From: an uncultured Bacteroidales bacterium
Lineage (GTDB): Bacteria > Bacteroidota > Bacteroidia > Bacteroidales > P3
Length of the DNA: 64,000 nt
NCBI GenBank assembly: GCA_944321885.1
Contig: CALUNB010000001.1
Span: 1 to 64,000 of the forward strand
Direction of reading: 5' to 3'
The translations under genes and the position numbers were made by a program. The notes beneath the pieces were generated by a model that saw only the letters and a list, made by a program, of their open reading frames with translations, was not told the DNA's origin and ran no database searches. Every line of letters starts with the position of its first letter. Positions within the stretch are counted from its first letter, which is position 1. Positions 1-64,000 of this stretch are shown here, piece by piece.

Positions 1-59
1 CAACGATTTCAAAGAACTCTTATATTATGGCGTCTCGGACGCTGCGTGATTATCCAAAA

Positions 60-98
60 TTTAACGAACTATTGATCTTATGGAAACTATTCGTTAAA
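60..98. repeat. Short inverted repeat downstream of the AsmA-like gene
   Basis: TTTAACGAA (60-68) and TTCGTTAAA (90-98) are perfect 9-base complements separated by 21 bases. The hairpin lies just past the stop codon of the minus-strand AsmA-like gene, so it may act as its terminator. No clear T-run follows it on that strand. The rest of bases 1-117 shows no gene. Confidence 0.4.
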
Positions 99-117
99 TG
101 CGTTCTTGTTCAACTCC

Positions 118-3100
118 TTAATCATCTTCGAAGCCAATCCGGAAATCCTCCTCGGTCCGGTATTCCCGCTCCGAGGTGTCCCCTATGGACTTCCCCGGCA
201 AGGAGAACTTTTCCTCTTTCGAACGCGAAATCCGCTGCTGAAGCGAATCCGCCTGCAAAAGCGAGTCGGACGGCAAAGTCCGAAAATCGGCCGAGGCAGA
301 CCCGGCATCCAATCCCGGACGAACGCCTGCACCCGGAACGGCCTCCAGCCCCGAGCCGGAATCCAGCAATCCCAAACCGGAACGGTCCAAAACGAAACCG
401 CCCTGTTCCTGAAGCCACCTCTGTTCCTCCTGCTTGCGCCGTTCTTCCTTGCGGGCCTTCTGGATGGAACGCCGCGCCCCGTATTCCCTTTCCAATTCCG
501 CCTTCATCTCCCGCCGGTGTTCCTGCAAACGGGCCTTGGCCCCTTTCTTGGCGAGGCCGAAAGCGTATTTTAGCTCCACATCCGGCAATTTCCCTTTGAT
601 TTCCAAAGGCAACATGACCCGGCTCCCCGAAGAGGAAACCACTCCGAACTCCTCTTCCCGCCCGGCTTTCATCCGTTGGCGCCTCCGCTTCCCCAACAGT
701 TCCGAAAGCTCGATATCGACCAAGTATTCCACCTGGTTGTCGAAACCATGCTTCCCGCACAAACTGAAATTGGCCACATCCGACACAATATCCATCCAAG
801 GCAGGTAGACCACCTGGTCCCGGATTTCGATTTCGTTCCGCAAATCGGCAAACCGGATTTTCTGCAAATCGTTCTCCCCGGTAAAACGGGATAGTTTCTC
901 CAAGGCCGGCAAATCTTGCAAAACCCCGTCCTGCAACGACAAATCGGCCTTCAAGACCAAACTTTCCGGCAACAAGCGTTTTTCTTCCGTCCGGTAGTCG
1001 AAAGCCAGCCCCAAATCGGCGGACAAATTGCCCGACAGGTTCTCGTGTCCGAAATTCTTCAAACCGAAATCCTCGAAAGCCTGGAAACAAGCGGCCATGT
1101 CGAGCTGCTGCAAAAGTCCCTGGAGGGAAACCTGCCAAAGCCCTGCTTGCAACCCCAGGTCCACAACCCCGTCGAAAGAGCCTTGGAAAGCTTCCGCATG
1201 CAAATCCTCCAAACGCAAACCGGAAGGCGAGACACGCAGCAAGGTCTTCAGCTTTTCCACATCGGTTTGCGGCAAACGGAAACAAGCGGCCTTCAATTCC
1301 ACATCGGCATACAAATCACCCGAAAAGGCTTTCCGCCGGAATATTTCTCCCGATTCTTCCCTTTCTTCCGCGCTTTCCTCCCGTCGAGGGCCCGAAAGGG
1401 TATCTCCTTTCGGTTCAAACCAGATTTTCAAGCTGTTCCAATCGAGGAAATCCGATTTCAAATCCGCCGTCAAATATAAATCCTGGCCGGGTATCCACAA
1501 ACAGGGAAAAAAATTCCCAATGAACAGGCGGAGGTTCATTTCCTGTCCGGGAGGAACCGATCCGGCAAGGGATTCGGCCCGTTTGCCGGAAAAAGAAAGT
1601 CCCGAAGCTGGACGGGAAGCATGCCTTGTCTCTTGGTTCGGCAACGAGCGAAGCAAAAACGTATTTGTTTTCAATGCCTTGGAATCGAAAAACAAACTCA
1701 GGCTGTCGGACTGCAAAAGCGGTTTCCCAGGCAAAGCCACCTCCACATTCCGAAGGTCCAGCCTACCCCGGGCCTCCATGCCGGAAAAATCTTCCGGTTT
1801 CCAGGAACGGACGTGCAAAGAAGGAAAACGGTTCCGGATAGCAATCTTTCCTTGGACGTCTGCCTGCAAAGAGGTTCCCGGCCAAAGCCCCAAGAAACGC
1901 TGCAAATCGGAGAGATCCAAGTCCACAACCCCTTCATAAGTCATGTCCGGCTGTTCGAATCCTTTCAAATCGAAACGCCCCTTGATGCTACCCGAAGGAA
2001 AAACGGTTTCCAAGCGGTCCAAGTGGAACCCAGCTTGGGCCAAGCCCAGCTTGCCCCCGTTGGAAAAGCTCCCAGCCATTTCGATCCCGGAAGCTTCCAC
2101 CCCGGAAGGTTCATGCTTCACTTTTCCTTTGGAATAATGGAAACGGGTTGAAAATGAAAGCGGACTACGGGTATAATCCCCCTCTATCTCCATATCGAAG
2201 CTCAAATTGCCCCTTATCTTATAATCGACCAAAGGTTCCCGCGCCTCCGCCGGTAGCAAGCCCAACAAATCTTCCACCCGCAGGGATTTACCCTGGAAAC
2301 GGAATTTCAAGAAAGGAGCTTTCCGCTGGTAATGGACACGGCCTTGGGTCGAAAAACGGGAATTTCCCAAACCGACAAGACCTTTTTCAAGTACAAATTC
2401 CCTGGTTTCCTGATTATTGACAAATTGCAATTCAATGTTGGCCTTTTGCTTTCCCAAAAACACGAAACCTCCGGCTTTCATCGAGTGCACATCGATGTTC
2501 CCTTTCAACGCAAAAGCCTGGCCTCTCTCGTAAAGTTCGCCCCGGGCGGACACATTACGGAAAAGCACTTGGAAATCGTGCCGGGCAGGCAAATCCCGGA
2601 AGCGGACCAAGGTATTGCGCAACACAATACGGCGGAGATGGAAACGAAGTGGACGTTCAGGATTACTTATTTTTTTCCAAATCAAATAATTATAAACACC
2701 TTCCCCATAATGTTTCAAATTGAAATCCCCACCGGAGACCACAATTTCCCGGACTACGTATTGCTTGTGGTACAAGTCCTTCAAACTGAAGCTGAAAGAA
2801 AGGCTCTCGGCCTGGAAAAGAATCTCCTCGTCTTCCGTCTCGGTCCCGTAAGAACTCACCCCCTTGAAGGAAACCGAAATCATGGGCCAAGGGTTCCAAA
2901 GACCGATTTTGACATCTTGGGTGGCGATAGGTGTTTTTAGGTATGTATTTATCTCATCAACAAATAATTGCTTTATCTCGTCCCTTTTTATGAACAAGTA
3001 GGCGCCCAACAAAAGACTTGCCAAGAGAAAGACGAGAAAAAGCCAAAGGAAAATCTTGGATAGAAGCGACTTGCGTTTCACATGCCGCTTTTTCCCTTCC

Positions 3101-3207
3101 CTTCCGGAGTATTTTCCCGGCCCGGAAGTGACAGGACGAGACGCTCCGGTTTCCTTGACCGGTTTCCTCCCGAAAACGGCTTCCGTGATAAGCATTTCCT
3201 CGTCCAT
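118..3207 (-). CDS. AsmA-like membrane-anchored envelope protein
   Basis: A 1029-residue protein. A basic cytoplasmic N-terminus (rich in K and R, including GKYSGREGKKRHVKRK) is followed by one transmembrane helix at about residues 48-66 (IFLWLFLVFLLASLLLGAY). A very long beta-rich periplasmic region comes next and matches the AsmA/TamB-like pattern: alternating hydrophobic strands, repeated GxxxLD/DLxL turns, and an N-terminal block on inhibiting or storing lipid-like molecules typical of AsmA (TPIATQDVKIGLWNPWP). The C-terminus is charged and predicted coiled-coil, rich in E, R, K and Q. AsmA-family proteins bridge the inner and outer membranes and are implicated in phospholipid transport or outer-membrane homeostasis; that role is inferred here. 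An ATG at 3207 was chosen because the longer open frame adds 28 residues with no family resemblance before the charged N-terminus. Specific subfamily unknown. Confidence 0.75.
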   Translation of the reverse strand: MDEEMLITEAVFGRKPVKETGASRPVTSGPGKYSGREGKKRHVKRKSLLSKIFLWLFLVFLLASLLLGAYLFIKRDEIKQLFVDEINTYLKTPIATQDVKIGLWNPWPMISVSFKGVSSYGTETEDEEILFQAESLSFSFSLKDLYHKQYVVREIVVSGGDFNLKHYGEGVYNYLIWKKISNPERPLRFHLRRIVLRNTLVRFRDLPARHDFQVLFRNVSARGELYERGQAFALKGNIDVHSMKAGGFVFLGKQKANIELQFVNNQETREFVLEKGLVGLGNSRFSTQGRVHYQRKAPFLKFRFQGKSLRVEDLLGLLPAEAREPLVDYKIRGNLSFDMEIEGDYTRSPLSFSTRFHYSKGKVKHEPSGVEASGIEMAGSFSNGGKLGLAQAGFHLDRLETVFPSGSIKGRFDLKGFEQPDMTYEGVVDLDLSDLQRFLGLWPGTSLQADVQGKIAIRNRFPSLHVRSWKPEDFSGMEARGRLDLRNVEVALPGKPLLQSDSLSLFFDSKALKTNTFLLRSLPNQETRHASRPASGLSFSGKRAESLAGSVPPGQEMNLRLFIGNFFPCLWIPGQDLYLTADLKSDFLDWNSLKIWFEPKGDTLSGPRREESAEEREESGEIFRRKAFSGDLYADVELKAACFRLPQTDVEKLKTLLRVSPSGLRLEDLHAEAFQGSFDGVVDLGLQAGLWQVSLQGLLQQLDMAACFQAFEDFGLKNFGHENLSGNLSADLGLAFDYRTEEKRLLPESLVLKADLSLQDGVLQDLPALEKLSRFTGENDLQKIRFADLRNEIEIRDQVVYLPWMDIVSDVANFSLCGKHGFDNQVEYLVDIELSELLGKRRRQRMKAGREEEFGVVSSSGSRVMLPLEIKGKLPDVELKYAFGLAKKGAKARLQEHRREMKAELEREYGARRSIQKARKEERRKQEEQRWLQEQGGFVLDRSGLGLLDSGSGLEAVPGAGVRPGLDAGSASADFRTLPSDSLLQADSLQQRISRSKEEKFSLPGKSIGDTSEREYRTEEDFRIGFEDD

Positions 3208-3583
3208 GGTGATTTCAAACTTTTTTGAACCTATGAAGATATGAAAAATCTTGTTTGGAACGCGAATCCGATGGCAAAATGCCAAACACACAGCTTCACG
3301 CTATATTCCACACGCAAGGGAAAGGAGTGCATCCATACAAAAGATGTGCCAGAACGGGCAATCTGCGTTTTCCGCATTTTCCCCGTTTTGGCACACTGCA
3401 AAGATTTGGAAGATGTCTCAAAATTTCCCAATCCCGAAATCCAGGAAGAGGTTTCAAATCCTCCCTTCGCTTTCCGCCTGGAACGACCCGGGAACAAGCA
3501 TTTTGAGCTTTCCAAACAAACGAGCTTTTCAAATCAAAAAGCCGGGAATCCGTTTGGAATGGCATCAAAACAGCCCGGATGCC
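3208..3583. other. Intergenic region between two minus-strand genes
   Basis: 376 bases with no supportable gene. It holds the leader of the AsmA-like gene, the region downstream of the pseudouridine synthase gene, and the hairpin at 3346-3394. No clean TTTG-N19-TAnnTTTG promoter was found. Confidence 0.6.
3346..3394. repeat. Long intergenic hairpin
   Basis: GTGCCAGAACGGG (3346-3358) and CCCGTTTTGGCAC (3382-3394) pair at 12 of 13 positions. Inside the loop a second short stem, TGCG/CGCA, could extend the structure. It lies about 140 bases upstream of the AsmA-like start. It could be a terminator for the pseudouridine synthase transcript, an operator or a leader structure. Nothing in the sequence decides between these. 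Confidence 0.45.
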
Positions 3584-5749
3584 TTAAAATTCCTCGGATC
3601 CTTTCTTGGAACCTTCTTCCTCGCCACCTTCGGCTTCGGTTTCCAAAGACTCATCCCCGGAATCCTCACCGGCCTCGTCATTGTCCTCATCTTCCGTTAC
3701 ATCGGATTCGTCCGCTCCGGAAACTTCTTCCTCTTCGGCTTCGGATTCGTCCGCTTCAACGTCCGCACCATCCTCTTCTTCATCCCCCTCTTCTACTTCG
3801 ATTTCACGGATTTCCTTTCCGGGCATCTCCGTTTCCTCGTCCTTCCCGTCGAAATCCTCATCCTCCATGTCGGCCAACAAGGATTCGAGGTCCAGATGTT
3901 CCTCGCCGTTCGTCTCCCACTCATCCTCGCTTGCCCCATGGCGCTTTTTCCGGGTTCTTTCTTTAACCGGAGCCTCCTCGATGGCCTCTGCTTCGGCCAA
4001 TTGTTCCGGCGTGAAAGGCGAAACGTGCTTGGGTTCCGCCTTGTAGCGGACACCTTCCCCCTTGCCTACATTCATCCGCAAGAAGCCGACTTCCTTCTCA
4101 CTCAGGAACCTCCATTCACCTCGCGACAAACCTTTCTTGGTCAACTCGGCAAACAGGACCCGGTCAAGCTTCACCACTTCATAGCCGAAATGTTCGAAAA
4201 TACGCCTTACGATACGGTTCTTGCCTGAATGCAACTGGACCCCGATTTCCTTGCGGTTCCCGTTTTCGACATAAGCGATTTCGTCCACTTCCACCAAGCC
4301 GTCTTCCAAATACACGCCCTTGGCGATTTCCTGCATATCCTTATGGCTCAGAGGTTGTTCCAAGGTTACATGGTAGATTTTCCTGGCCCCGTGCGAAGGA
4401 TGGGTCAGTTTTTTTGCCAAATCCCCGTCGTTGGTGAACAAGAGGACCCCGGTCGTGTTCCGGTCCAAGCGGCCCACCGGGTAAATCCTTTCGGAGCAGG
4501 CACCCCGCAACAGATCCATCACGGTCTTCCGGTCTTCGGGGTCGTCAGCGGTCGTGATATAGCCTTTGGGCTTGTTCATCAACAAATAAACCTTCTTTTC
4601 GGCTTTCAAGGTCTGCCCGGCGAACTGCACTTTGTCATCCGGACCGACCAAGGTTCCCATGGCGGTACAGATTTCCCCGTTCACCGTAATCACCCCGCTG
4701 GCAATCATCTCGTCGGCTTCCCGGCGCGAGCAAACACCGGCATTGGCGATATATTTGTTGAGCCGGATATAGCCTTCGGCCTTCTTCTTGTCGTTTTCGG
4801 CATGCCGTTCGGCATTGTGGTTCATTTCAGCCTTGCTCCGGGAAAAACGGGCTTCACGACCCCGGCTGTCCCGGTCGGAACGGTCACGGAAAGGATTCCT
4901 TTCCCGGGGGAACCGGCCCCCGCGTTCCTCACGGCCATCACGCGAAAAGCGGTCCCGGCCGCCAAAACGGTCCCGGCCAAAAGACGGACGGCGTTCATCA
5001 CGCCCGAAACCCGGACGGGAAGGACGGGAAAAACGATTGGGCCGCTCTTCATCCCGGGAAAAACGGGTTTCCCGCCTTTCCATGGCATCCCGGCTAAACT
5101 CGGCATCGCGCCGGAATGTCTGGGAACCTCTCGAAAACGAGCCACCTCTACGTTCGCGGAAACCGCCTTCCGAATCCCGGCGTCCGAAACGGCCTCCCCT
5201 CTCGGAATCTTCAAACCGGTCGCGACGAGGGAAACGGTCCCTATCTTGGAAACCCTCCCTATCTTGGAAGCGGTCACGGTTGCCGAAACCTTCGCCAAAG
5301 CGTCCCCGTTCTTGGGAACGGCCTCTATCTTCCCTATCTTGAAAACGATTGCGTTCTTGGAAACGGTCGCGCTCGCCGAAACCTCCACGGTCCCCGAAAC
5401 GGGATTGACGGTCTTGGCCGAAAGACTCCCTGCGGTATTCCCGTCCGGAATCCTGGAAACGCCTGCCGCCACCAAAACGGGAATCTTCCCCGAAACGGGA
5501 AGCGGAATCCCGGCGTTCGCGGTTTTCACGGAAATTTTCCCTTTCCCGGAAACCACCCGACCTTTCGGAACGGTACGCTCCCGCCCGGCCTTCGGACTCT
5601 TCGTCCCAATCGCCGGACACAAACGGATTTTTCCTAGGTCCTTGTCTGAAATTGTCTCGATTTTCCCAAGCCGAAGAACGACGGCCTGAGCCTTGCCTGT
5701 CATCACCCCGTCCTCTTCTTTCCCGGGGATTGTAAGAATTGTATTCCAT
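3584..5749 (-). CDS. RsuA/RluB-type pseudouridine synthase with long disordered flanks
   Basis: 721 residues. The enzymatic core sits at about residues 310-550. It begins with an S4 RNA-binding domain (IRLNKYIANAGVCSRREADE) and continues into the RsuA/RluB catalytic domain, with the catalytic aspartate in GRLDRNTTG and the later KNRIVRRIFEHFGYEV motif. The family isomerises uridine to pseudouridine in rRNA. The core is preceded by roughly 300 residues of Arg/Gly/Phe/Asp-rich low complexity built from RFxDR/FxERxRF-like units. It is followed by about 150 strongly acidic residues (runs of E and D). Both tails are predicted disordered, one basic and one acidic. The ATG at 5749 was chosen because an exact Bacteroidota promoter lies about 75 bases upstream, inside the longer open frame. 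RluB versus RluE/RluF specificity cannot be read from sequence. Confidence 0.85.
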   Translation of the reverse strand: MEYNSYNPRERRGRGDDRQGSGRRSSAWENRDNFRQGPRKNPFVSGDWDEESEGRAGAYRSERSGGFRERENFRENRERRDSASRFGEDSRFGGGRRFQDSGREYRRESFGQDRQSRFGDRGGFGERDRFQERNRFQDREDRGRSQERGRFGEGFGNRDRFQDREGFQDRDRFPRRDRFEDSERGGRFGRRDSEGGFRERRGGSFSRGSQTFRRDAEFSRDAMERRETRFSRDEERPNRFSRPSRPGFGRDERRPSFGRDRFGGRDRFSRDGREERGGRFPRERNPFRDRSDRDSRGREARFSRSKAEMNHNAERHAENDKKKAEGYIRLNKYIANAGVCSRREADEMIASGVITVNGEICTAMGTLVGPDDKVQFAGQTLKAEKKVYLLMNKPKGYITTADDPEDRKTVMDLLRGACSERIYPVGRLDRNTTGVLLFTNDGDLAKKLTHPSHGARKIYHVTLEQPLSHKDMQEIAKGVYLEDGLVEVDEIAYVENGNRKEIGVQLHSGKNRIVRRIFEHFGYEVVKLDRVLFAELTKKGLSRGEWRFLSEKEVGFLRMNVGKGEGVRYKAEPKHVSPFTPEQLAEAEAIEEAPVKERTRKKRHGASEDEWETNGEEHLDLESLLADMEDEDFDGKDEETEMPGKEIREIEVEEGDEEEDGADVEADESEAEEEEVSGADESDVTEDEDNDEAGEDSGDESLETEAEGGEEEGSKKGSEEF

Positions 5750-6219
5750 TTTTATTGAACTGTTAATACCACCAGGCGAAACCTCTCGTTTGGCCTGAGG
5801 GAAAAAATTTGCACGAAAATTTTGCAAAAGTACATAAAGTCGGGCGCAATGCAAAATGGGGGCGGCTGAACCTGCCGTTTTTGACACCTCCCGAACTACA
5901 GTTTTCTTTAGCCCTCTCTTCTACCTTCTTGCAATCTTGAAGCAGACAAGCCTTCGACCCAGTACTCTCGTCCATTAACTATTTTTAAGACAATCCGCTA
6001 TGGCGGAAATCCGATTTTTCCTACTTTTGTCCCGTTGGGTCGTCCCCAAAATCGACGATTGCTAATGCGGAGTGCCTGAACGGGTGAGTCCGAGGCTCGA
6101 AAAACAGTTTAAAACGAGTGTAGAGCCGAAACCCACCTTGCCTGAGTTCTTCCGGGGTGCAGCCTCTTTGGCTTCGCCCCGACTACCCGTTACCACACAC
6201 CGCCTCAAAATCCTGTGCC
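5750..6219. other. Divergent intergenic region upstream of the Rpn-family gene
   Basis: 470 bases with no supportable gene. The left part carries the promoter of the minus-strand pseudouridine synthase gene. A TACTTTTG (-7 type) box on the plus strand lies at 6022-6029 without a good -33 partner. If used, it would give the Rpn-family gene a leader of about 185 bases. The stretch 6030-6219 is moderately C-rich, like the gene that follows. Confidence 0.5.
5825..5855 (-). promoter_or_regulatory. Bacteroidota-type promoter of the pseudouridine synthase gene
   Basis: On the minus strand the sequence reads TTTG (5852-5855), exactly 19 bases, then TACTTTTG (5825-5832). This is the textbook -33/-7 pair of the Bacteroidota primary sigma factor. 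It lies about 75 bases before the ATG at 5749 and supports that start. Confidence 0.8.
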
Positions 6220-7179
6220 ATGACCAAGGAATCCGACTGCTACATCCGCTTCGACTGGGCCATCAAGCGCCTCCTGCGCCAAAAGGCCAACTTCGCCGTC
6301 CTCGAAGGCTTCCTCACCGTCCTGCTGGACGAGCCCATCCGCATCCTCGAAATCCTCGAAAGCGAAAGCAACCGCGACGACAAGGACGACAAGTCCAACC
6401 GCGTCGACATCAAGGCCCGCAACAGCAAGGACCAAATCGTCCTTATCGAAATCCAGAACAACCGAGAGCGCTACTACCTCGAACGCATCCTCTACGGCGT
6501 CTCCAAGGCCGTCACCGAGCACATCGGACGCGGGGAGGGCTACGACCACGTCAAGAAGGTCTACTCCATCAGCATCCTCTACTTCGACCTCGGTCAGGGC
6601 GAGGACTACCTCTACCACGGACGCACCGACTTCATCGGGGTCCACACCCACGACCACCTGAAGATTACCGTCCGCGACAAGGACGCCATCCTCCCCTACC
6701 TGCCCGCTGACGTCTTTCCCGAATACTACCTGATCCGCGTCAACGAGTTCGACAAGGTCGCCGTGACCCCCCTGGAGGAATGGATCGAGTACCTCAAGTA
6801 CGGCAAAATCAAGGAGGACACCACCGCCCCGGGCCTGGATGCGGTCCGCGAGCACCTGCAATACTTCTCCCTGGACAAGGCCGAGCAGAAGGCCTACGAC
6901 CGCTATTGCGAGAACCTCCGCATCGAGAACGATGTCATGACCACCGCCCGGCAGGACGGCTGGCAGGAAGGTTGGGAACAAGGAAAGGATGCCGGCTTGC
7001 TGGAAGGACATGAAAAAGGTTTACAAGAAGGCCATGAAAAAGGGCTACAAGAGGGTCACGAGAAAGGATTGCAGGAAGCAACCTTGGCCATGGCGCGGAA
7101 ACTGAAAGCCTCCGGAATGCCCCTTTCTCAAATTGCGGAAATCACCGGGCTGGAGGAATCGCAAATAGAAACTTTATAA
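6220..7179 (+). CDS. Rpn-family PD-(D/E)XK nuclease (putative transposase/recombination-promoting nuclease)
   Basis: 319 residues. The N-terminal part carries the PD-(D/E)XK nuclease signature: an aspartate in RVDIKARN followed about 15 residues later by IEIQ (ExQ-type acid/glutamine pair). This is typical of the Rpn/T_den_put_tspse family. Helices follow, then a C-terminal tail with exact 8-residue repeats of EGHEKGLQ (7006-7077). It ends in a small helix-turn-helix-like segment (GMPLSQIAEITGLEESQIE). Rpn proteins cut DNA and some work as phage-defence toxins. In those, a separately translated C-terminal piece acts as the antitoxin. An in-frame ATG at 6937 could start such a piece here. The ATG at 6220 fits the start of homology (MTKESDCYIRFDW). 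Codons are strikingly C-ending compared with its neighbours, which suggests horizontal acquisition. Confidence 0.8.
   Translation: MTKESDCYIRFDWAIKRLLRQKANFAVLEGFLTVLLDEPIRILEILESESNRDDKDDKSNRVDIKARNSKDQIVLIEIQNNRERYYLERILYGVSKAVTEHIGRGEGYDHVKKVYSISILYFDLGQGEDYLYHGRTDFIGVHTHDHLKITVRDKDAILPYLPADVFPEYYLIRVNEFDKVAVTPLEEWIEYLKYGKIKEDTTAPGLDAVREHLQYFSLDKAEQKAYDRYCENLRIENDVMTTARQDGWQEGWEQGKDAGLLEGHEKGLQEGHEKGLQEGHEKGLQEATLAMARKLKASGMPLSQIAEITGLEESQIETL
7006..7077 (+). repeat. Three 24-bp coding repeats in the Rpn tail
   Basis: Three consecutive 24-base units encode EGHEKGLQ-type octapeptides, which can also be read as alternating 4-residue units. The DNA copies differ at synonymous positions (for example ggtttacaa, gggctacaa and ggattgcag), so they are not fresh slippage products. 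Variable short repeats in the tail are a known trait of this nuclease family. Confidence 0.85.
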
Positions 7180-7216
7180 TAAACAGCAAAAGAACCAACA
7201 CGACAAAAGAATAAAA

Positions 7217-8161
7217 ATGAACCGTATTTGTGAATTGTTCGGAATCCGGTACCCCATCGTAGCCGGAGGTATGATTTGGTGCAGCGGCTGGAGGTTAGCC
7301 TCCGCCGTAAGCAATTGTGGCGGATTAGGCCTGCTTGGAGCCGGTTCCATGCACCCCGAAACCCTGCGGGAACATATCCGCAAATGCAAGGAAGCCACGG
7401 ACCAGCCTTTCGGGGTCAACCTTCCTCTCCTATATCCTGAAATGGACGCCATCACGAAAATCATCGTCGAGGAAAAAGTCCAAATTGTTTTCAGCTCGGC
7501 GGGGAACCCCAAGGCATGGACCCCGTTCTTCCATGACCACGGTATCAAGGTGGCCCATGTGGTGGCTTCCACCAAGTTCGCCCGCAAATGCGAGGAAGCC
7601 GGGGTGGATGCCATCGTAGCCGAAGGCTTCGAAGCCGGCGGCCATAACGGCAAGGAAGAAACGACCACGATGTGCCTGATTCCGGAAGTACGCCAAAGCA
7701 CCACCCTCCCGCTCATGGCCGCCGGAGGCATCGGCAGCGGAGCTGCGATGCTGGCATCCATGGTCTTGGGTGCCGAAGGAGTCCAAATCGGGACCCGGTT
7801 CGCCCTGACAGAAGAAAGCTCGGCCAGCCCGGCCTTCAAGGAATTCTGCACCCGGCTCAACGAAGGAGACACGCTCCTGATGCTGAAGAAAACCGGCCCC
7901 ACCCGCTTAGCCCGCAACCGGTTCTTCGAACAAGTGCAGGAAGCCGAAGACCGGGGAGCCAGCAAGGAAGAAATCGCCGCCCTTTTAGGCCGGGGTCGCG
8001 CCAAGAAAGGCATCTTTGAAGGCGATTTGGAAAACGGGGAACTGGAAATCGGCCAAAACGTATCCCAATTCAAGCAAATCCTGCCGGTGAAGACCGTCAT
8101 GGAGAGCCTGGTTGCCGAATACAAGCAGGCCGCCGCCGGAATCGCCCCGTTGATGGAATAA
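7217..8161 (+). CDS. FMN-dependent nitronate monooxygenase / FabK-like oxidoreductase
   Basis: 314 residues forming a TIM-barrel FMN enzyme. Seen: the N-terminal RYPIVAGGMIWC strand, the family motif EGFEAGGHNG with its conserved histidine at about residue 143, and the FMN phosphate-binding strands MAAGGIGSGAAM and LGAEGVQIGTRF. The superfamily covers nitronate monooxygenases and the enoyl-ACP reductase FabK. The sequence here does not decide between them. It lies 37 bases after the Rpn-family gene and 155 bases before an acyl-CoA synthetase gene on the same strand. That makes a role in fatty-acid or lipid metabolism plausible, but this is an inference from context. Confidence 0.8.
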   Translation: MNRICELFGIRYPIVAGGMIWCSGWRLASAVSNCGGLGLLGAGSMHPETLREHIRKCKEATDQPFGVNLPLLYPEMDAITKIIVEEKVQIVFSSAGNPKAWTPFFHDHGIKVAHVVASTKFARKCEEAGVDAIVAEGFEAGGHNGKEETTTMCLIPEVRQSTTLPLMAAGGIGSGAAMLASMVLGAEGVQIGTRFALTEESSASPAFKEFCTRLNEGDTLLMLKKTGPTRLARNRFFEQVQEAEDRGASKEEIAALLGRGRAKKGIFEGDLENGELEIGQNVSQFKQILPVKTVMESLVAEYKQAAAGIAPLME

Positions 8162-8287
8162 CAGAAATACCGGGACTCCTGCCTCCGGAATCCCCCGGAA
8201 TCAAAAAGTTGGCCCCATCCGGGTTCCCTCTCCCGTGCCGGACAACGAGCAGTCCGTGGAGAAAATGGAAAAAAGGCCCGGAAATCG

Positions 8288-8295
8288 TATATTCG
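8288..8295 (+). promoter_or_regulatory. Possible -7 box upstream of the acyl-CoA synthetase gene
   Basis: TATATTCG followed by CAGCC lies 21 bases before the ATG at 8317. The same pattern with one change (TATCTTCGCAGCC) occurs at about 20958, upstream of another gene. No convincing -33 element is visible in either place. Confidence 0.35.
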
Positions 8296-8316
8296 CAGCC
8301 CGACAACACAACGCTT

Positions 8317-10044
8317 ATGGCTGAAAACACCGTAAAAACCCCGTGGTACCCCTATATGGAGGGGGTACCCGCGCATTTGGACTATTTCAAAGGCTCCTTG
8401 TTCGAAATGGTGGCCTCCATCGCCGCCCGCTATCCCAAGTATGTGGCTTTCGACTTCATGGGCAAGTCGACCACCTACGCCAAAATGGTCAAGAACATCG
8501 AACAATGTGCCAAAGCGCTCAAAACCATCGGTATCCGCAAAGGAGACTGCGTCACCATCGCCCTGCCGAATTGCCCGCAGGCCATTTACGCCTTCTACGC
8601 GATCAACCTCGTGGGAGGAATCGCCAGCATGGTACATCCCCTTTCGAGCGAAAAAGAAATCGAGTTCTACCTCAACGAATCCCATAGTGTCACCGTCATC
8701 ACCCTCGACCAGTTCTATGGCAAAATCGAAGCCATCCGCAAGAACACGGGAATCGTCAATGTCATTATCGCCCGTATCAAGGACGAGCTTTCCAAACCCA
8801 TCCGGGCCGGTTACATGATCACGGAAGGCTACAAAATCGCCAAGATTCCCGACGACGCGCCCGTCATCCGGTGGAAGGACTTCATGAAACTTTCCAAATG
8901 CTGCTTCTACAATTACAAGGTGGAACGCGGAGACAATGACCCGGCGGTCATCCTCTATTCGGGCGGAACGACCGGGACAACCAAGGGCATCGTCCTGACC
9001 AACCGCAATTTCAACGCTTTGGCCGAACAAGTCATTGCCGCCAATCCCATGTTCCGGCCCGGAGACCGCATGTTGGCCGCCATGCCCGTTTTCCACGGCT
9101 TCGGCCTGGGCGTGTGCATCCACACGATGCTGGCCAAAGGAGGCCGGTGCGTCCTGGTTCCCCGTTTCACCCCCAAGAGTTATTCAAAACTCATCACCCG
9201 CAACAAGTGCAATTTCATCGCCGGGGTTCCCACCCTTTACGAGGCCATGCTACGCTTGCCCAACATGAACAAAGCCGACCTCTCCCATCTCAAGGGGGTC
9301 TTCTCGGGCGGGGATTCCCTCTCGGTGGAACTCAAGAAGAAGATGGACCAATTCTTGGCCGACCACAAAGCCCCCATCAAAATCCGGGAAGGTTACGGCA
9401 CCACCGAATGCGTGACCGCCTCCTGCCTGACCCCGGTCAGCTTGCAAAAAGAGGGCAGCATCGGCATCCCTTTCCCCGATACCTATTACAAAATCGTCAA
9501 ACCTGGAACCGAGGAAGAATTGCCTTACGGGGAAGAAGGAGAAATCGTGCTGGCCGGTCCCACAGTCATGGCAGGCTATTACGGCAAACCGGAAGAAACG
9601 GCCAAGACGCTCCGCAAACATGCCGACGGCATGACCTGGCTCTACACCGGGGACCTCGGCAGCATGGACGACCAAGGCTTTATCTATTTCAAAGGCCGCA
9701 TCAAACGGATGATTATCACTTCCGGTTACAATGTGTACCCGGCCCAGCTCGAAAACATCCTCGATGCCCATGAAAAAGTGCAGATGAGCTGCATCATCGG
9801 GGTTCCAGACCCTTACAAGATGCAAAAAATCAAAGCTTTCGTCATGCTTCGACCCGGTATCGCGCCTTCGGAGGAAACCAAGGAAGAACTTCTGGCTTAC
9901 TGCCGCAAGCACATTGCCAAATACGCCATGCCTTACGATATCGAGTTCCGGGACGAGCTGCCCAAAACCTTGGTCGGCAAGGTGGCTTACCGCGTGCTGG
10001 AAGAGGAAGAAGCCAAGAAAACGGAATCCGCCAAACAGCCATGA
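8317..10044 (+). CDS. AMP-forming acyl-CoA synthetase (FadD-like)
   Basis: 575 residues of the ANL adenylating superfamily. Motifs in order: the phosphate-binding loop YSGGTTGTTKGIVLTN (about residues 212-227), the adenine-binding GYGTTE, YTGDLG with the ribose-binding aspartate, the hinge FKGRIKRMIITSGYNVYP, and the C-terminal lysine region PKTLVGKVAYR. It activates a carboxylic acid as an acyl-adenylate and then transfers it to CoA; chain length cannot be judged. Codon 1 was set at 8317 because upstream codons in the frame do not resemble the family and a TATATTCG box lies just before. It overlaps the next gene by 4 bases (ATGA), so the pair is probably co-translated with the acyltransferase. 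Together they suggest uptake or recycling of fatty acids into phospholipid. Confidence 0.9.
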   Translation: MAENTVKTPWYPYMEGVPAHLDYFKGSLFEMVASIAARYPKYVAFDFMGKSTTYAKMVKNIEQCAKALKTIGIRKGDCVTIALPNCPQAIYAFYAINLVGGIASMVHPLSSEKEIEFYLNESHSVTVITLDQFYGKIEAIRKNTGIVNVIIARIKDELSKPIRAGYMITEGYKIAKIPDDAPVIRWKDFMKLSKCCFYNYKVERGDNDPAVILYSGGTTGTTKGIVLTNRNFNALAEQVIAANPMFRPGDRMLAAMPVFHGFGLGVCIHTMLAKGGRCVLVPRFTPKSYSKLITRNKCNFIAGVPTLYEAMLRLPNMNKADLSHLKGVFSGGDSLSVELKKKMDQFLADHKAPIKIREGYGTTECVTASCLTPVSLQKEGSIGIPFPDTYYKIVKPGTEEELPYGEEGEIVLAGPTVMAGYYGKPEETAKTLRKHADGMTWLYTGDLGSMDDQGFIYFKGRIKRMIITSGYNVYPAQLENILDAHEKVQMSCIIGVPDPYKMQKIKAFVMLRPGIAPSEETKEELLAYCRKHIAKYAMPYDIEFRDELPKTLVGKVAYRVLEEEEAKKTESAKQP

Positions 10045-11252
10045 GTTCCATGCCCCAAGACAATACCCGGCTGACGAAAGGCGTAGCTTTCCAACGGGGA
10101 GTTTATGCCTTTTGCCGTATTTTCATCGGACCTTTCGTCAACCTCATCTTCCATATCAAGTACAAACCCTGCAAGGTCCGCAGCAAGACCTTCCTGGCCT
10201 TGGGGAACCATACCCAGAACCTCGACCCGGCATTCCTGGTCCTCGGCACCCGCCGCCACATGCGCTTTGTAGCAGGTTCCACCTTGACCAAAGGAGTCGC
10301 CGGCTTTTTCCTCAACCCGCTTTTCGGCATCATTCCCCGCGAAAAAGGAGCCAAGGGAGACGCGACCATCGCCCGCATCGAAGCCAACCTGAAAGCCGGA
10401 ATCTCGGTGGGCATGTTCCCGGAAGGGAACCGGAGCTGGGACGGGGAAACCGAATTCATCCCGCCCCGCACGGCCCGGATGGCCAAGGAATCGGGTGCGG
10501 CCCTGTTGACCTACCGCTTCACCGGCGGCTATCTGCTCCGTCCCCGATGGGCGGAACACCGGCGGCGAGGCCCCATGCGGGGGGAATTGGTGCATGAGTA
10601 CAGTCCCGAGGAATTAGCCTCCATGACCGAAGAAGAGGTTTACCAGGCCATCTGCCGCGACCTGAGTGTCAACGCCTATGAAGTCCAGGCGGCCCAAGGG
10701 ACCTGCTACCGGGGCAAGGCCTTGGCCGAGGGACTGCAATACGCGGCCTACCTCTGCCCGCACTGCCAGCGTTTGGGGAGCATACGGACCCAAGGAGACC
10801 AAATCCGTTGCGATTGCGGGCTTTCCGCCCGTTACATGGAAACAGGCTGGTTCGAGAAGGGAGACCACATGCCTTTCGACAACTTCGCCCAATGGAACCG
10901 CTTCCAGAAGAAATGGATCCACGAGAACGGCCCCCGGCTCCGGCTTTTCACCGGGCAGCCGATTACCTCCGACGAAGGTTTCCAACTAAGCCGGGTCGAA
11001 CACGGGGTCCGGACCTTGTTGTCCGAGAACGCCAAGCTCGTCCTGTACGGGGACCGCGTGGAACTCAGCTATCCGGAGACGCACCTTGTCCTGCGCATCG
11101 AGCAAATCAGCGGTTGCGGGACTTTCCTTTCCCGCAACCTGTTTTTCCAATGCGGTCCGGGAACCCGTTACCATCTGACGGCCGGACACACGGTTTCCAC
11201 GCTCAAATACTACGCACTCTGGCGGGGTCTTTCGGGACGGGAATATTTATAA
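10041..11252 (+). CDS. PlsC-like lysophospholipid acyltransferase with C-terminal zinc ribbon
   Basis: 403 residues. The N-terminal 200 residues are a 1-acylglycerol-phosphate acyltransferase domain: the catalytic HX4D motif is in GNHTQNLDPAF and the acceptor-binding block is MFPEGNRSWDG. A hydrophobic stretch at about residues 25-36 may be a membrane anchor. The remaining 200 residues are unusual for PlsC. They contain a zinc-ribbon-like block with two cysteine pairs (CPHC and CDCG, 20 residues apart) and then an uncharacterised domain rich in beta strands. The start codon overlaps the stop of the acyl-CoA synthetase gene, so the acyl-CoA made there is a likely substrate. The real acceptor is unknown. 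Confidence 0.82.
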   Translation: MSSMPQDNTRLTKGVAFQRGVYAFCRIFIGPFVNLIFHIKYKPCKVRSKTFLALGNHTQNLDPAFLVLGTRRHMRFVAGSTLTKGVAGFFLNPLFGIIPREKGAKGDATIARIEANLKAGISVGMFPEGNRSWDGETEFIPPRTARMAKESGAALLTYRFTGGYLLRPRWAEHRRRGPMRGELVHEYSPEELASMTEEEVYQAICRDLSVNAYEVQAAQGTCYRGKALAEGLQYAAYLCPHCQRLGSIRTQGDQIRCDCGLSARYMETGWFEKGDHMPFDNFAQWNRFQKKWIHENGPRLRLFTGQPITSDEGFQLSRVEHGVRTLLSENAKLVLYGDRVELSYPETHLVLRIEQISGCGTFLSRNLFFQCGPGTRYHLTAGHTVSTLKYYALWRGLSGREYL

Positions 11253-11467
11253 GGGGAAAACTTCTGCACCTCTGAACCAATCCACTAACCTGTAGAGGCA
11301 CCTCTGATGTAAAACGGACGCGGGGGCATCGCTTCGAAGAAATGGTCGGTGATTTCTCGAGGATTCTTCTCCGATGCAAAACGGCCTCAGACGGACCAGA
11401 CCAGATCAGAGCGCCAAAGCAGTCCTGGCAACATTCCAAGGACTCCAACCACTTAGAATCCAAGCCT

Positions 11468-12535
11468 TTAAAACAAACTCAGCTGCTTGACCACATGGGG
11501 GATTTCATTGTTCGGAAGCAGGTTCTGCACCCCGACCCCCAACAAACGGATGCCTTTGGCCTGCCAAGGGAACTGGTCGCGCATCATGCGCACGGCAGGA
11601 TGCAAGGTATCGAAACCGGAAACCGGATACGGGAAAGTATGGTTCCGGCTCTGGGTCGTGAAATCATGGTACCTGACTTTCAGGACCACGGTCTTGGCCG
11701 CCACCCCATCCCGCTCCAGCATCCCTGCCAGCCGTTTCTCCAAATGGTAAAGCTCGGTAATCAGACCGAAACGGTCGTGGATATCCTCGGCATAGGTATT
11801 TTCCACGCTGTACGACTTCCGGATCCGCTCCGGTTCCACAGGCCGGTCATCGATTCCCCGCACGATGTCGTAATAGTAGGCACCGGCTTTCCCGAAACGG
11901 GAAACCAAGTAATTGCGGCTCAATTTCAGCAAATCGGCCCCGGTATGCACCCCCATTTCCTTGAATTTCCGGGCCGTCACCTCGCCCACCCCGTAAAACT
12001 TTTCAATCGGCAAAGGCCGGATGAAAGCTTCCGCCTGATGGGGTTCGACCACGAAAATCCCGTTGGGTTTACGATAATCCGAGGCCATCTTGGCCAAGAA
12101 TTTGTTGTACGAGACACCCGCCGAAGCCGTCAGGGCCGTCTTTTCCCGTATCCTCTTTTTGATTTCCAAAGCAATCAAGGTGGCCGAACCTATGCCTTTC
12201 TTGTCCCGGCTCACATCCAAGTAGGCCTCATCGAGCGAGAGCGGTTCCACCAAATCGGTATAATCCAAGAAGATGGAACGTATCTGGGCCGAAACCGAAC
12301 GGTACACCTCGAAGCGGGCGGGTTGGAAATGCAAGTCCGGGCACAGGCGCAGGGCCTGCATGGAAGGCATGGCCGAACGCACACCGTACTTCCGGGCCTC
12401 GTAACTGGCGGCGGCCACCACGGAACGGGCTTCGGCCCGTCCCACAGCGACCGGCAACCCCCGAAGCTCCGGGAAATCGCGTTGTTCCACCGATGCGTAA
12501 AACGCATCCATGTCGATATGGATAATCTTCCTCAT
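11468..12535 (-). CDS. dinB: DNA polymerase IV (Y-family translesion polymerase)
   Basis: 355 residues, the usual length. The palm motifs are present: HIDMDAFYASVEQ at the N-terminus with the first catalytic aspartate, and LSLDEAYLDV with the second Asp/Glu pair. The helix-hairpin-helix (KFYGVGEVTARKFKEMGV) and the little-finger domain follow. The protein ends in QLSLF, a classic sliding-clamp binding motif. It copies past damaged bases at low fidelity. The ATG at 12535 starts directly at MRKIIHIDMD; the longer open frame adds unrelated residues. A TACCTTTG (-7) box on the same strand lies about 96 bases upstream. Confidence 0.95.
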   Translation of the reverse strand: MRKIIHIDMDAFYASVEQRDFPELRGLPVAVGRAEARSVVAAASYEARKYGVRSAMPSMQALRLCPDLHFQPARFEVYRSVSAQIRSIFLDYTDLVEPLSLDEAYLDVSRDKKGIGSATLIALEIKKRIREKTALTASAGVSYNKFLAKMASDYRKPNGIFVVEPHQAEAFIRPLPIEKFYGVGEVTARKFKEMGVHTGADLLKLSRNYLVSRFGKAGAYYYDIVRGIDDRPVEPERIRKSYSVENTYAEDIHDRFGLITELYHLEKRLAGMLERDGVAAKTVVLKVRYHDFTTQSRNHTFPYPVSGFDTLHPAVRMMRDQFPWQAKGIRLLGVGVQNLLPNNEIPHVVKQLSLF

Positions 12536-12630
12536 GGCCACTCCTTGACCGGCTAAAAACGGAAATTCCGGTAGTCGGAAAGGCTGCAAGCCAAGTTTAC
12601 TTCGATGATGCCGAGGCGCAGCCCATCCGT

Positions 12631-12638
12631 CAAAGGTA
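12631..12638 (-). promoter_or_regulatory. -7 box upstream of dinB
   Basis: Reads TACCTTTG on the minus strand, matching TAnnTTTG. The expected -33 TTTG is not well conserved at 19 bases. It is the best promoter candidate for dinB. Confidence 0.45.
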
Positions 12639-12756
12639 TAAAACCTGCGGTTCCACCTCCACGGTAAGGCAAAGAAGATATCCACAAGGGCGGTTGCCAT
12701 AACGGGCAATCCGGCTTGGCCGAAGATGTCGCGAAAGGTTTTATTCGGACACACGC

Positions 12757-13045
12757 TCACAAACGTCCGGTCGTCTTGAGGAATTCCGTTTCGTCAATCC
12801 GGTATTGCGTCTGGGCTTCTATCAAGTCGCTCCGGGCCTGCTGCCATTGCGCATGGGCATCGAGCAAATCCCCCAAACTGCACATCTGCACACGGTAGCG
12901 GCCTTGCATGACCCGGAGGTTCTCAGTGGCATGTTCCACCGAAAGCCGGGCCGTTTCCATCAAGGACTGCCCCTCACCCAAACGCAGCGCCGCCTGCTGC
13001 GCCTCAATCGTCATCAGGCGCTCGTTCTTCCAAAAGGCAATGTAC
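12757..13045 (-). pseudogene. 3' remnant of a TolC-type outer-membrane efflux gene
   Basis: About 95 codons are open and match the last helical stretch of TolC-family outer-membrane factors: ENLRVMQGRYRVQMCSLGDLLDAHAQWQQARSDLIEAQTQYRIDETEFLKTTGRL (quoted in parts: RYRVQMCSLGDLLDAHAQWQ and YRIDETEFLKTTGRL). The usual first three quarters of the gene, its signal peptide and its beta-barrel strands are missing. Upstream, the reading frame runs straight into the truncated adaptor gene, one frame away. It could be translated from an internal ATG at 13014, but it cannot make a working channel. This is best read as the far end of a deletion that removed the RND pump gene. Confidence 0.8.
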
Positions 13046-13870
13046 CGGCAAGGTCAAAGCGGAGTTTTCCTCCCCTTCCAGCACCAGATCCACATCCACG
13101 TTCATACCGGCCGTCACATCGTCCGTCCCGGCAGGCAAGGAAAATATCATCTTGTAGAGCTGGTTGTTGTCCGCTTTAGGACGGATACCCTGCAGTTCCA
13201 ATGGAATGGAACCGGAAAGGAAGGGTGAACGACAGGAAACCTGCCCGATCCGGCTCCTTTCCCGGTAGAGTTCCACCGGTATGTTGACCACCACCTGCAT
13301 CCCCTCCACGTCAATCAGGGTGAAAACAGGTGTCCCGGCATCCACCATTTCGGCGGGGGAAAAGGAAACGGATTGGACGTAAGCGTCCACCGGAGCATAC
13401 AGCCGGGTGTATTCCACCTTGTTCCGGTTCGCCTGCAACTGCACTTCCAACTGTTCCAAACCGGCCACAGCCTTGAAATAGTCGTTCCCGGAAACGCTCT
13501 TGCCCTCATACAAGCGCTTGAGACGCTCCACTTCGTCTTTCACTTGATCGTACTGGATTTGCAGGGCTTCCAAACCGAGACGGTAATCGGCCTCGTCCAA
13601 GCAGGCCAACAACTGTCCTTCCCGTACGAAATCCCCTTCCTTGACAAGGATTTGCCGGATTTGCCCGGCGGTCTTGAAACCCAGGCTGACTTCATGGGCT
13701 TCCTGCACGATACCGGAATAAACCTTGGTTTGCCGCGCTGCAAGCGGTACCGGCTCGACCACCTGGACACTCTTCACGAAGACCGCCTGCGGGGCTTTTT
13801 CTTGGCAGCCCGACAAGGTCGCCAACAGGGCCATTCCCATCAGAATGGCCACGTTCTTTCTCTTCAACAT
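13004..13870 (-). pseudogene. 5' part of an RND efflux adaptor (HlyD/AcrA-like lipoprotein), truncated
   Basis: 288 codons. It starts with a lipoprotein signal peptide (ALLATLSGC, cysteine 22). The lipoyl half-motif is GQIRQILVKEGDFVREGQLL, followed by the coiled-coil hairpin (LQIQYDQVKDEVERLKRLYEG to LEVQLQANRNKVEY), the second lipoyl half (YAPVDAYVQSVSFSPAEMV) and the beta-barrel up to LTLPVHCLLEE. Here the membrane-proximal domain should continue for another 50-70 residues. Instead the frame hits a stop, and a TolC-family C-terminus follows in another frame. The adaptor is therefore incomplete, and no RND pump gene is present. It is divergent from an AraC-family regulator that probably once controlled it. 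Confidence 0.8.
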
Positions 13871-13944
13871 CTTATGAATCAGTTTAATGATATCATCTTC
13901 AGCTTTCAGGGAGAAGAAAAGGATTCCCCCGGTTCTGATGGCGG

Positions 13945-13952
13945 CAAAATTA
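13945..13952 (-). promoter_or_regulatory. -7 box of the efflux-remnant transcript
   Basis: Reads TAATTTTG on the minus strand, about 75 bases before the adaptor ATG at 13870. No good TTTG lies at the -33 position, as expected if the promoter needs the divergent AraC-type activator. Confidence 0.4.
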
Positions 13953-14059
13953 CAGGAGGTTGTTTGCCGGACCGATTCCTATCACATCTCAAAAATGTTC
14001 TATTGGATAAAAAAAATAAAAAAAACAGAAAATTTACTTATATTTCCAATCAATCGGAC

Positions 14060-14067
14060 TAATTTTG
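14060..14067 (+). promoter_or_regulatory. -7 box of the AraC-family regulator gene
   Basis: TAATTTTG lies about 99 bases before the ATG at 14166, in an AT-rich stretch. It is divergent from the box at 13945-13952, leaving about 107 bases between the two for regulator binding. Confidence 0.4.
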
Positions 14068-14165
14068 CAAACCATAAAATACGAACGGCATACAAATCCG
14101 GATGATTCCGGGAAAACGGCCATGAGGCAGCCCGGAATTCCCTTTTCCTCCAATCCCTGAAAAAA

Positions 14166-15101
14166 ATGCAACAAAAAACGACCCAAGAATCACCCGAATT
14201 ACAGAAACTGGATTTCCTCAATTTCTCCAAAATCCTGCACAAACATGCCCTGGTGCAAGGTTCCGCCATCCTGGCCGACAACCTCGACGAAACCATCGAG
14301 CCGAAAGAGTTCGAAACACTCCTCTACCCTTCCAAGCCCATGAAAATCCTCGTCACCATGACACTCTATTGTGTGGAAGGCCACATGAAAATCCGTTCGA
14401 ACCTGATGGAATACACAATTGAAAAGAACGACCTCCTCATCTTGCAACCCGGCAGCATAGGGGAATGTATCTACATGAGCCCGGATTTCCGGCTCGTCCT
14501 TATCATATTTCCCGACAATCACAATTTCACGGATTTGTACACGAAGAACCCGCAAACGGCCCTCCAACTGGGTTCGTTCATCCAGGAGAAGGCCAAACTA
14601 TCGCTGAGCCAGGAACAAATGGATGAGTTTATCAGCCTCTATCGGATAATCTGCGGCAAACTGGACAATCCAGAGTTCAAACTGAAGGATACTCTTCTCT
14701 CCGGCTACCTGCAAATCCTGTTCTGCATGATTTCCCATGCGCTCCAAAAAAAGAGGCAGCAGCAGGAGGAAGAGCCGCCCAAAAGACAGAACGAACTGTT
14801 CCACCGCTTCATCCAATTGGTACATGACCATTGCCAGCAAGAACGGAAAATCGTTTTCTATGCGGACAAGCTTTGCATCACGCCCAAATACCTTTCCCAG
14901 CTGATCCACAGGGCCAGCGGGAAGTTCACTTCCGATTGGATCCGGGATTTCGTCATCCTCGAAGCCAAGGCTTTACTCAAAAATGAAAAATTCAGCGTAC
15001 AACAAATCAGCGACATGCTGCATTTCCCCAACCCGTCCTTTTTCGGGAAATACTTCAAAGCCGCCACGGGCATGACACCCCGGCAGTACCGTTTACAATA
15101 A
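14166..15101 (+). CDS. AraC-family transcriptional regulator
   Basis: 311 residues. The N-terminal 170 residues look like a cupin-type sensing domain (GHMKIRSNLMEYTIEKNDLL, ILQPGSIGE). A glutamine-rich linker (KKRQQQEEE) leads to two helix-turn-helix motifs in the last 100 residues: VFYADKLCITPKYLSQLIHR, then VQQISDMLHFPNPSFFGKYF and the family signature ATGMTPRQYR. It binds DNA to switch on or off a nearby target; the ligand is unknown. It is divergent from the truncated efflux adaptor gene, the usual arrangement for a local efflux regulator. Its original target pump gene appears to have been lost. Confidence 0.9.
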   Translation: MQQKTTQESPELQKLDFLNFSKILHKHALVQGSAILADNLDETIEPKEFETLLYPSKPMKILVTMTLYCVEGHMKIRSNLMEYTIEKNDLLILQPGSIGECIYMSPDFRLVLIIFPDNHNFTDLYTKNPQTALQLGSFIQEKAKLSLSQEQMDEFISLYRIICGKLDNPEFKLKDTLLSGYLQILFCMISHALQKKRQQQEEEPPKRQNELFHRFIQLVHDHCQQERKIVFYADKLCITPKYLSQLIHRASGKFTSDWIRDFVILEAKALLKNEKFSVQQISDMLHFPNPSFFGKYFKAATGMTPRQYRLQ

Positions 15102-15147
15102 GGAAGTAGCATTTGCAGCTATTTCCGGGCAGGCTTTTCCCGGCAAT

Positions 15148-15264
15148 GGAGGTATCCTCGCGGGTAAACAAAGTTTATAGACAGGTGGCGGCTTGCACAG
15201 CCATAGCGACCCGGTTTTGAGCTATGGTTTGCTGCGGTGTTCGGATACCTCCTCGGATACCTCC
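15148..15264. repeat. GGATACCTCC repeats in a short gene-poor gap
   Basis: GGAGGTATCC at 15148-15157 is the reverse complement of two near-adjacent copies of GGATACCTCC at 15243-15252 and 15255-15264. Between them a small hairpin (CCATAGC 15201-15207, GCTATGG 15221-15227) is followed by TTTG. The whole 15102-15397 gap has no gene. It marks the change from GC-richer to AT-richer DNA, so it may be the decayed edge of an insertion. Confidence 0.4.
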
Positions 15265-15397
15265 TTCCAGGCATCCTTGGTTATAAATCCGGCATAAGCC
15301 CCTTGCCGATAAATCTTCACAAAAGAAGCCGGAAAACAGTCATAATTTGAATAGAAAGCGCGTGAAATATGTTTTAGGATTGAAAAAATGAAGAACA

Positions 15398-15997
15398 TCA
15401 TTTATACTTCACCAGAACCGGTTCGTTGACCCGGCCATCGTCCTGCATAAGAGCCGCATTGACATAGACGATGCCTTCTTTCTCCGCGACACCGTACCCT
15501 GCATGGACATGCCCGAACAAACAATAAGACGGACGGATATCGTGTATCCGCCATGCCAGCCCCTCGCTGCCAAAATGATAAGCGCTGCCATCCTCGCATG
15601 CTTTATCCAACATGCCCAATGGAGGTTGATGCGAAACAAGCACATCCACACCGGAGGGAATGGCCTGCACATGGTGGTCCTCAAAGCCCTCTATAAAAAA
15701 CGGCAGACCGTAAAAATGTACCCCATCGAGCACTACACCCTTGTTGGAAAGGAAATAACAGTTCTCATCCAAGCCCTCGACATTGTTACCGTAAAGGCAC
15801 ACATCATGATTGCCGGTAGTAAACACCTTGTACTTGTAAGGCTGATCACAAAACCAATTGAGAAAATCAAAAACCTCTTCCTCCGTACCGTACTCGGTAA
15901 AGTCTCCGCAATGCACCAAGACATCGGCCTGCGGCAAATCGCGGAGGCTGCGATGCCTGTTGTGCGTGTCAGACAGGCATAAAATCGTCTTTATCAT
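15398..15997 (-). CDS. Calcineurin-like metallophosphoesterase
   Basis: 199 residues with every metal-binding motif of the family: LSDTHNRH, VHCGDFTEYG, TTGNHDVCL, LVSHQPPLG and FGHVHAGYG. It has no signal peptide, so it is cytoplasmic. The two-metal centre cleaves phosphate esters; the physiological substrate cannot be inferred. Its ATG lies 6 bases after the stop of the SPOUT methyltransferase gene, so the two are almost certainly one transcript. Small YfcE/rhamnogalacturonate-lyase-unrelated phosphoesterases of this size are common in Bacteroidales. Confidence 0.85.
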   Translation of the reverse strand: MIKTILCLSDTHNRHRSLRDLPQADVLVHCGDFTEYGTEEEVFDFLNWFCDQPYKYKVFTTGNHDVCLYGNNVEGLDENCYFLSNKGVVLDGVHFYGLPFFIEGFEDHHVQAIPSGVDVLVSHQPPLGMLDKACEDGSAYHFGSEGLAWRIHDIRPSYCLFGHVHAGYGVAEKEGIVYVNAALMQDDGRVNEPVLVKYK

Positions 15998-16003
15998 AAG
16001 TAT

Positions 16004-16537
16004 TTATTGTAATATCGTTCCAAAACTTCCATTTTTCAACAAGCGGTCGTACAGCACGATACTGCCAGCTGCCGACACGTTCAACGAATACTCTCCCGGT
16101 ATCTGCACCACATCCGCACAATGCGCCAAGGCCTCGGCGGACAGCCCCTTATCCTCCGCTCCAAGCAAATAAACAGCCCTTTGCGGATGATTGTATGACG
16201 TAAGCGGCACACTGCGTGAGTCCAGCTCCACTCCCACCAAAGTAGCATCCTTTGGCATAGCCTTGTAGAAATGCTCGAAACTCTCATATTCGAACAGCGG
16301 TATATGCCTCCAGCTCTTGAGGGTATCTGTGGCCACTTTTGTATAACGCCGCCCTATGACGAACATGAAATCCGCTCCCATGATATGGGCGGAACGCCAC
16401 AGCGTACCCACGTTCTCAACTGTCTTCGGATACTCTATGCCAATCCCGAAAAAGCCCCTGTTGGGCTGAGGAACAATAACATTAGGATAATTCTTCTTGC
16501 ACTTGCCGTGCAGCACTTCCTGCGCTTTAACTTCCAT
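16004..16537 (-). CDS. SPOUT (TrmH/SpoU) family RNA methyltransferase
   Basis: 177 residues, the length of a stand-alone SPOUT domain. The three family motifs are present: ENVGTLWRSAHIMGAD, VYLLGAEDKGLSAEAL and VQIPGEYSLNVSAAGSIVLY. The last two build the trefoil knot that binds S-adenosylmethionine. It methylates a ribose 2'-OH in tRNA or rRNA; which base is not visible. A CAAAACTA box (TAGTTTTG on the coding strand, 16566-16573) lies 29 bases before the start. The phosphoesterase gene follows 6 bases downstream. Confidence 0.88.
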   Translation of the reverse strand: MEVKAQEVLHGKCKKNYPNVIVPQPNRGFFGIGIEYPKTVENVGTLWRSAHIMGADFMFVIGRRYTKVATDTLKSWRHIPLFEYESFEHFYKAMPKDATLVGVELDSRSVPLTSYNHPQRAVYLLGAEDKGLSAEALAHCADVVQIPGEYSLNVSAAGSIVLYDRLLKNGSFGTILQ

Positions 16538-16565
16538 GATGCTTGCTTTTATCGTTTATCCGGGG

Positions 16566-16573
16566 CAAAACTA
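16566..16573 (-). promoter_or_regulatory. -7 box of the methyltransferase-phosphoesterase operon
   Basis: TAGTTTTG on the minus strand, 29 bases before the ATG at 16537, fits TAnnTTTG. The -33 region is weak. Confidence 0.45.
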
Positions 16574-16721
16574 AAGGCATGTTAAGCCGAAGAATGGCAT
16601 AACCCCATAGAAATTGGGGAAAGGAGGAACCATTACATCGCCAATACAACACAATCCGGAAACAGCCTCCCCCATTACATCTACGATAAAACCTCTGCTT
16701 CCGAACGGTAACGGCAAGACG

Positions 16722-17411
16722 TTAATGCCGCACCCAAACGTTCCGCAAAATATCCTCCAGCTTCGCTTTTCCCAACGCTCCGCTCCAACGGTTCCACCAT
16801 GGACTGGATGGATGAGACACCTGCTCTATCCTTAACCCGTTAAAAACAAAAGACTTCGATTTCAAATAATTCTCAAACGACAAGAATGCCAACTTGCTAA
16901 GAAATACCACCAAGTCCGGATTTATACAACGGATGATGCCGACAAGAGCCTCTCCAGCCACTTCCTTGTCAATTGGCAGAGGCTTAAATCCTTTTGTTTT
17001 CCCGTCATTATAAGCCGGTCTTAAAAAATAATTATAGAACGCCGCTTCGGCCAAACCGTCAAGATGCCCTATCCCGTTGTCATCAAGGACCTTTCCCATT
17101 ATCTTAAAGACCTTATTGAATGTTTTGTAACCTATATCGTTATTGACATCCTTTTTCCTATATTCCGGAATCAATTTCGCTCCTTCTCCTCTATACCATA
17201 ATTCCGTATCAAGAAAATCACTTTGAGAAAGATCCCTATCACTGAAATAGTTACTCTCTCCTATCAAAAGTAGTTTCCCATGCCTGCCGTCCTCTCGCCA
17301 ATAATGCTCCCTCACGGCCGGAAGCAAATCCGGGAATCTTACGAATATCCCTTCGCGGACAATACCGCCTTTGCCTATCTGACTAAGCATCTGTAACAAG
17401 CCTGCATCCAT
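16722..17411 (-). CDS. Uracil-DNA glycosylase-superfamily-like protein
   Basis: 229 residues. The layout suggests the UDG fold: LLLIGESNYFSD where motif A sits, an AFYNYFLRPA strand, INPDLVVFLSKLAF (core strand and helix) and a C-terminal VSHPSSPWWNR resembling motif B (HPS). Such proteins bind or excise damaged bases, but the classical catalytic residues cannot be aligned with certainty, so activity is unproven. It starts 6 bases after the stop of the membrane-protein gene upstream and is probably in the same operon. The codon use is more AT-rich than that of the flanking housekeeping genes. Confidence 0.55.
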   Translation of the reverse strand: MDAGLLQMLSQIGKGGIVREGIFVRFPDLLPAVREHYWREDGRHGKLLLIGESNYFSDRDLSQSDFLDTELWYRGEGAKLIPEYRKKDVNNDIGYKTFNKVFKIMGKVLDDNGIGHLDGLAEAAFYNYFLRPAYNDGKTKGFKPLPIDKEVAGEALVGIIRCINPDLVVFLSKLAFLSFENYLKSKSFVFNGLRIEQVSHPSSPWWNRWSGALGKAKLEDILRNVWVRH

Positions 17412-17417
17412 ATAGCA

Positions 17418-18650
17418 CTAATTTTGATGGTTCTTCATATCGTTGAGTAATTTCCGATATTGTGCAAATACGTTGTCAAAAGAAGCATACTTTAGACAAT
17501 ACCACCATTCATTATTTTTCACCGTAAGTCCATTTATTTTCATGATATTCCTAAATACAACATCTTCTAGAAGGGATTGGGAAACATTGTCCTCGTCATC
17601 ATACTTGGTAATACCGAAATAAACCAATTTTTTGCCCGCATCATACTCAATGGCAGCTCGAACTTTTGTCCCAAGCAAAGAAAACGGTACGGATAAATTC
17701 TTCCATTGTCCGACATTTTCCCAATTGTTCCAGTTTCCTAAAAGAGAATTGCCATCTTTTTCAAGCACCTCGGCCCAATTTCCAAACATGGTTTCTTCGT
17801 ATGATTTCCCAGCCTCACTTTCAACAATATTTTCTTCCATGCCCCCCCCCACTTTCTCCGTAACCAATGGAACCGCGTCATTCCCCTCCTCTTCACTATC
17901 CGACAGAGTCAGTTTTCCGGGTCTATCTTTTTGCTTCATCTTCTCCTGCATATCACCAATATAAGTATCCACATTTTCCATACTGACAAGCGGTGGTTTG
18001 CGGAATCGGATAGAAAATATCGCAAAGAAAACAAGCTTGACAACGACAAAGGTCCACAACATCGCCCCTATGGCATCACCCGTCTGACCTGATTTCATTT
18101 GCTCTATGATTTGCGAGACATTCAGCGTATTCGAACCATAACAAACAAAACCAAGGAATACCAATAAAGACAATCCAAACCCCCATGCATTGGAATAATG
18201 TTTCCGCCCTTTTTTCCTCTGCTTCTGTGGCCTGTTTTCCAATGCCTCAATGACCGGTGCTGTTTGCCCTATCACATAATTCGCATTATCCAACTGAGCC
18301 TTTAAATCCTGCCCCCGATAACTCCTGACAGAGATCTGTCCATTCTGGTTAAGCCTGATCCTCTCTCTTTCGACAGCAGCCTCAACATACTTTTTCGTTC
18401 TTAAAGCAGCAGAAAAATCCTCCCAACTGCTCTTGAACAATTCCCTCTCACCATAGTTCAACCAGAAAAAATCACGCTTACGCCTTTTATCCGATGACAG
18501 ATATGCTATCTGATTGATCAAATACAACACCAAAAAAATCAACGGAGAAGCATATATTACTGCACCAAAGAGAAGAAGTACAACTGCCAGCAATAGAACA
18601 ACAGACACAACCTTTGTTTCTATCGAATTGCTTTGATTTTGTTTCGCCAT
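17418..18650 (-). CDS. Hypothetical membrane protein with a mid-gene G9 tract
   Basis: 410 residues. Two hydrophobic segments close to the N-terminus (VVSVVLLLAVVLLLFGAVIY and SPLIFLVLYLINQIAYL) and two in the middle (FGLSLLVFLGFVCYG and GAMLWTFVVVKLVFFAIF) suggest four membrane helices. The C-terminal 170 residues are soluble and contain a tryptophan-rich stretch (GNWNNWENVGQWKN). A run of nine G on the coding strand (nine C at 17842-17850) encodes VGGG at about residue 267. No family was recognised. It lies directly upstream of the uracil-glycosylase-like gene. Confidence 0.7.
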   Translation of the reverse strand: MAKQNQSNSIETKVVSVVLLLAVVLLLFGAVIYASPLIFLVLYLINQIAYLSSDKRRKRDFFWLNYGERELFKSSWEDFSAALRTKKYVEAAVERERIRLNQNGQISVRSYRGQDLKAQLDNANYVIGQTAPVIEALENRPQKQRKKGRKHYSNAWGFGLSLLVFLGFVCYGSNTLNVSQIIEQMKSGQTGDAIGAMLWTFVVVKLVFFAIFSIRFRKPPLVSMENVDTYIGDMQEKMKQKDRPGKLTLSDSEEEGNDAVPLVTEKVGGGMEENIVESEAGKSYEETMFGNWAEVLEKDGNSLLGNWNNWENVGQWKNLSVPFSLLGTKVRAAIEYDAGKKLVYFGITKYDDEDNVSQSLLEDVVFRNIMKINGLTVKNNEWWYCLKYASFDNVFAQYRKLLNDMKNHQN

Positions 18651-18870
18651 GTCACTTTTTCCTTTTTTTATTCCATTTTACGAATTCCGTAAACGACAAG
18701 CCTGTTTCTCTCAAACCGGAAGTAAACCTAAGTCCATGCCGCCCTATTGTAATAGTTATGAACCTGGATATAAACGAAAATGAGATACCCCGTTTACTTA
18801 CATTCAAGAAAACTCGCGGCAAAATCCGGAACCGTCTCCAAAAACGGACATATACCATATCAAGAAAGCG

Positions 18871-19506
18871 CTATAATTCAGATACTTCGATATAATACTC
18901 CGAACCATCCACATCTGAACCATCCGTATCTGCCAATCGAATCAAATAATCGACATTAGTTATAGTATTTGTCACCGTAAAAGTGGCATATCCTTCTTCA
19001 TCCTTCACAAGGACAGGATCGCTCAGCACAACCCTCGATTCCACACCGTCGATTGTTTCAAAGTAATATTCTATGAATTCCTTTGCATATTGGTCATCGA
19101 TATCCTCCATTGGAAAATCTTCTTTTAAAACATGATTGTTGACAATATACTGGATATTCTCCCACCCTATACTGTAAGACTTATTCACCATCTCCTCCAC
19201 CCCCCTCTCATAGGTATCCTGATCAATCCCCAGAATATCAAGTTCATCTCCTATTAACCAATTATAGGTATTCGCGTTATCAGCCATTTCATCCGCGACA
19301 ACCGAATACACCTCTTGATACTTATCCGGCAAGACTTCGTTCTGATATATTGTCAATATCACCAATGGCTCGACCTCACGCATCATGGAGTCCAAATCTA
19401 TCGTACCCACTGATTTAAGATTAACACGGTTTCCACACGATACCAATGCCAGCGATGTCAGAAACACAGGTACAAGAACCTTTGCCGATTGTCCGAAAGC
19501 TTTCAT
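18871..19506 (-). CDS. Putative lipoprotein, function unknown
   Basis: 211 residues. The N-terminus is a lipoprotein signal peptide with a lipobox (VFLTSLALVSC, Cys 24), so it is probably membrane-anchored and periplasmic or surface-facing. The mature part is acidic, with no metal or catalytic motif that can be seen. The C-terminus looks beta-rich (EEGYATFTVTNTITNVDYLI). It is separated by 220 gene-free bases from the membrane-protein gene downstream and shares its AT-rich composition. No family was recognised. Confidence 0.7.
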   Translation of the reverse strand: MKAFGQSAKVLVPVFLTSLALVSCGNRVNLKSVGTIDLDSMMREVEPLVILTIYQNEVLPDKYQEVYSVVADEMADNANTYNWLIGDELDILGIDQDTYERGVEEMVNKSYSIGWENIQYIVNNHVLKEDFPMEDIDDQYAKEFIEYYFETIDGVESRVVLSDPVLVKDEEGYATFTVTNTITNVDYLIRLADTDGSDVDGSEYYIEVSEL

Positions 19507-19537
19507 AAAAATTATTTTTTTGCCTGCCGATGCCCAA

Positions 19538-19831
19538 TCAGACTGTTATAAAATAGTGTAGAAAGCGTAGCACCGAAGCCCATTTTTGCAAGCAAGTTCC
19601 AGAAAATTGTGAAGAAAAAAAACAAGCAGGCTTCCATTCATACCAACAGAAATGAGACATGATAATGCCTGCATATTCCTCTTCATCGCATTCACCGGAT
19701 TCGCTTGCGAGAATAAACTTACACTTTCCGTATTTGTCAAAATATCGTTTTAAACACCGGAGACTTCTCCATCCATAAACACCCTTGCCATCCTTTATCC
19801 TTTTGCCAATCTCTTGGGAAGAAACCCGCAT
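19538..19831 (-). CDS. Doubtful small ORF upstream of the lipoprotein gene
   Basis: A 97-codon frame rich in Cys, Phe and Trp. An overlapping 64-codon frame on the same strand (19546-19740) is about equally plausible and is hydrophobic (GSLLVFFLHNFLELAC). Neither resembles a known family and no promoter was found. It may be a decayed gene in an AT-rich accessory block. Confidence 0.2.
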   Translation of the reverse strand: MRVSSQEIGKRIKDGKGVYGWRSLRCLKRYFDKYGKCKFILASESGECDEEEYAGIIMSHFCWYEWKPACFFSSQFSGTCLQKWASVLRFLHYFITV

Positions 19832-19965
19832 CTCTTTATTTTATAAAATATTATTTTACACATATTTAACAGAATTCAAATCATTTTATTCAAAGACATG
19901 ACCAGCGACTTGTTTTCCCTGATTTACAGTCAAGACCTCAGGCAGATAGTTGAAAAACAATGGAT

Positions 19966-19997
19966 TTTGCATTTTTGAAAAAAAAGTATTACCTTTG
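19966..19997 (+). promoter_or_regulatory. Strong promoter without an adjacent gene
   Basis: TTTG (19966-19969), 20 bases, TACCTTTG (19990-19997). The nearest plus-strand gene is 317 bases away and has its own exact promoter at 20256-20286. The predicted transcript start falls immediately before a 15-bp hairpin. Confidence 0.65.
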
Positions 19998-20004
19998 CAA
20001 TGCC

Positions 20005-20039
20005 AAGTGTAGGTTTCTTCCCAAGAGACCTGCACTTTT
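20005..20039 (+). ncRNA. Candidate short RNA or leader hairpin
   Basis: Bases 20005-20019 pair with 20023-20037 over all 15 positions if G-U pairs are allowed (13 Watson-Crick pairs plus two G-U). The loop has three bases and TTTT follows. The stem begins at the predicted +1 of the promoter at 19966-19997. It is either a terminator giving an RNA of about 40 bases or a stable 5' cap on a long leader for the nitroreductase gene. Confidence 0.35.
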
Positions 20040-20255
20040 CGTAAATGTCCGACAGTTTTTCGCCTTTTTCTTTCAGCCCGTGTCTCTATATACAGATAAA
20101 AACACCAGGCGACAATAATCCAACCAAAACGAATTTCTTCGGCCGGTCCTCTTCTTTTCTATAGACAATCTGAAAAGCTTTCGCATGAGGAAAGCGAAAC
20201 TGATTATCCCGAATTCCTCGTAGCCAGGACACTTGATGTAGCAAGAAGAGAGCAT

Positions 20256-20286
20256 TTTGCCCTCTCAAATGAAAGCCTTACCTTTG
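20256..20286 (+). promoter_or_regulatory. Promoter of the nitroreductase gene
   Basis: TTTG (20256-20259), exactly 19 bases, TACCTTTG (20279-20286). The predicted transcript start lies about 20 bases before the ATG at 20314, which supports that start over an ATG at 20257. Confidence 0.8.
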
Positions 20287-20313
20287 GCGGTATTTGCCCC
20301 AAAACTCCACACC

Positions 20314-20916
20314 ATGCAATTGACTGAACTTTTATCGAAGAACCGCTCTTACCGCCGTTTCGTGCAGCAAGACCGGATTCCACTCGCCCTTCTGGAAGAA
20401 TGGGTAGGCCATTGCCGCCTCTGCGCCTCGGGTCGCAACCTCCAAGCCTTGAAATACGCCATCGTGTACCAGGAGGAAGATTGCGCCAAGGTATTCCCGT
20501 TCCTGGCATGGGCGGGTTATCTCAAAGACTGGCCGGGACCGGAAGAAGGGGAACGCCCCTCGGCTTACTTGATCCAGCTTTTGGACCAATCCCTCGCCAC
20601 GGACTGCCTTTGCGACGATGGCATCCAGTTGCAGACCCTTTTGCTTTCGGCCTGCGAACAAGGGTATGGCGGATGTATTATCAAGGCGTTCAACAACAAA
20701 GAATTGCGCAAGCTGCTCAACTTGCCCGGACACCTGCAAATCCTCCATGTGTTAGCCTTGGGCCGACCCAAGGAGAAAGTCGTCATCGAAGACATGCAGG
20801 GCCAAGAAGTCCGCTATTGGCGTAGCCCCGACCAAATCCACCATGTCCCCAAAAGACCGGTATCGGAATTGGTTTACCGGATTGGTCTACCGGAACCGTC
20901 CAGCCCGGAAAAATAA
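20314..20916 (+). CDS. Nitroreductase-family FMN protein
   Basis: 200 residues. The N-terminus has the family signature MQLTELLSKNRSYRRF (arginine residues bind FMN phosphate) and the following CRLCASGRNLQALKYAIV resembles the S-x-x-N-x-Q FMN-contacting block. A later QTLLLSACEQGYGGCII segment and HVLALGRPKEK complete the fold. These enzymes reduce nitro groups, quinones or other acceptors with NAD(P)H; the natural substrate is not visible. The exact promoter upstream fits a short leader. The next gene starts 110 bases downstream on the same strand. Confidence 0.88.
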   Translation: MQLTELLSKNRSYRRFVQQDRIPLALLEEWVGHCRLCASGRNLQALKYAIVYQEEDCAKVFPFLAWAGYLKDWPGPEEGERPSAYLIQLLDQSLATDCLCDDGIQLQTLLLSACEQGYGGCIIKAFNNKELRKLLNLPGHLQILHVLALGRPKEKVVIEDMQGQEVRYWRSPDQIHHVPKRPVSELVYRIGLPEPSSPEK

Positions 20917-21026
20917 AGGAAGAACACAACCGGACAGGAAGAGTTTGGATTTCGTATCTTCGCAGCCGGAATGCCCCTGCCGTCCAAGGCAAGGACGTTC
21001 CGGAACGCCAACGAAGAAACAACGCC

Positions 21027-21929
21027 ATGCTGATACGAACGGCCAAAAGCCATCCTGTCTTCCAGTTCATCCTCCTGTTTGCCGTCTCCCTGGCCTTGGC
21101 TGGCAAAGACCTGATTACAAAAGGACTCTTCCACGGACCCACCTGGGCCGGATGGTTGCTCCACTTGTCATGGGCCTTGGCTGTCGGCTTCATGGCATCC
21201 AGACACCGGCTTTCCCGTAATCCAGGACTGATTGCACTCATTTTCTTCTGCCTGGACGTCGTCCATTCGGGGATGGCATACCGTACAATTCTCTGGAGTT
21301 ATCCGCTTTTCATCCTGAGCATCCACTACTGCATGTCGATTTACGGGCAGGAAAAACCCTACCCGGCCATTTTCAATGCCAGTTTTTTCTGGAGCGCTCT
21401 CACGGTCTTCTGCCCGGAACTCCTCTTCAGCCTGCCCTGCTTTTTCATCATCCTACTTTCCTATTCGGCCACCTCTTGGCGGGAATGGGCCAGCACCTTG
21501 CTCGGCATGGGCGCCCCCTACCTCCTGCTTGCCGCTTACGACTTCCTTTTCAACACGGGAATCTTGGCGCAAAACTGGGAACAAGCCTTTAATCTCGACC
21601 TCCCGGCATTCCATAAGGAACTTATCCTGCCCGGCATTCTCCTTCTCTGCTGCATGGTGACCACCCTGCTCTCCATTTTTTCCTTGCGGCAATCCTTGCA
21701 AGATGTGGACATGTCGGAACGGCATAAATCCTCGGCCCTGACCGCCTTGTTCATCTACCTTTCCATTTTCTGCCTGGGAACCAATCTCGACCCTGCCCTC
21801 TGCTTCCCGCTCTTCATCCCCCTGGCCTTTTTCTGCACCAAATTCTTAGTCAACACCAAGAACGAGAAAGTCAAGGATTGGATTTTCCTCGGTATCCTCC
21901 TGACTTCCCTCCTCGGCATGTACCTCTAA
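21027..21929 (+). CDS. Polytopic membrane protein, function unknown
   Basis: 300 residues, mostly hydrophobic, with about eight predicted membrane helices, for example FQFILLFAVSLALAG, ALIFFCLDVVHSGMAY and ALFIYLSIFCLGTN. The arrangement and length resemble the Bacteroidota-specific DUF6427 family, but this is a judgement by eye. No catalytic motif is apparent. A weak TATCTTCG box at about 20958 may be its promoter. A strong bidirectional hairpin follows at 21984-22020. Confidence 0.7.
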   Translation: MLIRTAKSHPVFQFILLFAVSLALAGKDLITKGLFHGPTWAGWLLHLSWALAVGFMASRHRLSRNPGLIALIFFCLDVVHSGMAYRTILWSYPLFILSIHYCMSIYGQEKPYPAIFNASFFWSALTVFCPELLFSLPCFFIILLSYSATSWREWASTLLGMGAPYLLLAAYDFLFNTGILAQNWEQAFNLDLPAFHKELILPGILLLCCMVTTLLSIFSLRQSLQDVDMSERHKSSALTALFIYLSIFCLGTNLDPALCFPLFIPLAFFCTKFLVNTKNEKVKDWIFLGILLTSLLGMYL

Positions 21930-21980
21930 GCCGCGCCCAGCCCGTCGCATCCAACAGGCTCAGAATCCCCAAGAAACAAA

Positions 21981-22023
21981 AAAGGTGCGCCCCGGACATT
22001 TTAAATCCGGAACACACCTCTTT
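21981..22023. terminator. Bidirectional intrinsic terminator
   Basis: GGTGCGC..CCGGA (from 21984) pairs with TCCGG..CACACC (to 22019), around a short AT loop. A-run on the left and TTT on the right serve both strands. It separates the convergent membrane-protein and CoA-transferase genes. Confidence 0.75.
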
Positions 22024-22072
22024 CGACACCGGTCCGGAACCTGACGGCCAAACCGGTTCAAGGTTCGAAAAA

Positions 22073-23374
22073 CTATCCCACATAGTGGAAATGGGGACCG
22101 AAACGTTCAAAAGCCGCACGGTCCAATTCTTCCCGATGGTCGGGATGGGCAATCGAAATCAAGAGCTTGGCCCTTTCCTGCATCGTCTTCCCGTACAAGT
22201 TCACCGCCCCGTATTCGGTAACGACCCATTGCACGTGGGCCCGCGAGGTCACGACCCCTGCACCCGGAGCCAAAACCGGTGCGATTTTGCTGATTCCCTT
22301 GTTGGTAACGGAAGGCATGGCAATGATAGGTTTCCCGCCTTCGCTCAAGGAAGCACCCCGGATGAAGTCCACCTGGCCACCCACGCCGGAATAGAACTTG
22401 GTTCCCAAGGAATCGGCGCAAACCTGCCCGGTCAAATCGATTTGCAAAGCCGAGTTGATGGCCGTCACCTTGGGATTCTTGGCAATGATGAACTCGTTGT
22501 TGGTGTATCCCACATCCATCATCAGAACACCGGGATTATCGTCCAGGAAATCGTACACTTCCTGGCTTCCCATCACGAAAGTGGAAACAATCTTGCCCCG
22601 GTCGATAGCTTTGTTCTTACCGTTGATGACCCCTTTGCGGACCAATTGCAACACCCCGTCGGCAAACATTTCGGTATGGACACCCAAGTTCTTGTGATTG
22701 CCCAACTGGGAAAGCACGGCATTAGGAATCGAGCCGATACCCATCTGGAGCGTGGCCCCGTCTTCAATCAAAGCGGCCACGTTCTTGCCAATCGTTTCCT
22801 CGACCGGCGAAGGCTGGGCGAAATGGGCCGTCATCAAAGGCGTGTCGTCCTCGGTGAAGATGTCGATCATGTCCATCGGAATCATGGCATCCCCGAAAAC
22901 CCTCGGCATCTTGGGGTTGATGGTGGCAATGACCGTGTCGGCGGTCTCTATCGCGGCCAGCGTGGCATCCACCGAGCAACCCAAGGAGACATAGCCATGC
23001 TTGTCGGGCGGGGTCACCTGGATCAAAGCCACGTTGGGACGGCAATAACCTTCCCGGATCAGGCGCTGGGTATCCTGCAAGAAAACAGGAATATAGTCGG
23101 CATAACCCGCCTGGGTGTCCTTGCGGACATTGGCTCCGGCAAAGAAGGATTCCAAAAGGAAAACGCCTTCGAACTCGGGTCCCGTATAGGGAGCCGGACC
23201 TTCGGTATGCAAATGCTGGATCCGGACGTTCTTGAACTCATGGCGGCGTCCGCGTTCGCACATGGCCTGAATCAATTTCTGGGGAGCGCATCCGATGGCG
23301 TGGATATGCACCCTGTCGTTGGTCTTGATGACCTTGACCGCCTCTTCGGCGGAAACGATTTTCAATTCAATCAT
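22073..23374 (-). CDS. Acetyl-CoA hydrolase/4-hydroxybutyrate CoA-transferase family protein
   Basis: 433 residues, the normal length. Family motifs: an N-terminal HIHAIGCAPQKLIQAMCERG, GIGSIPNAVLSQLGNHKNLG followed by VHTEMFADG (glutamate thought to form the thioester), and the C-terminal GVGGQVDFIRGA and HVQWVVTEYGAVNLYG. The family moves CoA between acetate or butyrate and other acyl groups; some anaerobic Bacteroidales use it in butyrate or succinate metabolism. Exact substrates are not readable. The ATG at 23374 is preferred because the upstream extension does not match the family; a CAAAAGTA box (TACTTTTG) lies 54 bases before. Confidence 0.9.
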   Translation of the reverse strand: MIELKIVSAEEAVKVIKTNDRVHIHAIGCAPQKLIQAMCERGRRHEFKNVRIQHLHTEGPAPYTGPEFEGVFLLESFFAGANVRKDTQAGYADYIPVFLQDTQRLIREGYCRPNVALIQVTPPDKHGYVSLGCSVDATLAAIETADTVIATINPKMPRVFGDAMIPMDMIDIFTEDDTPLMTAHFAQPSPVEETIGKNVAALIEDGATLQMGIGSIPNAVLSQLGNHKNLGVHTEMFADGVLQLVRKGVINGKNKAIDRGKIVSTFVMGSQEVYDFLDDNPGVLMMDVGYTNNEFIIAKNPKVTAINSALQIDLTGQVCADSLGTKFYSGVGGQVDFIRGASLSEGGKPIIAMPSVTNKGISKIAPVLAPGAGVVTSRAHVQWVVTEYGAVNLYGKTMQERAKLLISIAHPDHREELDRAAFERFGPHFHYVG

Positions 23375-23427
23375 ATCGTGTTTTGTTTTTTTCCCATGAA
23401 TCCGCCCCTCAACCCGGAAAGACGGCG

Positions 23428-23435
23428 CAAAAGTA
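23428..23435 (-). promoter_or_regulatory. -7 box of the CoA-transferase gene
   Basis: TACTTTTG on the minus strand, 54 bases before the ATG at 23374. The -33 element is weak. Confidence 0.5.
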
Positions 23436-23556
23436 CAAAGAATCCGTTGAAAAGCTCCCAAAGGAGTCCAAGAATCTGCGGGAATACCTTCCTCCTGTCC
23501 CGATTCGCGTAGCAAAACCAAAACTTTTTCGTAACCTTTTGTTTTGGAACCGGGAT

Positions 23557-23587
23557 TTTTCTATTTAAGCCAAACTCCCTATTTTTG
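23557..23587 (+). promoter_or_regulatory. Promoter of the secreted endonuclease/phosphatase gene
   Basis: TTTT (23557-23560), exactly 19 bases, TATTTTTG (23580-23587), one base off consensus at -33. It lies about 95 bases before the ATG at 23683. Divergent from the CoA-transferase promoter. Confidence 0.6.
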
Positions 23588-23682
23588 GCGTTCCTTTCCG
23601 GAGGGAAACCGGCCATGCCCTCTTTCCGGCATTCGACCCGGAAATCCGGCATTGCCCATAAAAACAGACCAATAGAAACATC

Positions 23683-24768
23683 ATGAAAAAACTCCTTTCA
23701 ATGAGACCGGGTTCCACGCCAAACGCGCTTGCCTTTCTTTTGTTGTTCTTCCTCCCTTTCAGCCTCCTGGCCCAGGAGCCCAAACAATACCAGCTGGGTA
23801 TGATTGGTTTCTACAACTTGGAGAACCTTTTCGACACCATCGACGACCCGGCCATCAACGATGAGGAGTTCCTGCCTAAAGGAAGTTACGCATGGAACGG
23901 GACAAAATACCATAACAAGCTCAAAAACATGTCGGAAGTCATCGCCCGGATTGGAACGGACGAAATCAAGGGCCACACCTTGCGGTGTCCCGACATCCTC
24001 GGCGTGAGTGAAATCGAGAACCGCTTGGTTTTGGAAGATTTGGTTGCCCAGCCTGCCTTGGCGCCTTACCGTTTCGGCATTGTCCATTACGATGGACCCG
24101 ATGCCCGGGGCGTGGACGTGGGGCTTTTGTACAAGAAAGACAAATTCAAGGTTTTGGGAAGCCGGTCGGTCCGTCTGCACGACCCGGAGAACCCCAATTT
24201 CAAGACCCGCGACCAGTTATTGGTTTCAGGGATTTACATGGGCGACACCATCCACATCATCGTCAACCACTGGCCCTCCCGCTTGGGCGGTGAAAAACAA
24301 AGTTCCCCGAAGCGGGAAATGGCCGCCCGCCTGACCCGTTCCCTCGTGGACAGCCTCTTGGCCATCAATCCCCAAGCCAAGGTCATCGTGATGGGCGACC
24401 TCAACGACGACCCCAAGAACAAAAGCGTGACGGAGGTCATGAACGCCCCCAAGACGGACGACTACAAGACCTTGCAACCGGGCCAGATGTTCAATGTTTC
24501 TTACGGCCTTTACAAAAGAGGCGTCGGCACCTTGTGCTACCGGGGGCAATGGAACCTTTTCGACCAAATCCTGATTACACAGGGCTTGACCGGCAAAGAC
24601 CGTTCCTCGCTCAAATTCTACGGATACCGGATTTTCAACGAGGACAAGTTGATTCAAAAAAGCGGACGTTACATCGGTTATCCGCTCCGCACCCATGCCG
24701 GCGGGGTCTACCTGAACGGTTACAGCGACCACTTCCCCGTCTTCATGGTGGTCATCAAGGAAAAATAA
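23683..24768 (+). CDS. Secreted endonuclease/exonuclease/phosphatase-fold protein
   Basis: 361 residues. A signal peptide ends at about residue 31 (FLPFSLLAQ), so it is exported. The mature part has the EEP-fold motifs in order: FYNLENLFDT, GVSEIENR with the metal-binding glutamate, VNHWPSR with a catalytic histidine, MGDLNDDP with the general-base aspartate and asparagine, and the final YSDHFPVFM with the paired Asp and His. Members cut DNA, RNA or phosphate esters with Mg2+. In the periplasm a scavenging nuclease or phosphodiesterase role is plausible but inferred. It has its own promoter and a terminator. Confidence 0.88.
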   Translation: MKKLLSMRPGSTPNALAFLLLFFLPFSLLAQEPKQYQLGMIGFYNLENLFDTIDDPAINDEEFLPKGSYAWNGTKYHNKLKNMSEVIARIGTDEIKGHTLRCPDILGVSEIENRLVLEDLVAQPALAPYRFGIVHYDGPDARGVDVGLLYKKDKFKVLGSRSVRLHDPENPNFKTRDQLLVSGIYMGDTIHIIVNHWPSRLGGEKQSSPKREMAARLTRSLVDSLLAINPQAKVIVMGDLNDDPKNKSVTEVMNAPKTDDYKTLQPGQMFNVSYGLYKRGVGTLCYRGQWNLFDQILITQGLTGKDRSSLKFYGYRIFNEDKLIQKSGRYIGYPLRTHAGGVYLNGYSDHFPVFMVVIKEK

Positions 24769-24838
24769 ACGAAACCAAGAATCTGGAATCTCCTCACCTT
24801 TGTGCGGACATTTACAGACTTTCGGTATTCGATACACA

Positions 24839-24876
24839 AACACCCGGTCCTACAACCCAATGTAGAACCGGGTGTT
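24839..24876 (+). terminator. Terminator of the endonuclease/phosphatase gene
   Basis: AACACCCGGTCCTACA (24839-24854) pairs with TGTAGAACCGGGTGTT (24861-24876) at all 16 positions with one wobble. A short T-rich tail follows. It ends 7 bases before the first TIR element. Confidence 0.7.
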
Positions 24877-24883
24877 CATTTAT

Positions 24884-25078
24884 CCCAAATCGGTCATTAG
24901 ACTTTGGGTAGATTGTCCGCTTATGTCATGCAGCATGCTTCTCGCCTAGCCGAAGGCGTAGCGGGCTACGTCGAGGCGTAGCGAGGAGCAAGATGCGGAC
25001 AGAAGCGAACAAGATGCACAAAAGCATCCCTCTTCAAAAACAGGAAACACACTCGGCGAGTCTAATGACCGATTTGGG
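24884..25078 (+). mobile_element. MITE-like element, copy A
   Basis: 195 bases bounded by perfect 19-base terminal inverted repeats: CCCAAATCGGTCATTAGAC at 24884-24902 and its reverse complement at 25060-25078. The interior holds no gene and contains a nested hairpin (GCCTAGCCGAAGGCGTAGCG and GGCGTAGCGA units, 24945-24990). The reverse complement of copy B has the same internal order, including a CATGCAGCATGCTTCTCG block. Its small size, lack of a gene and long TIRs fit a non-autonomous element that would need a transposase supplied elsewhere. Confidence 0.75.
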
Positions 25079-25127
25079 TTTATAGATAAATCGAAACGCC
25101 GAATCAAAGTACGGCGAAATCCACCGC

Positions 25128-25222
25128 TAAAATAGATTCAGCCTGAATAGATACGAGGCGGTCTTGTAAAATGAAAAAACAATTTCCGGTTCGCAGACGC
25201 AATACACGCGAGGGTGAAAAGC
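25128..25222 (+). repeat. Direct repeat unit 1 of a second family
   Basis: This stretch (starting TAAAATAGATTCA and containing GATACGAGGC and TCTTGTAAAATGAAAAAA) aligns closely, in the same orientation, with 25502-25599. Both copies lie directly to the right of a TIR element. Copy 1 lacks a perfect right-hand inverted end and looks decayed. Confidence 0.65.
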
Positions 25223-25307
25223 CCCTCATACAACGCCCAGGCGCCTAAAAAGCATTTACAGGAGGTAGATGCGAGGTGCCGAAGCGAAATGCGGCCACCG
25301 CCTTAAA

Positions 25308-25500
25308 CCCAAATCGGTCATTAGACACGCCGAGTCCGTTTTTGATTGGGAAAGTGAGGCTTTCGGGCATCTTGCCCGCCTCTGTCCGCATCCTGATTCT
25401 CGCTACGCCTCGACGTAGCCCGCTACGCCTTCGGCTAGGCGAGAAGCATGCTGCATGACACAAGCGGGCAATCTCCCCAAAGTCTAATGACCGATTTGGG
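25308..25500 (-). mobile_element. MITE-like element, copy B (inverted relative to copy A)
   Basis: 193 bases with the same 19-base ends as copy A: CCCAAATCGGTCATTAGAC at 25308-25326 and its complement at 25482-25500. The interior matches copy A only when reverse-complemented, so the two copies face opposite ways with 229 bases between them. The internal halves near the right end are most conserved and the left part has diverged. Confidence 0.75.
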
Positions 25501-25501
25501 T

Positions 25502-25599
25502 TAAAATGGATTCAGAGTGAATGGATACGAGGCAGTCTTGTAAAATGAAAAAAACGATTTCCGGTGAGCAGATGCAAGGCACGCGAGGGTGAGAAAAGC
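25502..25599 (+). repeat. Direct repeat unit 2 of the second family
   Basis: Aligns with 25128-25222 in the same orientation with scattered mismatches. Its right half is the left arm of the large hairpin at 25549-25673. Confidence 0.65.
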
Positions 25600-25673
25600 G
25601 GAGCGTACTTATGTACGTGAGCATTTTCGAATCCCTCGCGTAACGCCGCAGATGCCTCCGGAAATCGTTTTTT
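25549..25673 (-). terminator. Large palindrome that ends at the pepC stop codon
   Basis: AAAAAACGATTTCCGG (25549-25564) and CCGGAAATCGTTTTTT (25658-25673) are perfect 16-base complements. Inside them GCAGATGC and GCGAGGG arms pair further, with GTACTTATGTAC at the tip, giving a stem of about 60 bases. On the minus strand the stop codon of the PepC-like gene overlaps the start of the structure and it ends in a T-run, so it should stop transcription. It may itself be a mobile or REP-like repeat. Confidence 0.65.
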
Positions 25674-27063
25674 AGAACATGTAGTCCCACATGGGCAATT
25701 GCACCGGTTTCATCTCCAACGCCTCCACCGCTTTCTCGTTCAAGAATTCCTTGCGGATGACGAGCCGGAACATGTATTCGTCGAACCATTCGTCGGTGAA
25801 GGTGATGTAGCCCTCGTGGCCGGCGGAGGGTCCCCAGCTGTTCTCGAACTCCCATTTCACCGGGTTTTCGTTGGAATCCACATCGCATCCCACCAAGGTC
25901 ATGGCATGGGAAGAACCGCTTTGGCGGCTCAGAATCCGGTCGGCCTTTTCCATATCCAGTTCCACGCCCAAAAGGGATTCGTAATCATACATCGTAGGAT
26001 CGGAAATCCCCTCCTTGACATTGAACTGCTTGCCCACGTCGCAAGAAGCATACATGGCCTCGTTGTTCTTGATGGAAGCCAAGGCAGCCTGCTTCAAATC
26101 CTCGTTGGGCAAGTTCAGGTAGACCCAGTTGATACCCTCGTAGCTGTTCCGGTAATTCTGGATTTCGTAAAGCTTGTAATACGGACGGGTCGGGTCGTTC
26201 ATAATCATGATGTAGTTGTCGGGCGTATAGCCTTCGGGCGTGATTTCGGCATAGAACTGCTGGGGCGTGTAGTCCTTCAGCTCCCGGATGTTCCCGTCCA
26301 AATCCTTGTAACGCCATGTGAAAGTGGTCGGAGGTTCCCCGAGGCACAGAGCCAGAATACGGTAAGCATCCTTCAAACCCTCCATTTTCCGCTCACGCAA
26401 AGCTTCCACCTTGGCTTTTCCTTCCGCCAAATGACGGATTTCCATACCGGTACGACGCAAGCTTTCGTTCAGGAGCGACACCAATTGGTTGGTATTGTCC
26501 GAATGCTCGGTTTCCGGCATCACCTCGGCAGGAACCACCCCGTACTTGGTCGCCAAGTTGTAGTACAGGTTCCAAACCCCGCCATCGTTGACCGGAGAGG
26601 CGAAAAGCGCCATCACTTCCCGGTCACCCTGGTCGGTCTTGGCGGTACGGATGATATTTTCGAGGAACAAATTGGATTTTTCGAGCATATCGTAGAAATA
26701 GAGGTAATTATGCGAAAAATCGAAAGCCCCGATATTGTACTTTTCCATGATGCCCGGCCTGAGCACGTTCATCGAGGTGAACATCCAGCATCGCCCCGAC
26801 TGTTTCTGGTCGGTAATCCCCTTCACATCCACCCGGTATTTGAAATAGTGGTCGATCTTGCCCTGCAACTCCCGGTTGAGCGCACAGGACTTGATATCCT
26901 TGGTTCCCGTCAACACGTTCTGGATAGCCTTGGTCGGCCCGTCCAAAACAAAACTGCCTTGAAGTTCGGACAATTCTTCCGTACCGATGCTCTGGGCTTG
27001 AAGGACACTGCCTCCGCCCGCGAAAGCCGCCAAAACGGCCAAAGCGAACATTTTCTGTTTCAT
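25672..27063 (-). CDS. Secreted C1B-family cysteine peptidase (PepC/bleomycin hydrolase-like)
   Basis: 463 residues. The catalytic cysteine is in DQKQSGRCWMFTSMN, the histidine in GSSHAMTLVG and the asparagine in WEFENSWGP, the papain-type triad in the order and spacing of aminopeptidase C/bleomycin hydrolase. Unlike the cytoplasmic enzymes of other phyla it begins with a clear signal peptide (MFALAVLAAFAGGGSVLQAQ), so it acts in the periplasm or outside. It would trim peptides, fitting a protein-fermenting lifestyle. The ATG at 27063 gives that signal peptide directly. Its stop codon lies in the edge of a large palindrome. It is probably the last gene of the minus-strand run. Confidence 0.9.
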   Translation of the reverse strand: MKQKMFALAVLAAFAGGGSVLQAQSIGTEELSELQGSFVLDGPTKAIQNVLTGTKDIKSCALNRELQGKIDHYFKYRVDVKGITDQKQSGRCWMFTSMNVLRPGIMEKYNIGAFDFSHNYLYFYDMLEKSNLFLENIIRTAKTDQGDREVMALFASPVNDGGVWNLYYNLATKYGVVPAEVMPETEHSDNTNQLVSLLNESLRRTGMEIRHLAEGKAKVEALRERKMEGLKDAYRILALCLGEPPTTFTWRYKDLDGNIRELKDYTPQQFYAEITPEGYTPDNYIMIMNDPTRPYYKLYEIQNYRNSYEGINWVYLNLPNEDLKQAALASIKNNEAMYASCDVGKQFNVKEGISDPTMYDYESLLGVELDMEKADRILSRQSGSSHAMTLVGCDVDSNENPVKWEFENSWGPSAGHEGYITFTDEWFDEYMFRLVIRKEFLNEKAVEALEMKPVQLPMWDYMF

Positions 27064-27149
27064 CTCTTTTTGCTTTATCGTTTTATCAATGGTTGATTTC
27101 CTTGATTTGTTGGGGGGGATTCCCATGAACCGAACCCGATTCCCGGTTC

Positions 27150-27262
27150 GAGGCCGCCTAAGCATCACTCAAGACCTTCTTACTTCCCCGCCGACTTCAT
27201 CATCGAGGGCGTGGACCAAGCTTGAGGCCGCCTAAGCATCCCCCAAAACCTTCTTGGCTTCC
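27150..27262. repeat. Partial duplication of the mazG 3' end
   Basis: GAGGCCGCCTAAGCATC at 27150-27166 and again at 27224-27240 is followed in both places by a near-identical 20-base extension. The second copy contains the mazG stop codon and last codons (KVLGDA). The first copy, 74 bases downstream of it on the minus strand, would encode KVLSDA and a stop, detached from any frame. Confidence 0.7.
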
Positions 27263-28161
27263 TGCCAATACGTCTCCATCTCCTCCAAGCTCATCCCACG
27301 CAATGGCTTGCCTTTCTGGATGGTCTGCTCCTCCATATAGGTGAACCTCTTCACGAATTTCCGGTTGGTATGCTCCAAGGCATCCTCCGGATTCAACTTG
27401 AGGAAACGAGCGTAGTTGATCAAGGCAAAGAACACATCGCCCAACTCCGAAAGGACTTTTTCCTGTTGGCGTTCCCAAGCCTCCTTGCGGGCTGCGGATT
27501 CGTCGGGCATTCCTTGAACCGTTCCCTCCGCTCCGGGAGCTTCCGGCGAACCGTGACGGCCTGTCACCGCCTCCAAGGATTCCATCACCGCCACTTCAGC
27601 CTGCAATTCCCCCATCTCTTCCTGTACCTTGTCCCAAACCTGTGCACGGTTGTCCCAATCGAAACCCACGCCACGGGCCTTGTCCTGGATACGGTAAGCC
27701 TTGATCATGGCAGGCAAGGACGATGGCACGCCGGACAAGACCGTATGTTTCTTCCCTTCCTTGAGCTTGATTTCCTCCCAATTCTTCTTCACCTCCTCGT
27801 CCGTCCTGGCTTCCACTTCTCCAAAAATATGGGGATGACGACGAATCAATTTGTCACACAGCGAATTGCAAACGTCCTTAAAATCGAATTTCCCCTCCTC
27901 CTCGCCTAACTCGGCATAAAAAGCGATATGGAGCAGCACGTCCCCCAGCTCTTTCTTGATTTCCTCGTATTCCTTGGAAACAATCGCGTCCGACAACTCG
28001 AAGGTTTCCTCGACCGTCAAAGTCCGCAAAGTATCGAAAGTCTGTTTCTTGTCCCACGGACACTGCTTGCGCAACAATTTCAGGATACGCAGCAAACGGG
28101 CAATCCCCTCTTCCGGGTTCCGGGCCGCTTCCTGATTGGGCAAAAGGTTTTCCAAACTCAT
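27232..28161 (-). CDS. mazG: Nucleoside triphosphate pyrophosphohydrolase
   Basis: 309 residues. The N-terminal MazG domain has CPWDKKQTFDTLRTLTVEE (start of the family signature), EEIKKELGDVLLHIAFYAE with the metal-binding EExxD-type helix pair, and RRHPHIFGEV. The second domain repeats ExxE (VQEEMGELQAEV) and LGDVFFALINYARFL. It hydrolyses NTPs to NMP and pyrophosphate, which cleans the nucleotide pool and can lower ppGpp. It is about 45 residues longer than E. coli MazG owing to an insertion between the two motifs of domain two (a Gly/Pro/Glu-rich loop). The ATG at 28161 was chosen; upstream residues overlap plsY. Confidence 0.93.
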   Translation of the reverse strand: MSLENLLPNQEAARNPEEGIARLLRILKLLRKQCPWDKKQTFDTLRTLTVEETFELSDAIVSKEYEEIKKELGDVLLHIAFYAELGEEEGKFDFKDVCNSLCDKLIRRHPHIFGEVEARTDEEVKKNWEEIKLKEGKKHTVLSGVPSSLPAMIKAYRIQDKARGVGFDWDNRAQVWDKVQEEMGELQAEVAVMESLEAVTGRHGSPEAPGAEGTVQGMPDESAARKEAWERQQEKVLSELGDVFFALINYARFLKLNPEDALEHTNRKFVKRFTYMEEQTIQKGKPLRGMSLEEMETYWQEAKKVLGDA

Positions 28162-28174
28162 TTCCTTATATGTT

Positions 28175-28873
28175 TTATCCTCGTTCCGATAATTTCCCAC
28201 CGGCCGTTCCATCAACCCCTTTGTGTCCCTCCGGCTTGTCCTCCCCCGCTTCCGGTTTCTTCCTGAAATTCATTTTCGATTCCCGGCCATGCAACAAGCG
28301 CCCAATGTTCTTACGATGCGTGATGACAATGAACACGGCAATGAAAACCGCAAAGGCCCGCAAAACCGGGTCTTGCTGGTGGAATACGAAAATATCCAGA
28401 ATCGGGAACAAGACCGCCGCCGTGACGGAGGCCAAGGAGACGTAACGGGTCGCCAAGAAAATCAGCGTGAAAACCAAAAGGGCCGACAACAAAGCCTCCG
28501 GGTACAGGGCCAAAACCACCCCCATCAGCGTGGCCACACCCTTGCCTCCCTTGAAACCCGTGTAAATCGGGAAAACATGTCCCAATACCGCCGCCAAGGC
28601 CAAGGCCACGTCGAAATACACCGTGTAAGCCTCGGTGGAGGGTCGAAGGAAAAGGAAATCCAAGCTCACGGCCAACCAGCCCTTGAAAGCGTCAATCAAC
28701 AGGACCACGATGCCCGGCCTTAGGCCAAGCACTCGTATCGTATTGGTTGTCCCGGCGTTATGACTCCCGTATTCCCTTACATCCTTGTGGTAGAAGATAC
28801 GGCCTATCCAGACAGCTGAAGAAAAACTGCCAATCAAGTAGGCCACGATGACTCCTATTGCCAATAAAAACAT
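28175..28873 (-). CDS. plsY: Acyl-phosphate:glycerol-3-phosphate acyltransferase
   Basis: 232 residues with five to seven membrane helices. Family motifs: YLIGSFSSAVWIGR, the glycerol-phosphate site DVREYGSHNAGTTNTIRVLG, and GHVFPIYTGFKGGKGVAT. It makes the first acylated phospholipid precursor, with acyl-phosphate from PlsX. The hydrophilic C-terminal tail of about 35 residues (KKPEAGEDKPEGHKG) is longer than usual. The ATG at 28873 is preferred over a TTG at 28885 that would overlap the upstream stop codon. It lies 13 bases before mazG and 8 bases after the unknown giant gene, so the three are one transcript. Confidence 0.93.
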   Translation of the reverse strand: MFLLAIGVIVAYLIGSFSSAVWIGRIFYHKDVREYGSHNAGTTNTIRVLGLRPGIVVLLIDAFKGWLAVSLDFLFLRPSTEAYTVYFDVALALAAVLGHVFPIYTGFKGGKGVATLMGVVLALYPEALLSALLVFTLIFLATRYVSLASVTAAVLFPILDIFVFHQQDPVLRAFAVFIAVFIVITHRKNIGRLLHGRESKMNFRKKPEAGEDKPEGHKGVDGTAGGKLSERG

Positions 28874-28881
28874 GGTTCTTA

Positions 28882-31800
28882 TCAATATGGATTCTGCGGA
28901 AGCCTTGCGGCTTCAAAGTTCCGCACAAAAGTATTTTTTTTCGACATGGTGGCCAAGTAAATCATAAAACGGCCTTCCCTAAGTTGCGAATCCCGCATCT
29001 TGCTCACAAACTGGTTGAACCCCTCGTCCGAAGAAAAGATTTGCAAAACGTTGTTGCCACAGCTGAAATAAAGCCATTTGTTCCGGGCCGCTTCCAAATA
29101 AATATCCACCTCATCCCCCCGTCGCGTTTTTCGCAGGCTCACGTAAGCTTTCATCTTCTTATTGACCGGGATTCCACCCAAAGCCAAAACAGCCGTTTGC
29201 CCGGAGCCGAAGAAGGTTTCCGTTTCCGGGTCCCATTCCAGTTCCAAATCCGGGAACACCAAAGCCTGGCGCAAACCCTCGGGAATCACCTCCAGAACCC
29301 CGGTCCTGGCCAGACCTTCCTTGACCTCTTCCCATCGCGATCCGGGTAAAGTCCTCTCCAGATAGCTATCCACATAACTTCCCGGAGCTATTTCCACACC
29401 CTCGAGGTCGATTTGGGCATTGAGAATCTCCGCCATGAGCCCGGACAAGACCTGTGGCAAAAAGAAATCGAAAACCGTCAAAGCCCGTGTCTTGATAGCC
29501 CCGGAGGATTCCTTGATCATATCTCCCCACACGCCAATCCGGAATGCCGGCAATTTCACATCCAAGTCAATGACACCCTTAGCCGTGGCCAGACACTTGT
29601 CCATGGAGACATCCAGGACCCGCCGCCCGGTGCTGTCCCATACTTGGTAAGCCTGGTCTTTCCCGGAGAAACCGAGCCATCCGCTCAACTCGATGTTCTT
29701 CAAATCATTCGAGATTTTCCGCTGCATGAAACGGAACATCGGTTCCCGGGAACGGGTCTGCGTATAAAAACCGCATCCCAACAACCTGCCTGTCGTGGAC
29801 CGGGTCTGGCCCGTTACCGGAATCAAAACCGAATCCGAGTTGATATAAGCTTCAAATTGGAAACCATCGGACAAGAACGGATTGCCAGGCCGTATTCCTT
29901 CGGCCTCTTCTCCAGGCAGAAGCACTTCCTCCTCTCCCCGGTTCCCCTTACGTTTGGAACTTCCTTGGGAATCCGTCTTCCGCTGGCGCTCCCCTTTCGC
30001 GTTCTCCTTTTTCTGCCGGTTGTCACCCGTTCCTTCATCTTCCGAATACTCGAAATCGTCATAACTTTCCTGCGCCGAAGACACTTCCCCGGCTCCGGCC
30101 TCCTCCGAAGCATACTCGAAATCATCGTATCCGGATATATTTTCCTCTTCCGGGAACCCGTATTCCGCTTCCCCGGCTTCCGGAAACGAACATGCATACA
30201 CCATCCGGGCGCTGCCGGAAAAGAAAGGATAGGTCTGCCGGGCATCGATTTCCATTTTCCCGATGAACTGGAATGCCTCGTTCAAGTCCAAGACGGAACT
30301 ATCGGCCACCAAACGGGCTTCTGCCCGGGAATGGCCTCCGTTCATCGGCCTTATTCCCGCAAAATACACAGGCTGGACTTCCAAACCCGGGGCTTTGTAA
30401 TCAAAAAAACCGGACACCCTGTATTGGTTGGCCGAGACCACCCGTCCGGCCACACCATGGAAAGAATGCAAGCGTGCCCGGTCGCCGAAATAAAGCTCCG
30501 CACCGGTCAAAGGTGCCAAAACTCCCGTTTTTTCCACGGTCAGGTTACCCTGGGCCGGAACAAACAGGGCATCGGCCACCAACAAACGCCGCACACCCGA
30601 AAAAGAAAGCACGGTATCCGCATACGACAAGACGGACGAAGTGGCATGGAAACCCAAACCAGCCTGGGCTTTCCGGGTCGATTCAAAATACTCTCCCGGC
30701 AATTCCGCCGTGAACAAAGCCCCCTTGGAAAGCGTGTCGAATCCCGGCATCCCTATCCCGGAAGAATCGCCATAACACAGGTTCACGTCCTTTTTCCGCA
30801 TATCCCAATACAAGGAAGCCACATGGCCCCGGTATTGGTTGAGACCGAACTCCAAAGGAGAACGTCCCCCAAGGGAATGGAAGGAAGCGGCCTGCCTGTC
30901 CAAATCCACATCCAACGAACAATCTCCCGTTTCCAGGAAAGCCGGCCCTTGAAGGTCGCCTATCCGGAGGCTTCCCGAGTCGGAGGCGAACCCCCTGCGC
31001 CAGACAGAAAAACGCTCCGCCGATACTTGGGCTTCCCCGATTTTCCGTAATTCACCGCATGCCGAAGAAAGCGAGGGCGAAAACTCGTAAAAGCCCCGCA
31101 ATTCCCATTCCGGGCCGAAAACTTGCAACAAGGAATCCTGGTCGGATGCCACCTGGAACCGGCCATCCTCCTTGGTAAAGATACCGTTCACCCCCAGGCC
31201 TTGGACCAAAGGATATTCCACGCCCTGCCCCGAACCGGCATTCAAGGCAAATTCAACGGCATGCAAGTCCATATCCCGAGGTCTCAAGGTTATCCGGTTC
31301 GAAAAGGAATTCGATTCCATGTATTTGAACTGGCCATTTCCCCACAAGCCGGAATTATCCAAGGTCAAAAGCCCCGCAAACCTTGCCATTTGCCCATAAG
31401 CGGGCAAACCCTCCAGGCTTGTCTTCCGGGTAAACCCCAAAGAAAAGTCGGGCATCACCTTCAGCTCTTCCCGGATGTCCGGGAAAATGCCGGCCGAAAC
31501 CAAAGTCCCCGCAAAAGAAATGCTGTCGGTCTGGAGCGTGTTCAGCTTGTCCATCCGGAAAGGGTCCACCTGGAAATAAAAAGAATCTGCCTTGTATACC
31601 CCGTCCTGCACATAAGGTTCGTCATAATAAACGAAAGAGGACTGGGTACTTTCCAGAATCGGATACTGTGGATAGTCTTTCCGCCCCCCCTTGTTGGAAG
31701 GATTGTCAATATAAACCGATCCTGCCAGATAGCGTATCTTGGAGACAACCGGCCGCAAAACATCCCTCCCGTCCTCCACCGTCTTGACCTCCAGTCCCAA

Positions 31801-33684
31801 CTGCCGCACATCGGCAATGTCCACCTTGAAGGCATCGTAATAGAAGCAGCCGCCCCGGACATCGAAATGGAATGCACCCACGTCCAGGATGCCGTCGAAA
31901 TGGAAATCCCGGTTCTTGTAAATCTCCACCGCCGAATCCTCCGGACGTACGGACATGTCCTGTTTCCGGCTCAAAAGCACGAAAGGGACCCCTTTCATCT
32001 TCAAAACCAGACTATCCAGATCCATCGTGGCCTTGACCACCCCCGGGGCCGTGGTCACGAACTCCAATTCGTCAAAATCCGCCTTCTTCGCTGTTACCTG
32101 CATGGTATGGTGCATGCGGGGCAAGATACCCACTTTGCGGGAGGACGGGTCGTAAGTCACATACCCGAACGCAATCAAATCCTTCAGGAACGCCAAAGCC
32201 TGGGTCGAAGAAACCCCCATGTACCGGGCCAAGGCTTCCAAACCGAACTCTTGGGAACGTAGTTTCTTGGACAAAGAAGACAGTATGAGGAAAGGATCCG
32301 TGTCCTGTCCCAGCATCAAAATACCCAACTCGTTCCTCGAATACATGGACAAAGACTTGAACGTCACCACGCCTTCCCGGCCCGGCACGTCCAAGAGGCC
32401 GAATTCCACCTTCCCCTCGTCCACATACCAGCGTAAAGCCTCAAAATCCATGCGCAACTGGTGGTACGTGTCGATATAGGGAGACTTGAGACCTGAATTT
32501 TTCACTTCGCCCACATGCAAGACCCGTTCCCGGTTGTCGAAACGCACCGAAACAGCCGGATTGTAAAGGGAATCGTTTCCAAGGTACATGGCCATCCTCG
32601 CCTCCGGGATTTGAAGCTGTTCTTGCCCGAAAAAAATCCGGCCTGCCGACAAACGGATCCGCAGCCCGTCCTTGTCCCGGACAGCCAACTCGGCCCCCTG
32701 TTCTTCCGTCCCGAAGTGCATCTGGTTCCCCTGCTGCACCAGAGGACCCTTGATATCCAATCCAGGATAAATATCCTCCACTTCAACCTGGTCCTGCCGG
32801 GATACAAAACGGGGATAACGGTTTTTCGACACCGTATGGCCGGAAAACAAACGTTCCGAATATTTCCCTTCGATGCTTCCCGAAAACAAATACAAATTGG
32901 TCAACCGGGCCTCCGCCTCCACCCTTCCTGTCCTCAGGTTCAAGGAGTATGAAAACAAATCCGCCCAACAACTGTCGGGTGACAAACCTGCACGGTTCCA
33001 ATACGTCCGCCCTCCCTTCCCTTCGAAACGGTCATCCAAAGGATAAAAGGTACCCGAGAGCCCGAAAATGAAAGTACTGTCAGAAGCGGTACGGCAAGAA
33101 AGGTCGATATTCCGGAAAACAAAAGCCGGTTCGTTCCCGGGCTGGAAACGGAACTCCGGTTTGGAAACCTTCCAATGGGCAGAAAGGCTTTTGTACAAGC
33201 AGGCATCCAGAATCAAATCCTCCGTCCTCCGGACCAATTCCAAAAAATAACGGCCTTTGTCCCTCCGCAACAAAGAAATGAGGGTTGAAAGCCAAGCGGA
33301 TTCTTCCGAAGGATGCAATTCCTGCATCCTCTGTTGTGTTTGCAGGAAATCCAGCAAATCAGGATAAGGCCTCAAGCGTTCCCGGTTCGACAAACGGGCC
33401 ACCTCGGCCACTTGTTCCCGTATTCCAGGTTCCAATCCGGCATAGAAGGACAGATAGTCAGGGATAAAAACTTCAAGCATCTGCCTCTCGTCCTTTTCCA
33501 AACCAGGGTCGGACAACATGTATTGCAACAAGCCCGCTTCGAAACCTTCCGCATCCTTTCCCAAAACCTGGCTTTTTTGTGCCATCGCTGGAACCACGGA
33601 CCAACACAAGCAAAAAAGCGGCATCAGAAGGAGGCGTTTTCTCCCTGTCCAAACCCGGCGATACCCAGGAACCATTCCTTGCAT
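28882..33684 (-). CDS. Very large exported protein of unknown function, plsY-linked
   Basis: 1600 residues. A signal peptide (LLLMPLFCLCWSVVPAMAQ) shows export; no sorting domain or membrane anchor is seen at the C-terminus, which ends in NPY. The N-terminal 200 residues are helical. The centre (about 300-1150) is long and beta-rich, with alternating short strands as in AsmA/TamB-like or LptD-like envelope proteins, but no clear match. An acidic, disordered linker at about 1190-1300 contains two near-copies of YDDFEY and ends in a K/R/E-rich stretch. The C-terminal 300 residues are again globular. Its place in a run of lipid and housekeeping genes suggests an envelope role; this is inference. 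Confidence 0.75.
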   Translation of the reverse strand: MQGMVPGYRRVWTGRKRLLLMPLFCLCWSVVPAMAQKSQVLGKDAEGFEAGLLQYMLSDPGLEKDERQMLEVFIPDYLSFYAGLEPGIREQVAEVARLSNRERLRPYPDLLDFLQTQQRMQELHPSEESAWLSTLISLLRRDKGRYFLELVRRTEDLILDACLYKSLSAHWKVSKPEFRFQPGNEPAFVFRNIDLSCRTASDSTFIFGLSGTFYPLDDRFEGKGGRTYWNRAGLSPDSCWADLFSYSLNLRTGRVEAEARLTNLYLFSGSIEGKYSERLFSGHTVSKNRYPRFVSRQDQVEVEDIYPGLDIKGPLVQQGNQMHFGTEEQGAELAVRDKDGLRIRLSAGRIFFGQEQLQIPEARMAMYLGNDSLYNPAVSVRFDNRERVLHVGEVKNSGLKSPYIDTYHQLRMDFEALRWYVDEGKVEFGLLDVPGREGVVTFKSLSMYSRNELGILMLGQDTDPFLILSSLSKKLRSQEFGLEALARYMGVSSTQALAFLKDLIAFGYVTYDPSSRKVGILPRMHHTMQVTAKKADFDELEFVTTAPGVVKATMDLDSLVLKMKGVPFVLLSRKQDMSVRPEDSAVEIYKNRDFHFDGILDVGAFHFDVRGGCFYYDAFKVDIADVRQLGLEVKTVEDGRDVLRPVVSKIRYLAGSVYIDNPSNKGGRKDYPQYPILESTQSSFVYYDEPYVQDGVYKADSFYFQVDPFRMDKLNTLQTDSISFAGTLVSAGIFPDIREELKVMPDFSLGFTRKTSLEGLPAYGQMARFAGLLTLDNSGLWGNGQFKYMESNSFSNRITLRPRDMDLHAVEFALNAGSGQGVEYPLVQGLGVNGIFTKEDGRFQVASDQDSLLQVFGPEWELRGFYEFSPSLSSACGELRKIGEAQVSAERFSVWRRGFASDSGSLRIGDLQGPAFLETGDCSLDVDLDRQAASFHSLGGRSPLEFGLNQYRGHVASLYWDMRKKDVNLCYGDSSGIGMPGFDTLSKGALFTAELPGEYFESTRKAQAGLGFHATSSVLSYADTVLSFSGVRRLLVADALFVPAQGNLTVEKTGVLAPLTGAELYFGDRARLHSFHGVAGRVVSANQYRVSGFFDYKAPGLEVQPVYFAGIRPMNGGHSRAEARLVADSSVLDLNEAFQFIGKMEIDARQTYPFFSGSARMVYACSFPEAGEAEYGFPEEENISGYDDFEYASEEAGAGEVSSAQESYDDFEYSEDEGTGDNRQKKENAKGERQRKTDSQGSSKRKGNRGEEEVLLPGEEAEGIRPGNPFLSDGFQFEAYINSDSVLIPVTGQTRSTTGRLLGCGFYTQTRSREPMFRFMQRKISNDLKNIELSGWLGFSGKDQAYQVWDSTGRRVLDVSMDKCLATAKGVIDLDVKLPAFRIGVWGDMIKESSGAIKTRALTVFDFFLPQVLSGLMAEILNAQIDLEGVEIAPGSYVDSYLERTLPGSRWEEVKEGLARTGVLEVIPEGLRQALVFPDLELEWDPETETFFGSGQTAVLALGGIPVNKKMKAYVSLRKTRRGDEVDIYLEAARNKWLYFSCGNNVLQIFSSDEGFNQFVSKMRDSQLREGRFMIYLATMSKKNTFVRNFEAARLPQNPY

Positions 33685-33747
33685 TCTTTCGGTCTTATGA
33701 ACGTTCGTCTTATGAACAAAAAGTACACTTGAAGGAAAACAATCCCC

Positions 33748-34692
33748 TCATTTCTTTATAAATTCCATGGCGACCCAAGATTCCTCGGCCAGGTGCCGGC
33801 GGTAAAACAAACGGCGGGCGTTGCACTCTTGCTCTATCATGGCCATGTCTTGCAAATAGAAACCGCTCAAGTATAACAACCCGCCTTTTTGGAGGCAGGC
33901 CGAATATCTTTCGATGTCGCGCAAAAGGATGTTACGGTTGATATTGGCCAGAATCCGGTCGAAAACACCCCCTTCCAGCAAGGCGGCATCTCCTTCGAAC
34001 ACCCGGAAACGGGCCTTTCCCGCAGAAAACGGAATCCCGCTTGCCGGGGAAGGGGAATCCACAAAAGAGGAATCCGGGACCTCCCCAAGATTCCGCACCC
34101 GGCCATGAGGATAAGCTTCCGGGGAAAAACCATTGCGGGCCGCATTTTCCACGGCATTCCGGTAAGCCCACTCGTCTATGTCGATGGCATAAACGGACCG
34201 GGCACCCTGCATGGCCGCCAAAATGCCCAAAACCGCCGTCCCGCAGCCCATGTCAAGCACCGCTTCCCCTTGCGGGGGATTTTCCTCCAGGAACTTAATC
34301 ATCAAGGCAGTGGTAGGATGATGCGCCGTGCCGAACGACATCTTGGGTTCGATTTCCACATTGTATTCCACCTCCGGAAGGGCTTGGTGGAAAGGGGCAT
34401 GGACGAAACAAAAATCCCCGAAGCGCACCGGCTCGTACTGGCTTTCCCAAACCGCGTTCCAATCCTGGTCGGGAATCAACTCCTCGTGCCGGCTCTCGAT
34501 GGCGGACAGGCCCGCCAGCAAGCCGTCGATTTCCTGCCGTTTTTCCCCGTACGCTTTGGCCGGGATATAAGCCGCAAGGCGCCCCGCTTCCGTCTCGAAA
34601 CTCTCAAAGCCCAAAGCAGCCAAATCGTCCACAAGCAAATCCTCGGCCACTTGTTCCAAATGATGGCTCAGGCGCAATACATAGTAATCCAT
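33748..34692 (-). CDS. prmA: Ribosomal protein L11 methyltransferase
   Basis: 314 residues. An N-terminal substrate-recognition domain (about 110 residues) leads to a class I methyltransferase. PKMSFGTAHHPTTALMIKFL is the PrmA signature, AVLDMGCGTAVLGILAAMQG binds SAM, and VYAIDIDEWAYRNAVENAA gives the acidic ribose contact. NINRNILL matches the catalytic-site strand. Compared with E. coli an insertion of about 30 residues (SSFVDSPSPASGIPFSAGK) interrupts the domain after the first helix-strand pair. It methylates L11 lysines and the N-terminus. The next gene upstream, tpiA, ends 26 bases away. Confidence 0.93.
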   Translation of the reverse strand: MDYYVLRLSHHLEQVAEDLLVDDLAALGFESFETEAGRLAAYIPAKAYGEKRQEIDGLLAGLSAIESRHEELIPDQDWNAVWESQYEPVRFGDFCFVHAPFHQALPEVEYNVEIEPKMSFGTAHHPTTALMIKFLEENPPQGEAVLDMGCGTAVLGILAAMQGARSVYAIDIDEWAYRNAVENAARNGFSPEAYPHGRVRNLGEVPDSSFVDSPSPASGIPFSAGKARFRVFEGDAALLEGGVFDRILANINRNILLRDIERYSACLQKGGLLYLSGFYLQDMAMIEQECNARRLFYRRHLAEESWVAMEFIKK

Positions 34693-34718
34693 TCCGTATC
34701 AAGCAAAAAAACACTTCC

Positions 34719-35510
34719 TTATTTTTCAAAGGAATTGATGATGGCGACAAAATCGCGGGCATCCAAGGAAGCCCCGCCAATCAAACCACCGTCGATATCG
34801 GGCATCGCAAACAAATCCTTGGCGGTCTTCGCATTGCAACTGCCCCCGTAAAGAACCGGGACCACACGGGCAATCTCTTTCCCGTACTGTTCCTGGACCA
34901 AACCCCGGATGAAGGCGTGCATTTCCTGGGCCTGTTCCGGCGTGGCCGTCTTTCCCGTGCCGATGGCCCAAACCGGTTCATAGGCAATGATAAGGCGGGA
35001 AAAATCCAAGGGTTTCAAATGGAAAAGCCCTTCCTTCAACTGGCGTCCCACCACTTCGAACTGGTTTCCAGCCTCCCGGTCCGCTTCCTGCTCGCCGCAG
35101 CAAACGATGGGCGTAATCGCGTTTTGCAGCAATTGCTCCACTTTGCGGGCCACCTGGGAATCGGTTTCCCCGAAATACTTGCGTCTTTCCGAATGCCCCA
35201 CAATGCAGTATTCCACATTCATCGAAGCCAGCATCCCGGCCGAAATCTCCCCGGTATAGGCCCCTTTTTCATATTCGCTCACATTCTGGACTCCCACGCT
35301 GTAAAAGACCTGGGGCTGGGAAGCATCCTCGTCGTCCGTACTCATGTCGAGAGCCATTTCCGCGTACAGGAAAGGCGGGCAAACCACCACTTCCACATCC
35401 TGGTCTTCTTGTTCATTGGCCAAGCTGTCGACCAACTCGTCCAACAAATCTTCGGCATTCTGGAACGTATTGTTCATCTTCCAGTTGCCAGCCACAATCT
35501 TTCTTCTCAT
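34719..35510 (-). CDS. tpiA: Triosephosphate isomerase
   Basis: 263 residues. The active-site residues are all visible: AGNWKMN (Asn and Lys), IVGHSERRKYF (His), AYEPVWAIGTGKTATPEQAQ (general-base Glu and flexible loop) and the phosphate-binding GLIGGASLDARDF. It interconverts dihydroxyacetone phosphate and glyceraldehyde 3-phosphate. The ATG at 35510 was chosen at MRRKIVAGNWKMN. The upstream DoxX-like gene ends 13 bases before. A short insertion (ALDMSTDDEDASQPQV) follows the second strand, otherwise normal. Confidence 0.96.
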   Translation of the reverse strand: MRRKIVAGNWKMNNTFQNAEDLLDELVDSLANEQEDQDVEVVVCPPFLYAEMALDMSTDDEDASQPQVFYSVGVQNVSEYEKGAYTGEISAGMLASMNVEYCIVGHSERRKYFGETDSQVARKVEQLLQNAITPIVCCGEQEADREAGNQFEVVGRQLKEGLFHLKPLDFSRLIIAYEPVWAIGTGKTATPEQAQEMHAFIRGLVQEQYGKEIARVVPVLYGGSCNAKTAKDLFAMPDIDGGLIGGASLDARDFVAIINSFEK

Positions 35511-35523
35511 GATTTTAAATTTT

Positions 35524-36822
35524 TTAAAAACCATATTTCCGGCTCAGACCGGCGAAATCAATGTCCTTCGGGGCCGGGAAACGGCGCCAATCCCAGATTT
35601 CCAGAACCCAGGCGTCGCGCAGCAACACAATGCCCGGATTGGAACGGACCACCGCCTTGATAGCCGTGTTGTCCGCATAGTAGAACATGAAATCCTCCAA
35701 ACCGTAAGCCTGCTTCACCGAATCGGCCTTAGCCACCGGTGAAGCGGTCAGGAAACAGGCTTCGTACCCGGCTTGCTTCAACTCCTTGACGGCAGCGGCC
35801 ACCTTGGCCATCCCCTCCGGATTGGCTTCGTCCAAATCGTACACGGCTACCAAGAAAAGGAATTGGTCCATTTCCAGCAAATCCTTGGTAACGTCCCAAC
35901 CCGGGTCCTCGTCATCCACCTTGTCCAGAATATTGATGTTGACCACCTGCGGATTGGGGTCCACGTCCCTCCGGTCCACGAACTCCCAGTCCGCGATCCA
36001 TCCGGGGTCGGAATAGGGGCAATCCTCCAACAGGTATTCCTGGGTCTGGCCCGTTTCCTTGTTCCGGTAGGTCACAAAATGCTGCACCGGCTGCGGGTTT
36101 TCAGGAAACAGCCGTACCCCTTCCTTCCACTCCAGAAAGTTGACCACCGGCAAATAACGGTAGTTGTAGTATTCAAAGCCCAAAAACAACAGGGCCGCCC
36201 CCCCGGCAAGCAGGGCATCAATCCAAGCGGGCCTACGGTTGCCCATGCGGTTCATGGAAAACAGGAGAATCAGGACCGCGGCATCCAAGACCAAGTTCTT
36301 GTAAAAGGTCTGCCAATTGGTCAGGACCAAAGCCTTGCCGAAGCAACCGCAATCAGGTACGGGATTGGCCACGGCATCGTACCAGGTAGTGGCCGTGAAA
36401 AACAACATCATCAAGGAAACCGCAATCACCGTCCATTTGGTCTTGACATTGGCCAGCAAACAGATTCCCAAGGTGAATTCCAGCATGTTGAGAAGGAAGG
36501 ATCCGGTCAAGGAAAGCCCCGTCAAACCCGGCAGGCGGTAGGCCTCCAGGTAATCATGGATCACATAGGTGGTACCCAAGGGGTCCACCCCTTTGCTGAA
36601 GCCGGAAAAGACAAACAACAAACCGAGCAAAGTGCGCACGACGACCACGACCGGACGGACGAAAGATTTCCTGTTCAGGACGCAAAGCACCAGGTTCAAG
36701 ACCAGCACGGCCAGAAACCAAGGGTTCTTGTCCGGCAAAAAGGCTATCAGTACAGCCAAAACCAGTGTCATCACCAGGATACCGTACGAAGGTATCCAAG
36801 CCGGTAGTGTTCTTTTCCCCAT
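35524..36822 (-). CDS. DoxX/MauE-like membrane protein with thioredoxin-like C-terminal domain
   Basis: 432 residues. The N-terminal 230 residues contain seven or so membrane helices. A DoxX/MauE-type core is recognisable (LLGLLFVFSGFSKGVDPLGT, with CLLANVKTKWT and NPVPDCGCFGKAL, the latter carrying a conserved CGC). The C-terminal 190 residues are soluble, with the strand-helix pattern of a thioredoxin-like fold (QFLFLVAVYDLDEAN...ACFLTAS...NPGIVLLRDAWVLEIW) but no CxxC pair. MauE-type proteins help form disulfides or supply reducing power in the envelope. Here the redox partner is unknown. It is the first gene of a run with tpiA, prmA, the 1600-residue gene, plsY and mazG. Confidence 0.78.
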   Translation of the reverse strand: MGKRTLPAWIPSYGILVMTLVLAVLIAFLPDKNPWFLAVLVLNLVLCVLNRKSFVRPVVVVVRTLLGLLFVFSGFSKGVDPLGTTYVIHDYLEAYRLPGLTGLSLTGSFLLNMLEFTLGICLLANVKTKWTVIAVSLMMLFFTATTWYDAVANPVPDCGCFGKALVLTNWQTFYKNLVLDAAVLILLFSMNRMGNRRPAWIDALLAGGAALLFLGFEYYNYRYLPVVNFLEWKEGVRLFPENPQPVQHFVTYRNKETGQTQEYLLEDCPYSDPGWIADWEFVDRRDVDPNPQVVNINILDKVDDEDPGWDVTKDLLEMDQFLFLVAVYDLDEANPEGMAKVAAAVKELKQAGYEACFLTASPVAKADSVKQAYGLEDFMFYYADNTAIKAVVRSNPGIVLLRDAWVLEIWDWRRFPAPKDIDFAGLSRKYGF

Positions 36823-36913
36823 TTTTCCTTGTTTTAGAAATGGTTTAGCATTTTTAACCTCAAAAGCAAAAGAAGCGGGTTCCCTCCTCGCTTCCGCATG
36901 GAAGATTTCCCGC

Positions 36914-37477
36914 TCAGGCCTCGTTTTCCGGCAAAGTTTCCTCCTCTATCTGGATCAGGGCGAAAACCGCGTAATTCAAGATGTCGAAATAGTTGGCGTC
37001 CAAACCCTCTGAAACCGAGGTCCGGCCTCCGGCATCCTCTATTTCCTTGACCCGCAGCAATTTCATCAAGATGATATCGACCAAGGAACTCTGCCGCATG
37101 TTCCGCCAAGCCTCGCCGTAGTCATGGTTCTTGCGCTGCATCAGCTCGAAAGCCTGTTCCACATAGCGGTCGTAGCAAGCCAAGGCCTCTTCCGGCGCAA
37201 GAGGCTTGTCCTCGAAGCCCAACTCCAACTGGATCAACGCCATGACCGAATAATTCACAATCCCGACAAACTCGCCCCGGATGTCTTCGCCCACCCGGTT
37301 CTCACCCGTCAACTGGAGGGTCTGGATCCGCTTGGCCTTGATGTAAATCTGGTCGGTCAAAGAAGAGGGCCTGAGCACATGCCAAGCCGCCCCGTAATCC
37401 CCCAGTTTGGCCTTGTACAAATCCTTGCACGAGGCAATCACGTTCTTGTATTCCTGGTTGGTGTCCTTCTTCTCCAT
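36914..37477 (-). CDS. DUF1599 (nucleotide-modification-associated) protein
   Basis: 187 residues made of two similar halves: KAKLGDYGAAWHVLRPSSLT and QRKNHDYGEAWRNMRQSSLV, each followed by an acidic helix-rich stretch. This is the internal repeat of the DUF1599 family, described as a domain linked to nucleotide modification. Its biochemical job is not established. The ATG at 37477 was chosen; a TTG at 37492 is less likely. It is transcribed away from folP, from an interlocked promoter pair. The DoxX-like gene starts 91 bases downstream and may be read through. Confidence 0.8.
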   Translation of the reverse strand: MEKKDTNQEYKNVIASCKDLYKAKLGDYGAAWHVLRPSSLTDQIYIKAKRIQTLQLTGENRVGEDIRGEFVGIVNYSVMALIQLELGFEDKPLAPEEALACYDRYVEQAFELMQRKNHDYGEAWRNMRQSSLVDIILMKLLRVKEIEDAGGRTSVSEGLDANYFDILNYAVFALIQIEEETLPENEA

Positions 37478-37617
37478 GAATTGCTCTAACAAAATTTAAA
37501 ACTGCTTGGAACCCCTTGTAAAAACTCATGTCCGCCCGCTCCTTCCGGCCTCATGGGAAAACCTGGCCCGCTTCGCCGGAAACCCGCCGGAAGCCTTGGA
37601 AAAACGGGGGCATATCC

Positions 37618-37648
37618 TTGCAAAAATACGCATGTTTAGGTACTTTTG
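37618..37648 (+). promoter_or_regulatory. folP promoter, interlocked with the DUF1599 promoter
   Basis: TTGC (37618-37621), 19 bases, TACTTTTG (37641-37648). The start of transcription would be about 18 bases before the folP ATG at 37673. Its -7 box overlaps the -33 element of the opposite promoter. Confidence 0.7.
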
Positions 37649-37651
37649 CAA
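37621..37651 (-). promoter_or_regulatory. DUF1599 promoter, interlocked with the folP promoter
   Basis: On the minus strand TTGC (37648-37651), 19 bases, TATTTTTG (37621-37628). Leader about 135 bases. The two promoters form a near-palindrome of 34 bases, 37618-37651. Confidence 0.65.
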
Positions 37652-37672
37652 CCTATTCAAACCCTCCTGCAA

Positions 37673-38539
37673 ATGGCCTATACCCTCAATATCCATGGCC
37701 GGCCCTATGTAATCGACGGCCCTAAAATCATGGGGATCCTGAATTTGACACCCGATTCCTTTTTCGGGCAAAGCCGGGTCGGTGAAACCGGACGCGCCTT
37801 GAAACGGGTCGAAGAAATGATCCGCGACGGCATGGACATCCTGGATCTGGGAGCCGTTTCCTCGAGGCCGGGTGCCGAAATGCCCGATGCCGAGGAGGAA
37901 TGGAGGCGCTTGGAGGCCCCCTTGAAAGCCATACGCAAGGAATTTCCGGATTTGATTGTTTCGGTAGACACATTCCGGGCCGGAATCGCCCGGGCCTGTG
38001 CCGAAGAAGGCGTGCATATCATCAACGACATTTCGGGCGGGCTGTACGACCCGGAAATGTTCGCCACCGTGGGACAGCTGCAATTGCCTTACGTGCTGAT
38101 GCACCTCCAGGGGACACCCGCCAACATGCAGGACAATCCCCGTTACGAAGACGTCGTGACCGACCTGCTGGCCTATTTTTCGGAACGCATGCAAGAAGCC
38201 CGCATGGCAGGAATCCACGACATCATCGTGGACCCCGGTTTCGGATTTGCCAAGACCTTGGCCCACAACTACCGCATCCTGGCCCACCTGGACGATTTCA
38301 GGATGCTCCAGGCCCCCGTGCTGGCAGGCATGTCCCGCAAGTCGATGCTTTACCAACTCCTGGACACGACCCCCTACGAGGCCCTCAACGGGACTTCGGC
38401 GGTCAACATGCTGGCCCTGACCAAGGGCGTAGCCATCCTGAGGGTCCACGATGTAAAGGAAGCCGCTGAATGTGTCAAGATTTTCAAGCAATTCCGCTAC
38501 TTCGGGGAACACAACCCGGACGAGAATCCCCAAAGCTGA
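37673..38539 (+). CDS. folP: Dihydropteroate synthase
   Basis: 288 residues. All family loops are present: MGILNLTPDSFF, DLGAVSSRPGAE, VSVDTFRAGIARA, INDISGGLYDP, VDPGFGFAKTLAHNY and GMSRKSMLYQLL. It joins 4-aminobenzoate to pterin diphosphate in folate synthesis and is the target of sulfonamides. The ATG at 37673 begins MAYTLNIHGRPYV and lies right after its promoter. cdaA follows 31 bases downstream on the same strand, a pairing seen in other Bacteroidota. Confidence 0.95.
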   Translation: MAYTLNIHGRPYVIDGPKIMGILNLTPDSFFGQSRVGETGRALKRVEEMIRDGMDILDLGAVSSRPGAEMPDAEEEWRRLEAPLKAIRKEFPDLIVSVDTFRAGIARACAEEGVHIINDISGGLYDPEMFATVGQLQLPYVLMHLQGTPANMQDNPRYEDVVTDLLAYFSERMQEARMAGIHDIIVDPGFGFAKTLAHNYRILAHLDDFRMLQAPVLAGMSRKSMLYQLLDTTPYEALNGTSAVNMLALTKGVAILRVHDVKEAAECVKIFKQFRYFGEHNPDENPQS

Positions 38540-38570
38540 ACGGGGTCACAACTTGCAAAAACGAATTTGA

Positions 38571-39395
38571 ATGGAAGCGTTCAGAACCTGGATTGAAAAT
38601 TTCAGCTTTTTCCAAGCGCTCGACATAGCCATTGTCGCGTTCCTCATTTACCAGATTTACAAATTGGTAAAAGGGACCTCGGCCTTGAACATCGTCTTGA
38701 CGATTATCGGCATCTACATCTTGTGGAAGATTGCCGACCAATTGTCCATGCCCATCACTTCCGAAATCCTCGACCGCGTGGTCAGCATGGGACTTTTGGC
38801 CATCGTGGTCGTGTTCCAGCCGGAAATCCGCCGCTTCCTCTTCATGATCACCACGCCCACGGCCCTCAAAGAGGGCAAAAGCAAATGGAACCTGGGACAT
38901 TGGATCCGCCGCTTCAAAGTGGTCAAAGGAATGCAAAAGAAAGAGCTCAATATCACGCAAGTAATACAGGCCTGCGTCCATATGAGCCAGGAAAAGACCG
39001 GGGCCTTGATTGTGCTGACCCAGCTCAACCGGCTCCCGGGAACGGTAGCCACCGGAGAGCGCCTCGACGCCATCGTCTCCAGCGCCTTGATTGAAAATAT
39101 CTTCTTCAAGAACAGCCCCTTGCACGACGGGGCCTTGATTATCGAAAAGAACAAAATCATCGCCGCCCGCTGCATCCTGCCGGTCACGTCGAACAAGAAC
39201 GTTTCCGCCAACCTGGGGCTGCGGCACCGCTCGGCCATCGGGGTCACGGAACAGTCCGATGCGCTGGCCATCGTCTGCTCGGAGGAAACCGGCTCGATTT
39301 CCTACTGCCTCTTCGGCAATGTAACCTATAATGTGACCCCGACCCAGTTGCGGGCCAAAATCGAGGAATTCTTCCAGGAAAAGGAGATAGAATAA
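38571..39395 (+). CDS. cdaA: Diadenylate cyclase (c-di-AMP synthase)
   Basis: 274 residues. Three N-terminal membrane helices (ALDIAIVAFLIYQIYKLV, LNIVLTIIGIYILWKIA and VSMGLLAIVVVFQPEI) lead to a DisA_N cyclase domain with the two essential motifs, SPLHDGALII (DGA) and LGLRHRSAIGVTE (RHR). It makes cyclic di-AMP from two ATP at the membrane, a second messenger for osmolyte and cell-wall control. It shares a transcript with folP. No cdaR-like partner gene is visible next to it. Confidence 0.95.
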   Translation: MEAFRTWIENFSFFQALDIAIVAFLIYQIYKLVKGTSALNIVLTIIGIYILWKIADQLSMPITSEILDRVVSMGLLAIVVVFQPEIRRFLFMITTPTALKEGKSKWNLGHWIRRFKVVKGMQKKELNITQVIQACVHMSQEKTGALIVLTQLNRLPGTVATGERLDAIVSSALIENIFFKNSPLHDGALIIEKNKIIAARCILPVTSNKNVSANLGLRHRSAIGVTEQSDALAIVCSEETGSISYCLFGNVTYNVTPTQLRAKIEEFFQEKEIE

Positions 39396-39398
39396 AAG

Positions 39399-39463
39399 CG
39401 GTGCGTCATAACGGGTAGCCTGCGGCCTTGCTCCCACCCATTCTGATACACCGCCAAGTATCA
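39399..39463. terminator. Long imperfect hairpin between cdaA and ychF
   Basis: GCGGTGCGTCATAACGGGT (39400-39418) pairs with ACCCATTCTGATACACCGC (39443-39461) at about 15 of 19 positions plus wobbles. There is no T-run. It lies between convergent genes and is probably a terminator. Its left arm reversed also resembles a short stretch at 6183-6205. Confidence 0.4.
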
Positions 39464-39499
39464 CACGAGCCTTCGATACAAAATTCCAGACAACAACGC

Positions 39500-40603
39500 C
39501 TAGACGTTGAACCGGAAATGCAGGATATCCCCGTCTTCCACCACGTATTCCTTCCCTTCCACGGCTAATTTCCCGGCTTCCTTGCAAGCGGCTTCGGAAC
39601 GATATTTGATGTAATCCGCGTATTTGATGACCTCGGCCCGGATGAAGCCCTTTTCAAAATCGGTATGGATGATACCAGCGGCCTGAGGCGCCTTGGTCCC
39701 CTTCACGAACGTCCAAGCCCGGCTTTCGTCCGGTCCCGTGGTGAAATAAGTCTGCAAATCCAGCAAGGCGTAGGACGCCTTGATCAAACGGTTCACGCCC
39801 GATTCTTCCAAGCCTAATTCCTGCAAGAACATCTGGCGTTCCTCGTAGGTCTCGAACTCGGCTATCTCGCTCTCGGTCTTGGCGGCCACGACCAGAAGCT
39901 GGGCATTCTCGGAGGCAATCGCCTGGCGGACAGCTTCCACATAAGCGTTCCCGTCCTTGGCCGAGGCATCGTCCACGTTGCAGACGTAGAGGACCGGCTT
40001 GTTGGTGAGGAGGAACAGCTCCCGGGCCAGTTTCTGGTCGTCCTTGCTGTCCCATTCCACCACACGGGCGTTCCTGCCCTGCTCCAAGACTTCCTTGTAG
40101 CGTTGCAGGATAGCCAGCAAACGTTTGGCCGTCTTGTCTCCACCGCTCTGGGCCTGCTTTTCGACCCGGCCCATGCGGTTCTCTATGGTTTCCAAGTCCT
40201 TCAACTGCAACTCGGTATCAATGATTTCCTTGTCCCGGACAGGGTCCACGCTCCCGTCCACATGGGTCACATTGGCATCGTCGAAGCAACGCAGCACATG
40301 GATAATCGCATCGGTTTCCCGGATGTTGGCCAAGAACTTGTTGCCCAAGCCTTCCCCTTTGCTCGCGCCTTTCACCAAACCGGCAATGTCCACGATTTCC
40401 ATCGTGGCCGGGACGACCCGCTTGGGATGGTCGATTTCCACCAAGGCCGTCAAACGTTCGTCCGGCACGGTGATGACCCCCACGTTGGGTTCGATCGTGC
40501 AAAAAGGGAAATTGGCCGCCTGGGCCTTGGCATTGCTCAAACAGTTGAAGAGCGTGGATTTACCCACGTTGGGCAAGCCTACGATACCGCAATTCAAAGA
40601 CAT
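39500..40603 (-). CDS. ychF: YchF/OLA1-family redox-regulated ATPase
   Basis: 367 residues, full length. The P-loop GIVGLPNVGKSTLFNCLSNA and switch DIAGLVKGASKGEGLGNKFL are of the Obg-related YchF type, while the base-recognition site CNVDD replaces NKxD as expected for an ATP-preferring member. A helical coiled insertion and a C-terminal TGS domain (ILHFRFNV end) follow. It associates with ribosomes and stress responses. The start codon is the first ATG before the P-loop. No clear promoter was found in the 198-base gap upstream. Confidence 0.95.
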   Translation of the reverse strand: MSLNCGIVGLPNVGKSTLFNCLSNAKAQAANFPFCTIEPNVGVITVPDERLTALVEIDHPKRVVPATMEIVDIAGLVKGASKGEGLGNKFLANIRETDAIIHVLRCFDDANVTHVDGSVDPVRDKEIIDTELQLKDLETIENRMGRVEKQAQSGGDKTAKRLLAILQRYKEVLEQGRNARVVEWDSKDDQKLARELFLLTNKPVLYVCNVDDASAKDGNAYVEAVRQAIASENAQLLVVAAKTESEIAEFETYEERQMFLQELGLEESGVNRLIKASYALLDLQTYFTTGPDESRAWTFVKGTKAPQAAGIIHTDFEKGFIRAEVIKYADYIKYRSEAACKEAGKLAVEGKEYVVEDGDILHFRFNV

Positions 40604-40658
40604 GGTATAGGGTTATAATGATTTTAAACGGATTCCTTGGAACGCAAGGGCAAAAGAA

Positions 40659-40689
40659 AAGAGGTGGTCGGAGTTTCCAAACACCTCTT
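40659..40689 (-). terminator. gcvH terminator
   Basis: On the minus strand AAGAGGTG, a 15-base loop, CACCTCTT, then TTCTTTTG, downstream of the gcvH stop. Confidence 0.65.
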
Positions 40690-40801
40690 CCCGGCAGTGT
40701 GCCGGAACGAGCATCCGACAGTTCACATCCTGCCCGTCCTACCCGTTCCGACAACACACCCAAGGTTGCCAATTTTTATTTTGCGCAGCCTCGTCCTCTT
40801 A

Positions 40802-41182
40802 TTAAGCACCGATTTGGGCCTTGTAGTCGGCAGCCGACATCAAAGCGTCCACTTCAGCGGCATTGGTCAATTTCACCTTGATAATCCAGCCTTCCCCGTA
40901 AGGATCGCTGTTCACCAAAGCGGGATTGTCGGCCAAGGCGGCGTTGAGTTCCAGAACTTCGCCACCGGCGGGCATCAGAAGTTCGGAAACGGTCTTCACG
41001 GCTTCGATATTGCCGAAAGCTTCACCGGCGTTCAAGGTTTCGCCTTCGGAAGTAACGTCAACGAACACAATGTCACCCAATTCTTTCTGGGCATAATCGG
41101 TGATGCCGATCAAAGCGTTTTCACCTTCCACCTTGATCCATTCGTGGTCGGCGGTGTACTTGAGGTTTTCAGGGAAATTCAT
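40802..41182 (-). CDS. gcvH: Glycine cleavage system H protein
   Basis: 126 residues. The lipoyl domain is complete, and lysine 63 in [14 protein letters not shown] is the attachment site for lipoic acid. [20 protein letters not shown] and [10 protein letters not shown] are the family start. It shuttles the aminomethyl group between the P and T proteins during glycine oxidation. None of the other glycine cleavage genes is nearby, so it is a stand-alone gene here. It has a strong own promoter and a terminator. Confidence 0.97.
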
Positions 41183-41275
41183 AATCCTATTTTATTTTAA
41201 ATGTTTTCTTTCCGACACCCGGACAAAGCCTCGGGAGGGACAGGCCCCTTCCTTGAAGCAAGTCCTGCAAAATGG

Positions 41276-41306
41276 CAAAATTACAGCATTTCCGCCAAAA
41301 TGCAAA
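41276..41306 (-). promoter_or_regulatory. gcvH promoter
   Basis: On the minus strand TTTG (41303-41306), exactly 19 bases, TAATTTTG (41276-41283), giving a leader of about 85 bases. Confidence 0.8.
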
Positions 41307-41398
41307 GCACCCCGCCCTGCCGTGTTCAGCGGGGAAAACAACGGAAATCCTCATGCCCCTGGGCCAAAGCCAAACCCGCATTGCCCAGCGGCCCGAAC

Positions 41399-42631
41399 CT
41401 ACTTGATCCGCTGCACGGCATTCCACCAACGGGCCGGGAAATTCCCGGCGGTAGCCGTCTCGTAATCGTGGTACGAACAGGCCAGATAGCAATGCCGCCC
41501 GTAACGGTTCCTCTGCTCCTCGCTGCAAGGCAGTTCCATCCACCAGCGGTCGGTCTGGCGGCATTTGTAGAACACGATGTCGGTTTCCGGATCCTCGAAA
41601 GGCACGATATACTGCTTGAAGTCCATTCCGGTATCCGACAAAGGATGGTCGTCGCAACGGAAACGCATGCCGTCGAGGAAGCACCAGACCATTTCGGCCT
41701 GGAGCTGGGCACTCAAGGAATCCCGCTCATAAAACGGATAATACTCGAAAAAGCCCAGCACGTTCGTCTCCCGGCTCAAACCCGCGTAACGGGCCATCTG
41801 GCAGAACTGCCCGGCATCGAAACCCGTCGGCATCGCCCAAGGGTTGGCAGGGCTTTCCTGGCGTTTGAGCGCGGAAAGGTCGAAGCTCACCACATCGGCA
41901 TCGCGGAGATAAGGTTCGGCATCCTGGATATCATCCTGCAAACGCCCGTAACGGCAAGCATCGAAAAAGAGCTTGTCCATCAAGGATACCGCTTCCGGCT
42001 CCACCAAATAGGTCTGGTAACCCAAATTCAGGTAATTGAACAAATGGTTGTCCGGTTCCACGGCAATACGACCCATATAGGAAAGATGGTTCACCGGAAG
42101 TTCCAAGGGTGAGCCGTCCGAGCCCAAACCTTCGGCCAAATCCAGACGGGAATCCACCGTCAGGATATTGACCATGCGGCCCAAGGCCGCGTAAGCCTGG
42201 TAAACCGGATAGGTCAAATCCTGGGTCCCCCCCAACAAAACCACCGTGCTTTTCTGGCCCAAAAGGCAACGCATCACTTCGGTCAGAGCAAAATAAGTGT
42301 CCTCCAGCCGTTTCCCGCAACGGAGATTCCCCAAATCCACCACTTTTCCCAAACCTTGCGGGGGATAAAGATTGTAAAGCTCCTTACGGATTGCATCCGC
42401 CCCGTTGCAATGCCGCTTGTCGGGCAGGGAAACTCCTTCCCCCGGACAGCCACCCCGGCTCTCGTCCAAACCGAGCAAGACTACCGAAGCCCCTTCCACC
42501 GAAGGGAAATGTTCCGGCACCGTGTACATCTCCACCTTGCGCCCCAAACGCTGGCTGGCATCGCGGTAAAAATCCCCGGCCTCCATGAAGGGACAGGGTT
42601 CGAAATAAAGGCTCAAATCGATTTCTTTCAT
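41399..42631 (-). CDS. Arginase/formimidoylglutamase-fold protein with altered metal site
   Basis: 410 residues with the ureohydrolase fold. The motif positions are recognisable but changed: LLGGTQDLTYP stands where GGDHS is expected, TVDSRLDLAEG where DAHxD is expected, and VVSFDLSALKRQESP where SFDxDxxDP is expected. Several metal-binding His and Asp residues are therefore replaced (His by Gln or Arg, Asp by Ser). The rest of the fold, such as GFDAGQFCQMARYAGL near the C-terminus, is kept. The enzyme could bind no Mn2+ or act as a pseudoenzyme. Bacteroidota relatives are often annotated as formimidoylglutamase. No histidine-degradation genes are nearby, so that name is not adopted. Confidence 0.7.
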   Translation of the reverse strand: MKEIDLSLYFEPCPFMEAGDFYRDASQRLGRKVEMYTVPEHFPSVEGASVVLLGLDESRGGCPGEGVSLPDKRHCNGADAIRKELYNLYPPQGLGKVVDLGNLRCGKRLEDTYFALTEVMRCLLGQKSTVVLLGGTQDLTYPVYQAYAALGRMVNILTVDSRLDLAEGLGSDGSPLELPVNHLSYMGRIAVEPDNHLFNYLNLGYQTYLVEPEAVSLMDKLFFDACRYGRLQDDIQDAEPYLRDADVVSFDLSALKRQESPANPWAMPTGFDAGQFCQMARYAGLSRETNVLGFFEYYPFYERDSLSAQLQAEMVWCFLDGMRFRCDDHPLSDTGMDFKQYIVPFEDPETDIVFYKCRQTDRWWMELPCSEEQRNRYGRHCYLACSYHDYETATAGNFPARWWNAVQRIK

Positions 42632-43100
42632 ATCCTTTTGCTTCCGAGGAAGCCGTTTTAAAAGCCATTTTCAATATCCTTGGAACCGATGACTGCCCCC
42701 AGGGCGGACCTCTGCCCCGTCGGCCGCCGGTTGCAAACGGCAAGGAAACGACAAAACCGTCTGCCGGAACGGAAACCCGGCAAAAAGAATCATGCCCCGT
42801 CGCTGACCGTCCATACACGGCAAGGAAACAGCAAAACCGTCTTTTCCGGGAGCAAGCCAAAGGACTTGTCCCAAACAGAGCTTGCCTGAAACAAAAATAC
42901 AAGCTTTTCCCTCCATGCCCCCTTTCCAGACCTCGGAAATTTACACAAGGCAAAGTGGAATTTCCCTGGAACCGGCTCCTATGAAGGCCCCCAAGGGAAC
43001 CAAAAAGCCAGGAAGCGACCAAAACGCCTCCCGGCCTCAAAGGCGGTGTGCCACGGAAAATTTTATTTTGACACAGCACGCCCCAATAGATTCCCGGCTC
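42632..43100. other. Gene-free region with an 80-bp tandem duplication
   Basis: 470 bases between the arginase-fold gene and the giant repeat gene, with no supportable gene. A minus-strand TATTTTTG box at 42892-42899 could start transcription of the arginase-fold gene with a leader of about 255 bases, which would include the repeats at 42713-42842. Confidence 0.55.
42713..42842. repeat. Two tandem units with an 80-base period
   Basis: TGCCCCGT at 42713 and 42793, and ACGGCAAGGAAAC followed by CAAAACCGTCT at 42737 and 42817, recur at exactly 80 bases with a few changes. The unit has no coding sense on either strand. Confidence 0.65.
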
Positions 43101-46100
43101 CTACAACCGGACCAGTTTTCCCCGAAGTATCGAACCGTCCGACATTTCAAGCTGGTACAAGTAAACCCCGGAAGGCAAAGCCTGTACATCGGCCTGGACA
43201 GCAACCTCCCCGGACTGGAGGAAGGGCCTTTCGAAAACCTGCTTGCCCCTCAGGTCAAAGAGACGCAAGCGGACGATACCGGCACCGGAGACCGAAAAAT
43301 GCACCTGACCCTCCGGACCGACCGGATTGGGATAAACCCGGACGGAAACATCCCCTGCGACCATCCCGGGCAAATCCTCGTTGGCGGAACCTCCCGTCAA
43401 ACTGGCCGTGAACATATCGGATCCCGTTACCGGATGCAAGAAGGAAATTTGTTCCGAAACCGTGTTGAAATTCATATCCGACCAAAATTCAAACGCATAG
43501 CCCGGATAAACCGCCACTTCGATAAAAGCCGTATCACCCCAATAATAGGATCCGGCCCCCATCGCCAAACCGCCTTCCGAAGGATACAAATCGGTCAAGA
43601 TATTATAACGTTTGGGACGGAACAAGGCCACATAGCCGGCATCCCCGGCCTCCACCGTAGCTTGGAGCGAAGCCGAAGTGGAAACCACTTCCCCGTCCTT
43701 GGCCCAAGCCACGAACTCATGGTTGGCATCCGCAACGGCCTCGAATCCCAAAATGGAACCGGAAGCAAAAGCCCCGCCGCTTGTCACCGTACCGGAACGC
43801 AAGGGCGATGCCAAAGTGTTCACCTGGAACATCAAAGGTTCGAACACCGCTTCCAAGGAAATGTCGGCATCCATCAAAACAGGCAACGAAGCCAAAGGAT
43901 ACACGGCCTGCCCCGCCTCATCCTGCCAGTAGGCGAAACGGTAGCCCGGATTGGCCACGGCCGAAAAGACCACCGTCGAACCTGCCTCGTACTCCCCGGA
44001 ACCCGAAGCGATTCCACCCTCGCCAGCCCGGATGGAAGCCACATACGAACAGGGAGCGAAGCGTGCCTGCAAAAGCGTATCGCCCGTCACCACCCATTCC
44101 AAGGGATTTTGCACGGAAACCTCACGCCCTTGGGCATCGCACCAAGCTTCAAAGACATAGCCCTCGAAGGCCCGGGCCGTCAAGGTGGCCGTTTCCCCGC
44201 TTTCATACAAGGCCGCACCTTCTGTTTCCCCGCCAAGACCGGCTTCGAGACGCACCCAAGCGGAATCCACCGTGAAAACAGCGGTCAAAACGGTATCCCG
44301 GCATAAATCGAAACAAAAATCCGCCTCCTCCGAAATCCATTTCCCGCCCGAACGCCAAGCCTTGAACACATAGCGGCTCCCGGGCAAGGCCTGCACGCAG
44401 GCCTCTTGACCGTAAGCGAACATCCCGTTGCCCCGGACTTCCCCGAATGTAGCAGGTTCGGCCTGCACCTCGATCCGGTACATCTCCGGTTCAAAAACCG
44501 CTTCCACCTCCATGTCCCCGCTTACCGGGATGGAAAGCCAAGGCTCCTCGCCCAGCACCAACTGTCCCTGCCGCCAAGCCGTAAACTGGTAACCCGGCGC
44601 CGCTTCGGCATGCAAAAGGACTTCCGAGCCGTTTTCCAGACTCGCAAAATCCCCCCAAGCCAAAGTATCGGACCATTGCGTCCCAACCACCTCTTCCAAG
44701 GTGTACAGACCCGCCCGGCCCGCCCCGGAAGGGGTCGGAAGCACGCGCAACGGATACTCCGCCGGACGGAAAAAAGCATACAAGGAAGTATTTTCCAAGA
44801 TTTCCATCTGCCAAACCGGGGAACGGGAAAGCACGGTGGTGGTATCGGCCATGGAGGTCCAATGGCTGAACACATAACCCGGCATGGCGACAGCTTCCAG
44901 GCCGACCCGGGCACCATAACCGGGACGGAAGGAGGTGGCTTCGACATAACCTTGGCGGCTATGGGCAGCCTGGGCTTCCAAAGCTAATTTTTCCGGAACG
45001 AAAACCGCATGAACCAAGGTGTCGGACAAAGCCTGTAGCTCCAAGATCTCATCCTGGCCCAAAAGGTTTCCTTCCGGATCCGTCCAAGAATCAAAAACAA
45101 AGTGTGCACCGGCTTCCGCTTGCAAACGGGCTTGAGTCCCATAGGTCCGGTAGCCATGCAAGGAGGATTCCAAATCTCCCTCTTCTTCTTGATTTTCAAC
45201 CCATCGGATTCCCCCGCTCCCGGAAGAAACCCGGGCCTCCATATAGACTTCCCGTGCCTGGAACAAGGCCCGCAAAGAAGCCGGAACTTCCACCGGCCAT
45301 CCCAGGACCGGACGGGACAAGGTATCCCAAGCCCCTTCCCCGTCGGGAACCATCCAACCGGAGAACACATAGGCTTCCGCCGGAACAGCTTCCAAGCGGG
45401 CTTCGCTCAAATAAGGATACAGGCCGCCTCCGTCCACAGCCCCGGCCCCGGCCGGTTCCACTTCCACGGACATTTCAAAAAGGGCCGGTACGAACAAGGC
45501 GAAAAGGGAAAGGTCTTCCTCCACCTTGAAAACATAGGAGCGCGAGCTTTCCAAACAAAGCAAACAGGACGTATCCTGGGCCCGATACCATCCCCCGAAC
45601 TCGTAACCGTAGGCCGGAACGGCTTCCAGCACCACTTCGCTCCCGTATTCATGACGCAGGGAACCGGAAATTTCCCCGAAATAAGTCCGGAGGTTCGAGG
45701 ATGAAGCCGGAATCCATCCACGGACCTCCCCGGCGACATCCAAACGGGCCGCCAAGCCCAATTCCAAGGTGTCCGGCTTGAACACAGCCTGCACCAAAGT
45801 ATCCTGCAAGGCAGGTACATGGCAAACGCGTTCCTGCCCCAGCCTGTTTCCGTCCTTGTCCGCCCAGGAGTCGAAGGCGAATCCCGGATTGGGAACCGCT
45901 TCCAAGGCTGCCCACTGGCCCGTGGCGTAATTCCCTTGGTTTTCCACTTTCCCGGCCTGTCCGGGCACCGCCACAGCCTCGATTCCGTATAAATCCGTCC
46001 CGAATTCCGCCACGATGCGGGCCGGGCCGGTCACGACATGGAGGTATTCCGCCTGGCGCGACAAAAGGGAGTCGTCCGGGTTCCCGTCCTGGTCCGTATA

Positions 46101-48974
46101 ATAAATCCGCCAGGCCGAAAAACGGACCTCCGGTACCCTGGCTTCCGCTTTCAATGACAGGCAAACGCCATAAGCCGTATCCAAATCCAAGCGCGTGGCA
46201 ACCGCCCGGCCTTCCACGGAAACCTGTCCTTTTCCCGAAGCCCCGCCGGTCATGACTTCCACATGGAAAACATCGGGTTCAAAATAAGCATGGAGCGTGG
46301 TATCCCGCAGCACGTAAAGCCGCAAAGCCTCCGGAGCCGTATTCCGGATTCCCAGGTCATCCCCCCAACCGGCAAAATGGTAGTTGGGTGCGGCCTGGGC
46401 CTGCAAAAGCGCATAGGAAGCGTTTTCGTACAAGCCTGTCCCTTCGACCGAACCAGCCGCCGCCGGAACAGCCAACGCGGAGACCTGCTTGCGGGCTTCG
46501 CTAAAAACAGCCACATAGGAAGCATCCTCCAAAACGGCCAGCTTCCAAGGATTCTCCGCAGACACGCTATCCTTCCTTATACCCTGGCGTCCGGCCCAAT
46601 AACGGAACTCGTACCCCTCCATGGCCACGGCTTCCAACACCGCCGTGTCAAAATGGGCATAAATCCCGCCCCCTCTCGTCCTACCATAGGAAGCATTTTC
46701 CGGGGAAAGCTCGATCCGATGATCCACCAAGGCGAAAACAGCCTGGATTTCAGCCGATTCCTCGACAGTAAACGCATACGGGTTCTCGAAGGAAAGCGTA
46801 TCCACCCCTTCTTCCGTACTTCTCTGGATGGTCCAAGCCACAAAACGGTAGGTTTCCGTTTCCTTGGCTTCCAAGACGGCTTCCTGCCCGTAGGTGTAGT
46901 TGCCTGCCCCTTGCAATTCCCCGCCCGTTTCCACGTTGGAGGAGAGGGTCACCGCATAGGTTTCCTCCTCAAAAAAAGCCGTGAAAGAGCGGTCTTCGGT
47001 CAAACGTCCCCTTTCCAAAACCGTGTAAGGGTTGTCGGGAATCCGGCTCTGGTCTTTCCCGTCCACCCAGTAAAGGAAACGCCAACCCGCCTCCGGAATC
47101 GCCTCTATCTGGATCGTGGTATTGACGTTGGCGGCACTGAAACGCCCCGCCCCGATCAACATCCCGGCATGGGCCGGGGATGCCTCCAACGACAACTCGT
47201 AATACTGCTGGTCGAACAAGGCCTGCAAGGTCCGCACCGTGTCGGCCACGAACCGCAGTTCCGTTTCCGTGCCGATGGTATCCCCGTTCTCCAACCAAGC
47301 CACAAAACGGCAAAACGGCAGCGGGGAAGCCGTCAAGACCACTTCCGAACCATATTCATACAAACCGCTGCCGCTCACGCTTCCCAAATCGGCGGAAGAG
47401 GAAAGGGCCATGATCCGCAAACGTCCCGGTTCGAACAAAGCCGTCACATCCATGTCCGAAACCATGTCGAACGCATATTCCGGATTGGCCGAAAGCAAAA
47501 TCCCGTTGCTGTAAAATCCCGAAAACTGGTAATTTCCGGAAGGTTCCGCCCGCAATTCCACACGGCTGGCATGCTGGTAGGCATAATCACCGGGAGCCGG
47601 GACCAGACTTCCCTCTCCTTCGATGGCCAAATGCAAGTTGTACTGGTTCAAGGCGAAAACCGCCCTCAAGGAACGGTCGGCATCCACCCGGAAAACATAG
47701 GTTTCCCCGGCACCGGCCACTTCCTGCCCGTTTTCTTCCCAACGCACGAAATGGTAACCCGTGTAAGGCGTGGCTGTCAAAACTGCCTCGGAACCCTCGG
47801 CATAGGCTCCCGCCCCGCTGACGGTCCCGCCCCCGTCTTGCACCGAGGCGGCAATCGTGAAACCGCGCATCAGCACGATGTCCTGGCCGTTGTCCGGCGT
47901 CACCAAGGGGTAATTGGTCGAACGCAAACGAATCCGGTAATGTTCGCCCAAGGGGGTCCCTGCCGGAATCGTGGCCTCCACGGAACCGCTTTCATCGGTC
48001 CTGAGGCTGCCCAAGCGCAAAGGAGAGACGAAAGACCCTTCAGCATCCGACATCTCGGCAATGACCTCGTTGGGATTGGCCGGATACGTATTCGGGCTCA
48101 TGGTCCCGCTCAGGCTGAAAGGAATTTCGAAACGCTGCGCCCCGTCCCGCATGTTGAAGCTCAAAACAGGGAGGGTATTCATCCGGAGTTCCGGATTATA
48201 AACGAACAGGATGTCGTCCACGTAAATCTCGGCGGCCCCGCCTCCCGGGATTGCATTGGAACTGATGGAAACCAAGCAGTAACGAGGCTCGGTACTCCCA
48301 CACCCCTCCCGGTTGAAAGGAACACTGTAACGAATCCAATCCCCGTTCCCCCTGACCGGGTTGACCGTGGCCACCGCCACCGCTTGGTTATAATCCGTCC
48401 CGGGGTCACGGGTATCGTTGTCATTATGGATGATGGCCCGGATCTGCCCTCGGTCCGAAGCGTTGTCCGGGGCATAGCGGACCCAAACCACCATGGAATC
48501 CGGCACCATGCCGAAGGGCAGGTTGAAACCTGCGGAAGAACGGTCGGTGAAATTATGGTTCGACAAATCGGATGCCGTCATGGATCCCATATTGATACGA
48601 CCCGTAGTCACATTTCCGTTGGCGTTGACACCCACGACATTGGTCGAATACACTCTCAAGTGGTACGAACCGTTCGAACCAGGGCGGCCTCCGCCAACCC
48701 GGTCGAGTCGCTGGGCTTTTCCCGCATCAATCAAACCTCCTGCGGAATTTGCCGTCATGAACGAGTTCCAACCCACCGGTTCCACCGAGCTTGAACCCAA
48801 ATTGTCATATTCCTCGAAGCCCCGGTTGGGCAATTGTTGTGTCCCGTTCAAATCCTGGGCTTGCAAAGGGAAAAACAAGCAAGACAAGATCCAGCAGAAG
48901 CCGAAGCGGAAAAGGGGGAATCCCCGTTTCCCTTTTCCGGAAAGCTCCCGTATCCCTGTTATCTTCTTTTCCAT
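43101..48974 (-). CDS. Giant surface protein: N-terminal PCMD-like domain, about 19 InlB-type repeats, T9SS sorting domain
   Basis: 1957 residues. A signal peptide (FGFCWILSCLFFPLQAQ) leads to an N-terminal domain of about 250 residues that resembles the PCMD/carbohydrate-associated family (NRGFEEYDNLG...VEPVGWNSF to IYVDDILFVYNPE). About 19 repeats of roughly 75-90 residues follow, each with the Listeria-Bacteroides (InlB B) pattern: G-x-V-x-G-x-G-x-Y-x-Y-G, then GYxFxxW and a closing VxAxF. The last 80 residues (43104-43343) are a T9SS type A sorting domain (VRVYPNPVGPEG, LFDLRGKQVF, SGVYLYQLE), so the protein should be exported by T9SS and attached or released at the surface. An upstream ATG at 49052 overlaps the stop of the preceding gene; the ATG at 48974 fits the signal peptide better. 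Confidence 0.88.
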   Translation of the reverse strand: MEKKITGIRELSGKGKRGFPLFRFGFCWILSCLFFPLQAQDLNGTQQLPNRGFEEYDNLGSSSVEPVGWNSFMTANSAGGLIDAGKAQRLDRVGGGRPGSNGSYHLRVYSTNVVGVNANGNVTTGRINMGSMTASDLSNHNFTDRSSAGFNLPFGMVPDSMVVWVRYAPDNASDRGQIRAIIHNDNDTRDPGTDYNQAVAVATVNPVRGNGDWIRYSVPFNREGCGSTEPRYCLVSISSNAIPGGGAAEIYVDDILFVYNPELRMNTLPVLSFNMRDGAQRFEIPFSLSGTMSPNTYPANPNEVIAEMSDAEGSFVSPLRLGSLRTDESGSVEATIPAGTPLGEHYRIRLRSTNYPLVTPDNGQDIVLMRGFTIAASVQDGGGTVSGAGAYAEGSEAVLTATPYTGYHFVRWEENGQEVAGAGETYVFRVDADRSLRAVFALNQYNLHLAIEGEGSLVPAPGDYAYQHASRVELRAEPSGNYQFSGFYSNGILLSANPEYAFDMVSDMDVTALFEPGRLRIMALSSSADLGSVSGSGLYEYGSEVVLTASPLPFCRFVAWLENGDTIGTETELRFVADTVRTLQALFDQQYYELSLEASPAHAGMLIGAGRFSAANVNTTIQIEAIPEAGWRFLYWVDGKDQSRIPDNPYTVLERGRLTEDRSFTAFFEEETYAVTLSSNVETGGELQGAGNYTYGQEAVLEAKETETYRFVAWTIQRSTEEGVDTLSFENPYAFTVEESAEIQAVFALVDHRIELSPENASYGRTRGGGIYAHFDTAVLEAVAMEGYEFRYWAGRQGIRKDSVSAENPWKLAVLEDASYVAVFSEARKQVSALAVPAAAGSVEGTGLYENASYALLQAQAAPNYHFAGWGDDLGIRNTAPEALRLYVLRDTTLHAYFEPDVFHVEVMTGGASGKGQVSVEGRAVATRLDLDTAYGVCLSLKAEARVPEVRFSAWRIYYTDQDGNPDDSLLSRQAEYLHVVTGPARIVAEFGTDLYGIEAVAVPGQAGKVENQGNYATGQWAALEAVPNPGFAFDSWADKDGNRLGQERVCHVPALQDTLVQAVFKPDTLELGLAARLDVAGEVRGWIPASSSNLRTYFGEISGSLRHEYGSEVVLEAVPAYGYEFGGWYRAQDTSCLLCLESSRSYVFKVEEDLSLFALFVPALFEMSVEVEPAGAGAVDGGGLYPYLSEARLEAVPAEAYVFSGWMVPDGEGAWDTLSRPVLGWPVEVPASLRALFQAREVYMEARVSSGSGGIRWVENQEEEGDLESSLHGYRTYGTQARLQAEAGAHFVFDSWTDPEGNLLGQDEILELQALSDTLVHAVFVPEKLALEAQAAHSRQGYVEATSFRPGYGARVGLEAVAMPGYVFSHWTSMADTTTVLSRSPVWQMEILENTSLYAFFRPAEYPLRVLPTPSGAGRAGLYTLEEVVGTQWSDTLAWGDFASLENGSEVLLHAEAAPGYQFTAWRQGQLVLGEEPWLSIPVSGDMEVEAVFEPEMYRIEVQAEPATFGEVRGNGMFAYGQEACVQALPGSRYVFKAWRSGGKWISEEADFCFDLCRDTVLTAVFTVDSAWVRLEAGLGGETEGAALYESGETATLTARAFEGYVFEAWCDAQGREVSVQNPLEWVVTGDTLLQARFAPCSYVASIRAGEGGIASGSGEYEAGSTVVFSAVANPGYRFAYWQDEAGQAVYPLASLPVLMDADISLEAVFEPLMFQVNTLASPLRSGTVTSGGAFASGSILGFEAVADANHEFVAWAKDGEVVSTSASLQATVEAGDAGYVALFRPKRYNILTDLYPSEGGLAMGAGSYYWGDTAFIEVAVYPGYAFEFWSDMNFNTVSEQISFLHPVTGSDMFTASLTGGSANEDLPGMVAGDVSVRVYPNPVGPEGQVHFSVSGAGIVRLRLFDLRGKQVFERPFLQSGEVAVQADVQALPSGVYLYQLEMSDGSILRGKLVRL

Positions 48975-49048
48975 TTCAGCATGTTTGAGTGTTAAAAACT
49001 GTTTCTTCTTTTCCACGAACCTGCATTTCAAAGTTGTTTTCCTGGCTT

Positions 49049-52000
49049 TCATCGTTCCTCCCCGATTTTAGAAACCCGGGCCTCGATTTGCATGGAAGCC
49101 CCAGGTTCAAAGACAAAATTTTCCTGGTCCGAAAGCCACTCTTCCCGACCCTCGTCCACACGGTACCAAGCCTCGAAACGATACCCCTCGCGCAAGGAAA
49201 TACCTAAGCTTACCTCTTCACCTTTCCGGTACGAACCAGCCCCGCTCAGGGAAAGCACTCCTTGGGGGGTGTCCGTCTGCAAACGCAACCGGAAAGAAAC
49301 CTCCTCGAAATGGGCCACCAAAGCCGCCACTTCCTGTGCCGGAAGTTCCAAACGGCTGTCCTCCGAAAGCAGACTGTCCCCTTGGCTCCAATACAAGAAG
49401 CGGTAACCTTCGGCAGGACGAGCCGTAAACACCACATTCTCATCCACCGAAGCCATCCGGTTCCCTTCCACGCTCCCGCCTTCCGTTTGGTTCGGGACCG
49501 CGTTCACAAAAATTTCATCCGCCACGAACACGGCCCGGCACTCCATATCGGAACGGAGCGGTACCCGGAGCGTGTCTTCTTGAGAAAGCAGGACATCCCC
49601 CTGCATCCAAGCCTGCAAACGGTAGCCTTCCGAAGCGGAAGCCACCAAGCATGCCGTATCCCCGTACGGATAGGAACCCGCACCCGAAACCCGGCCTTCT
49701 CCCTCGGTCTCAGCCTCAATCCGGCATGTCCGGTAGGCGACACGGGCTTCCAGGACCACATCCTCCGTCACCGTATGGACAAAAGCCCTCTCTTCCGAAA
49801 CCGGGTTCCCGTTTCCGTCCACCCAAGCGCTCAAACGCAAGGCCTCCGGCAACGCGGACAAATAGACGTTCGCCGGGCTTCCGTAAGCATAAGAGCCCGC
49901 ACCCCGCAACACCACCTCTTCCAAAAGGTTTCCCTCTCCGGAAGGATTCCCGGACTCCCCGTCCAAGACCGCACGCAACGCCAACTGGAAGGTATCCGGT
50001 TCAAAGACCGCGAGCAAACGGGCCGGACGTTCCACGCTCCAATCCAAAGCGGCCCCGGTTCCCACGATATTCCCGTTTTCCATCCAAGCGGCGAAATGAT
50101 ACCCCTCGGCAGCCCGGGCCGAAAGCTTGGCCGTGGAACCAGCCGGATAAACACCCTGCCCGTCCACCGAACCCTCGCCTTGGATCCCGGTTTCCAGCAA
50201 ATACCCGGCATCCTTGAAGAAAGCATACAAGGTATCCGGCCCTTGTACCCGGTAGGAGAAGCTTGCCTCACGGCTCAAAGTGTCCTCCAAAGCCGAAACG
50301 GAAGCCCAATGGCTGAACTCCACGGTCGGGGACACAGGCCAAGCCTGTACGGTCACCAAGCTGTCGTAAGCATGGATACCCGCCCCGGAAACCGCCCCCT
50401 CCGGCTTGCCGGCCAAATCCAAACGCAAGGGATAGCGGCGCGGCGCGAACTCCAAATGGAAAAGTTGATCCGACCCCACACGCCAAGACAGCTCCGTTTC
50501 CTGGGAAAGTATATTCCCTTCCGCATCGTTCCAAGCCACAAGATAGTAGTTTCCAGGTTCTTCCACATGAAGCCGGACTTCCGTGCCATAGGCATGCGGC
50601 CCGAAGCCCTCCGTTTCCACTTCCAAGCCTTGGGGCAAACCTTCCGTTTCGGCTTGGAGTACATAGTAAGCAGTATCGAAAAGGGCGGTCACGATTTCAT
50701 CCCCTTCCAAGGTCCAGCGGAGCGTATCCACCGCCGGGAAGACCTCCTTCCGGCCCTCTTTTTCAATTTGCCATCCTTCCAACTCAAAAGCAGGTGAAGC
50801 CAAAGCCGTCCATTGGCAATCGCTCTTGTAAAGTGCCGTGAAAGAGGCAGGTGCCACCCGTTCCGAGGCGTAAACCGTCCCGGCCCCGGCAGGATGGACG
50901 ACAAGCCGGGCCGTCACAGGCAAGGTTTCGAAACGGGCCTCCAAACGCCTCGGCCCCTCTACCGGAAATTCCCATTCGGGCTGCATGCCCACACAAGTCC
51001 CCTCGGAATCGAACCATCCGGCAAAACGGTAATGAGGTTCCGCTTCCGCTTTCAAGACGCAAGCCGCCCCGTAGGGATATTCCCCGGCACCTTCCACCTG
51101 CCCGCCTTCGCCTGCTTCCGCCTCTACCAGGAACGGGAGCAAGTCGAAACGCGCCGTGAAACCGGTATCGTTCCGGCTCGAAAATTCAAAGGACGGGGAT
51201 TCCGAAACCAGGTTCCCCTCCGCATCCGTCCAAGCCGAGAAACGGTAGCCGTAAGCCGGGACAGCTTCCACCCGGACGCTCTGCCCGTAACGGCAAACTT
51301 CCGCTTCCACCCGGCCCGCCGAAGCCGGTTCCACCTTGTAATCCACCTTCAAACGCGCCGCTTGCATCAAGGCGGTCAATTCCGCATCCGAACTTACCGG
51401 ATACAGCCAAGGATTTTCCGTCCCCAAGGTATCCCCTTGGGCATCGATCCAAGCCGCCAACTCGTATCCGTCTGCCGGTGTCACACGCAAAAGACTGTTG
51501 TCACCGGTCTTGAAATCCCCGCCACCGTCCAAAGCCGAAACCGCTTGTTCCGGTTCGGCCTTCAAACCCACATGGCAGCTCAAAGCCCTGAAACGGGCCA
51601 CATAGCAAGCATTACCGTCCAACACGAATTCCAGGGAAGGCGTTTCCGCAACCAAGGTATCCTGGCAATACCAAGCCTCGAACGCATACCCCGGCAAGGG
51701 AAGCGCCCCGATTTCCACTTCCGAACCTTGGGGATAATCCCCCGCCCCGGAAAGCGTGCCAGCAACAGCGGGAGAGGAAAACAAATCCAACCTCCATGTT
51801 TCCGGACCGAAGACAGCCACCAAAACCGTATCCGAAGAAGCCCGCAAAAGCAAGGGATTCTGTTTGCCAAGGCTCCGGCCCTGCAAATCCTGCCATTCGA
51901 TGAAAACCGACTCCCCTTCCCGGGCCACGGCTTGCAGACGGAGTTCTTCCCCGAAGACCGGAGAGGCCTGCTCCAACACTTCTCCTTCCTCATCCAGCAC

Positions 52001-54763
52001 ATAGCCCTCTCCATGGCACCGGATTTCCAGCTCGTATGCCCGGGCCGCGAAAACAGCCGTCAAAACGGTATCCGAAACCACAGGCCCTACATGCAAGGGA
52101 TTGCTTTCACAGCGTCCTCCGTCTTCATTTTCCCAATACAGGAATTCATAGCCTTCAAAAGGAACGGCCCGCAAATCCGCTTCCGTGGAAGGCGCGTAAT
52201 TCCCGCTTCCCTCCGTATAGCCCCAAAGCAAGTTGGACGACAAAGCCTGCAAACGATAAGGAATATCCCCGAAAACAACGCAAACTTGGGCCGGCCCCCG
52301 TACCACATGGGTATAAACGGGTTCGTCCGAAACCGTATCCCCATCGACTATCCAGTAACGGACTTCCCGACGACCTTCGGGCACGGCCCGCAAGGCCAAA
52401 GTGTCGAAATGGGTATAAAAGCCCGTCCCCGGTTCAAGGCTTCCCCATCCTTCCGGAAGGGCTGCCATCCGTATTTCATGCTGGTCCAAGGCGAACACGG
52501 CCTCCACCAAAGTATCCGAAAAGACTTGCACCCGCAGGGTATCGGAAGGCGCCAAGCGCAAATCCCCGCACTGCCAGGCCTCCAAATGATAACCTTCCCC
52601 GGCAAAAGCCCGCAACAAAGCGGACTCCCCGTAGCGGTACTGCCCGGCACCCGAAACCCGCCCGTTCCGTGCGGAAACCTCCAAGGAGTAACGGGCCGTA
52701 TCGAAACGGGCCACAATCCGGTAATCGGCATCCAAATGCCCGCTTTCCACCAAAACCAGAGGATTCGCATATGCAGGCGGTTGCCCGATGCCATCCTTTT
52801 CAATATCGTAACGCACAAAACCATAGGCTTCGGCAGGAAGGGCTTCTATCCTCAGGCTCATCGTGTCAAAAGCCGAATAAAGGCTGTCGGCTGTTTCCCG
52901 TCCGTTCTGCAAGACCTTGCCCCAAGACGCCTGTCCCTCCGCCAAAGAAAGCCGCACCGAATGGAAATCCTCCTCGAAGACGGCCCGGTACCTCCCTCCG
53001 GCACGGATATTTTCAAAAGACAGCAAGGTATCGGTTCCTAGGATTTGACCCGTGGAATCCTCCCAGCGTAAGAAGTGGCTGTAAGGGTTGGCAGCCCGGG
53101 CCGAAGCCGTGAAACTGCTGAAATGTTTATGGATTCCCCCGCCTTCCACACTGCCGAGCTTGGCATCGGGCAAGACTTCAAACACAAACTCGTAAGGGAT
53201 GCTGTCCACCAAAGGCAACACCGTCCCGCCCTGGGCAGGCACGAAATCGAAAGAAGGGACGTTTTCCGAATGCAGCTGTCCCATGAAATCGTAGCCGGAA
53301 AAAGCATAGCCATAGTCGAGGTTCAGGCGCAAACGGGCCGTATCCCCGGCCACCACGGTCAAATCCTGGGCGTTGTTGTTGGCGAAATAAGAAGAAGCCC
53401 CGACCACTTGCGCCAAATGCAAGGTGTATGTGGTATCGAACACAGCAAGCAAATCCCGGTCTTCCGTCATCGTGAAGCGGTAAACGGACTCCCTTGCAAC
53501 CCATTGTCCGTTTTCCTGCCAACCTGAAAAGACGCAATCCGGATGGGGGCTTGCCTCCAACGTCTGGGTGCTGTTGTGTCGGACAAGCTGCTGTCCCTCC
53601 GCCGGATTCACGCTCCCCATCGCGTTACTGGCCCGCACGTCCAAGTACCATTCCCGGTAGATGGTCAAAGGGAGCTCAATACTTTGCACAGGATAATTGG
53701 TCGATTCCAAGCGGAGCCGGTACTTGTCCGAGTCGGGCAAATCCGCCGGAATGCTGGCGGAGAGGCTTCCTGATTGCGTGAAACCGGATACCGCGGTCCA
53801 GCCAATCTGGAGCGAATTGTCGAACGAACCGTTCTCGTCCGACAGATAGGCGCGGATTTCGTTCGCGGCGGAAGGATCCAAAGGTTCCAAGGTCCCGGCA
53901 GAAAAGTCGTAAGGGATGGAAAAATTCTGGGAAGTGCCTCCATGACGGACCAAGCGGGTCGGGCAATCCGCTCCGATGCTCATCGAGGGGTTGTAAACCA
54001 GCAACACATCGTCCACCCACATCTGGTCCCCGTTCACCACCTCGCGGAAGCTGTTACCTGCCGTGAAGATCAGCAAAAGGTAAGCGGGATCCGAGGTACT
54101 GGCATACTGCACCGGGACACTGTATCTTGTCCACTGGCCCCCGTTGTACTGGATTTTCACATGGGCCGAACCGATGACGGTGCCGTTGACCGTATTCCCG
54201 CTGCCCCGGTCTTCCAAATCGCTGCCGTCATGCAGGTAAAGCGTCATATCCCCGTTCCGGCCCCCGTTCTCACCCAGCTTGGCCCAGAACACGATGGAAT
54301 CGGGGCGGCCGCTGAAAGCCCAAGACTTGGAACCATCGCTGGTTTTCGTATAAATGCAGGAGCTGCTGTTATCCTTGCTGTCGTAATAGTACAAGGTCCC
54401 GGTCGTCAACGTTCCCATGTCTACATAAGAGGTGGAACCGAATGGAAAAGAATAGTGGTACCAGCTCGATTGCGTGACCTGGATCCGGACCGAACGGCTT
54501 CCCTCGGAGCCAGGCCGCACATCCGTGCTCTGCCAAACGGACTGGTTCCGGGCATACCGGCTTGCGGCATTCCCGGCCTCGAAATTGGAGCTCGAGCTCC
54601 AAGCCCAAGGGCGCACATCACTGTCCCAAACCTCGAAATCGTAATTCGGAGGTTGAGGAAAACCATTTTTTTCAGTCACTTGAGCGGCAAGGTCCGAAAA
54701 GGTCCCTGCCATGCACAGCAAAAGCGATAAGAGAACCGGAATAATCCTGATCCGTTGTCCCAT
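49049..54763 (-). CDS. Giant exported protein: PCMD-like domain and about 20 InlB-type repeats, no sorting domain
   Basis: 1904 residues, built like the next gene: signal peptide (IIPVLLSLLLCMAGTFSDLAAQ), an N-terminal domain (NYDFEVWDSDVRPWAWSSS to WVDDVLLVYNPS) and about 20 InlB-type repeats. It ends inside the last repeat (EGYRFEAWYRVDEG...MQIEARVSKIGEER) with no T9SS sorting domain, no anchor and no frameshift that could restore one. It may be truncated, periplasmic, or hand on its repeats to the neighbour. The start overlaps nothing upstream; a TAATTTTG box at 54846-54853 lies 83 bases before. Its stop overlaps an alternative ATG of the next gene (ATGA), so the two are translated from one message. 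Confidence 0.85.
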   Translation of the reverse strand: MGQRIRIIPVLLSLLLCMAGTFSDLAAQVTEKNGFPQPPNYDFEVWDSDVRPWAWSSSSNFEAGNAASRYARNQSVWQSTDVRPGSEGSRSVRIQVTQSSWYHYSFPFGSTSYVDMGTLTTGTLYYYDSKDNSSSCIYTKTSDGSKSWAFSGRPDSIVFWAKLGENGGRNGDMTLYLHDGSDLEDRGSGNTVNGTVIGSAHVKIQYNGGQWTRYSVPVQYASTSDPAYLLLIFTAGNSFREVVNGDQMWVDDVLLVYNPSMSIGADCPTRLVRHGGTSQNFSIPYDFSAGTLEPLDPSAANEIRAYLSDENGSFDNSLQIGWTAVSGFTQSGSLSASIPADLPDSDKYRLRLESTNYPVQSIELPLTIYREWYLDVRASNAMGSVNPAEGQQLVRHNSTQTLEASPHPDCVFSGWQENGQWVARESVYRFTMTEDRDLLAVFDTTYTLHLAQVVGASSYFANNNAQDLTVVAGDTARLRLNLDYGYAFSGYDFMGQLHSENVPSFDFVPAQGGTVLPLVDSIPYEFVFEVLPDAKLGSVEGGGIHKHFSSFTASARAANPYSHFLRWEDSTGQILGTDTLLSFENIRAGGRYRAVFEEDFHSVRLSLAEGQASWGKVLQNGRETADSLYSAFDTMSLRIEALPAEAYGFVRYDIEKDGIGQPPAYANPLVLVESGHLDADYRIVARFDTARYSLEVSARNGRVSGAGQYRYGESALLRAFAGEGYHLEAWQCGDLRLAPSDTLRVQVFSDTLVEAVFALDQHEIRMAALPEGWGSLEPGTGFYTHFDTLALRAVPEGRREVRYWIVDGDTVSDEPVYTHVVRGPAQVCVVFGDIPYRLQALSSNLLWGYTEGSGNYAPSTEADLRAVPFEGYEFLYWENEDGGRCESNPLHVGPVVSDTVLTAVFAARAYELEIRCHGEGYVLDEEGEVLEQASPVFGEELRLQAVAREGESVFIEWQDLQGRSLGKQNPLLLRASSDTVLVAVFGPETWRLDLFSSPAVAGTLSGAGDYPQGSEVEIGALPLPGYAFEAWYCQDTLVAETPSLEFVLDGNACYVARFRALSCHVGLKAEPEQAVSALDGGGDFKTGDNSLLRVTPADGYELAAWIDAQGDTLGTENPWLYPVSSDAELTALMQAARLKVDYKVEPASAGRVEAEVCRYGQSVRVEAVPAYGYRFSAWTDAEGNLVSESPSFEFSSRNDTGFTARFDLLPFLVEAEAGEGGQVEGAGEYPYGAACVLKAEAEPHYRFAGWFDSEGTCVGMQPEWEFPVEGPRRLEARFETLPVTARLVVHPAGAGTVYASERVAPASFTALYKSDCQWTALASPAFELEGWQIEKEGRKEVFPAVDTLRWTLEGDEIVTALFDTAYYVLQAETEGLPQGLEVETEGFGPHAYGTEVRLHVEEPGNYYLVAWNDAEGNILSQETELSWRVGSDQLFHLEFAPRRYPLRLDLAGKPEGAVSGAGIHAYDSLVTVQAWPVSPTVEFSHWASVSALEDTLSREASFSYRVQGPDTLYAFFKDAGYLLETGIQGEGSVDGQGVYPAGSTAKLSARAAEGYHFAAWMENGNIVGTGAALDWSVERPARLLAVFEPDTFQLALRAVLDGESGNPSGEGNLLEEVVLRGAGSYAYGSPANVYLSALPEALRLSAWVDGNGNPVSEERAFVHTVTEDVVLEARVAYRTCRIEAETEGEGRVSGAGSYPYGDTACLVASASEGYRLQAWMQGDVLLSQEDTLRVPLRSDMECRAVFVADEIFVNAVPNQTEGGSVEGNRMASVDENVVFTARPAEGYRFLYWSQGDSLLSEDSRLELPAQEVAALVAHFEEVSFRLRLQTDTPQGVLSLSGAGSYRKGEEVSLGISLREGYRFEAWYRVDEGREEWLSDQENFVFEPGASMQIEARVSKIGEER

Positions 54764-54845
54764 TTTTCCGTTTTTTTGATAATAATTGAACAGGAATCCT
54801 TCCTCTTTTCCCGCTCCGCCACGGACCCGGATTCCAAAACGAGCA

Positions 54846-54853
54846 CAAAATTA
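54846..54853 (-). promoter_or_regulatory. -7 box of the giant-gene pair
   Basis: TAATTTTG on the minus strand, 83 bases before the ATG at 54763. The -33 element is weak. Confidence 0.45.
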
Positions 54854-55020
54854 AAGGTATGCAAAACCAGGAGACCAAAACCCACGATGAACTTCGGTAA
54901 AATAAAAACAAAAAAGATACAATAAAAATTTAAATAACTTATATCCAATAAATTAACAGTTTTTCTGGGATTTTTGAACAGAAAACGGAAATTCACCGAA
55001 ATGACAGGCTTCCGGATACT

Positions 55021-55061
55021 AAAAAACCTGTATCCCTTATCTTTACAACAAGGGATACAGG
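55021..55061 (-). terminator. Strong intrinsic terminator of the T9SS-sorted gene
   Basis: On the minus strand CCTGTATCCCTT, an 11-base loop, AAGGGATACAGG, then TTTTTT. The 12-bp stem is perfect. It separates the TonB/T9SS gene pair from the giant genes. Confidence 0.9.
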
Positions 55062-55116
55062 CCCTGGAATATGGTAAAAGGCGTTTTTCCCGGTAGGAGG
55101 GAAAAACATTCAAAGC

Positions 55117-56094
55117 TTAACGAACCACCGCCTTCAAAACCGCCGAACCCTTCGCATTGCTCAGCCGTACGAAATAGAAGCCGGGCGCATAGGAAGACAA
55201 GTCGATAGCACGCAAACCGGCCCCTACATGCCTTTCTTCCCTCAAAACCTGGCCCGAAAGGGAAATCAGCTGCAAGTCGCATGCTTCTTTCAACTCCAGG
55301 TTGAAACGCCCGTCCGCAGACGGATTCGGGTAAAGTTTCGAAGAAGCCAAGGCGGCATTCGCCTCGTTTGCCTGAGGATCGCTTCCTCCATAAACCAGCT
55401 CCACATCGTCAATCCAAAGTTCGCTGCCCAATTGACCCCGGCATGCCAAGAAATTGGCCATGTTATAACCGGCACTGGCAACGAACATGACCGTAATCGA
55501 GTCGGGTTGCTGGCCCGAACGGTATTCCACCGGGACATTGAACTCGGTCCAATCAGCCACTGCATCATGGAAAATCTGCTCACCGCGTCCTACCACTTGA
55601 CGGGTTCCCAAGTCGGCATTGTAGCGTGTCAACTCGATGAAAATGCTGGCCGAGTCCCCGTTCACGGGAACATACTTCATATAGCCGCGCAGTGCATCAG
55701 GACGGTCTGTGAACGGCTTGCCTAACACCGCCGTGATATTGCTAAAATCCACAAACAGGGTTCCCACCATGCCCGGCAGGAAAATCCCTTGTTCCGAACC
55801 TCCGAAAGCCATCTGGTTGGAAACCAACCTCGGGGCATAGTCCTCGGCTTCCCCGGAACGGCCGGTTTCCTTGAACATCGTCACCGGCCCGGTGAACATC
55901 TCAGCCGGTAAAGAGGCCAAGTTGTTCAAGGATGTCCAGAACGGGTCGGACAAATCGTCGTAAGTGCTGCCATCTGCAGCGGTTCCCGTTGTCCAATAAT
56001 CGAAACCCGGGTCGCTGAACTGCTCCCCGCTTTGGGCCGAAAGGCTTCCAAAAAACCAAGGCAACAAGGCCAAGGTAAAAAGCATCTTTTTCAT
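55117..56094 (-). CDS. Exported PCMD-like protein with T9SS sorting domain
   Basis: 325 residues. Signal peptide (MLFTLALLPWFFGSLSAQ), a single domain of about 220 residues resembling the N-terminal domain of the two giant proteins (GFDYWTTGTAADG to ELWIDDVELVYG), then a T9SS type A sorting domain of about 73 residues (KLYPNPSADGRFNLELKE, SGQVLREE, APGFYFVRLS). It is thus a small surface or secreted protein. It sits 77 bases downstream of a TonB-dependent receptor gene and shares its transcript; a strong terminator follows. A carbohydrate-binding or nutrient-capture role is an inference from the receptor. Confidence 0.85.
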   Translation of the reverse strand: MKKMLFTLALLPWFFGSLSAQSGEQFSDPGFDYWTTGTAADGSTYDDLSDPFWTSLNNLASLPAEMFTGPVTMFKETGRSGEAEDYAPRLVSNQMAFGGSEQGIFLPGMVGTLFVDFSNITAVLGKPFTDRPDALRGYMKYVPVNGDSASIFIELTRYNADLGTRQVVGRGEQIFHDAVADWTEFNVPVEYRSGQQPDSITVMFVASAGYNMANFLACRGQLGSELWIDDVELVYGGSDPQANEANAALASSKLYPNPSADGRFNLELKEACDLQLISLSGQVLREERHVGAGLRAIDLSSYAPGFYFVRLSNAKGSAVLKAVVR

Positions 56095-56171
56095 GGTATT
56101 CATCATTTCTGTCAATCTTTTTCTTCCAGTCTTATCTCTACACGCAAAACCATCCCCTCCGCAGCCTTGTC

Positions 56172-58778
56172 CTACAAACGGGCCACATCGGCCTTGCTGC
56201 GCCTGAACCAGGTCACGGGATTGATGTCCGAAAAGCGGTACACCACCTGCAACACATAGGAACGGGGGGCTTCGATATAAAGCGGGCGCAAGGAATATTC
56301 GGCATTGAGCAAGTTGTTCACGACGAAGGAAATCGTGAAATGGTTGAGATCCACGCTCGCCCTCAGGTCAAAGACCAACGAACCCCAATCATGCTCGCGC
56401 ATGAATTCCGTAATCCCGTAAAAAGGCAACTCCATCGTCAAACCTTCCAGCCAATTGTCATGATTCGCCTCGTTGGCATCCATTTCCACAAAAACCCCGT
56501 CCACGTTCTTCATCGCGCTCATGTACTGTACACCCATGCCCACCGAAAAGTTCTTGAAGAAGCGGATGTCGAAATCGAGCTTGGCCATATGCTGGATACG
56601 GTATTTGAGGATGTTCCCCTCGGTATTGGAAGAGGAACTGAGGTAGGTGTAATCCTTGGATGAAGTGGATTCGTAAACCTTGTCCGGTTCCCGGCAGACC
56701 GGCAAGGAATAGGTGTAGTTTGCCTGCAACTGGATTTGCAAATCGTCGAGGATGTCCAACTGGGTCGCGAAACTGGCTTCCAAACCCGAAATCGTGGCCC
56801 GTCCGGTATTGAAGAACTTGAAACCGAAACGTTCGGCCAACGGAGTCGATTCATCGGGATTCCAAGGTCCCATGAAGAACTCGATATAGTTCCAATAGAA
56901 TTGGTGGAACCCGGCCACGTCCAAGTAGCCGGTCGCAATCCCGCTTTTGAAATATTGGCGGAGCCCCAGCTCCATGTTCAGGCTATGTTCCGATTCCAAA
57001 TCGGCATTCGGGTAGAAACCATACATCCCCACCCGGGTCGTGATGAACTTTTCCCCGATCGTGGCAGCCCGGTAACCCTGACCTGCCGAAAGCCGCATCA
57101 CCGTCCCCGTCTTGGGTACCTCGTAGTTCAAACCCAATTGGAAAACCGGCCTCGTCTCGTTCCAATCGTCCACGAAAGCCGTTTCCAAACGCCCGCCGAA
57201 CTCCAAATTCAAATTCTGTTCCTTCAGGAAAGGTTTCTTCAAACTGAAGAAAACCGCCAGGTTGTCGGCCTCGTGGGAACCTTCCGAACCCACGTTGTAC
57301 ACATTGCCCGAGAAGACTTCCCCTCCCGAAAAGGTGTATTGGTTGGAGATACCGGCAATCAAGGCCAAATCCCCGGCCCGTTCAAAAGTCTTGCGATAAC
57401 GATAGGTATTGTACACCGAACGCGAAAAAGCATCCTGGCCGCTGATATTGATGACATTGTTGTTCGAATACATGAAGCGGTTGTCCAATTCATGGACCCC
57501 GCCGTCCGGAGACACGTACTTCACGTGGGGGTCGATCAGGAAAATCAAGTCCCGGAAATGGCTCAAAGTAGTCTGGTAACTCCCGTCCGGCCCGAAATGC
57601 CCGAAAGGACGGTACTTCCCGTCAATGGCATTGGCCCAGAAATTGTACATCACATTGTCGGAATACATGAAATTGGCATTCAAGGCCAAGGTCCAACGGT
57701 CGGCAATATGGAAACGGTTCCCCACACTGGCACGGACCCGGCTTTCGGCATGCTCCACGTTCTCTCTCGGCACGGGCTCCCCGCTCAAACGGTAGCCGTC
57801 ATCGTAAGCATAATCCGCACTAACCGTGAAATCCCACCACTTGGCCAATTTGCGGGAATGCGACAAACTGGCCCCCGCCTTGATGGGCACGCCCTTTTGC
57901 CAAGATTGATCCTTGACCTGGTGCGTTTCCACAATCGGGTTGAAAGGTGCCACGGGATTGTTGTAGAAAATATTCTGGGTCTGATAATCGCTGTTGGGCC
58001 TGTCGTAGGTTCCCCCGTAAACCTTCACCACGCTGACCGGGTTGTCGGTCGCGTACTTGGTATGCACGTTGATGGCCCCGTTGATTGCAGCCGAACCATA
58101 AAGGACCGAAGCCGAACCTTTCAGGATGTCGATTTGTTCCACATCCTCCATCGAAACCAGGTTCCAGGAAGGACGCCCGGCATCGGCCCGCAACATCGGC
58201 ATGTTGTCCAAAAGCAACATCACCCGGCTGCCCATCCCGGAGCTGAAACCGCTTCCTCCCCGCATCTGGGGCTCGTTGTCCACGATAGCCAGACCGGCCA
58301 CGCCTTTCAAGGCCCGGTCCAAGGTAGTCACATTGTTTTTCGTGATTGTCTGGACCCCGACGACCTCCATCGTCTGTATGGAGGACTTCCCGTCCCGCTT
58401 CAAACGCGTTCCCTGGACCTGGACCGCCTCCAAGACATTGACATGGGTCGTCAAACCGACATTCAGTACCTTGACCTCCTCTCCCGGCTGGAATGAAACG
58501 TCCATAGTCCGGCTCTCGTAGCCCAAATAGCGGAACTGGAGCTGGAACTCGGGTTTTTCGCTGGTCAAGGTGTAGTTCCCGTCCAAATCGGCCACGGCAC
58601 CGGCACCGCTGGCCCCCACAAGTACCACCTGGGCCTGGGGCAAGGTCAATTTGTCCTTCTGGTCGTAAATCTGTCCTTTGACAATATAGTAACGCTGGGC
58701 CTGCAAACTCCAAGAAAAACCCGCCGAGAGCAAAATGACCACGACAGCCCCAAGACGATGGATAAGAAATCTTCTCAT
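56172..58778 (-). CDS. TonB-dependent receptor with carboxypeptidase-regulatory-like N-terminus
   Basis: 868 residues. Signal peptide (GAVVVILLSAGFSWSLQAQ), then a carboxypeptidase D regulatory-like domain (VKGQIYDQKDKLTLPQAQVV, VADLDGNYTL, FRYLGYES), a plug domain (MGSRVMLLLDNMPM, VEQIDILKGSASVLYGSAAI) and a beta-barrel ending in a phenylalanine-free LYIEAPRSYVLQVVYRFSDI region. It lacks the SusC TonB-box-associated segment and no SusD gene follows, so it is more like a metal, siderophore or small-molecule receptor. The substrate is unknown. The ATG at 58778 begins the signal peptide directly. It heads a two-gene unit with the T9SS-sorted PCMD-like protein. Confidence 0.92.
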   Translation of the reverse strand: MRRFLIHRLGAVVVILLSAGFSWSLQAQRYYIVKGQIYDQKDKLTLPQAQVVLVGASGAGAVADLDGNYTLTSEKPEFQLQFRYLGYESRTMDVSFQPGEEVKVLNVGLTTHVNVLEAVQVQGTRLKRDGKSSIQTMEVVGVQTITKNNVTTLDRALKGVAGLAIVDNEPQMRGGSGFSSGMGSRVMLLLDNMPMLRADAGRPSWNLVSMEDVEQIDILKGSASVLYGSAAINGAINVHTKYATDNPVSVVKVYGGTYDRPNSDYQTQNIFYNNPVAPFNPIVETHQVKDQSWQKGVPIKAGASLSHSRKLAKWWDFTVSADYAYDDGYRLSGEPVPRENVEHAESRVRASVGNRFHIADRWTLALNANFMYSDNVMYNFWANAIDGKYRPFGHFGPDGSYQTTLSHFRDLIFLIDPHVKYVSPDGGVHELDNRFMYSNNNVINISGQDAFSRSVYNTYRYRKTFERAGDLALIAGISNQYTFSGGEVFSGNVYNVGSEGSHEADNLAVFFSLKKPFLKEQNLNLEFGGRLETAFVDDWNETRPVFQLGLNYEVPKTGTVMRLSAGQGYRAATIGEKFITTRVGMYGFYPNADLESEHSLNMELGLRQYFKSGIATGYLDVAGFHQFYWNYIEFFMGPWNPDESTPLAERFGFKFFNTGRATISGLEASFATQLDILDDLQIQLQANYTYSLPVCREPDKVYESTSSKDYTYLSSSSNTEGNILKYRIQHMAKLDFDIRFFKNFSVGMGVQYMSAMKNVDGVFVEMDANEANHDNWLEGLTMELPFYGITEFMREHDWGSLVFDLRASVDLNHFTISFVVNNLLNAEYSLRPLYIEAPRSYVLQVVYRFSDINPVTWFRRSKADVARL

Positions 58779-58839
58779 ATCATATAGTCTGTTTCCTGTC
58801 TTTCCCCCAAGGTCCGGAGGAAAAAGTCCGAATAGGAAG

Positions 58840-58847
58840 CAAAAGTA
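58840..58847 (-). promoter_or_regulatory. -7 box of the TonB receptor gene
   Basis: TACTTTTG on the minus strand, 62 bases before the ATG at 58778. No clear -33 element. Confidence 0.5.
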
Positions 58848-58918
58848 TTCCAAAAAGGAAATCCAAGCCCGGAAAACCCGTCCTGAACTGTTCAACAACA
58901 AGCTGTTGATTACTACAT

Positions 58919-58970
58919 AAAAAGCGGTACACGAGACATTTGTCATTCAAAATCCCGCATACCGCTTTTT
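58919..58970 (-). terminator. purM terminator
   Basis: On the minus strand AAAAAGCGGTA ... TACCGCTTTTT, 11-bp outer stem, with an inner GACAAATGTC hairpin and a final T5. It lies 50 bases after the purM stop. Confidence 0.75.
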
Positions 58971-59020
58971 GACTGAAAGGCCCGAATTTCCGGAGCACTT
59001 TCCACGGAACCCGCTATTTC

Positions 59021-60208
59021 TCAATACGTGAAAGTCCCGTGCTCACCATCTATGGTCAACATGTTCTTGGAGGTGTTTTCGCAATAACCGATGACCTTGG
59101 CATCCAAATCGAAATACCGGGCGATCTTGATCACGTCGGCGGCGATGTTCTCCTTCACGTACAATTCCATACGGTGTCCCATGTTGAAGACCTGGTACAT
59201 CTCCTGCCAAGAAGTCCCGCTCTCGGCCTGGATCATCGAGAAGACGGGAGGCGTGGCAAACAAGCTGTTCTTGATGACATGCAAGTTGTTCACGAAGTTC
59301 ATGACTTTGGTCTGGGCCCCGCCCGTGCAATGGACGATGCCGTGGATACTGGGACGGTAATTTTCCAGGATGGCCTTGATGACCGGGGCATAGGTACGTG
59401 TCGGCGACAAAAGGAGCTGCCCCACGTTCATACCTTCCACACCGGTTTCATCGGTCAAGGATTTGCTACCCGAATAAACCAAGTTGTCAGGCACCGCCTT
59501 GTCGTAGGATTCCGGGTATTTTTCCGCATAGGAATGGTTCAGCACGTCATGCCGGGCCGAAGTCAAACCGTTACTACCGATACCGCTGTTGTATTTGGTC
59601 TCGTAGGTGGTCTTGCCGAACGAAGACAAACCGATAATCACATCCTTGCCTTGGATGCGGTCGCAAGAAATGACCTCGTTGCGCTTGAGGCGGGCGCAAA
59701 CGGTCGAATCCACGACAACGGTCCGCACACTATCGCCCATGTCGGCGGTCTCCCCGCCGGCGAAAGCGATATGTATATGCTCCTTGGCCATGTTGTCCAC
59801 GAACTCCTGGGTCCCCTCGATGATTTCCTTGATGACCTCGCCGGGAATCAGGAACTTGTTGCGTCCGATCGTGGAAGAAAGCAAAAGGTTGTCCGTGGCG
59901 CCCACGCACAACAAATCGTCGGTGTTCATGACAATGGCGTCCTGGGCTATGCCCCGCCAAACCGAAATGTCACCCGTTTCCTTCCAATACAAATAGGCCA
60001 GGATGGCTTTTGTCCCCGCCCCGTCTGCATGCATGATGTTGCAATACGAAGGTCCGAACATGCTCTTCTTGTTTTCACCCACGATATCCGGGATGATTTT
60101 GCAAAAGGAACGCTCGAAAAGCCCCTTGTCCAAGTTGCTCACTGCATTCTTCACATCGGTCTTGGCTGCCGAAACGCCCCGTTGCTCGTACTTTGTATTC
60201 GCTTCCAT
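59021..60208 (-). CDS. purM: Phosphoribosylformylglycinamidine cyclo-ligase (AIR synthase)
   Basis: 395 residues, a little longer than E. coli PurM. The PurM/PurL-type ATP-binding fold shows MHADGAGTKAILAYLYWKET, IAQDAIVMNTDDLLCVGA, IAFAGGETADMGDSVRT and GLSSFGKTTYETKYNSGIGS; the latter block and HCTGGAQTKVMNFVNNL are typical of the Bacteroidota form. It closes the imidazole ring in purine synthesis. The ATG at 60208 (MEANTKYEQRGVSA) was chosen. It is flanked by envelope genes, with no other purine gene nearby, and has its own terminator. Confidence 0.93.
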   Translation of the reverse strand: MEANTKYEQRGVSAAKTDVKNAVSNLDKGLFERSFCKIIPDIVGENKKSMFGPSYCNIMHADGAGTKAILAYLYWKETGDISVWRGIAQDAIVMNTDDLLCVGATDNLLLSSTIGRNKFLIPGEVIKEIIEGTQEFVDNMAKEHIHIAFAGGETADMGDSVRTVVVDSTVCARLKRNEVISCDRIQGKDVIIGLSSFGKTTYETKYNSGIGSNGLTSARHDVLNHSYAEKYPESYDKAVPDNLVYSGSKSLTDETGVEGMNVGQLLLSPTRTYAPVIKAILENYRPSIHGIVHCTGGAQTKVMNFVNNLHVIKNSLFATPPVFSMIQAESGTSWQEMYQVFNMGHRMELYVKENIAADVIKIARYFDLDAKVIGYCENTSKNMLTIDGEHGTFTY

Positions 60209-60280
60209 GTCACTAGTTTTTATGTTACCCATTCCCCTCTCCGTTTTTCCATGCAGAAGAAGCCCCCGTCAGGTCCCCAA

Positions 60281-60332
60281 GCGGCAAGTCCTGCACTTCT
60301 TTCCTCCTTTCTGGTCTGCACGACTTGCCCGC
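60281..60332. repeat. Inverted repeat between the OmpA-family gene and purM
   Basis: GCGGCAAGTC (60281-60290) and GACTTGCCCGC (60322-60332) form a stem of 7-10 bp with pairing CTGCA/TGCAC next to it. It may be the terminator of the minus-strand OmpA-family gene; no T-run is present. Confidence 0.35.
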
Positions 60333-60373
60333 ACGGCTGTCCCGGCGTTCCCGGATGTCTTTGCCCAAAAACG

Positions 60374-62989
60374 CTATTCCTCGATTACAATATGTTTCGC
60401 TTCTTTGTCAATATGGTATGCCCCGATTTTCGAAAAAGCGGACGGACAGAGGATGATTTCCGCCGGAAGTTCCTCGGCCGTCACCAATTCGACACGCTGG
60501 ATGACATACTGTCCTATTTTTATCTCTTTCAACTGCAAACGCTGGTTGGGGAGCACCTCGCCTTCCTCATCGAAAGCCTTGTCCTTGTTGCGGAAGCTGT
60601 TCTTGCCCAGGTTCCCGGCCTGCAAAAGCCGCATGGCCGCATCGATGCTGATGGCATTGAGCCTGCCTCTTTCATCCAAGACGGCCCGCATCCCCAAACC
60701 GTTGGCAATCACCCGCATTTCGGGCTGTTGGTCGGGATTCCAGACAAAAGGAATCTTGTTGGCGTTCTCCAAATCGGCAATCCCGATAATGGCACTCAGG
60801 CTGCGGTCACCCGAAGGGATGAAATCTTCCCGCAAGACACTGAACTCGGTACGGCGGTTCAACTGGTGGGCGGCTTCCTTCCTTGCCCGGCTGCCCAAGG
60901 TATCGATATAGGCATCGGTCAGGACCACGCCGGAATCGAAGACATAGGGTGTTCCTTGGTAAACCGAGACCATTTGCCGGTCCAGACGGCGCGGCGCTCT
61001 CGAACCGTAGCCCTTGGCCACCAAGCGTTCCCCGTCGATACCACGTTTGATCAGGTAATCGACCACCGACTGGGCACGGTATTGCGACAAGGAGTCGTTC
61101 GTCATGGCAATAGGCCGGGAGTCGGTATGCGAAGCCAACTCGATGACCAGGCGCGGATTCTTCTCCAACAGCACAATCAAACCCATCAAGGAATCCTGGT
61201 ATTGTTCCTTCAAGTCCCATTTTCCCAAATCGTACAAGATTTCAGGCAGAACCACCGGCCCCTGCGGTATGGGTTCCAAGACGAAGTCGTGCACGAAATC
61301 CTTGCTCGCCACTAAACCTACCGTCGTCTCGCTGCCTTCCGCTCCCAGATAGTTCCGCTTCCCCACGATAATCTTATAGGTTGTATTCTCATTGACCTGG
61401 CCGCTGTTGAACTGGTAGAAACCCCGTCCATTCGTGGTCACGGCCACCAACATCCCGTCGCTGCCCACCAAGGTCACTTCGGCATCAGCAATCGGTTGCA
61501 AGGTCTCCTCGCTGGTCACGGTCCCTGAAATCGTGAAAAGGATATCGGGCAGGTTGAACGAATAAATGTCGTCGCTGCCCCGTCCCCCACCCCGGTTGGA
61601 GCTGAAAAAGCCTTGGTTCCGTCCCGGAAGGAAACATATCCCGAAATCATCGGCATTGGTATTCACCGGATAATCCAAATGCCCGATTTCCGTGTAAAGC
61701 CCGTCGCGCAGAACCGAAGAAAAAATATCATACCCCCCCGAGGAATTATGTCCGGTAGAAGAAAAATAGAACGATGTATCGTTACGAAGGAAAGGATAAG
61801 CTTCCTTGTATTCGGTATTGATCCATTTCCCGTCCGCGTTGCCTTCGGCCAAACGGGCCTCGATTTCCTCGGGCGTGGCGGTCTTGTCCCAGTTCATGTT
61901 CACGGGGACCCCGAAACTGCTCCCGCTCCCCTCCGCGTACCAGATATCCAAATCCCCGTAGCCGCCCTCCATGTTGGAAGCGAAATAAAGACGGCTTCCA
62001 TCCTCGGTGATGAAAGGATGCACGAAATCGGAAACCGTATCCCCGTTGATTTCCACGGTCACGGGATCCCCCCAGGCGGAACCATCGAAAGTGGAGGTCT
62101 TGATGACACAACGGTTGGCCTTGTTGTCCTCGCTGCCGCAGAAAGTATAGTACATGGTATTGCCGCCATTGCAGAAAACGGCATCGCTCTCGTTCGAAGC
62201 CGTGCTGGTCTTACCGTTCTGGTCCAGTTTCTCAGGAAGACTCCAGGTACCTTTGGCGGCATCTTGCTTGGCCACGAAAATATCGGAAAAACGTTCCCCG
62301 GTCCAGGCGTCGGTCTTCTTGCCAGTCACTCCCTCCCGCGTGGAAGAAAAAGCGATGATGATGCCTTCCGCATCGTAAAGACGGGGATTCCAATCCCCCG
62401 CGTTGGTGTTGAGCTTGCGCACGTTCTCCACCTGGTAGCGGGAAGCCTGGGAGGCCAATTGCTGCGCCAGCATGCTGGCCCGCAAGCCTTGGATACCGGC
62501 ACTGTCGTCGGGGATATAATCCAAATAATTCTGGAAATTCTCAATCGAAGCCTCGTATTGGCCAGCGGACAATTGCAAGTTGGCTAAATCGAAATAAACA
62601 TCCGGGCGCACCTTGTAGTACCCGGCACGGATGCAACGCTGGTATTGACGCATCGCCTGGCGGCTCTGCCCGCTCAACCGGTAGGATTCGGCAATCTGGT
62701 ACATCAAACGGTTCTTCAAATCCGGGTCGCTCCCCTTTTTCTTCTTTCCCAAACGGGCGAAAGCTTTCTGGTATTGCGTCACCGCCACGCTGTACATATG
62801 GTAACGGAATGCCGTATCCGCCTTCTTGATCTGGCGGTTCTGGGCGAACGCCCCCGCAGGAGAGCAAAGAAAAATCAAAGAGAAAAGAAAACACAGGAAT
62901 CCTTTCCGTCCCCTCAGGCAGCTCCGGGGTGGAACACCCCGGCCGCAATTAGATATCTCCGTCTCTGTTTTAAGCTCTTCTGCAACCAT
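60374..62989 (-). CDS. PorE-like OmpA-family protein (TPR, beta-propeller, CRD, OmpA) with C-terminal retropepsin-like domain
   Basis: 871 residues. Signal peptide (FLCFLFSLIFLCSPAGAFAQ), then TPR helices (about 55-190), PD40 beta-propeller repeats (about 200-480: DWNPRLYDAEGIIIAFSSTR, DGSRLYFASNMEGGYGDLDI, GFFSSNRGGGRGSDDIYSF), a carboxypeptidase regulatory-like domain (TISGTVTSEETLQPIADAEV) and an OmpA domain (LPEILYDLGKWDL, ASHTDSRPIAM, RAQSVVDYLIKRGI) with the peptidoglycan-binding Asp and Arg. This order is that of the T9SS outer-membrane component PorE. The last 116 residues (60377-60724) form a retropepsin-type fold with DERG in place of the catalytic DTGA. PorE proteins lack this. It could be a PorE variant or a paralogue. 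Confidence 0.8.
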   Translation of the reverse strand: MVAEELKTETEISNCGRGVPPRSCLRGRKGFLCFLFSLIFLCSPAGAFAQNRQIKKADTAFRYHMYSVAVTQYQKAFARLGKKKKGSDPDLKNRLMYQIAESYRLSGQSRQAMRQYQRCIRAGYYKVRPDVYFDLANLQLSAGQYEASIENFQNYLDYIPDDSAGIQGLRASMLAQQLASQASRYQVENVRKLNTNAGDWNPRLYDAEGIIIAFSSTREGVTGKKTDAWTGERFSDIFVAKQDAAKGTWSLPEKLDQNGKTSTASNESDAVFCNGGNTMYYTFCGSEDNKANRCVIKTSTFDGSAWGDPVTVEINGDTVSDFVHPFITEDGSRLYFASNMEGGYGDLDIWYAEGSGSSFGVPVNMNWDKTATPEEIEARLAEGNADGKWINTEYKEAYPFLRNDTSFYFSSTGHNSSGGYDIFSSVLRDGLYTEIGHLDYPVNTNADDFGICFLPGRNQGFFSSNRGGGRGSDDIYSFNLPDILFTISGTVTSEETLQPIADAEVTLVGSDGMLVAVTTNGRGFYQFNSGQVNENTTYKIIVGKRNYLGAEGSETTVGLVASKDFVHDFVLEPIPQGPVVLPEILYDLGKWDLKEQYQDSLMGLIVLLEKNPRLVIELASHTDSRPIAMTNDSLSQYRAQSVVDYLIKRGIDGERLVAKGYGSRAPRRLDRQMVSVYQGTPYVFDSGVVLTDAYIDTLGSRARKEAAHQLNRRTEFSVLREDFIPSGDRSLSAIIGIADLENANKIPFVWNPDQQPEMRVIANGLGMRAVLDERGRLNAISIDAAMRLLQAGNLGKNSFRNKDKAFDEEGEVLPNQRLQLKEIKIGQYVIQRVELVTAEELPAEIILCPSAFSKIGAYHIDKEAKHIVIEE

Positions 62990-63020
62990 ACAAATGCTTT
63001 ATTTCCGTATGCCAGATTTG

Positions 63021-63051
63021 CGAATTTACGCATAATCTTGCAAATAAAAAA
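63021..63051 (-). promoter_or_regulatory. Possible promoter of the PorE-like gene
   Basis: On the minus strand TTTT, about 19 bases, TAAATTCG (63021-63028), a GC-tolerant variant of the -7 box, 32 bases before the ATG at 62989. Confidence 0.4.
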
Positions 63052-63162
63052 GAAAATCTTTCAAAGCCGCTGATTATCAGCTTCTCCAAAAAGAAAGGGA
63101 GACTCCGTTCGGAATCCCCCTTTCCTCTTTCCGGCCGGGCTTGGAGGCCGGCACCGGACATC

Positions 63163-63450
63163 TTAGAAGCTGCTTAAAATTTCTTACAATCCTGAAAAGG
63201 CTGAATTTTCAGGGACCGGGTCCAGGATTTTGTTTGCCCATCGGGGGCTATTTCGGGTCTGGGTTGAGCGATGCTCGATGATAGCTTGGTCTCGGAGAAA
63301 TCAAAGCAAGCTTTGATTCCCCGCTCGACTTTCGCTATCGTTTGCCTTTTTCACGTCCGATAGCTGGGCTATCCTCCTTTGAAAAACGCCGCGCCATCCC
63401 TCCAAATCCCCTCCCGATGGCCTAAACAAATAAATTTAAACAGCTTCTTA
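63163..63450. mobile_element. MITE-like element abutting secDF
   Basis: 288 bases between imperfect terminal inverted repeats, TTAGAAGCTGCTTAAAATTT (63163-63182) and its counterpart ending CAGCTTCTTA (63450), matching at 16 of 20 positions. A second inverted pair, GCCCATCGGG (from 63237) and CCCGATGGCC (to 63423), nests inside. No gene inside. The right end contains the stop codon of the secDF gene. Confidence 0.65.
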
Positions 63451-64000
63451 GCGGGCAGCGCCCTTGCTGGTGTAAATCCCCCGGGCCTGGGCTTCGGCCA
63501 ACTGTTTGTCTTCCTTCCGTTTCAACAAGCGGAAAGCGATAGGCGAAGCCACGAAGATGGAGGAATACGTACCAATGATGATACCCGAAAGGAGGCAGAA
63601 AGTAAAGCCTCGAATCACTTCACCTCCGAAGATGAAAATCATCAAGACCGTAACCAAAGTGGTACCCGAAGCATTCACGGTACGCGGCAAGGTGCTGTTG
63701 ATGGCCGCGTTCATGTTGTCCTTCAAGGAATGCTTGGGATAAAGCCCCAGGTTCTCACGTATACGGTCGAACACGATAACGGTATCGTTGATCGTATAAC
63801 CGATAATCGTCAAAATCGCAGCGATGAAAGCCTGGTCGATATCGAGGGAGAACGGCAGCACCCCGTAGAACAACGAGAACAAGCCAATCGTAATCAAAGC
63901 ATTGTGGGTCAACCCAATCAATGCGCTCAAACCAAACTGCCAACGTTTGAAACGGATAGCTATGTAAATGAAGATGGCGATAAGGGCCAAGGCCACGGCA
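63448..64000 (-). CDS. secDF: Protein translocase SecDF, C-terminal part (partial)
   Basis: The first 183 codons seen from the stop; the gene continues beyond the right edge. The SecF signature is clear: AFIAAILTIIGYTINDTVIVFDRIREN, then INSTLPRTVNASGTTLVTVLMIF and FTFCLLSGIIIGTYSSIFVASPIAF (quoted in parts in other words: residues around TIIGYTINDTVIVFDRI and SGIIIGTYSSIF). Bacteroidota usually fuse SecD and SecF; the part visible is the SecF half, so fusion cannot be confirmed. It uses the proton gradient to pull exported proteins across the inner membrane. The TAA stop lies in the terminal repeat of the adjoining MITE-like element. Confidence 0.85.
   Translation of the reverse strand, partial: AVALALIAIFIYIAIRFKRWQFGLSALIGLTHNALITIGLFSLFYGVLPFSLDIDQAFIAAILTIIGYTINDTVIVFDRIRENLGLYPKHSLKDNMNAAINSTLPRTVNASGTTLVTVLMIFIFGGEVIRGFTFCLLSGIIIGTYSSIFVASPIAFRLLKRKEDKQLAEAQARGIYTSKGAAR

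Follow-up and report, generated by a model that had tools for sequence, protein, structure and literature searches.

A fifth, retropepsin-like domain in a PorE orthologue of Bacteroidales as a probable non-catalytic binding module

Described systems and the locus

PorE of P. gingivalis (PG1058) is a T9SS-associated lipoprotein that ends after its OmpA domain. Its requirement for secretion and its binding to PorP have been shown for P. gingivalis only (PMC5053529, PMC9143113), and in its structure the peptidoglycan-binding side chains are Asp576, Asn584 and Arg591 (PMC7192894). The description of PorE published in 2016 noted C-terminal extensions on some homologues and excluded 47 sequences whose surplus exceeded 70 residues (PMC5053529); no identification of this extension was found in the openly accessible journal papers searched. 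Bacterial retropepsins, for their part, are known enzymes (PMC12239564, PMC4140852), and in PorK, a component of the same machine as PorE, a catalytically dead FGE fold acts as a structural hub (PMC12421860). We analysed a stretch of 64,000 nucleotides from an uncultured Bacteroidales bacterium (referred to as the window), whose features of interest are collected in Table 1.

Table 1. Features of the porE locus in the window.
Feature	Residues	Position	Strand	Basis
porE orthologue with C-terminal retropepsin-like extension	1-871	60374..62989	-	871 aa, frame uninterrupted
N-terminal signal peptide region, ending AFA followed by Q	about 1-50	62840..62989	-	sequence motif by eye
TPR, PD40 beta-propeller and carboxypeptidase-regulatory-like domains (CRD)		61267..62840	-	Pfam TPR, PF07676, PF13620
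OmpA_C-like peptidoglycan-binding domain	575-719	60833..61267	-	PF00691, alignment to 6top
Linker between OmpA and retropepsin-like domain	about 24 residues	60761..60832	-	pLDDT of two-domain model
Retropepsin-like pseudoprotease domain (predicted)	744-871	60377..60760	-	AF2, Foldseek PDB, hhalign
DERGR at the position of catalytic DTGAS	772-776	60662..60676	-	alignment, motif counts
LGKNSF, clade-specific [IL]xKxDF motif	794-799	60593..60610	-	conservation counts
IILC at the position of LLLG in the psi-loop	845-848	60446..60457	-	alignment, motif counts
AIR-synthase-related (PurM-like) gene, directly downstream of porE		59021..60232	-	PF00586/PF02769

Assignment to PorE and T9SS context

The window protein is the top PorE match in its own genome and, as judged from Pfam and from the NF052230 (T9SS_PorE) profile, contains TPR, beta-propeller, CRD and OmpA_C domains in the same order as PorE. 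NF052230 matched it with 503 bits over residues 36-720 (profile positions 4-648 of 648), which is below the cut-off of 600 bits curated by NCBI. Low scores are common to the genomes in which PorE is fused to the extension, many plain PorE proteins from outside Bacteroidales likewise fall below the cut-off, and the highest plain scores are 1000-1145 bits; the cut-off seems to be tuned to plain PorE. The assignment relies on the PorE-core tree and on synteny. As to the latter, the AIR-synthase gene lies directly downstream in most fused loci with enough flanking sequence, also outside Bacteroidales, and at ten or more plain loci, so that it is a conserved neighbour of porE throughout the class. 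We know of no functional link between this gene and porE.

The structure of the P. gingivalis PorE OmpA domain (6top) matches the window protein with an E-value of 1.3e-18, and in this alignment Asp623, Asn631 and Arg638 correspond to the three peptidoglycan-binding residues of P. gingivalis PorE. The alignment covers residues 581-719 and stops there, indicating that known PorE ends where the extension, a 128-aa domain, starts. Profile, tree, synteny and peptidoglycan residues together support the view that the protein is an orthologue of PorE, and not merely PorE-like, as the earlier note had described it. CHU_0125-type OmpA proteins have a related architecture (326 bits over residues 41-665), but the window protein scores well below its PorE-model value with that model, and to our knowledge these proteins carry no such C-terminal extension.

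With respect to P. gingivalis PorE, a further difference is found at the N-terminus, which by eye and pattern looks like a signal peptidase I type signal and shows no convincing lipobox. The lipobox is absent from the other fused PorE proteins too, with one convincing exception (L134), and also, beyond the P. gingivalis-like clade, from the majority of plain PorE, so that the lipoprotein signal is no firm defining feature of the family. For the same reason we discarded the idea that the new domain replaced the lipid anchor, the association being unspecific.

The T9SS translocon SprA was found in all of the 49 fused genomes tested and in none of 11 genomes devoid of PorE. The genome of the window contains 76 matches over the cut-off to T9SS sorting tails (CTD cargo) and one PorP. 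These data support the assignment of fused PorE to the T9SS, in agreement with the earlier proposal that the domain is sited next to the secretion machine.

Predicted fold and lost catalytic motif of the C-terminal domain

The earlier note had located a retropepsin-like domain at 60377-60724. This segment corresponds to residues 756-871 and reads as quoted there, although the domain really starts at about residue 744 (60760). With the window sequence alone, Pfam gave a weak gag-asp_proteas match (E 0.11), and therefore the retropepsin call went further than a single-sequence search allows. Profiles showed that the resemblance is not due to chance: when 27 extensions were aligned to 8 DTG enzymes by hhalign, the match spanned 127 columns, that is the full length, with an E-value of 1.8e-22, and the extension profile gave 1.7e-31 against a broader set of DTG retropepsins. 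PF13975 was matched by 16 of the 27 family members (best E-value 2e-4), and the weaker matches of a search with the last 122 residues were short proteins of 177-694 aa containing FDTGAS and LLLGQS.

The AlphaFold2 model of residues 744-871, computed from an alignment of 16 rows (the window and loci L034-L048), had a mean pLDDT of 95.5 and a pTM of 0.87. When compared with the PDB by Foldseek, all 38 matches at E ≤ 0.001 were retropepsins, the best being Rickettsia APRc (5c9b; E-value 8e-7, TM 0.64), followed by Ddi1 and HIV protease; searching the PDB by sequence, with the profile of the domain as query, yielded nothing useful, so that there the fold search alone was informative. In a model of both domains, pLDDT dropped to 53-61 in blocks 141-170 between OmpA and the new domain, as expected for a flexible linker. 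Profile and predicted structure thus support a retropepsin-like (clan AA, family A2) fold and bear out the strand order read from the sequence in the first place. The earlier note had held that a model devoid of the aspartic protease barrel would count against its proposal; the barrel is predicted, but the name double-psi beta-barrel used for it is not appropriate, since the acid-protease barrel has psi motifs and is usually classed apart from that fold.

Bacterial retropepsin-like proteases such as Rickettsia APRc, Pseudomonas RloA/RimB and members of PF13975 and PF13650 share with the domain the fold, the strand order, the NG turn, the flap glycine and the terminal strands. They are, however, free-standing, whereas the domain is joined to a secretion-system anchor and lacks both D-T/S-G and LLG. 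The two replacements are as previously reported for the window protein (DTGAS to DERGR, LLG to ILC or, in full, LLLG to IILC), and the loss of the catalytic motif is fixed in the whole fused clade. Neither DTG nor DSG occurs in any of 97 distinct fused domains from Bacteroidales, the nearest to an intact motif being FDPGTS in L116; the question whether any homologue retains DTG, raised in the earlier note, is thereby answered in the negative for these domains. The first position of the triad is Asp (Asp772) in 60 of the 97, the window protein included, and Asn, Glu, Ser, Met or another residue in the remaining 37, among which are close relatives with Glu (L004). The third position is Gly in 2/97 fused domains vs. 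22/22 of the active set. At the glycine of the LLLG motif, 34 fused domains have Gly and 46 have Asn (out of 97). By comparison, all free-standing or TPR-linked relatives examined contain DTG or DSG, except L200 (DTV). These counts support a loss of the catalytic triad throughout the fused Bacteroidales clade.

The positions that make up the fold show a different picture with respect to the catalytic ones. N763, G764, S781, A785, D798, G810 and G856 are conserved to much the same degree as in the enzymes, and L789 (97%) and F799 (98%) are stricter in the fused clade than in the enzymes. K796 is found in 78% of the fused domains, the motif positions 796 and 799 being I, F or L in active relatives. 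The hydrophobic residues of the terminal strands of the dimer sheet are kept (I, L or M at 867 in all fused domains, F869 in 79%). The old active-site loop varies in sequence and therefore shows no one ligand site that is evidently conserved. For the pairs without synonymous saturation, the domain gave pairwise dN/dS values of 0.02-0.13, from about half to several times those of the OmpA domain in each pair. The domain is therefore under strong purifying selection. A lost motif combined with a kept fold and a low dN/dS is the pattern of a working pseudoenzyme.

Origin of the fusion and possible roles of the domain

The survey of PorE homologues suggested in the earlier note was carried out for the family, the order and the class. 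Within the family of the window, the last 122 residues were matched in 142 of 149 genomes and in 12/12 genera, where they form the terminus of frames about 810-1050 aa long. Across Bacteroidales, the extension profile was matched in 119 of 393 genomes, about 98-100 of which have the fusion (frame of at least 780 aa, count from the match table), and fused PorE was present in 36 of the 120 sampled families, roughly a third. The PorE model was matched in 370 of these 393 genomes. Most Bacteroidales families and most of the class have a PorE devoid of the domain, which indicates that PorE can in general do without it.

In a tree of the PorE core from which the domain was removed, 50 fused proteins formed one clade with respect to 50 plain ones (support 100, 100/100), and no loss of the domain was seen within the fused lineages. 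In the domain tree, one branch separated 99 fused from 22 DTG domains (100/100). Outside Bacteroidales, the class-wide search gave mostly free-standing DTG proteases, apart from two families (f172 and f178, L244-L254) in which PorE carries a divergent, inactive retropepsin-like domain with YDPEES, FNGEE or YDPDGS at the motif position. In a joint PorE tree these formed a second clade (100/96), with plain PorE between it and the first. The PorE-core tree requires two changes for the fusion, and the domain tree is compatible with a common origin as well as with separate ones (AU p 0.46); the fusion in f172 and f178 is possibly independent of that in Bacteroidales.

We consider it fairly probable that the fifth domain is a retropepsin-fold pseudoprotease acting as a non-catalytic binding module placed after OmpA. 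PorE would be connected to the outer membrane via partners and to the cell wall via its OmpA domain, and the pseudoprotease, tethered by a short flexible linker, would be a non-cutting binding module at the wall end of this bridge. For the Bacteroidales clade, the enzyme may have been captured once, at its base, from a free-standing lineage, and have lost catalysis at or about the time of fusion; a second PorE lineage, outside Bacteroidales, carries a similar dead domain. The binding surface may be the old peptide cleft, where a peptide could be held and left uncut, or the sheet of terminal strands by which retropepsin monomers pair, since the retained hydrophobic pattern makes such pairing possible. 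In this way the domain would tie PorE to a further PorE molecule or to some other component of the envelope or the T9SS, and so reinforce the anchor or keep it in position. On the basis of sequence and model, a non-catalytic module for binding or dimerisation at the peptidoglycan end of PorE is the most likely role.

As the domain is catalytically dead and yet strictly preserved, the secretion machine has probably taken over a former enzyme for binding. PorK/GldK, with its repurposed FGE fold (PMC12421860), provides a precedent for reuse of this kind, and PorE would be the second case within the same machine in which an enzyme fold has become structure. The fold is different, however, and PorK/GldK is a subunit of the core ring, whereas PorE occurs with or without the retropepsin-like domain. 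About one third of the Bacteroidales families sampled have a five-domain PorE with a strictly conserved dead protease, which hints at an additional partner of the anchor or at a new oligomeric state and defines a precise piece to delete.

A narrower explanation, which we regard as possible but would not favour, is that the domain serves purely as a cap that dimerises or stabilises PorE: two pseudo-retropepsins would pair like the monomers of retroviral proteases and hold a PorE dimer on the wall, with no outside ligand. The hydrophobic terminal strands, the compact and confident single-domain model and the flexible linker are all in its favour. On the other hand, the DTG loop of retropepsins, which are homodimers with a shared active site, takes part in the dimer contact as well (the fireman's grip), and this loop is lost. 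It is rather unlikely, in our opinion, that PorE captured a retropepsin at least twice in Bacteroidota and that catalysis was lost each time because the cleft serves as a non-cutting peptide receptor. The ligand would in that case be an extended T9SS peptide (part of a cargo protein, a CTD signal or another subunit's tail), and PorE would handle substrate besides anchoring to the cell wall.

It appears improbable that the domain acts on an active retropepsin of the periplasm it shares, as a decoy or a regulator that competes for substrate or forms heterodimers with the enzyme. Some genomes do have both proteins, including that of the window, where a two-domain DTG protease is encoded on another contig; nevertheless, of the 142 genomes of the family only a minority gave a second, free-standing match with the same query, whose sensitivity for distant enzymes is limited. 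We think it very improbable that the domain is an active periplasmic aspartic protease near the T9SS, working through an altered motif. Asp772 would be available for it in the window protein and in the majority of fused domains, but the D-T/S-G triad is absent from all of them, the Asp itself is replaced in many, even in L004, and the psi-loop Gly is replaced in most, so that residual catalysis via Asp772 is unlikely. Hardly credible at all is a neutral, decaying leftover of gene fusion: although the active-site loop is free to vary, the domain has been kept in about 36 families with fixed fold residues and no loss in the tree, and its dN/dS refutes neutrality unless selection acts on PorE stability alone.

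Some other genes of the window and its genome were noted. The two-domain retropepsin, on contig C6 (L001 609-1727), contains DTGCS and DTGN in one chain. In the window, an open frame of 1600 aa (28882-33684, minus strand) has no Pfam match at 1e-5. Two tandem genes on the minus strand (43101-49052 and 49049-54763) overlap by 4 bases and encode giant proteins (1983 and 1904 aa) that abound in divergent InlB B-repeats, of which only the downstream one bears a T9SS sorting tail; they are not a single frameshifted gene, since the second has its own signal-like start. Finally, 55117-56115 (minus strand) encodes a secreted protein of 332 aa with a T9SS type A sorting tail (C1:55123-55335).
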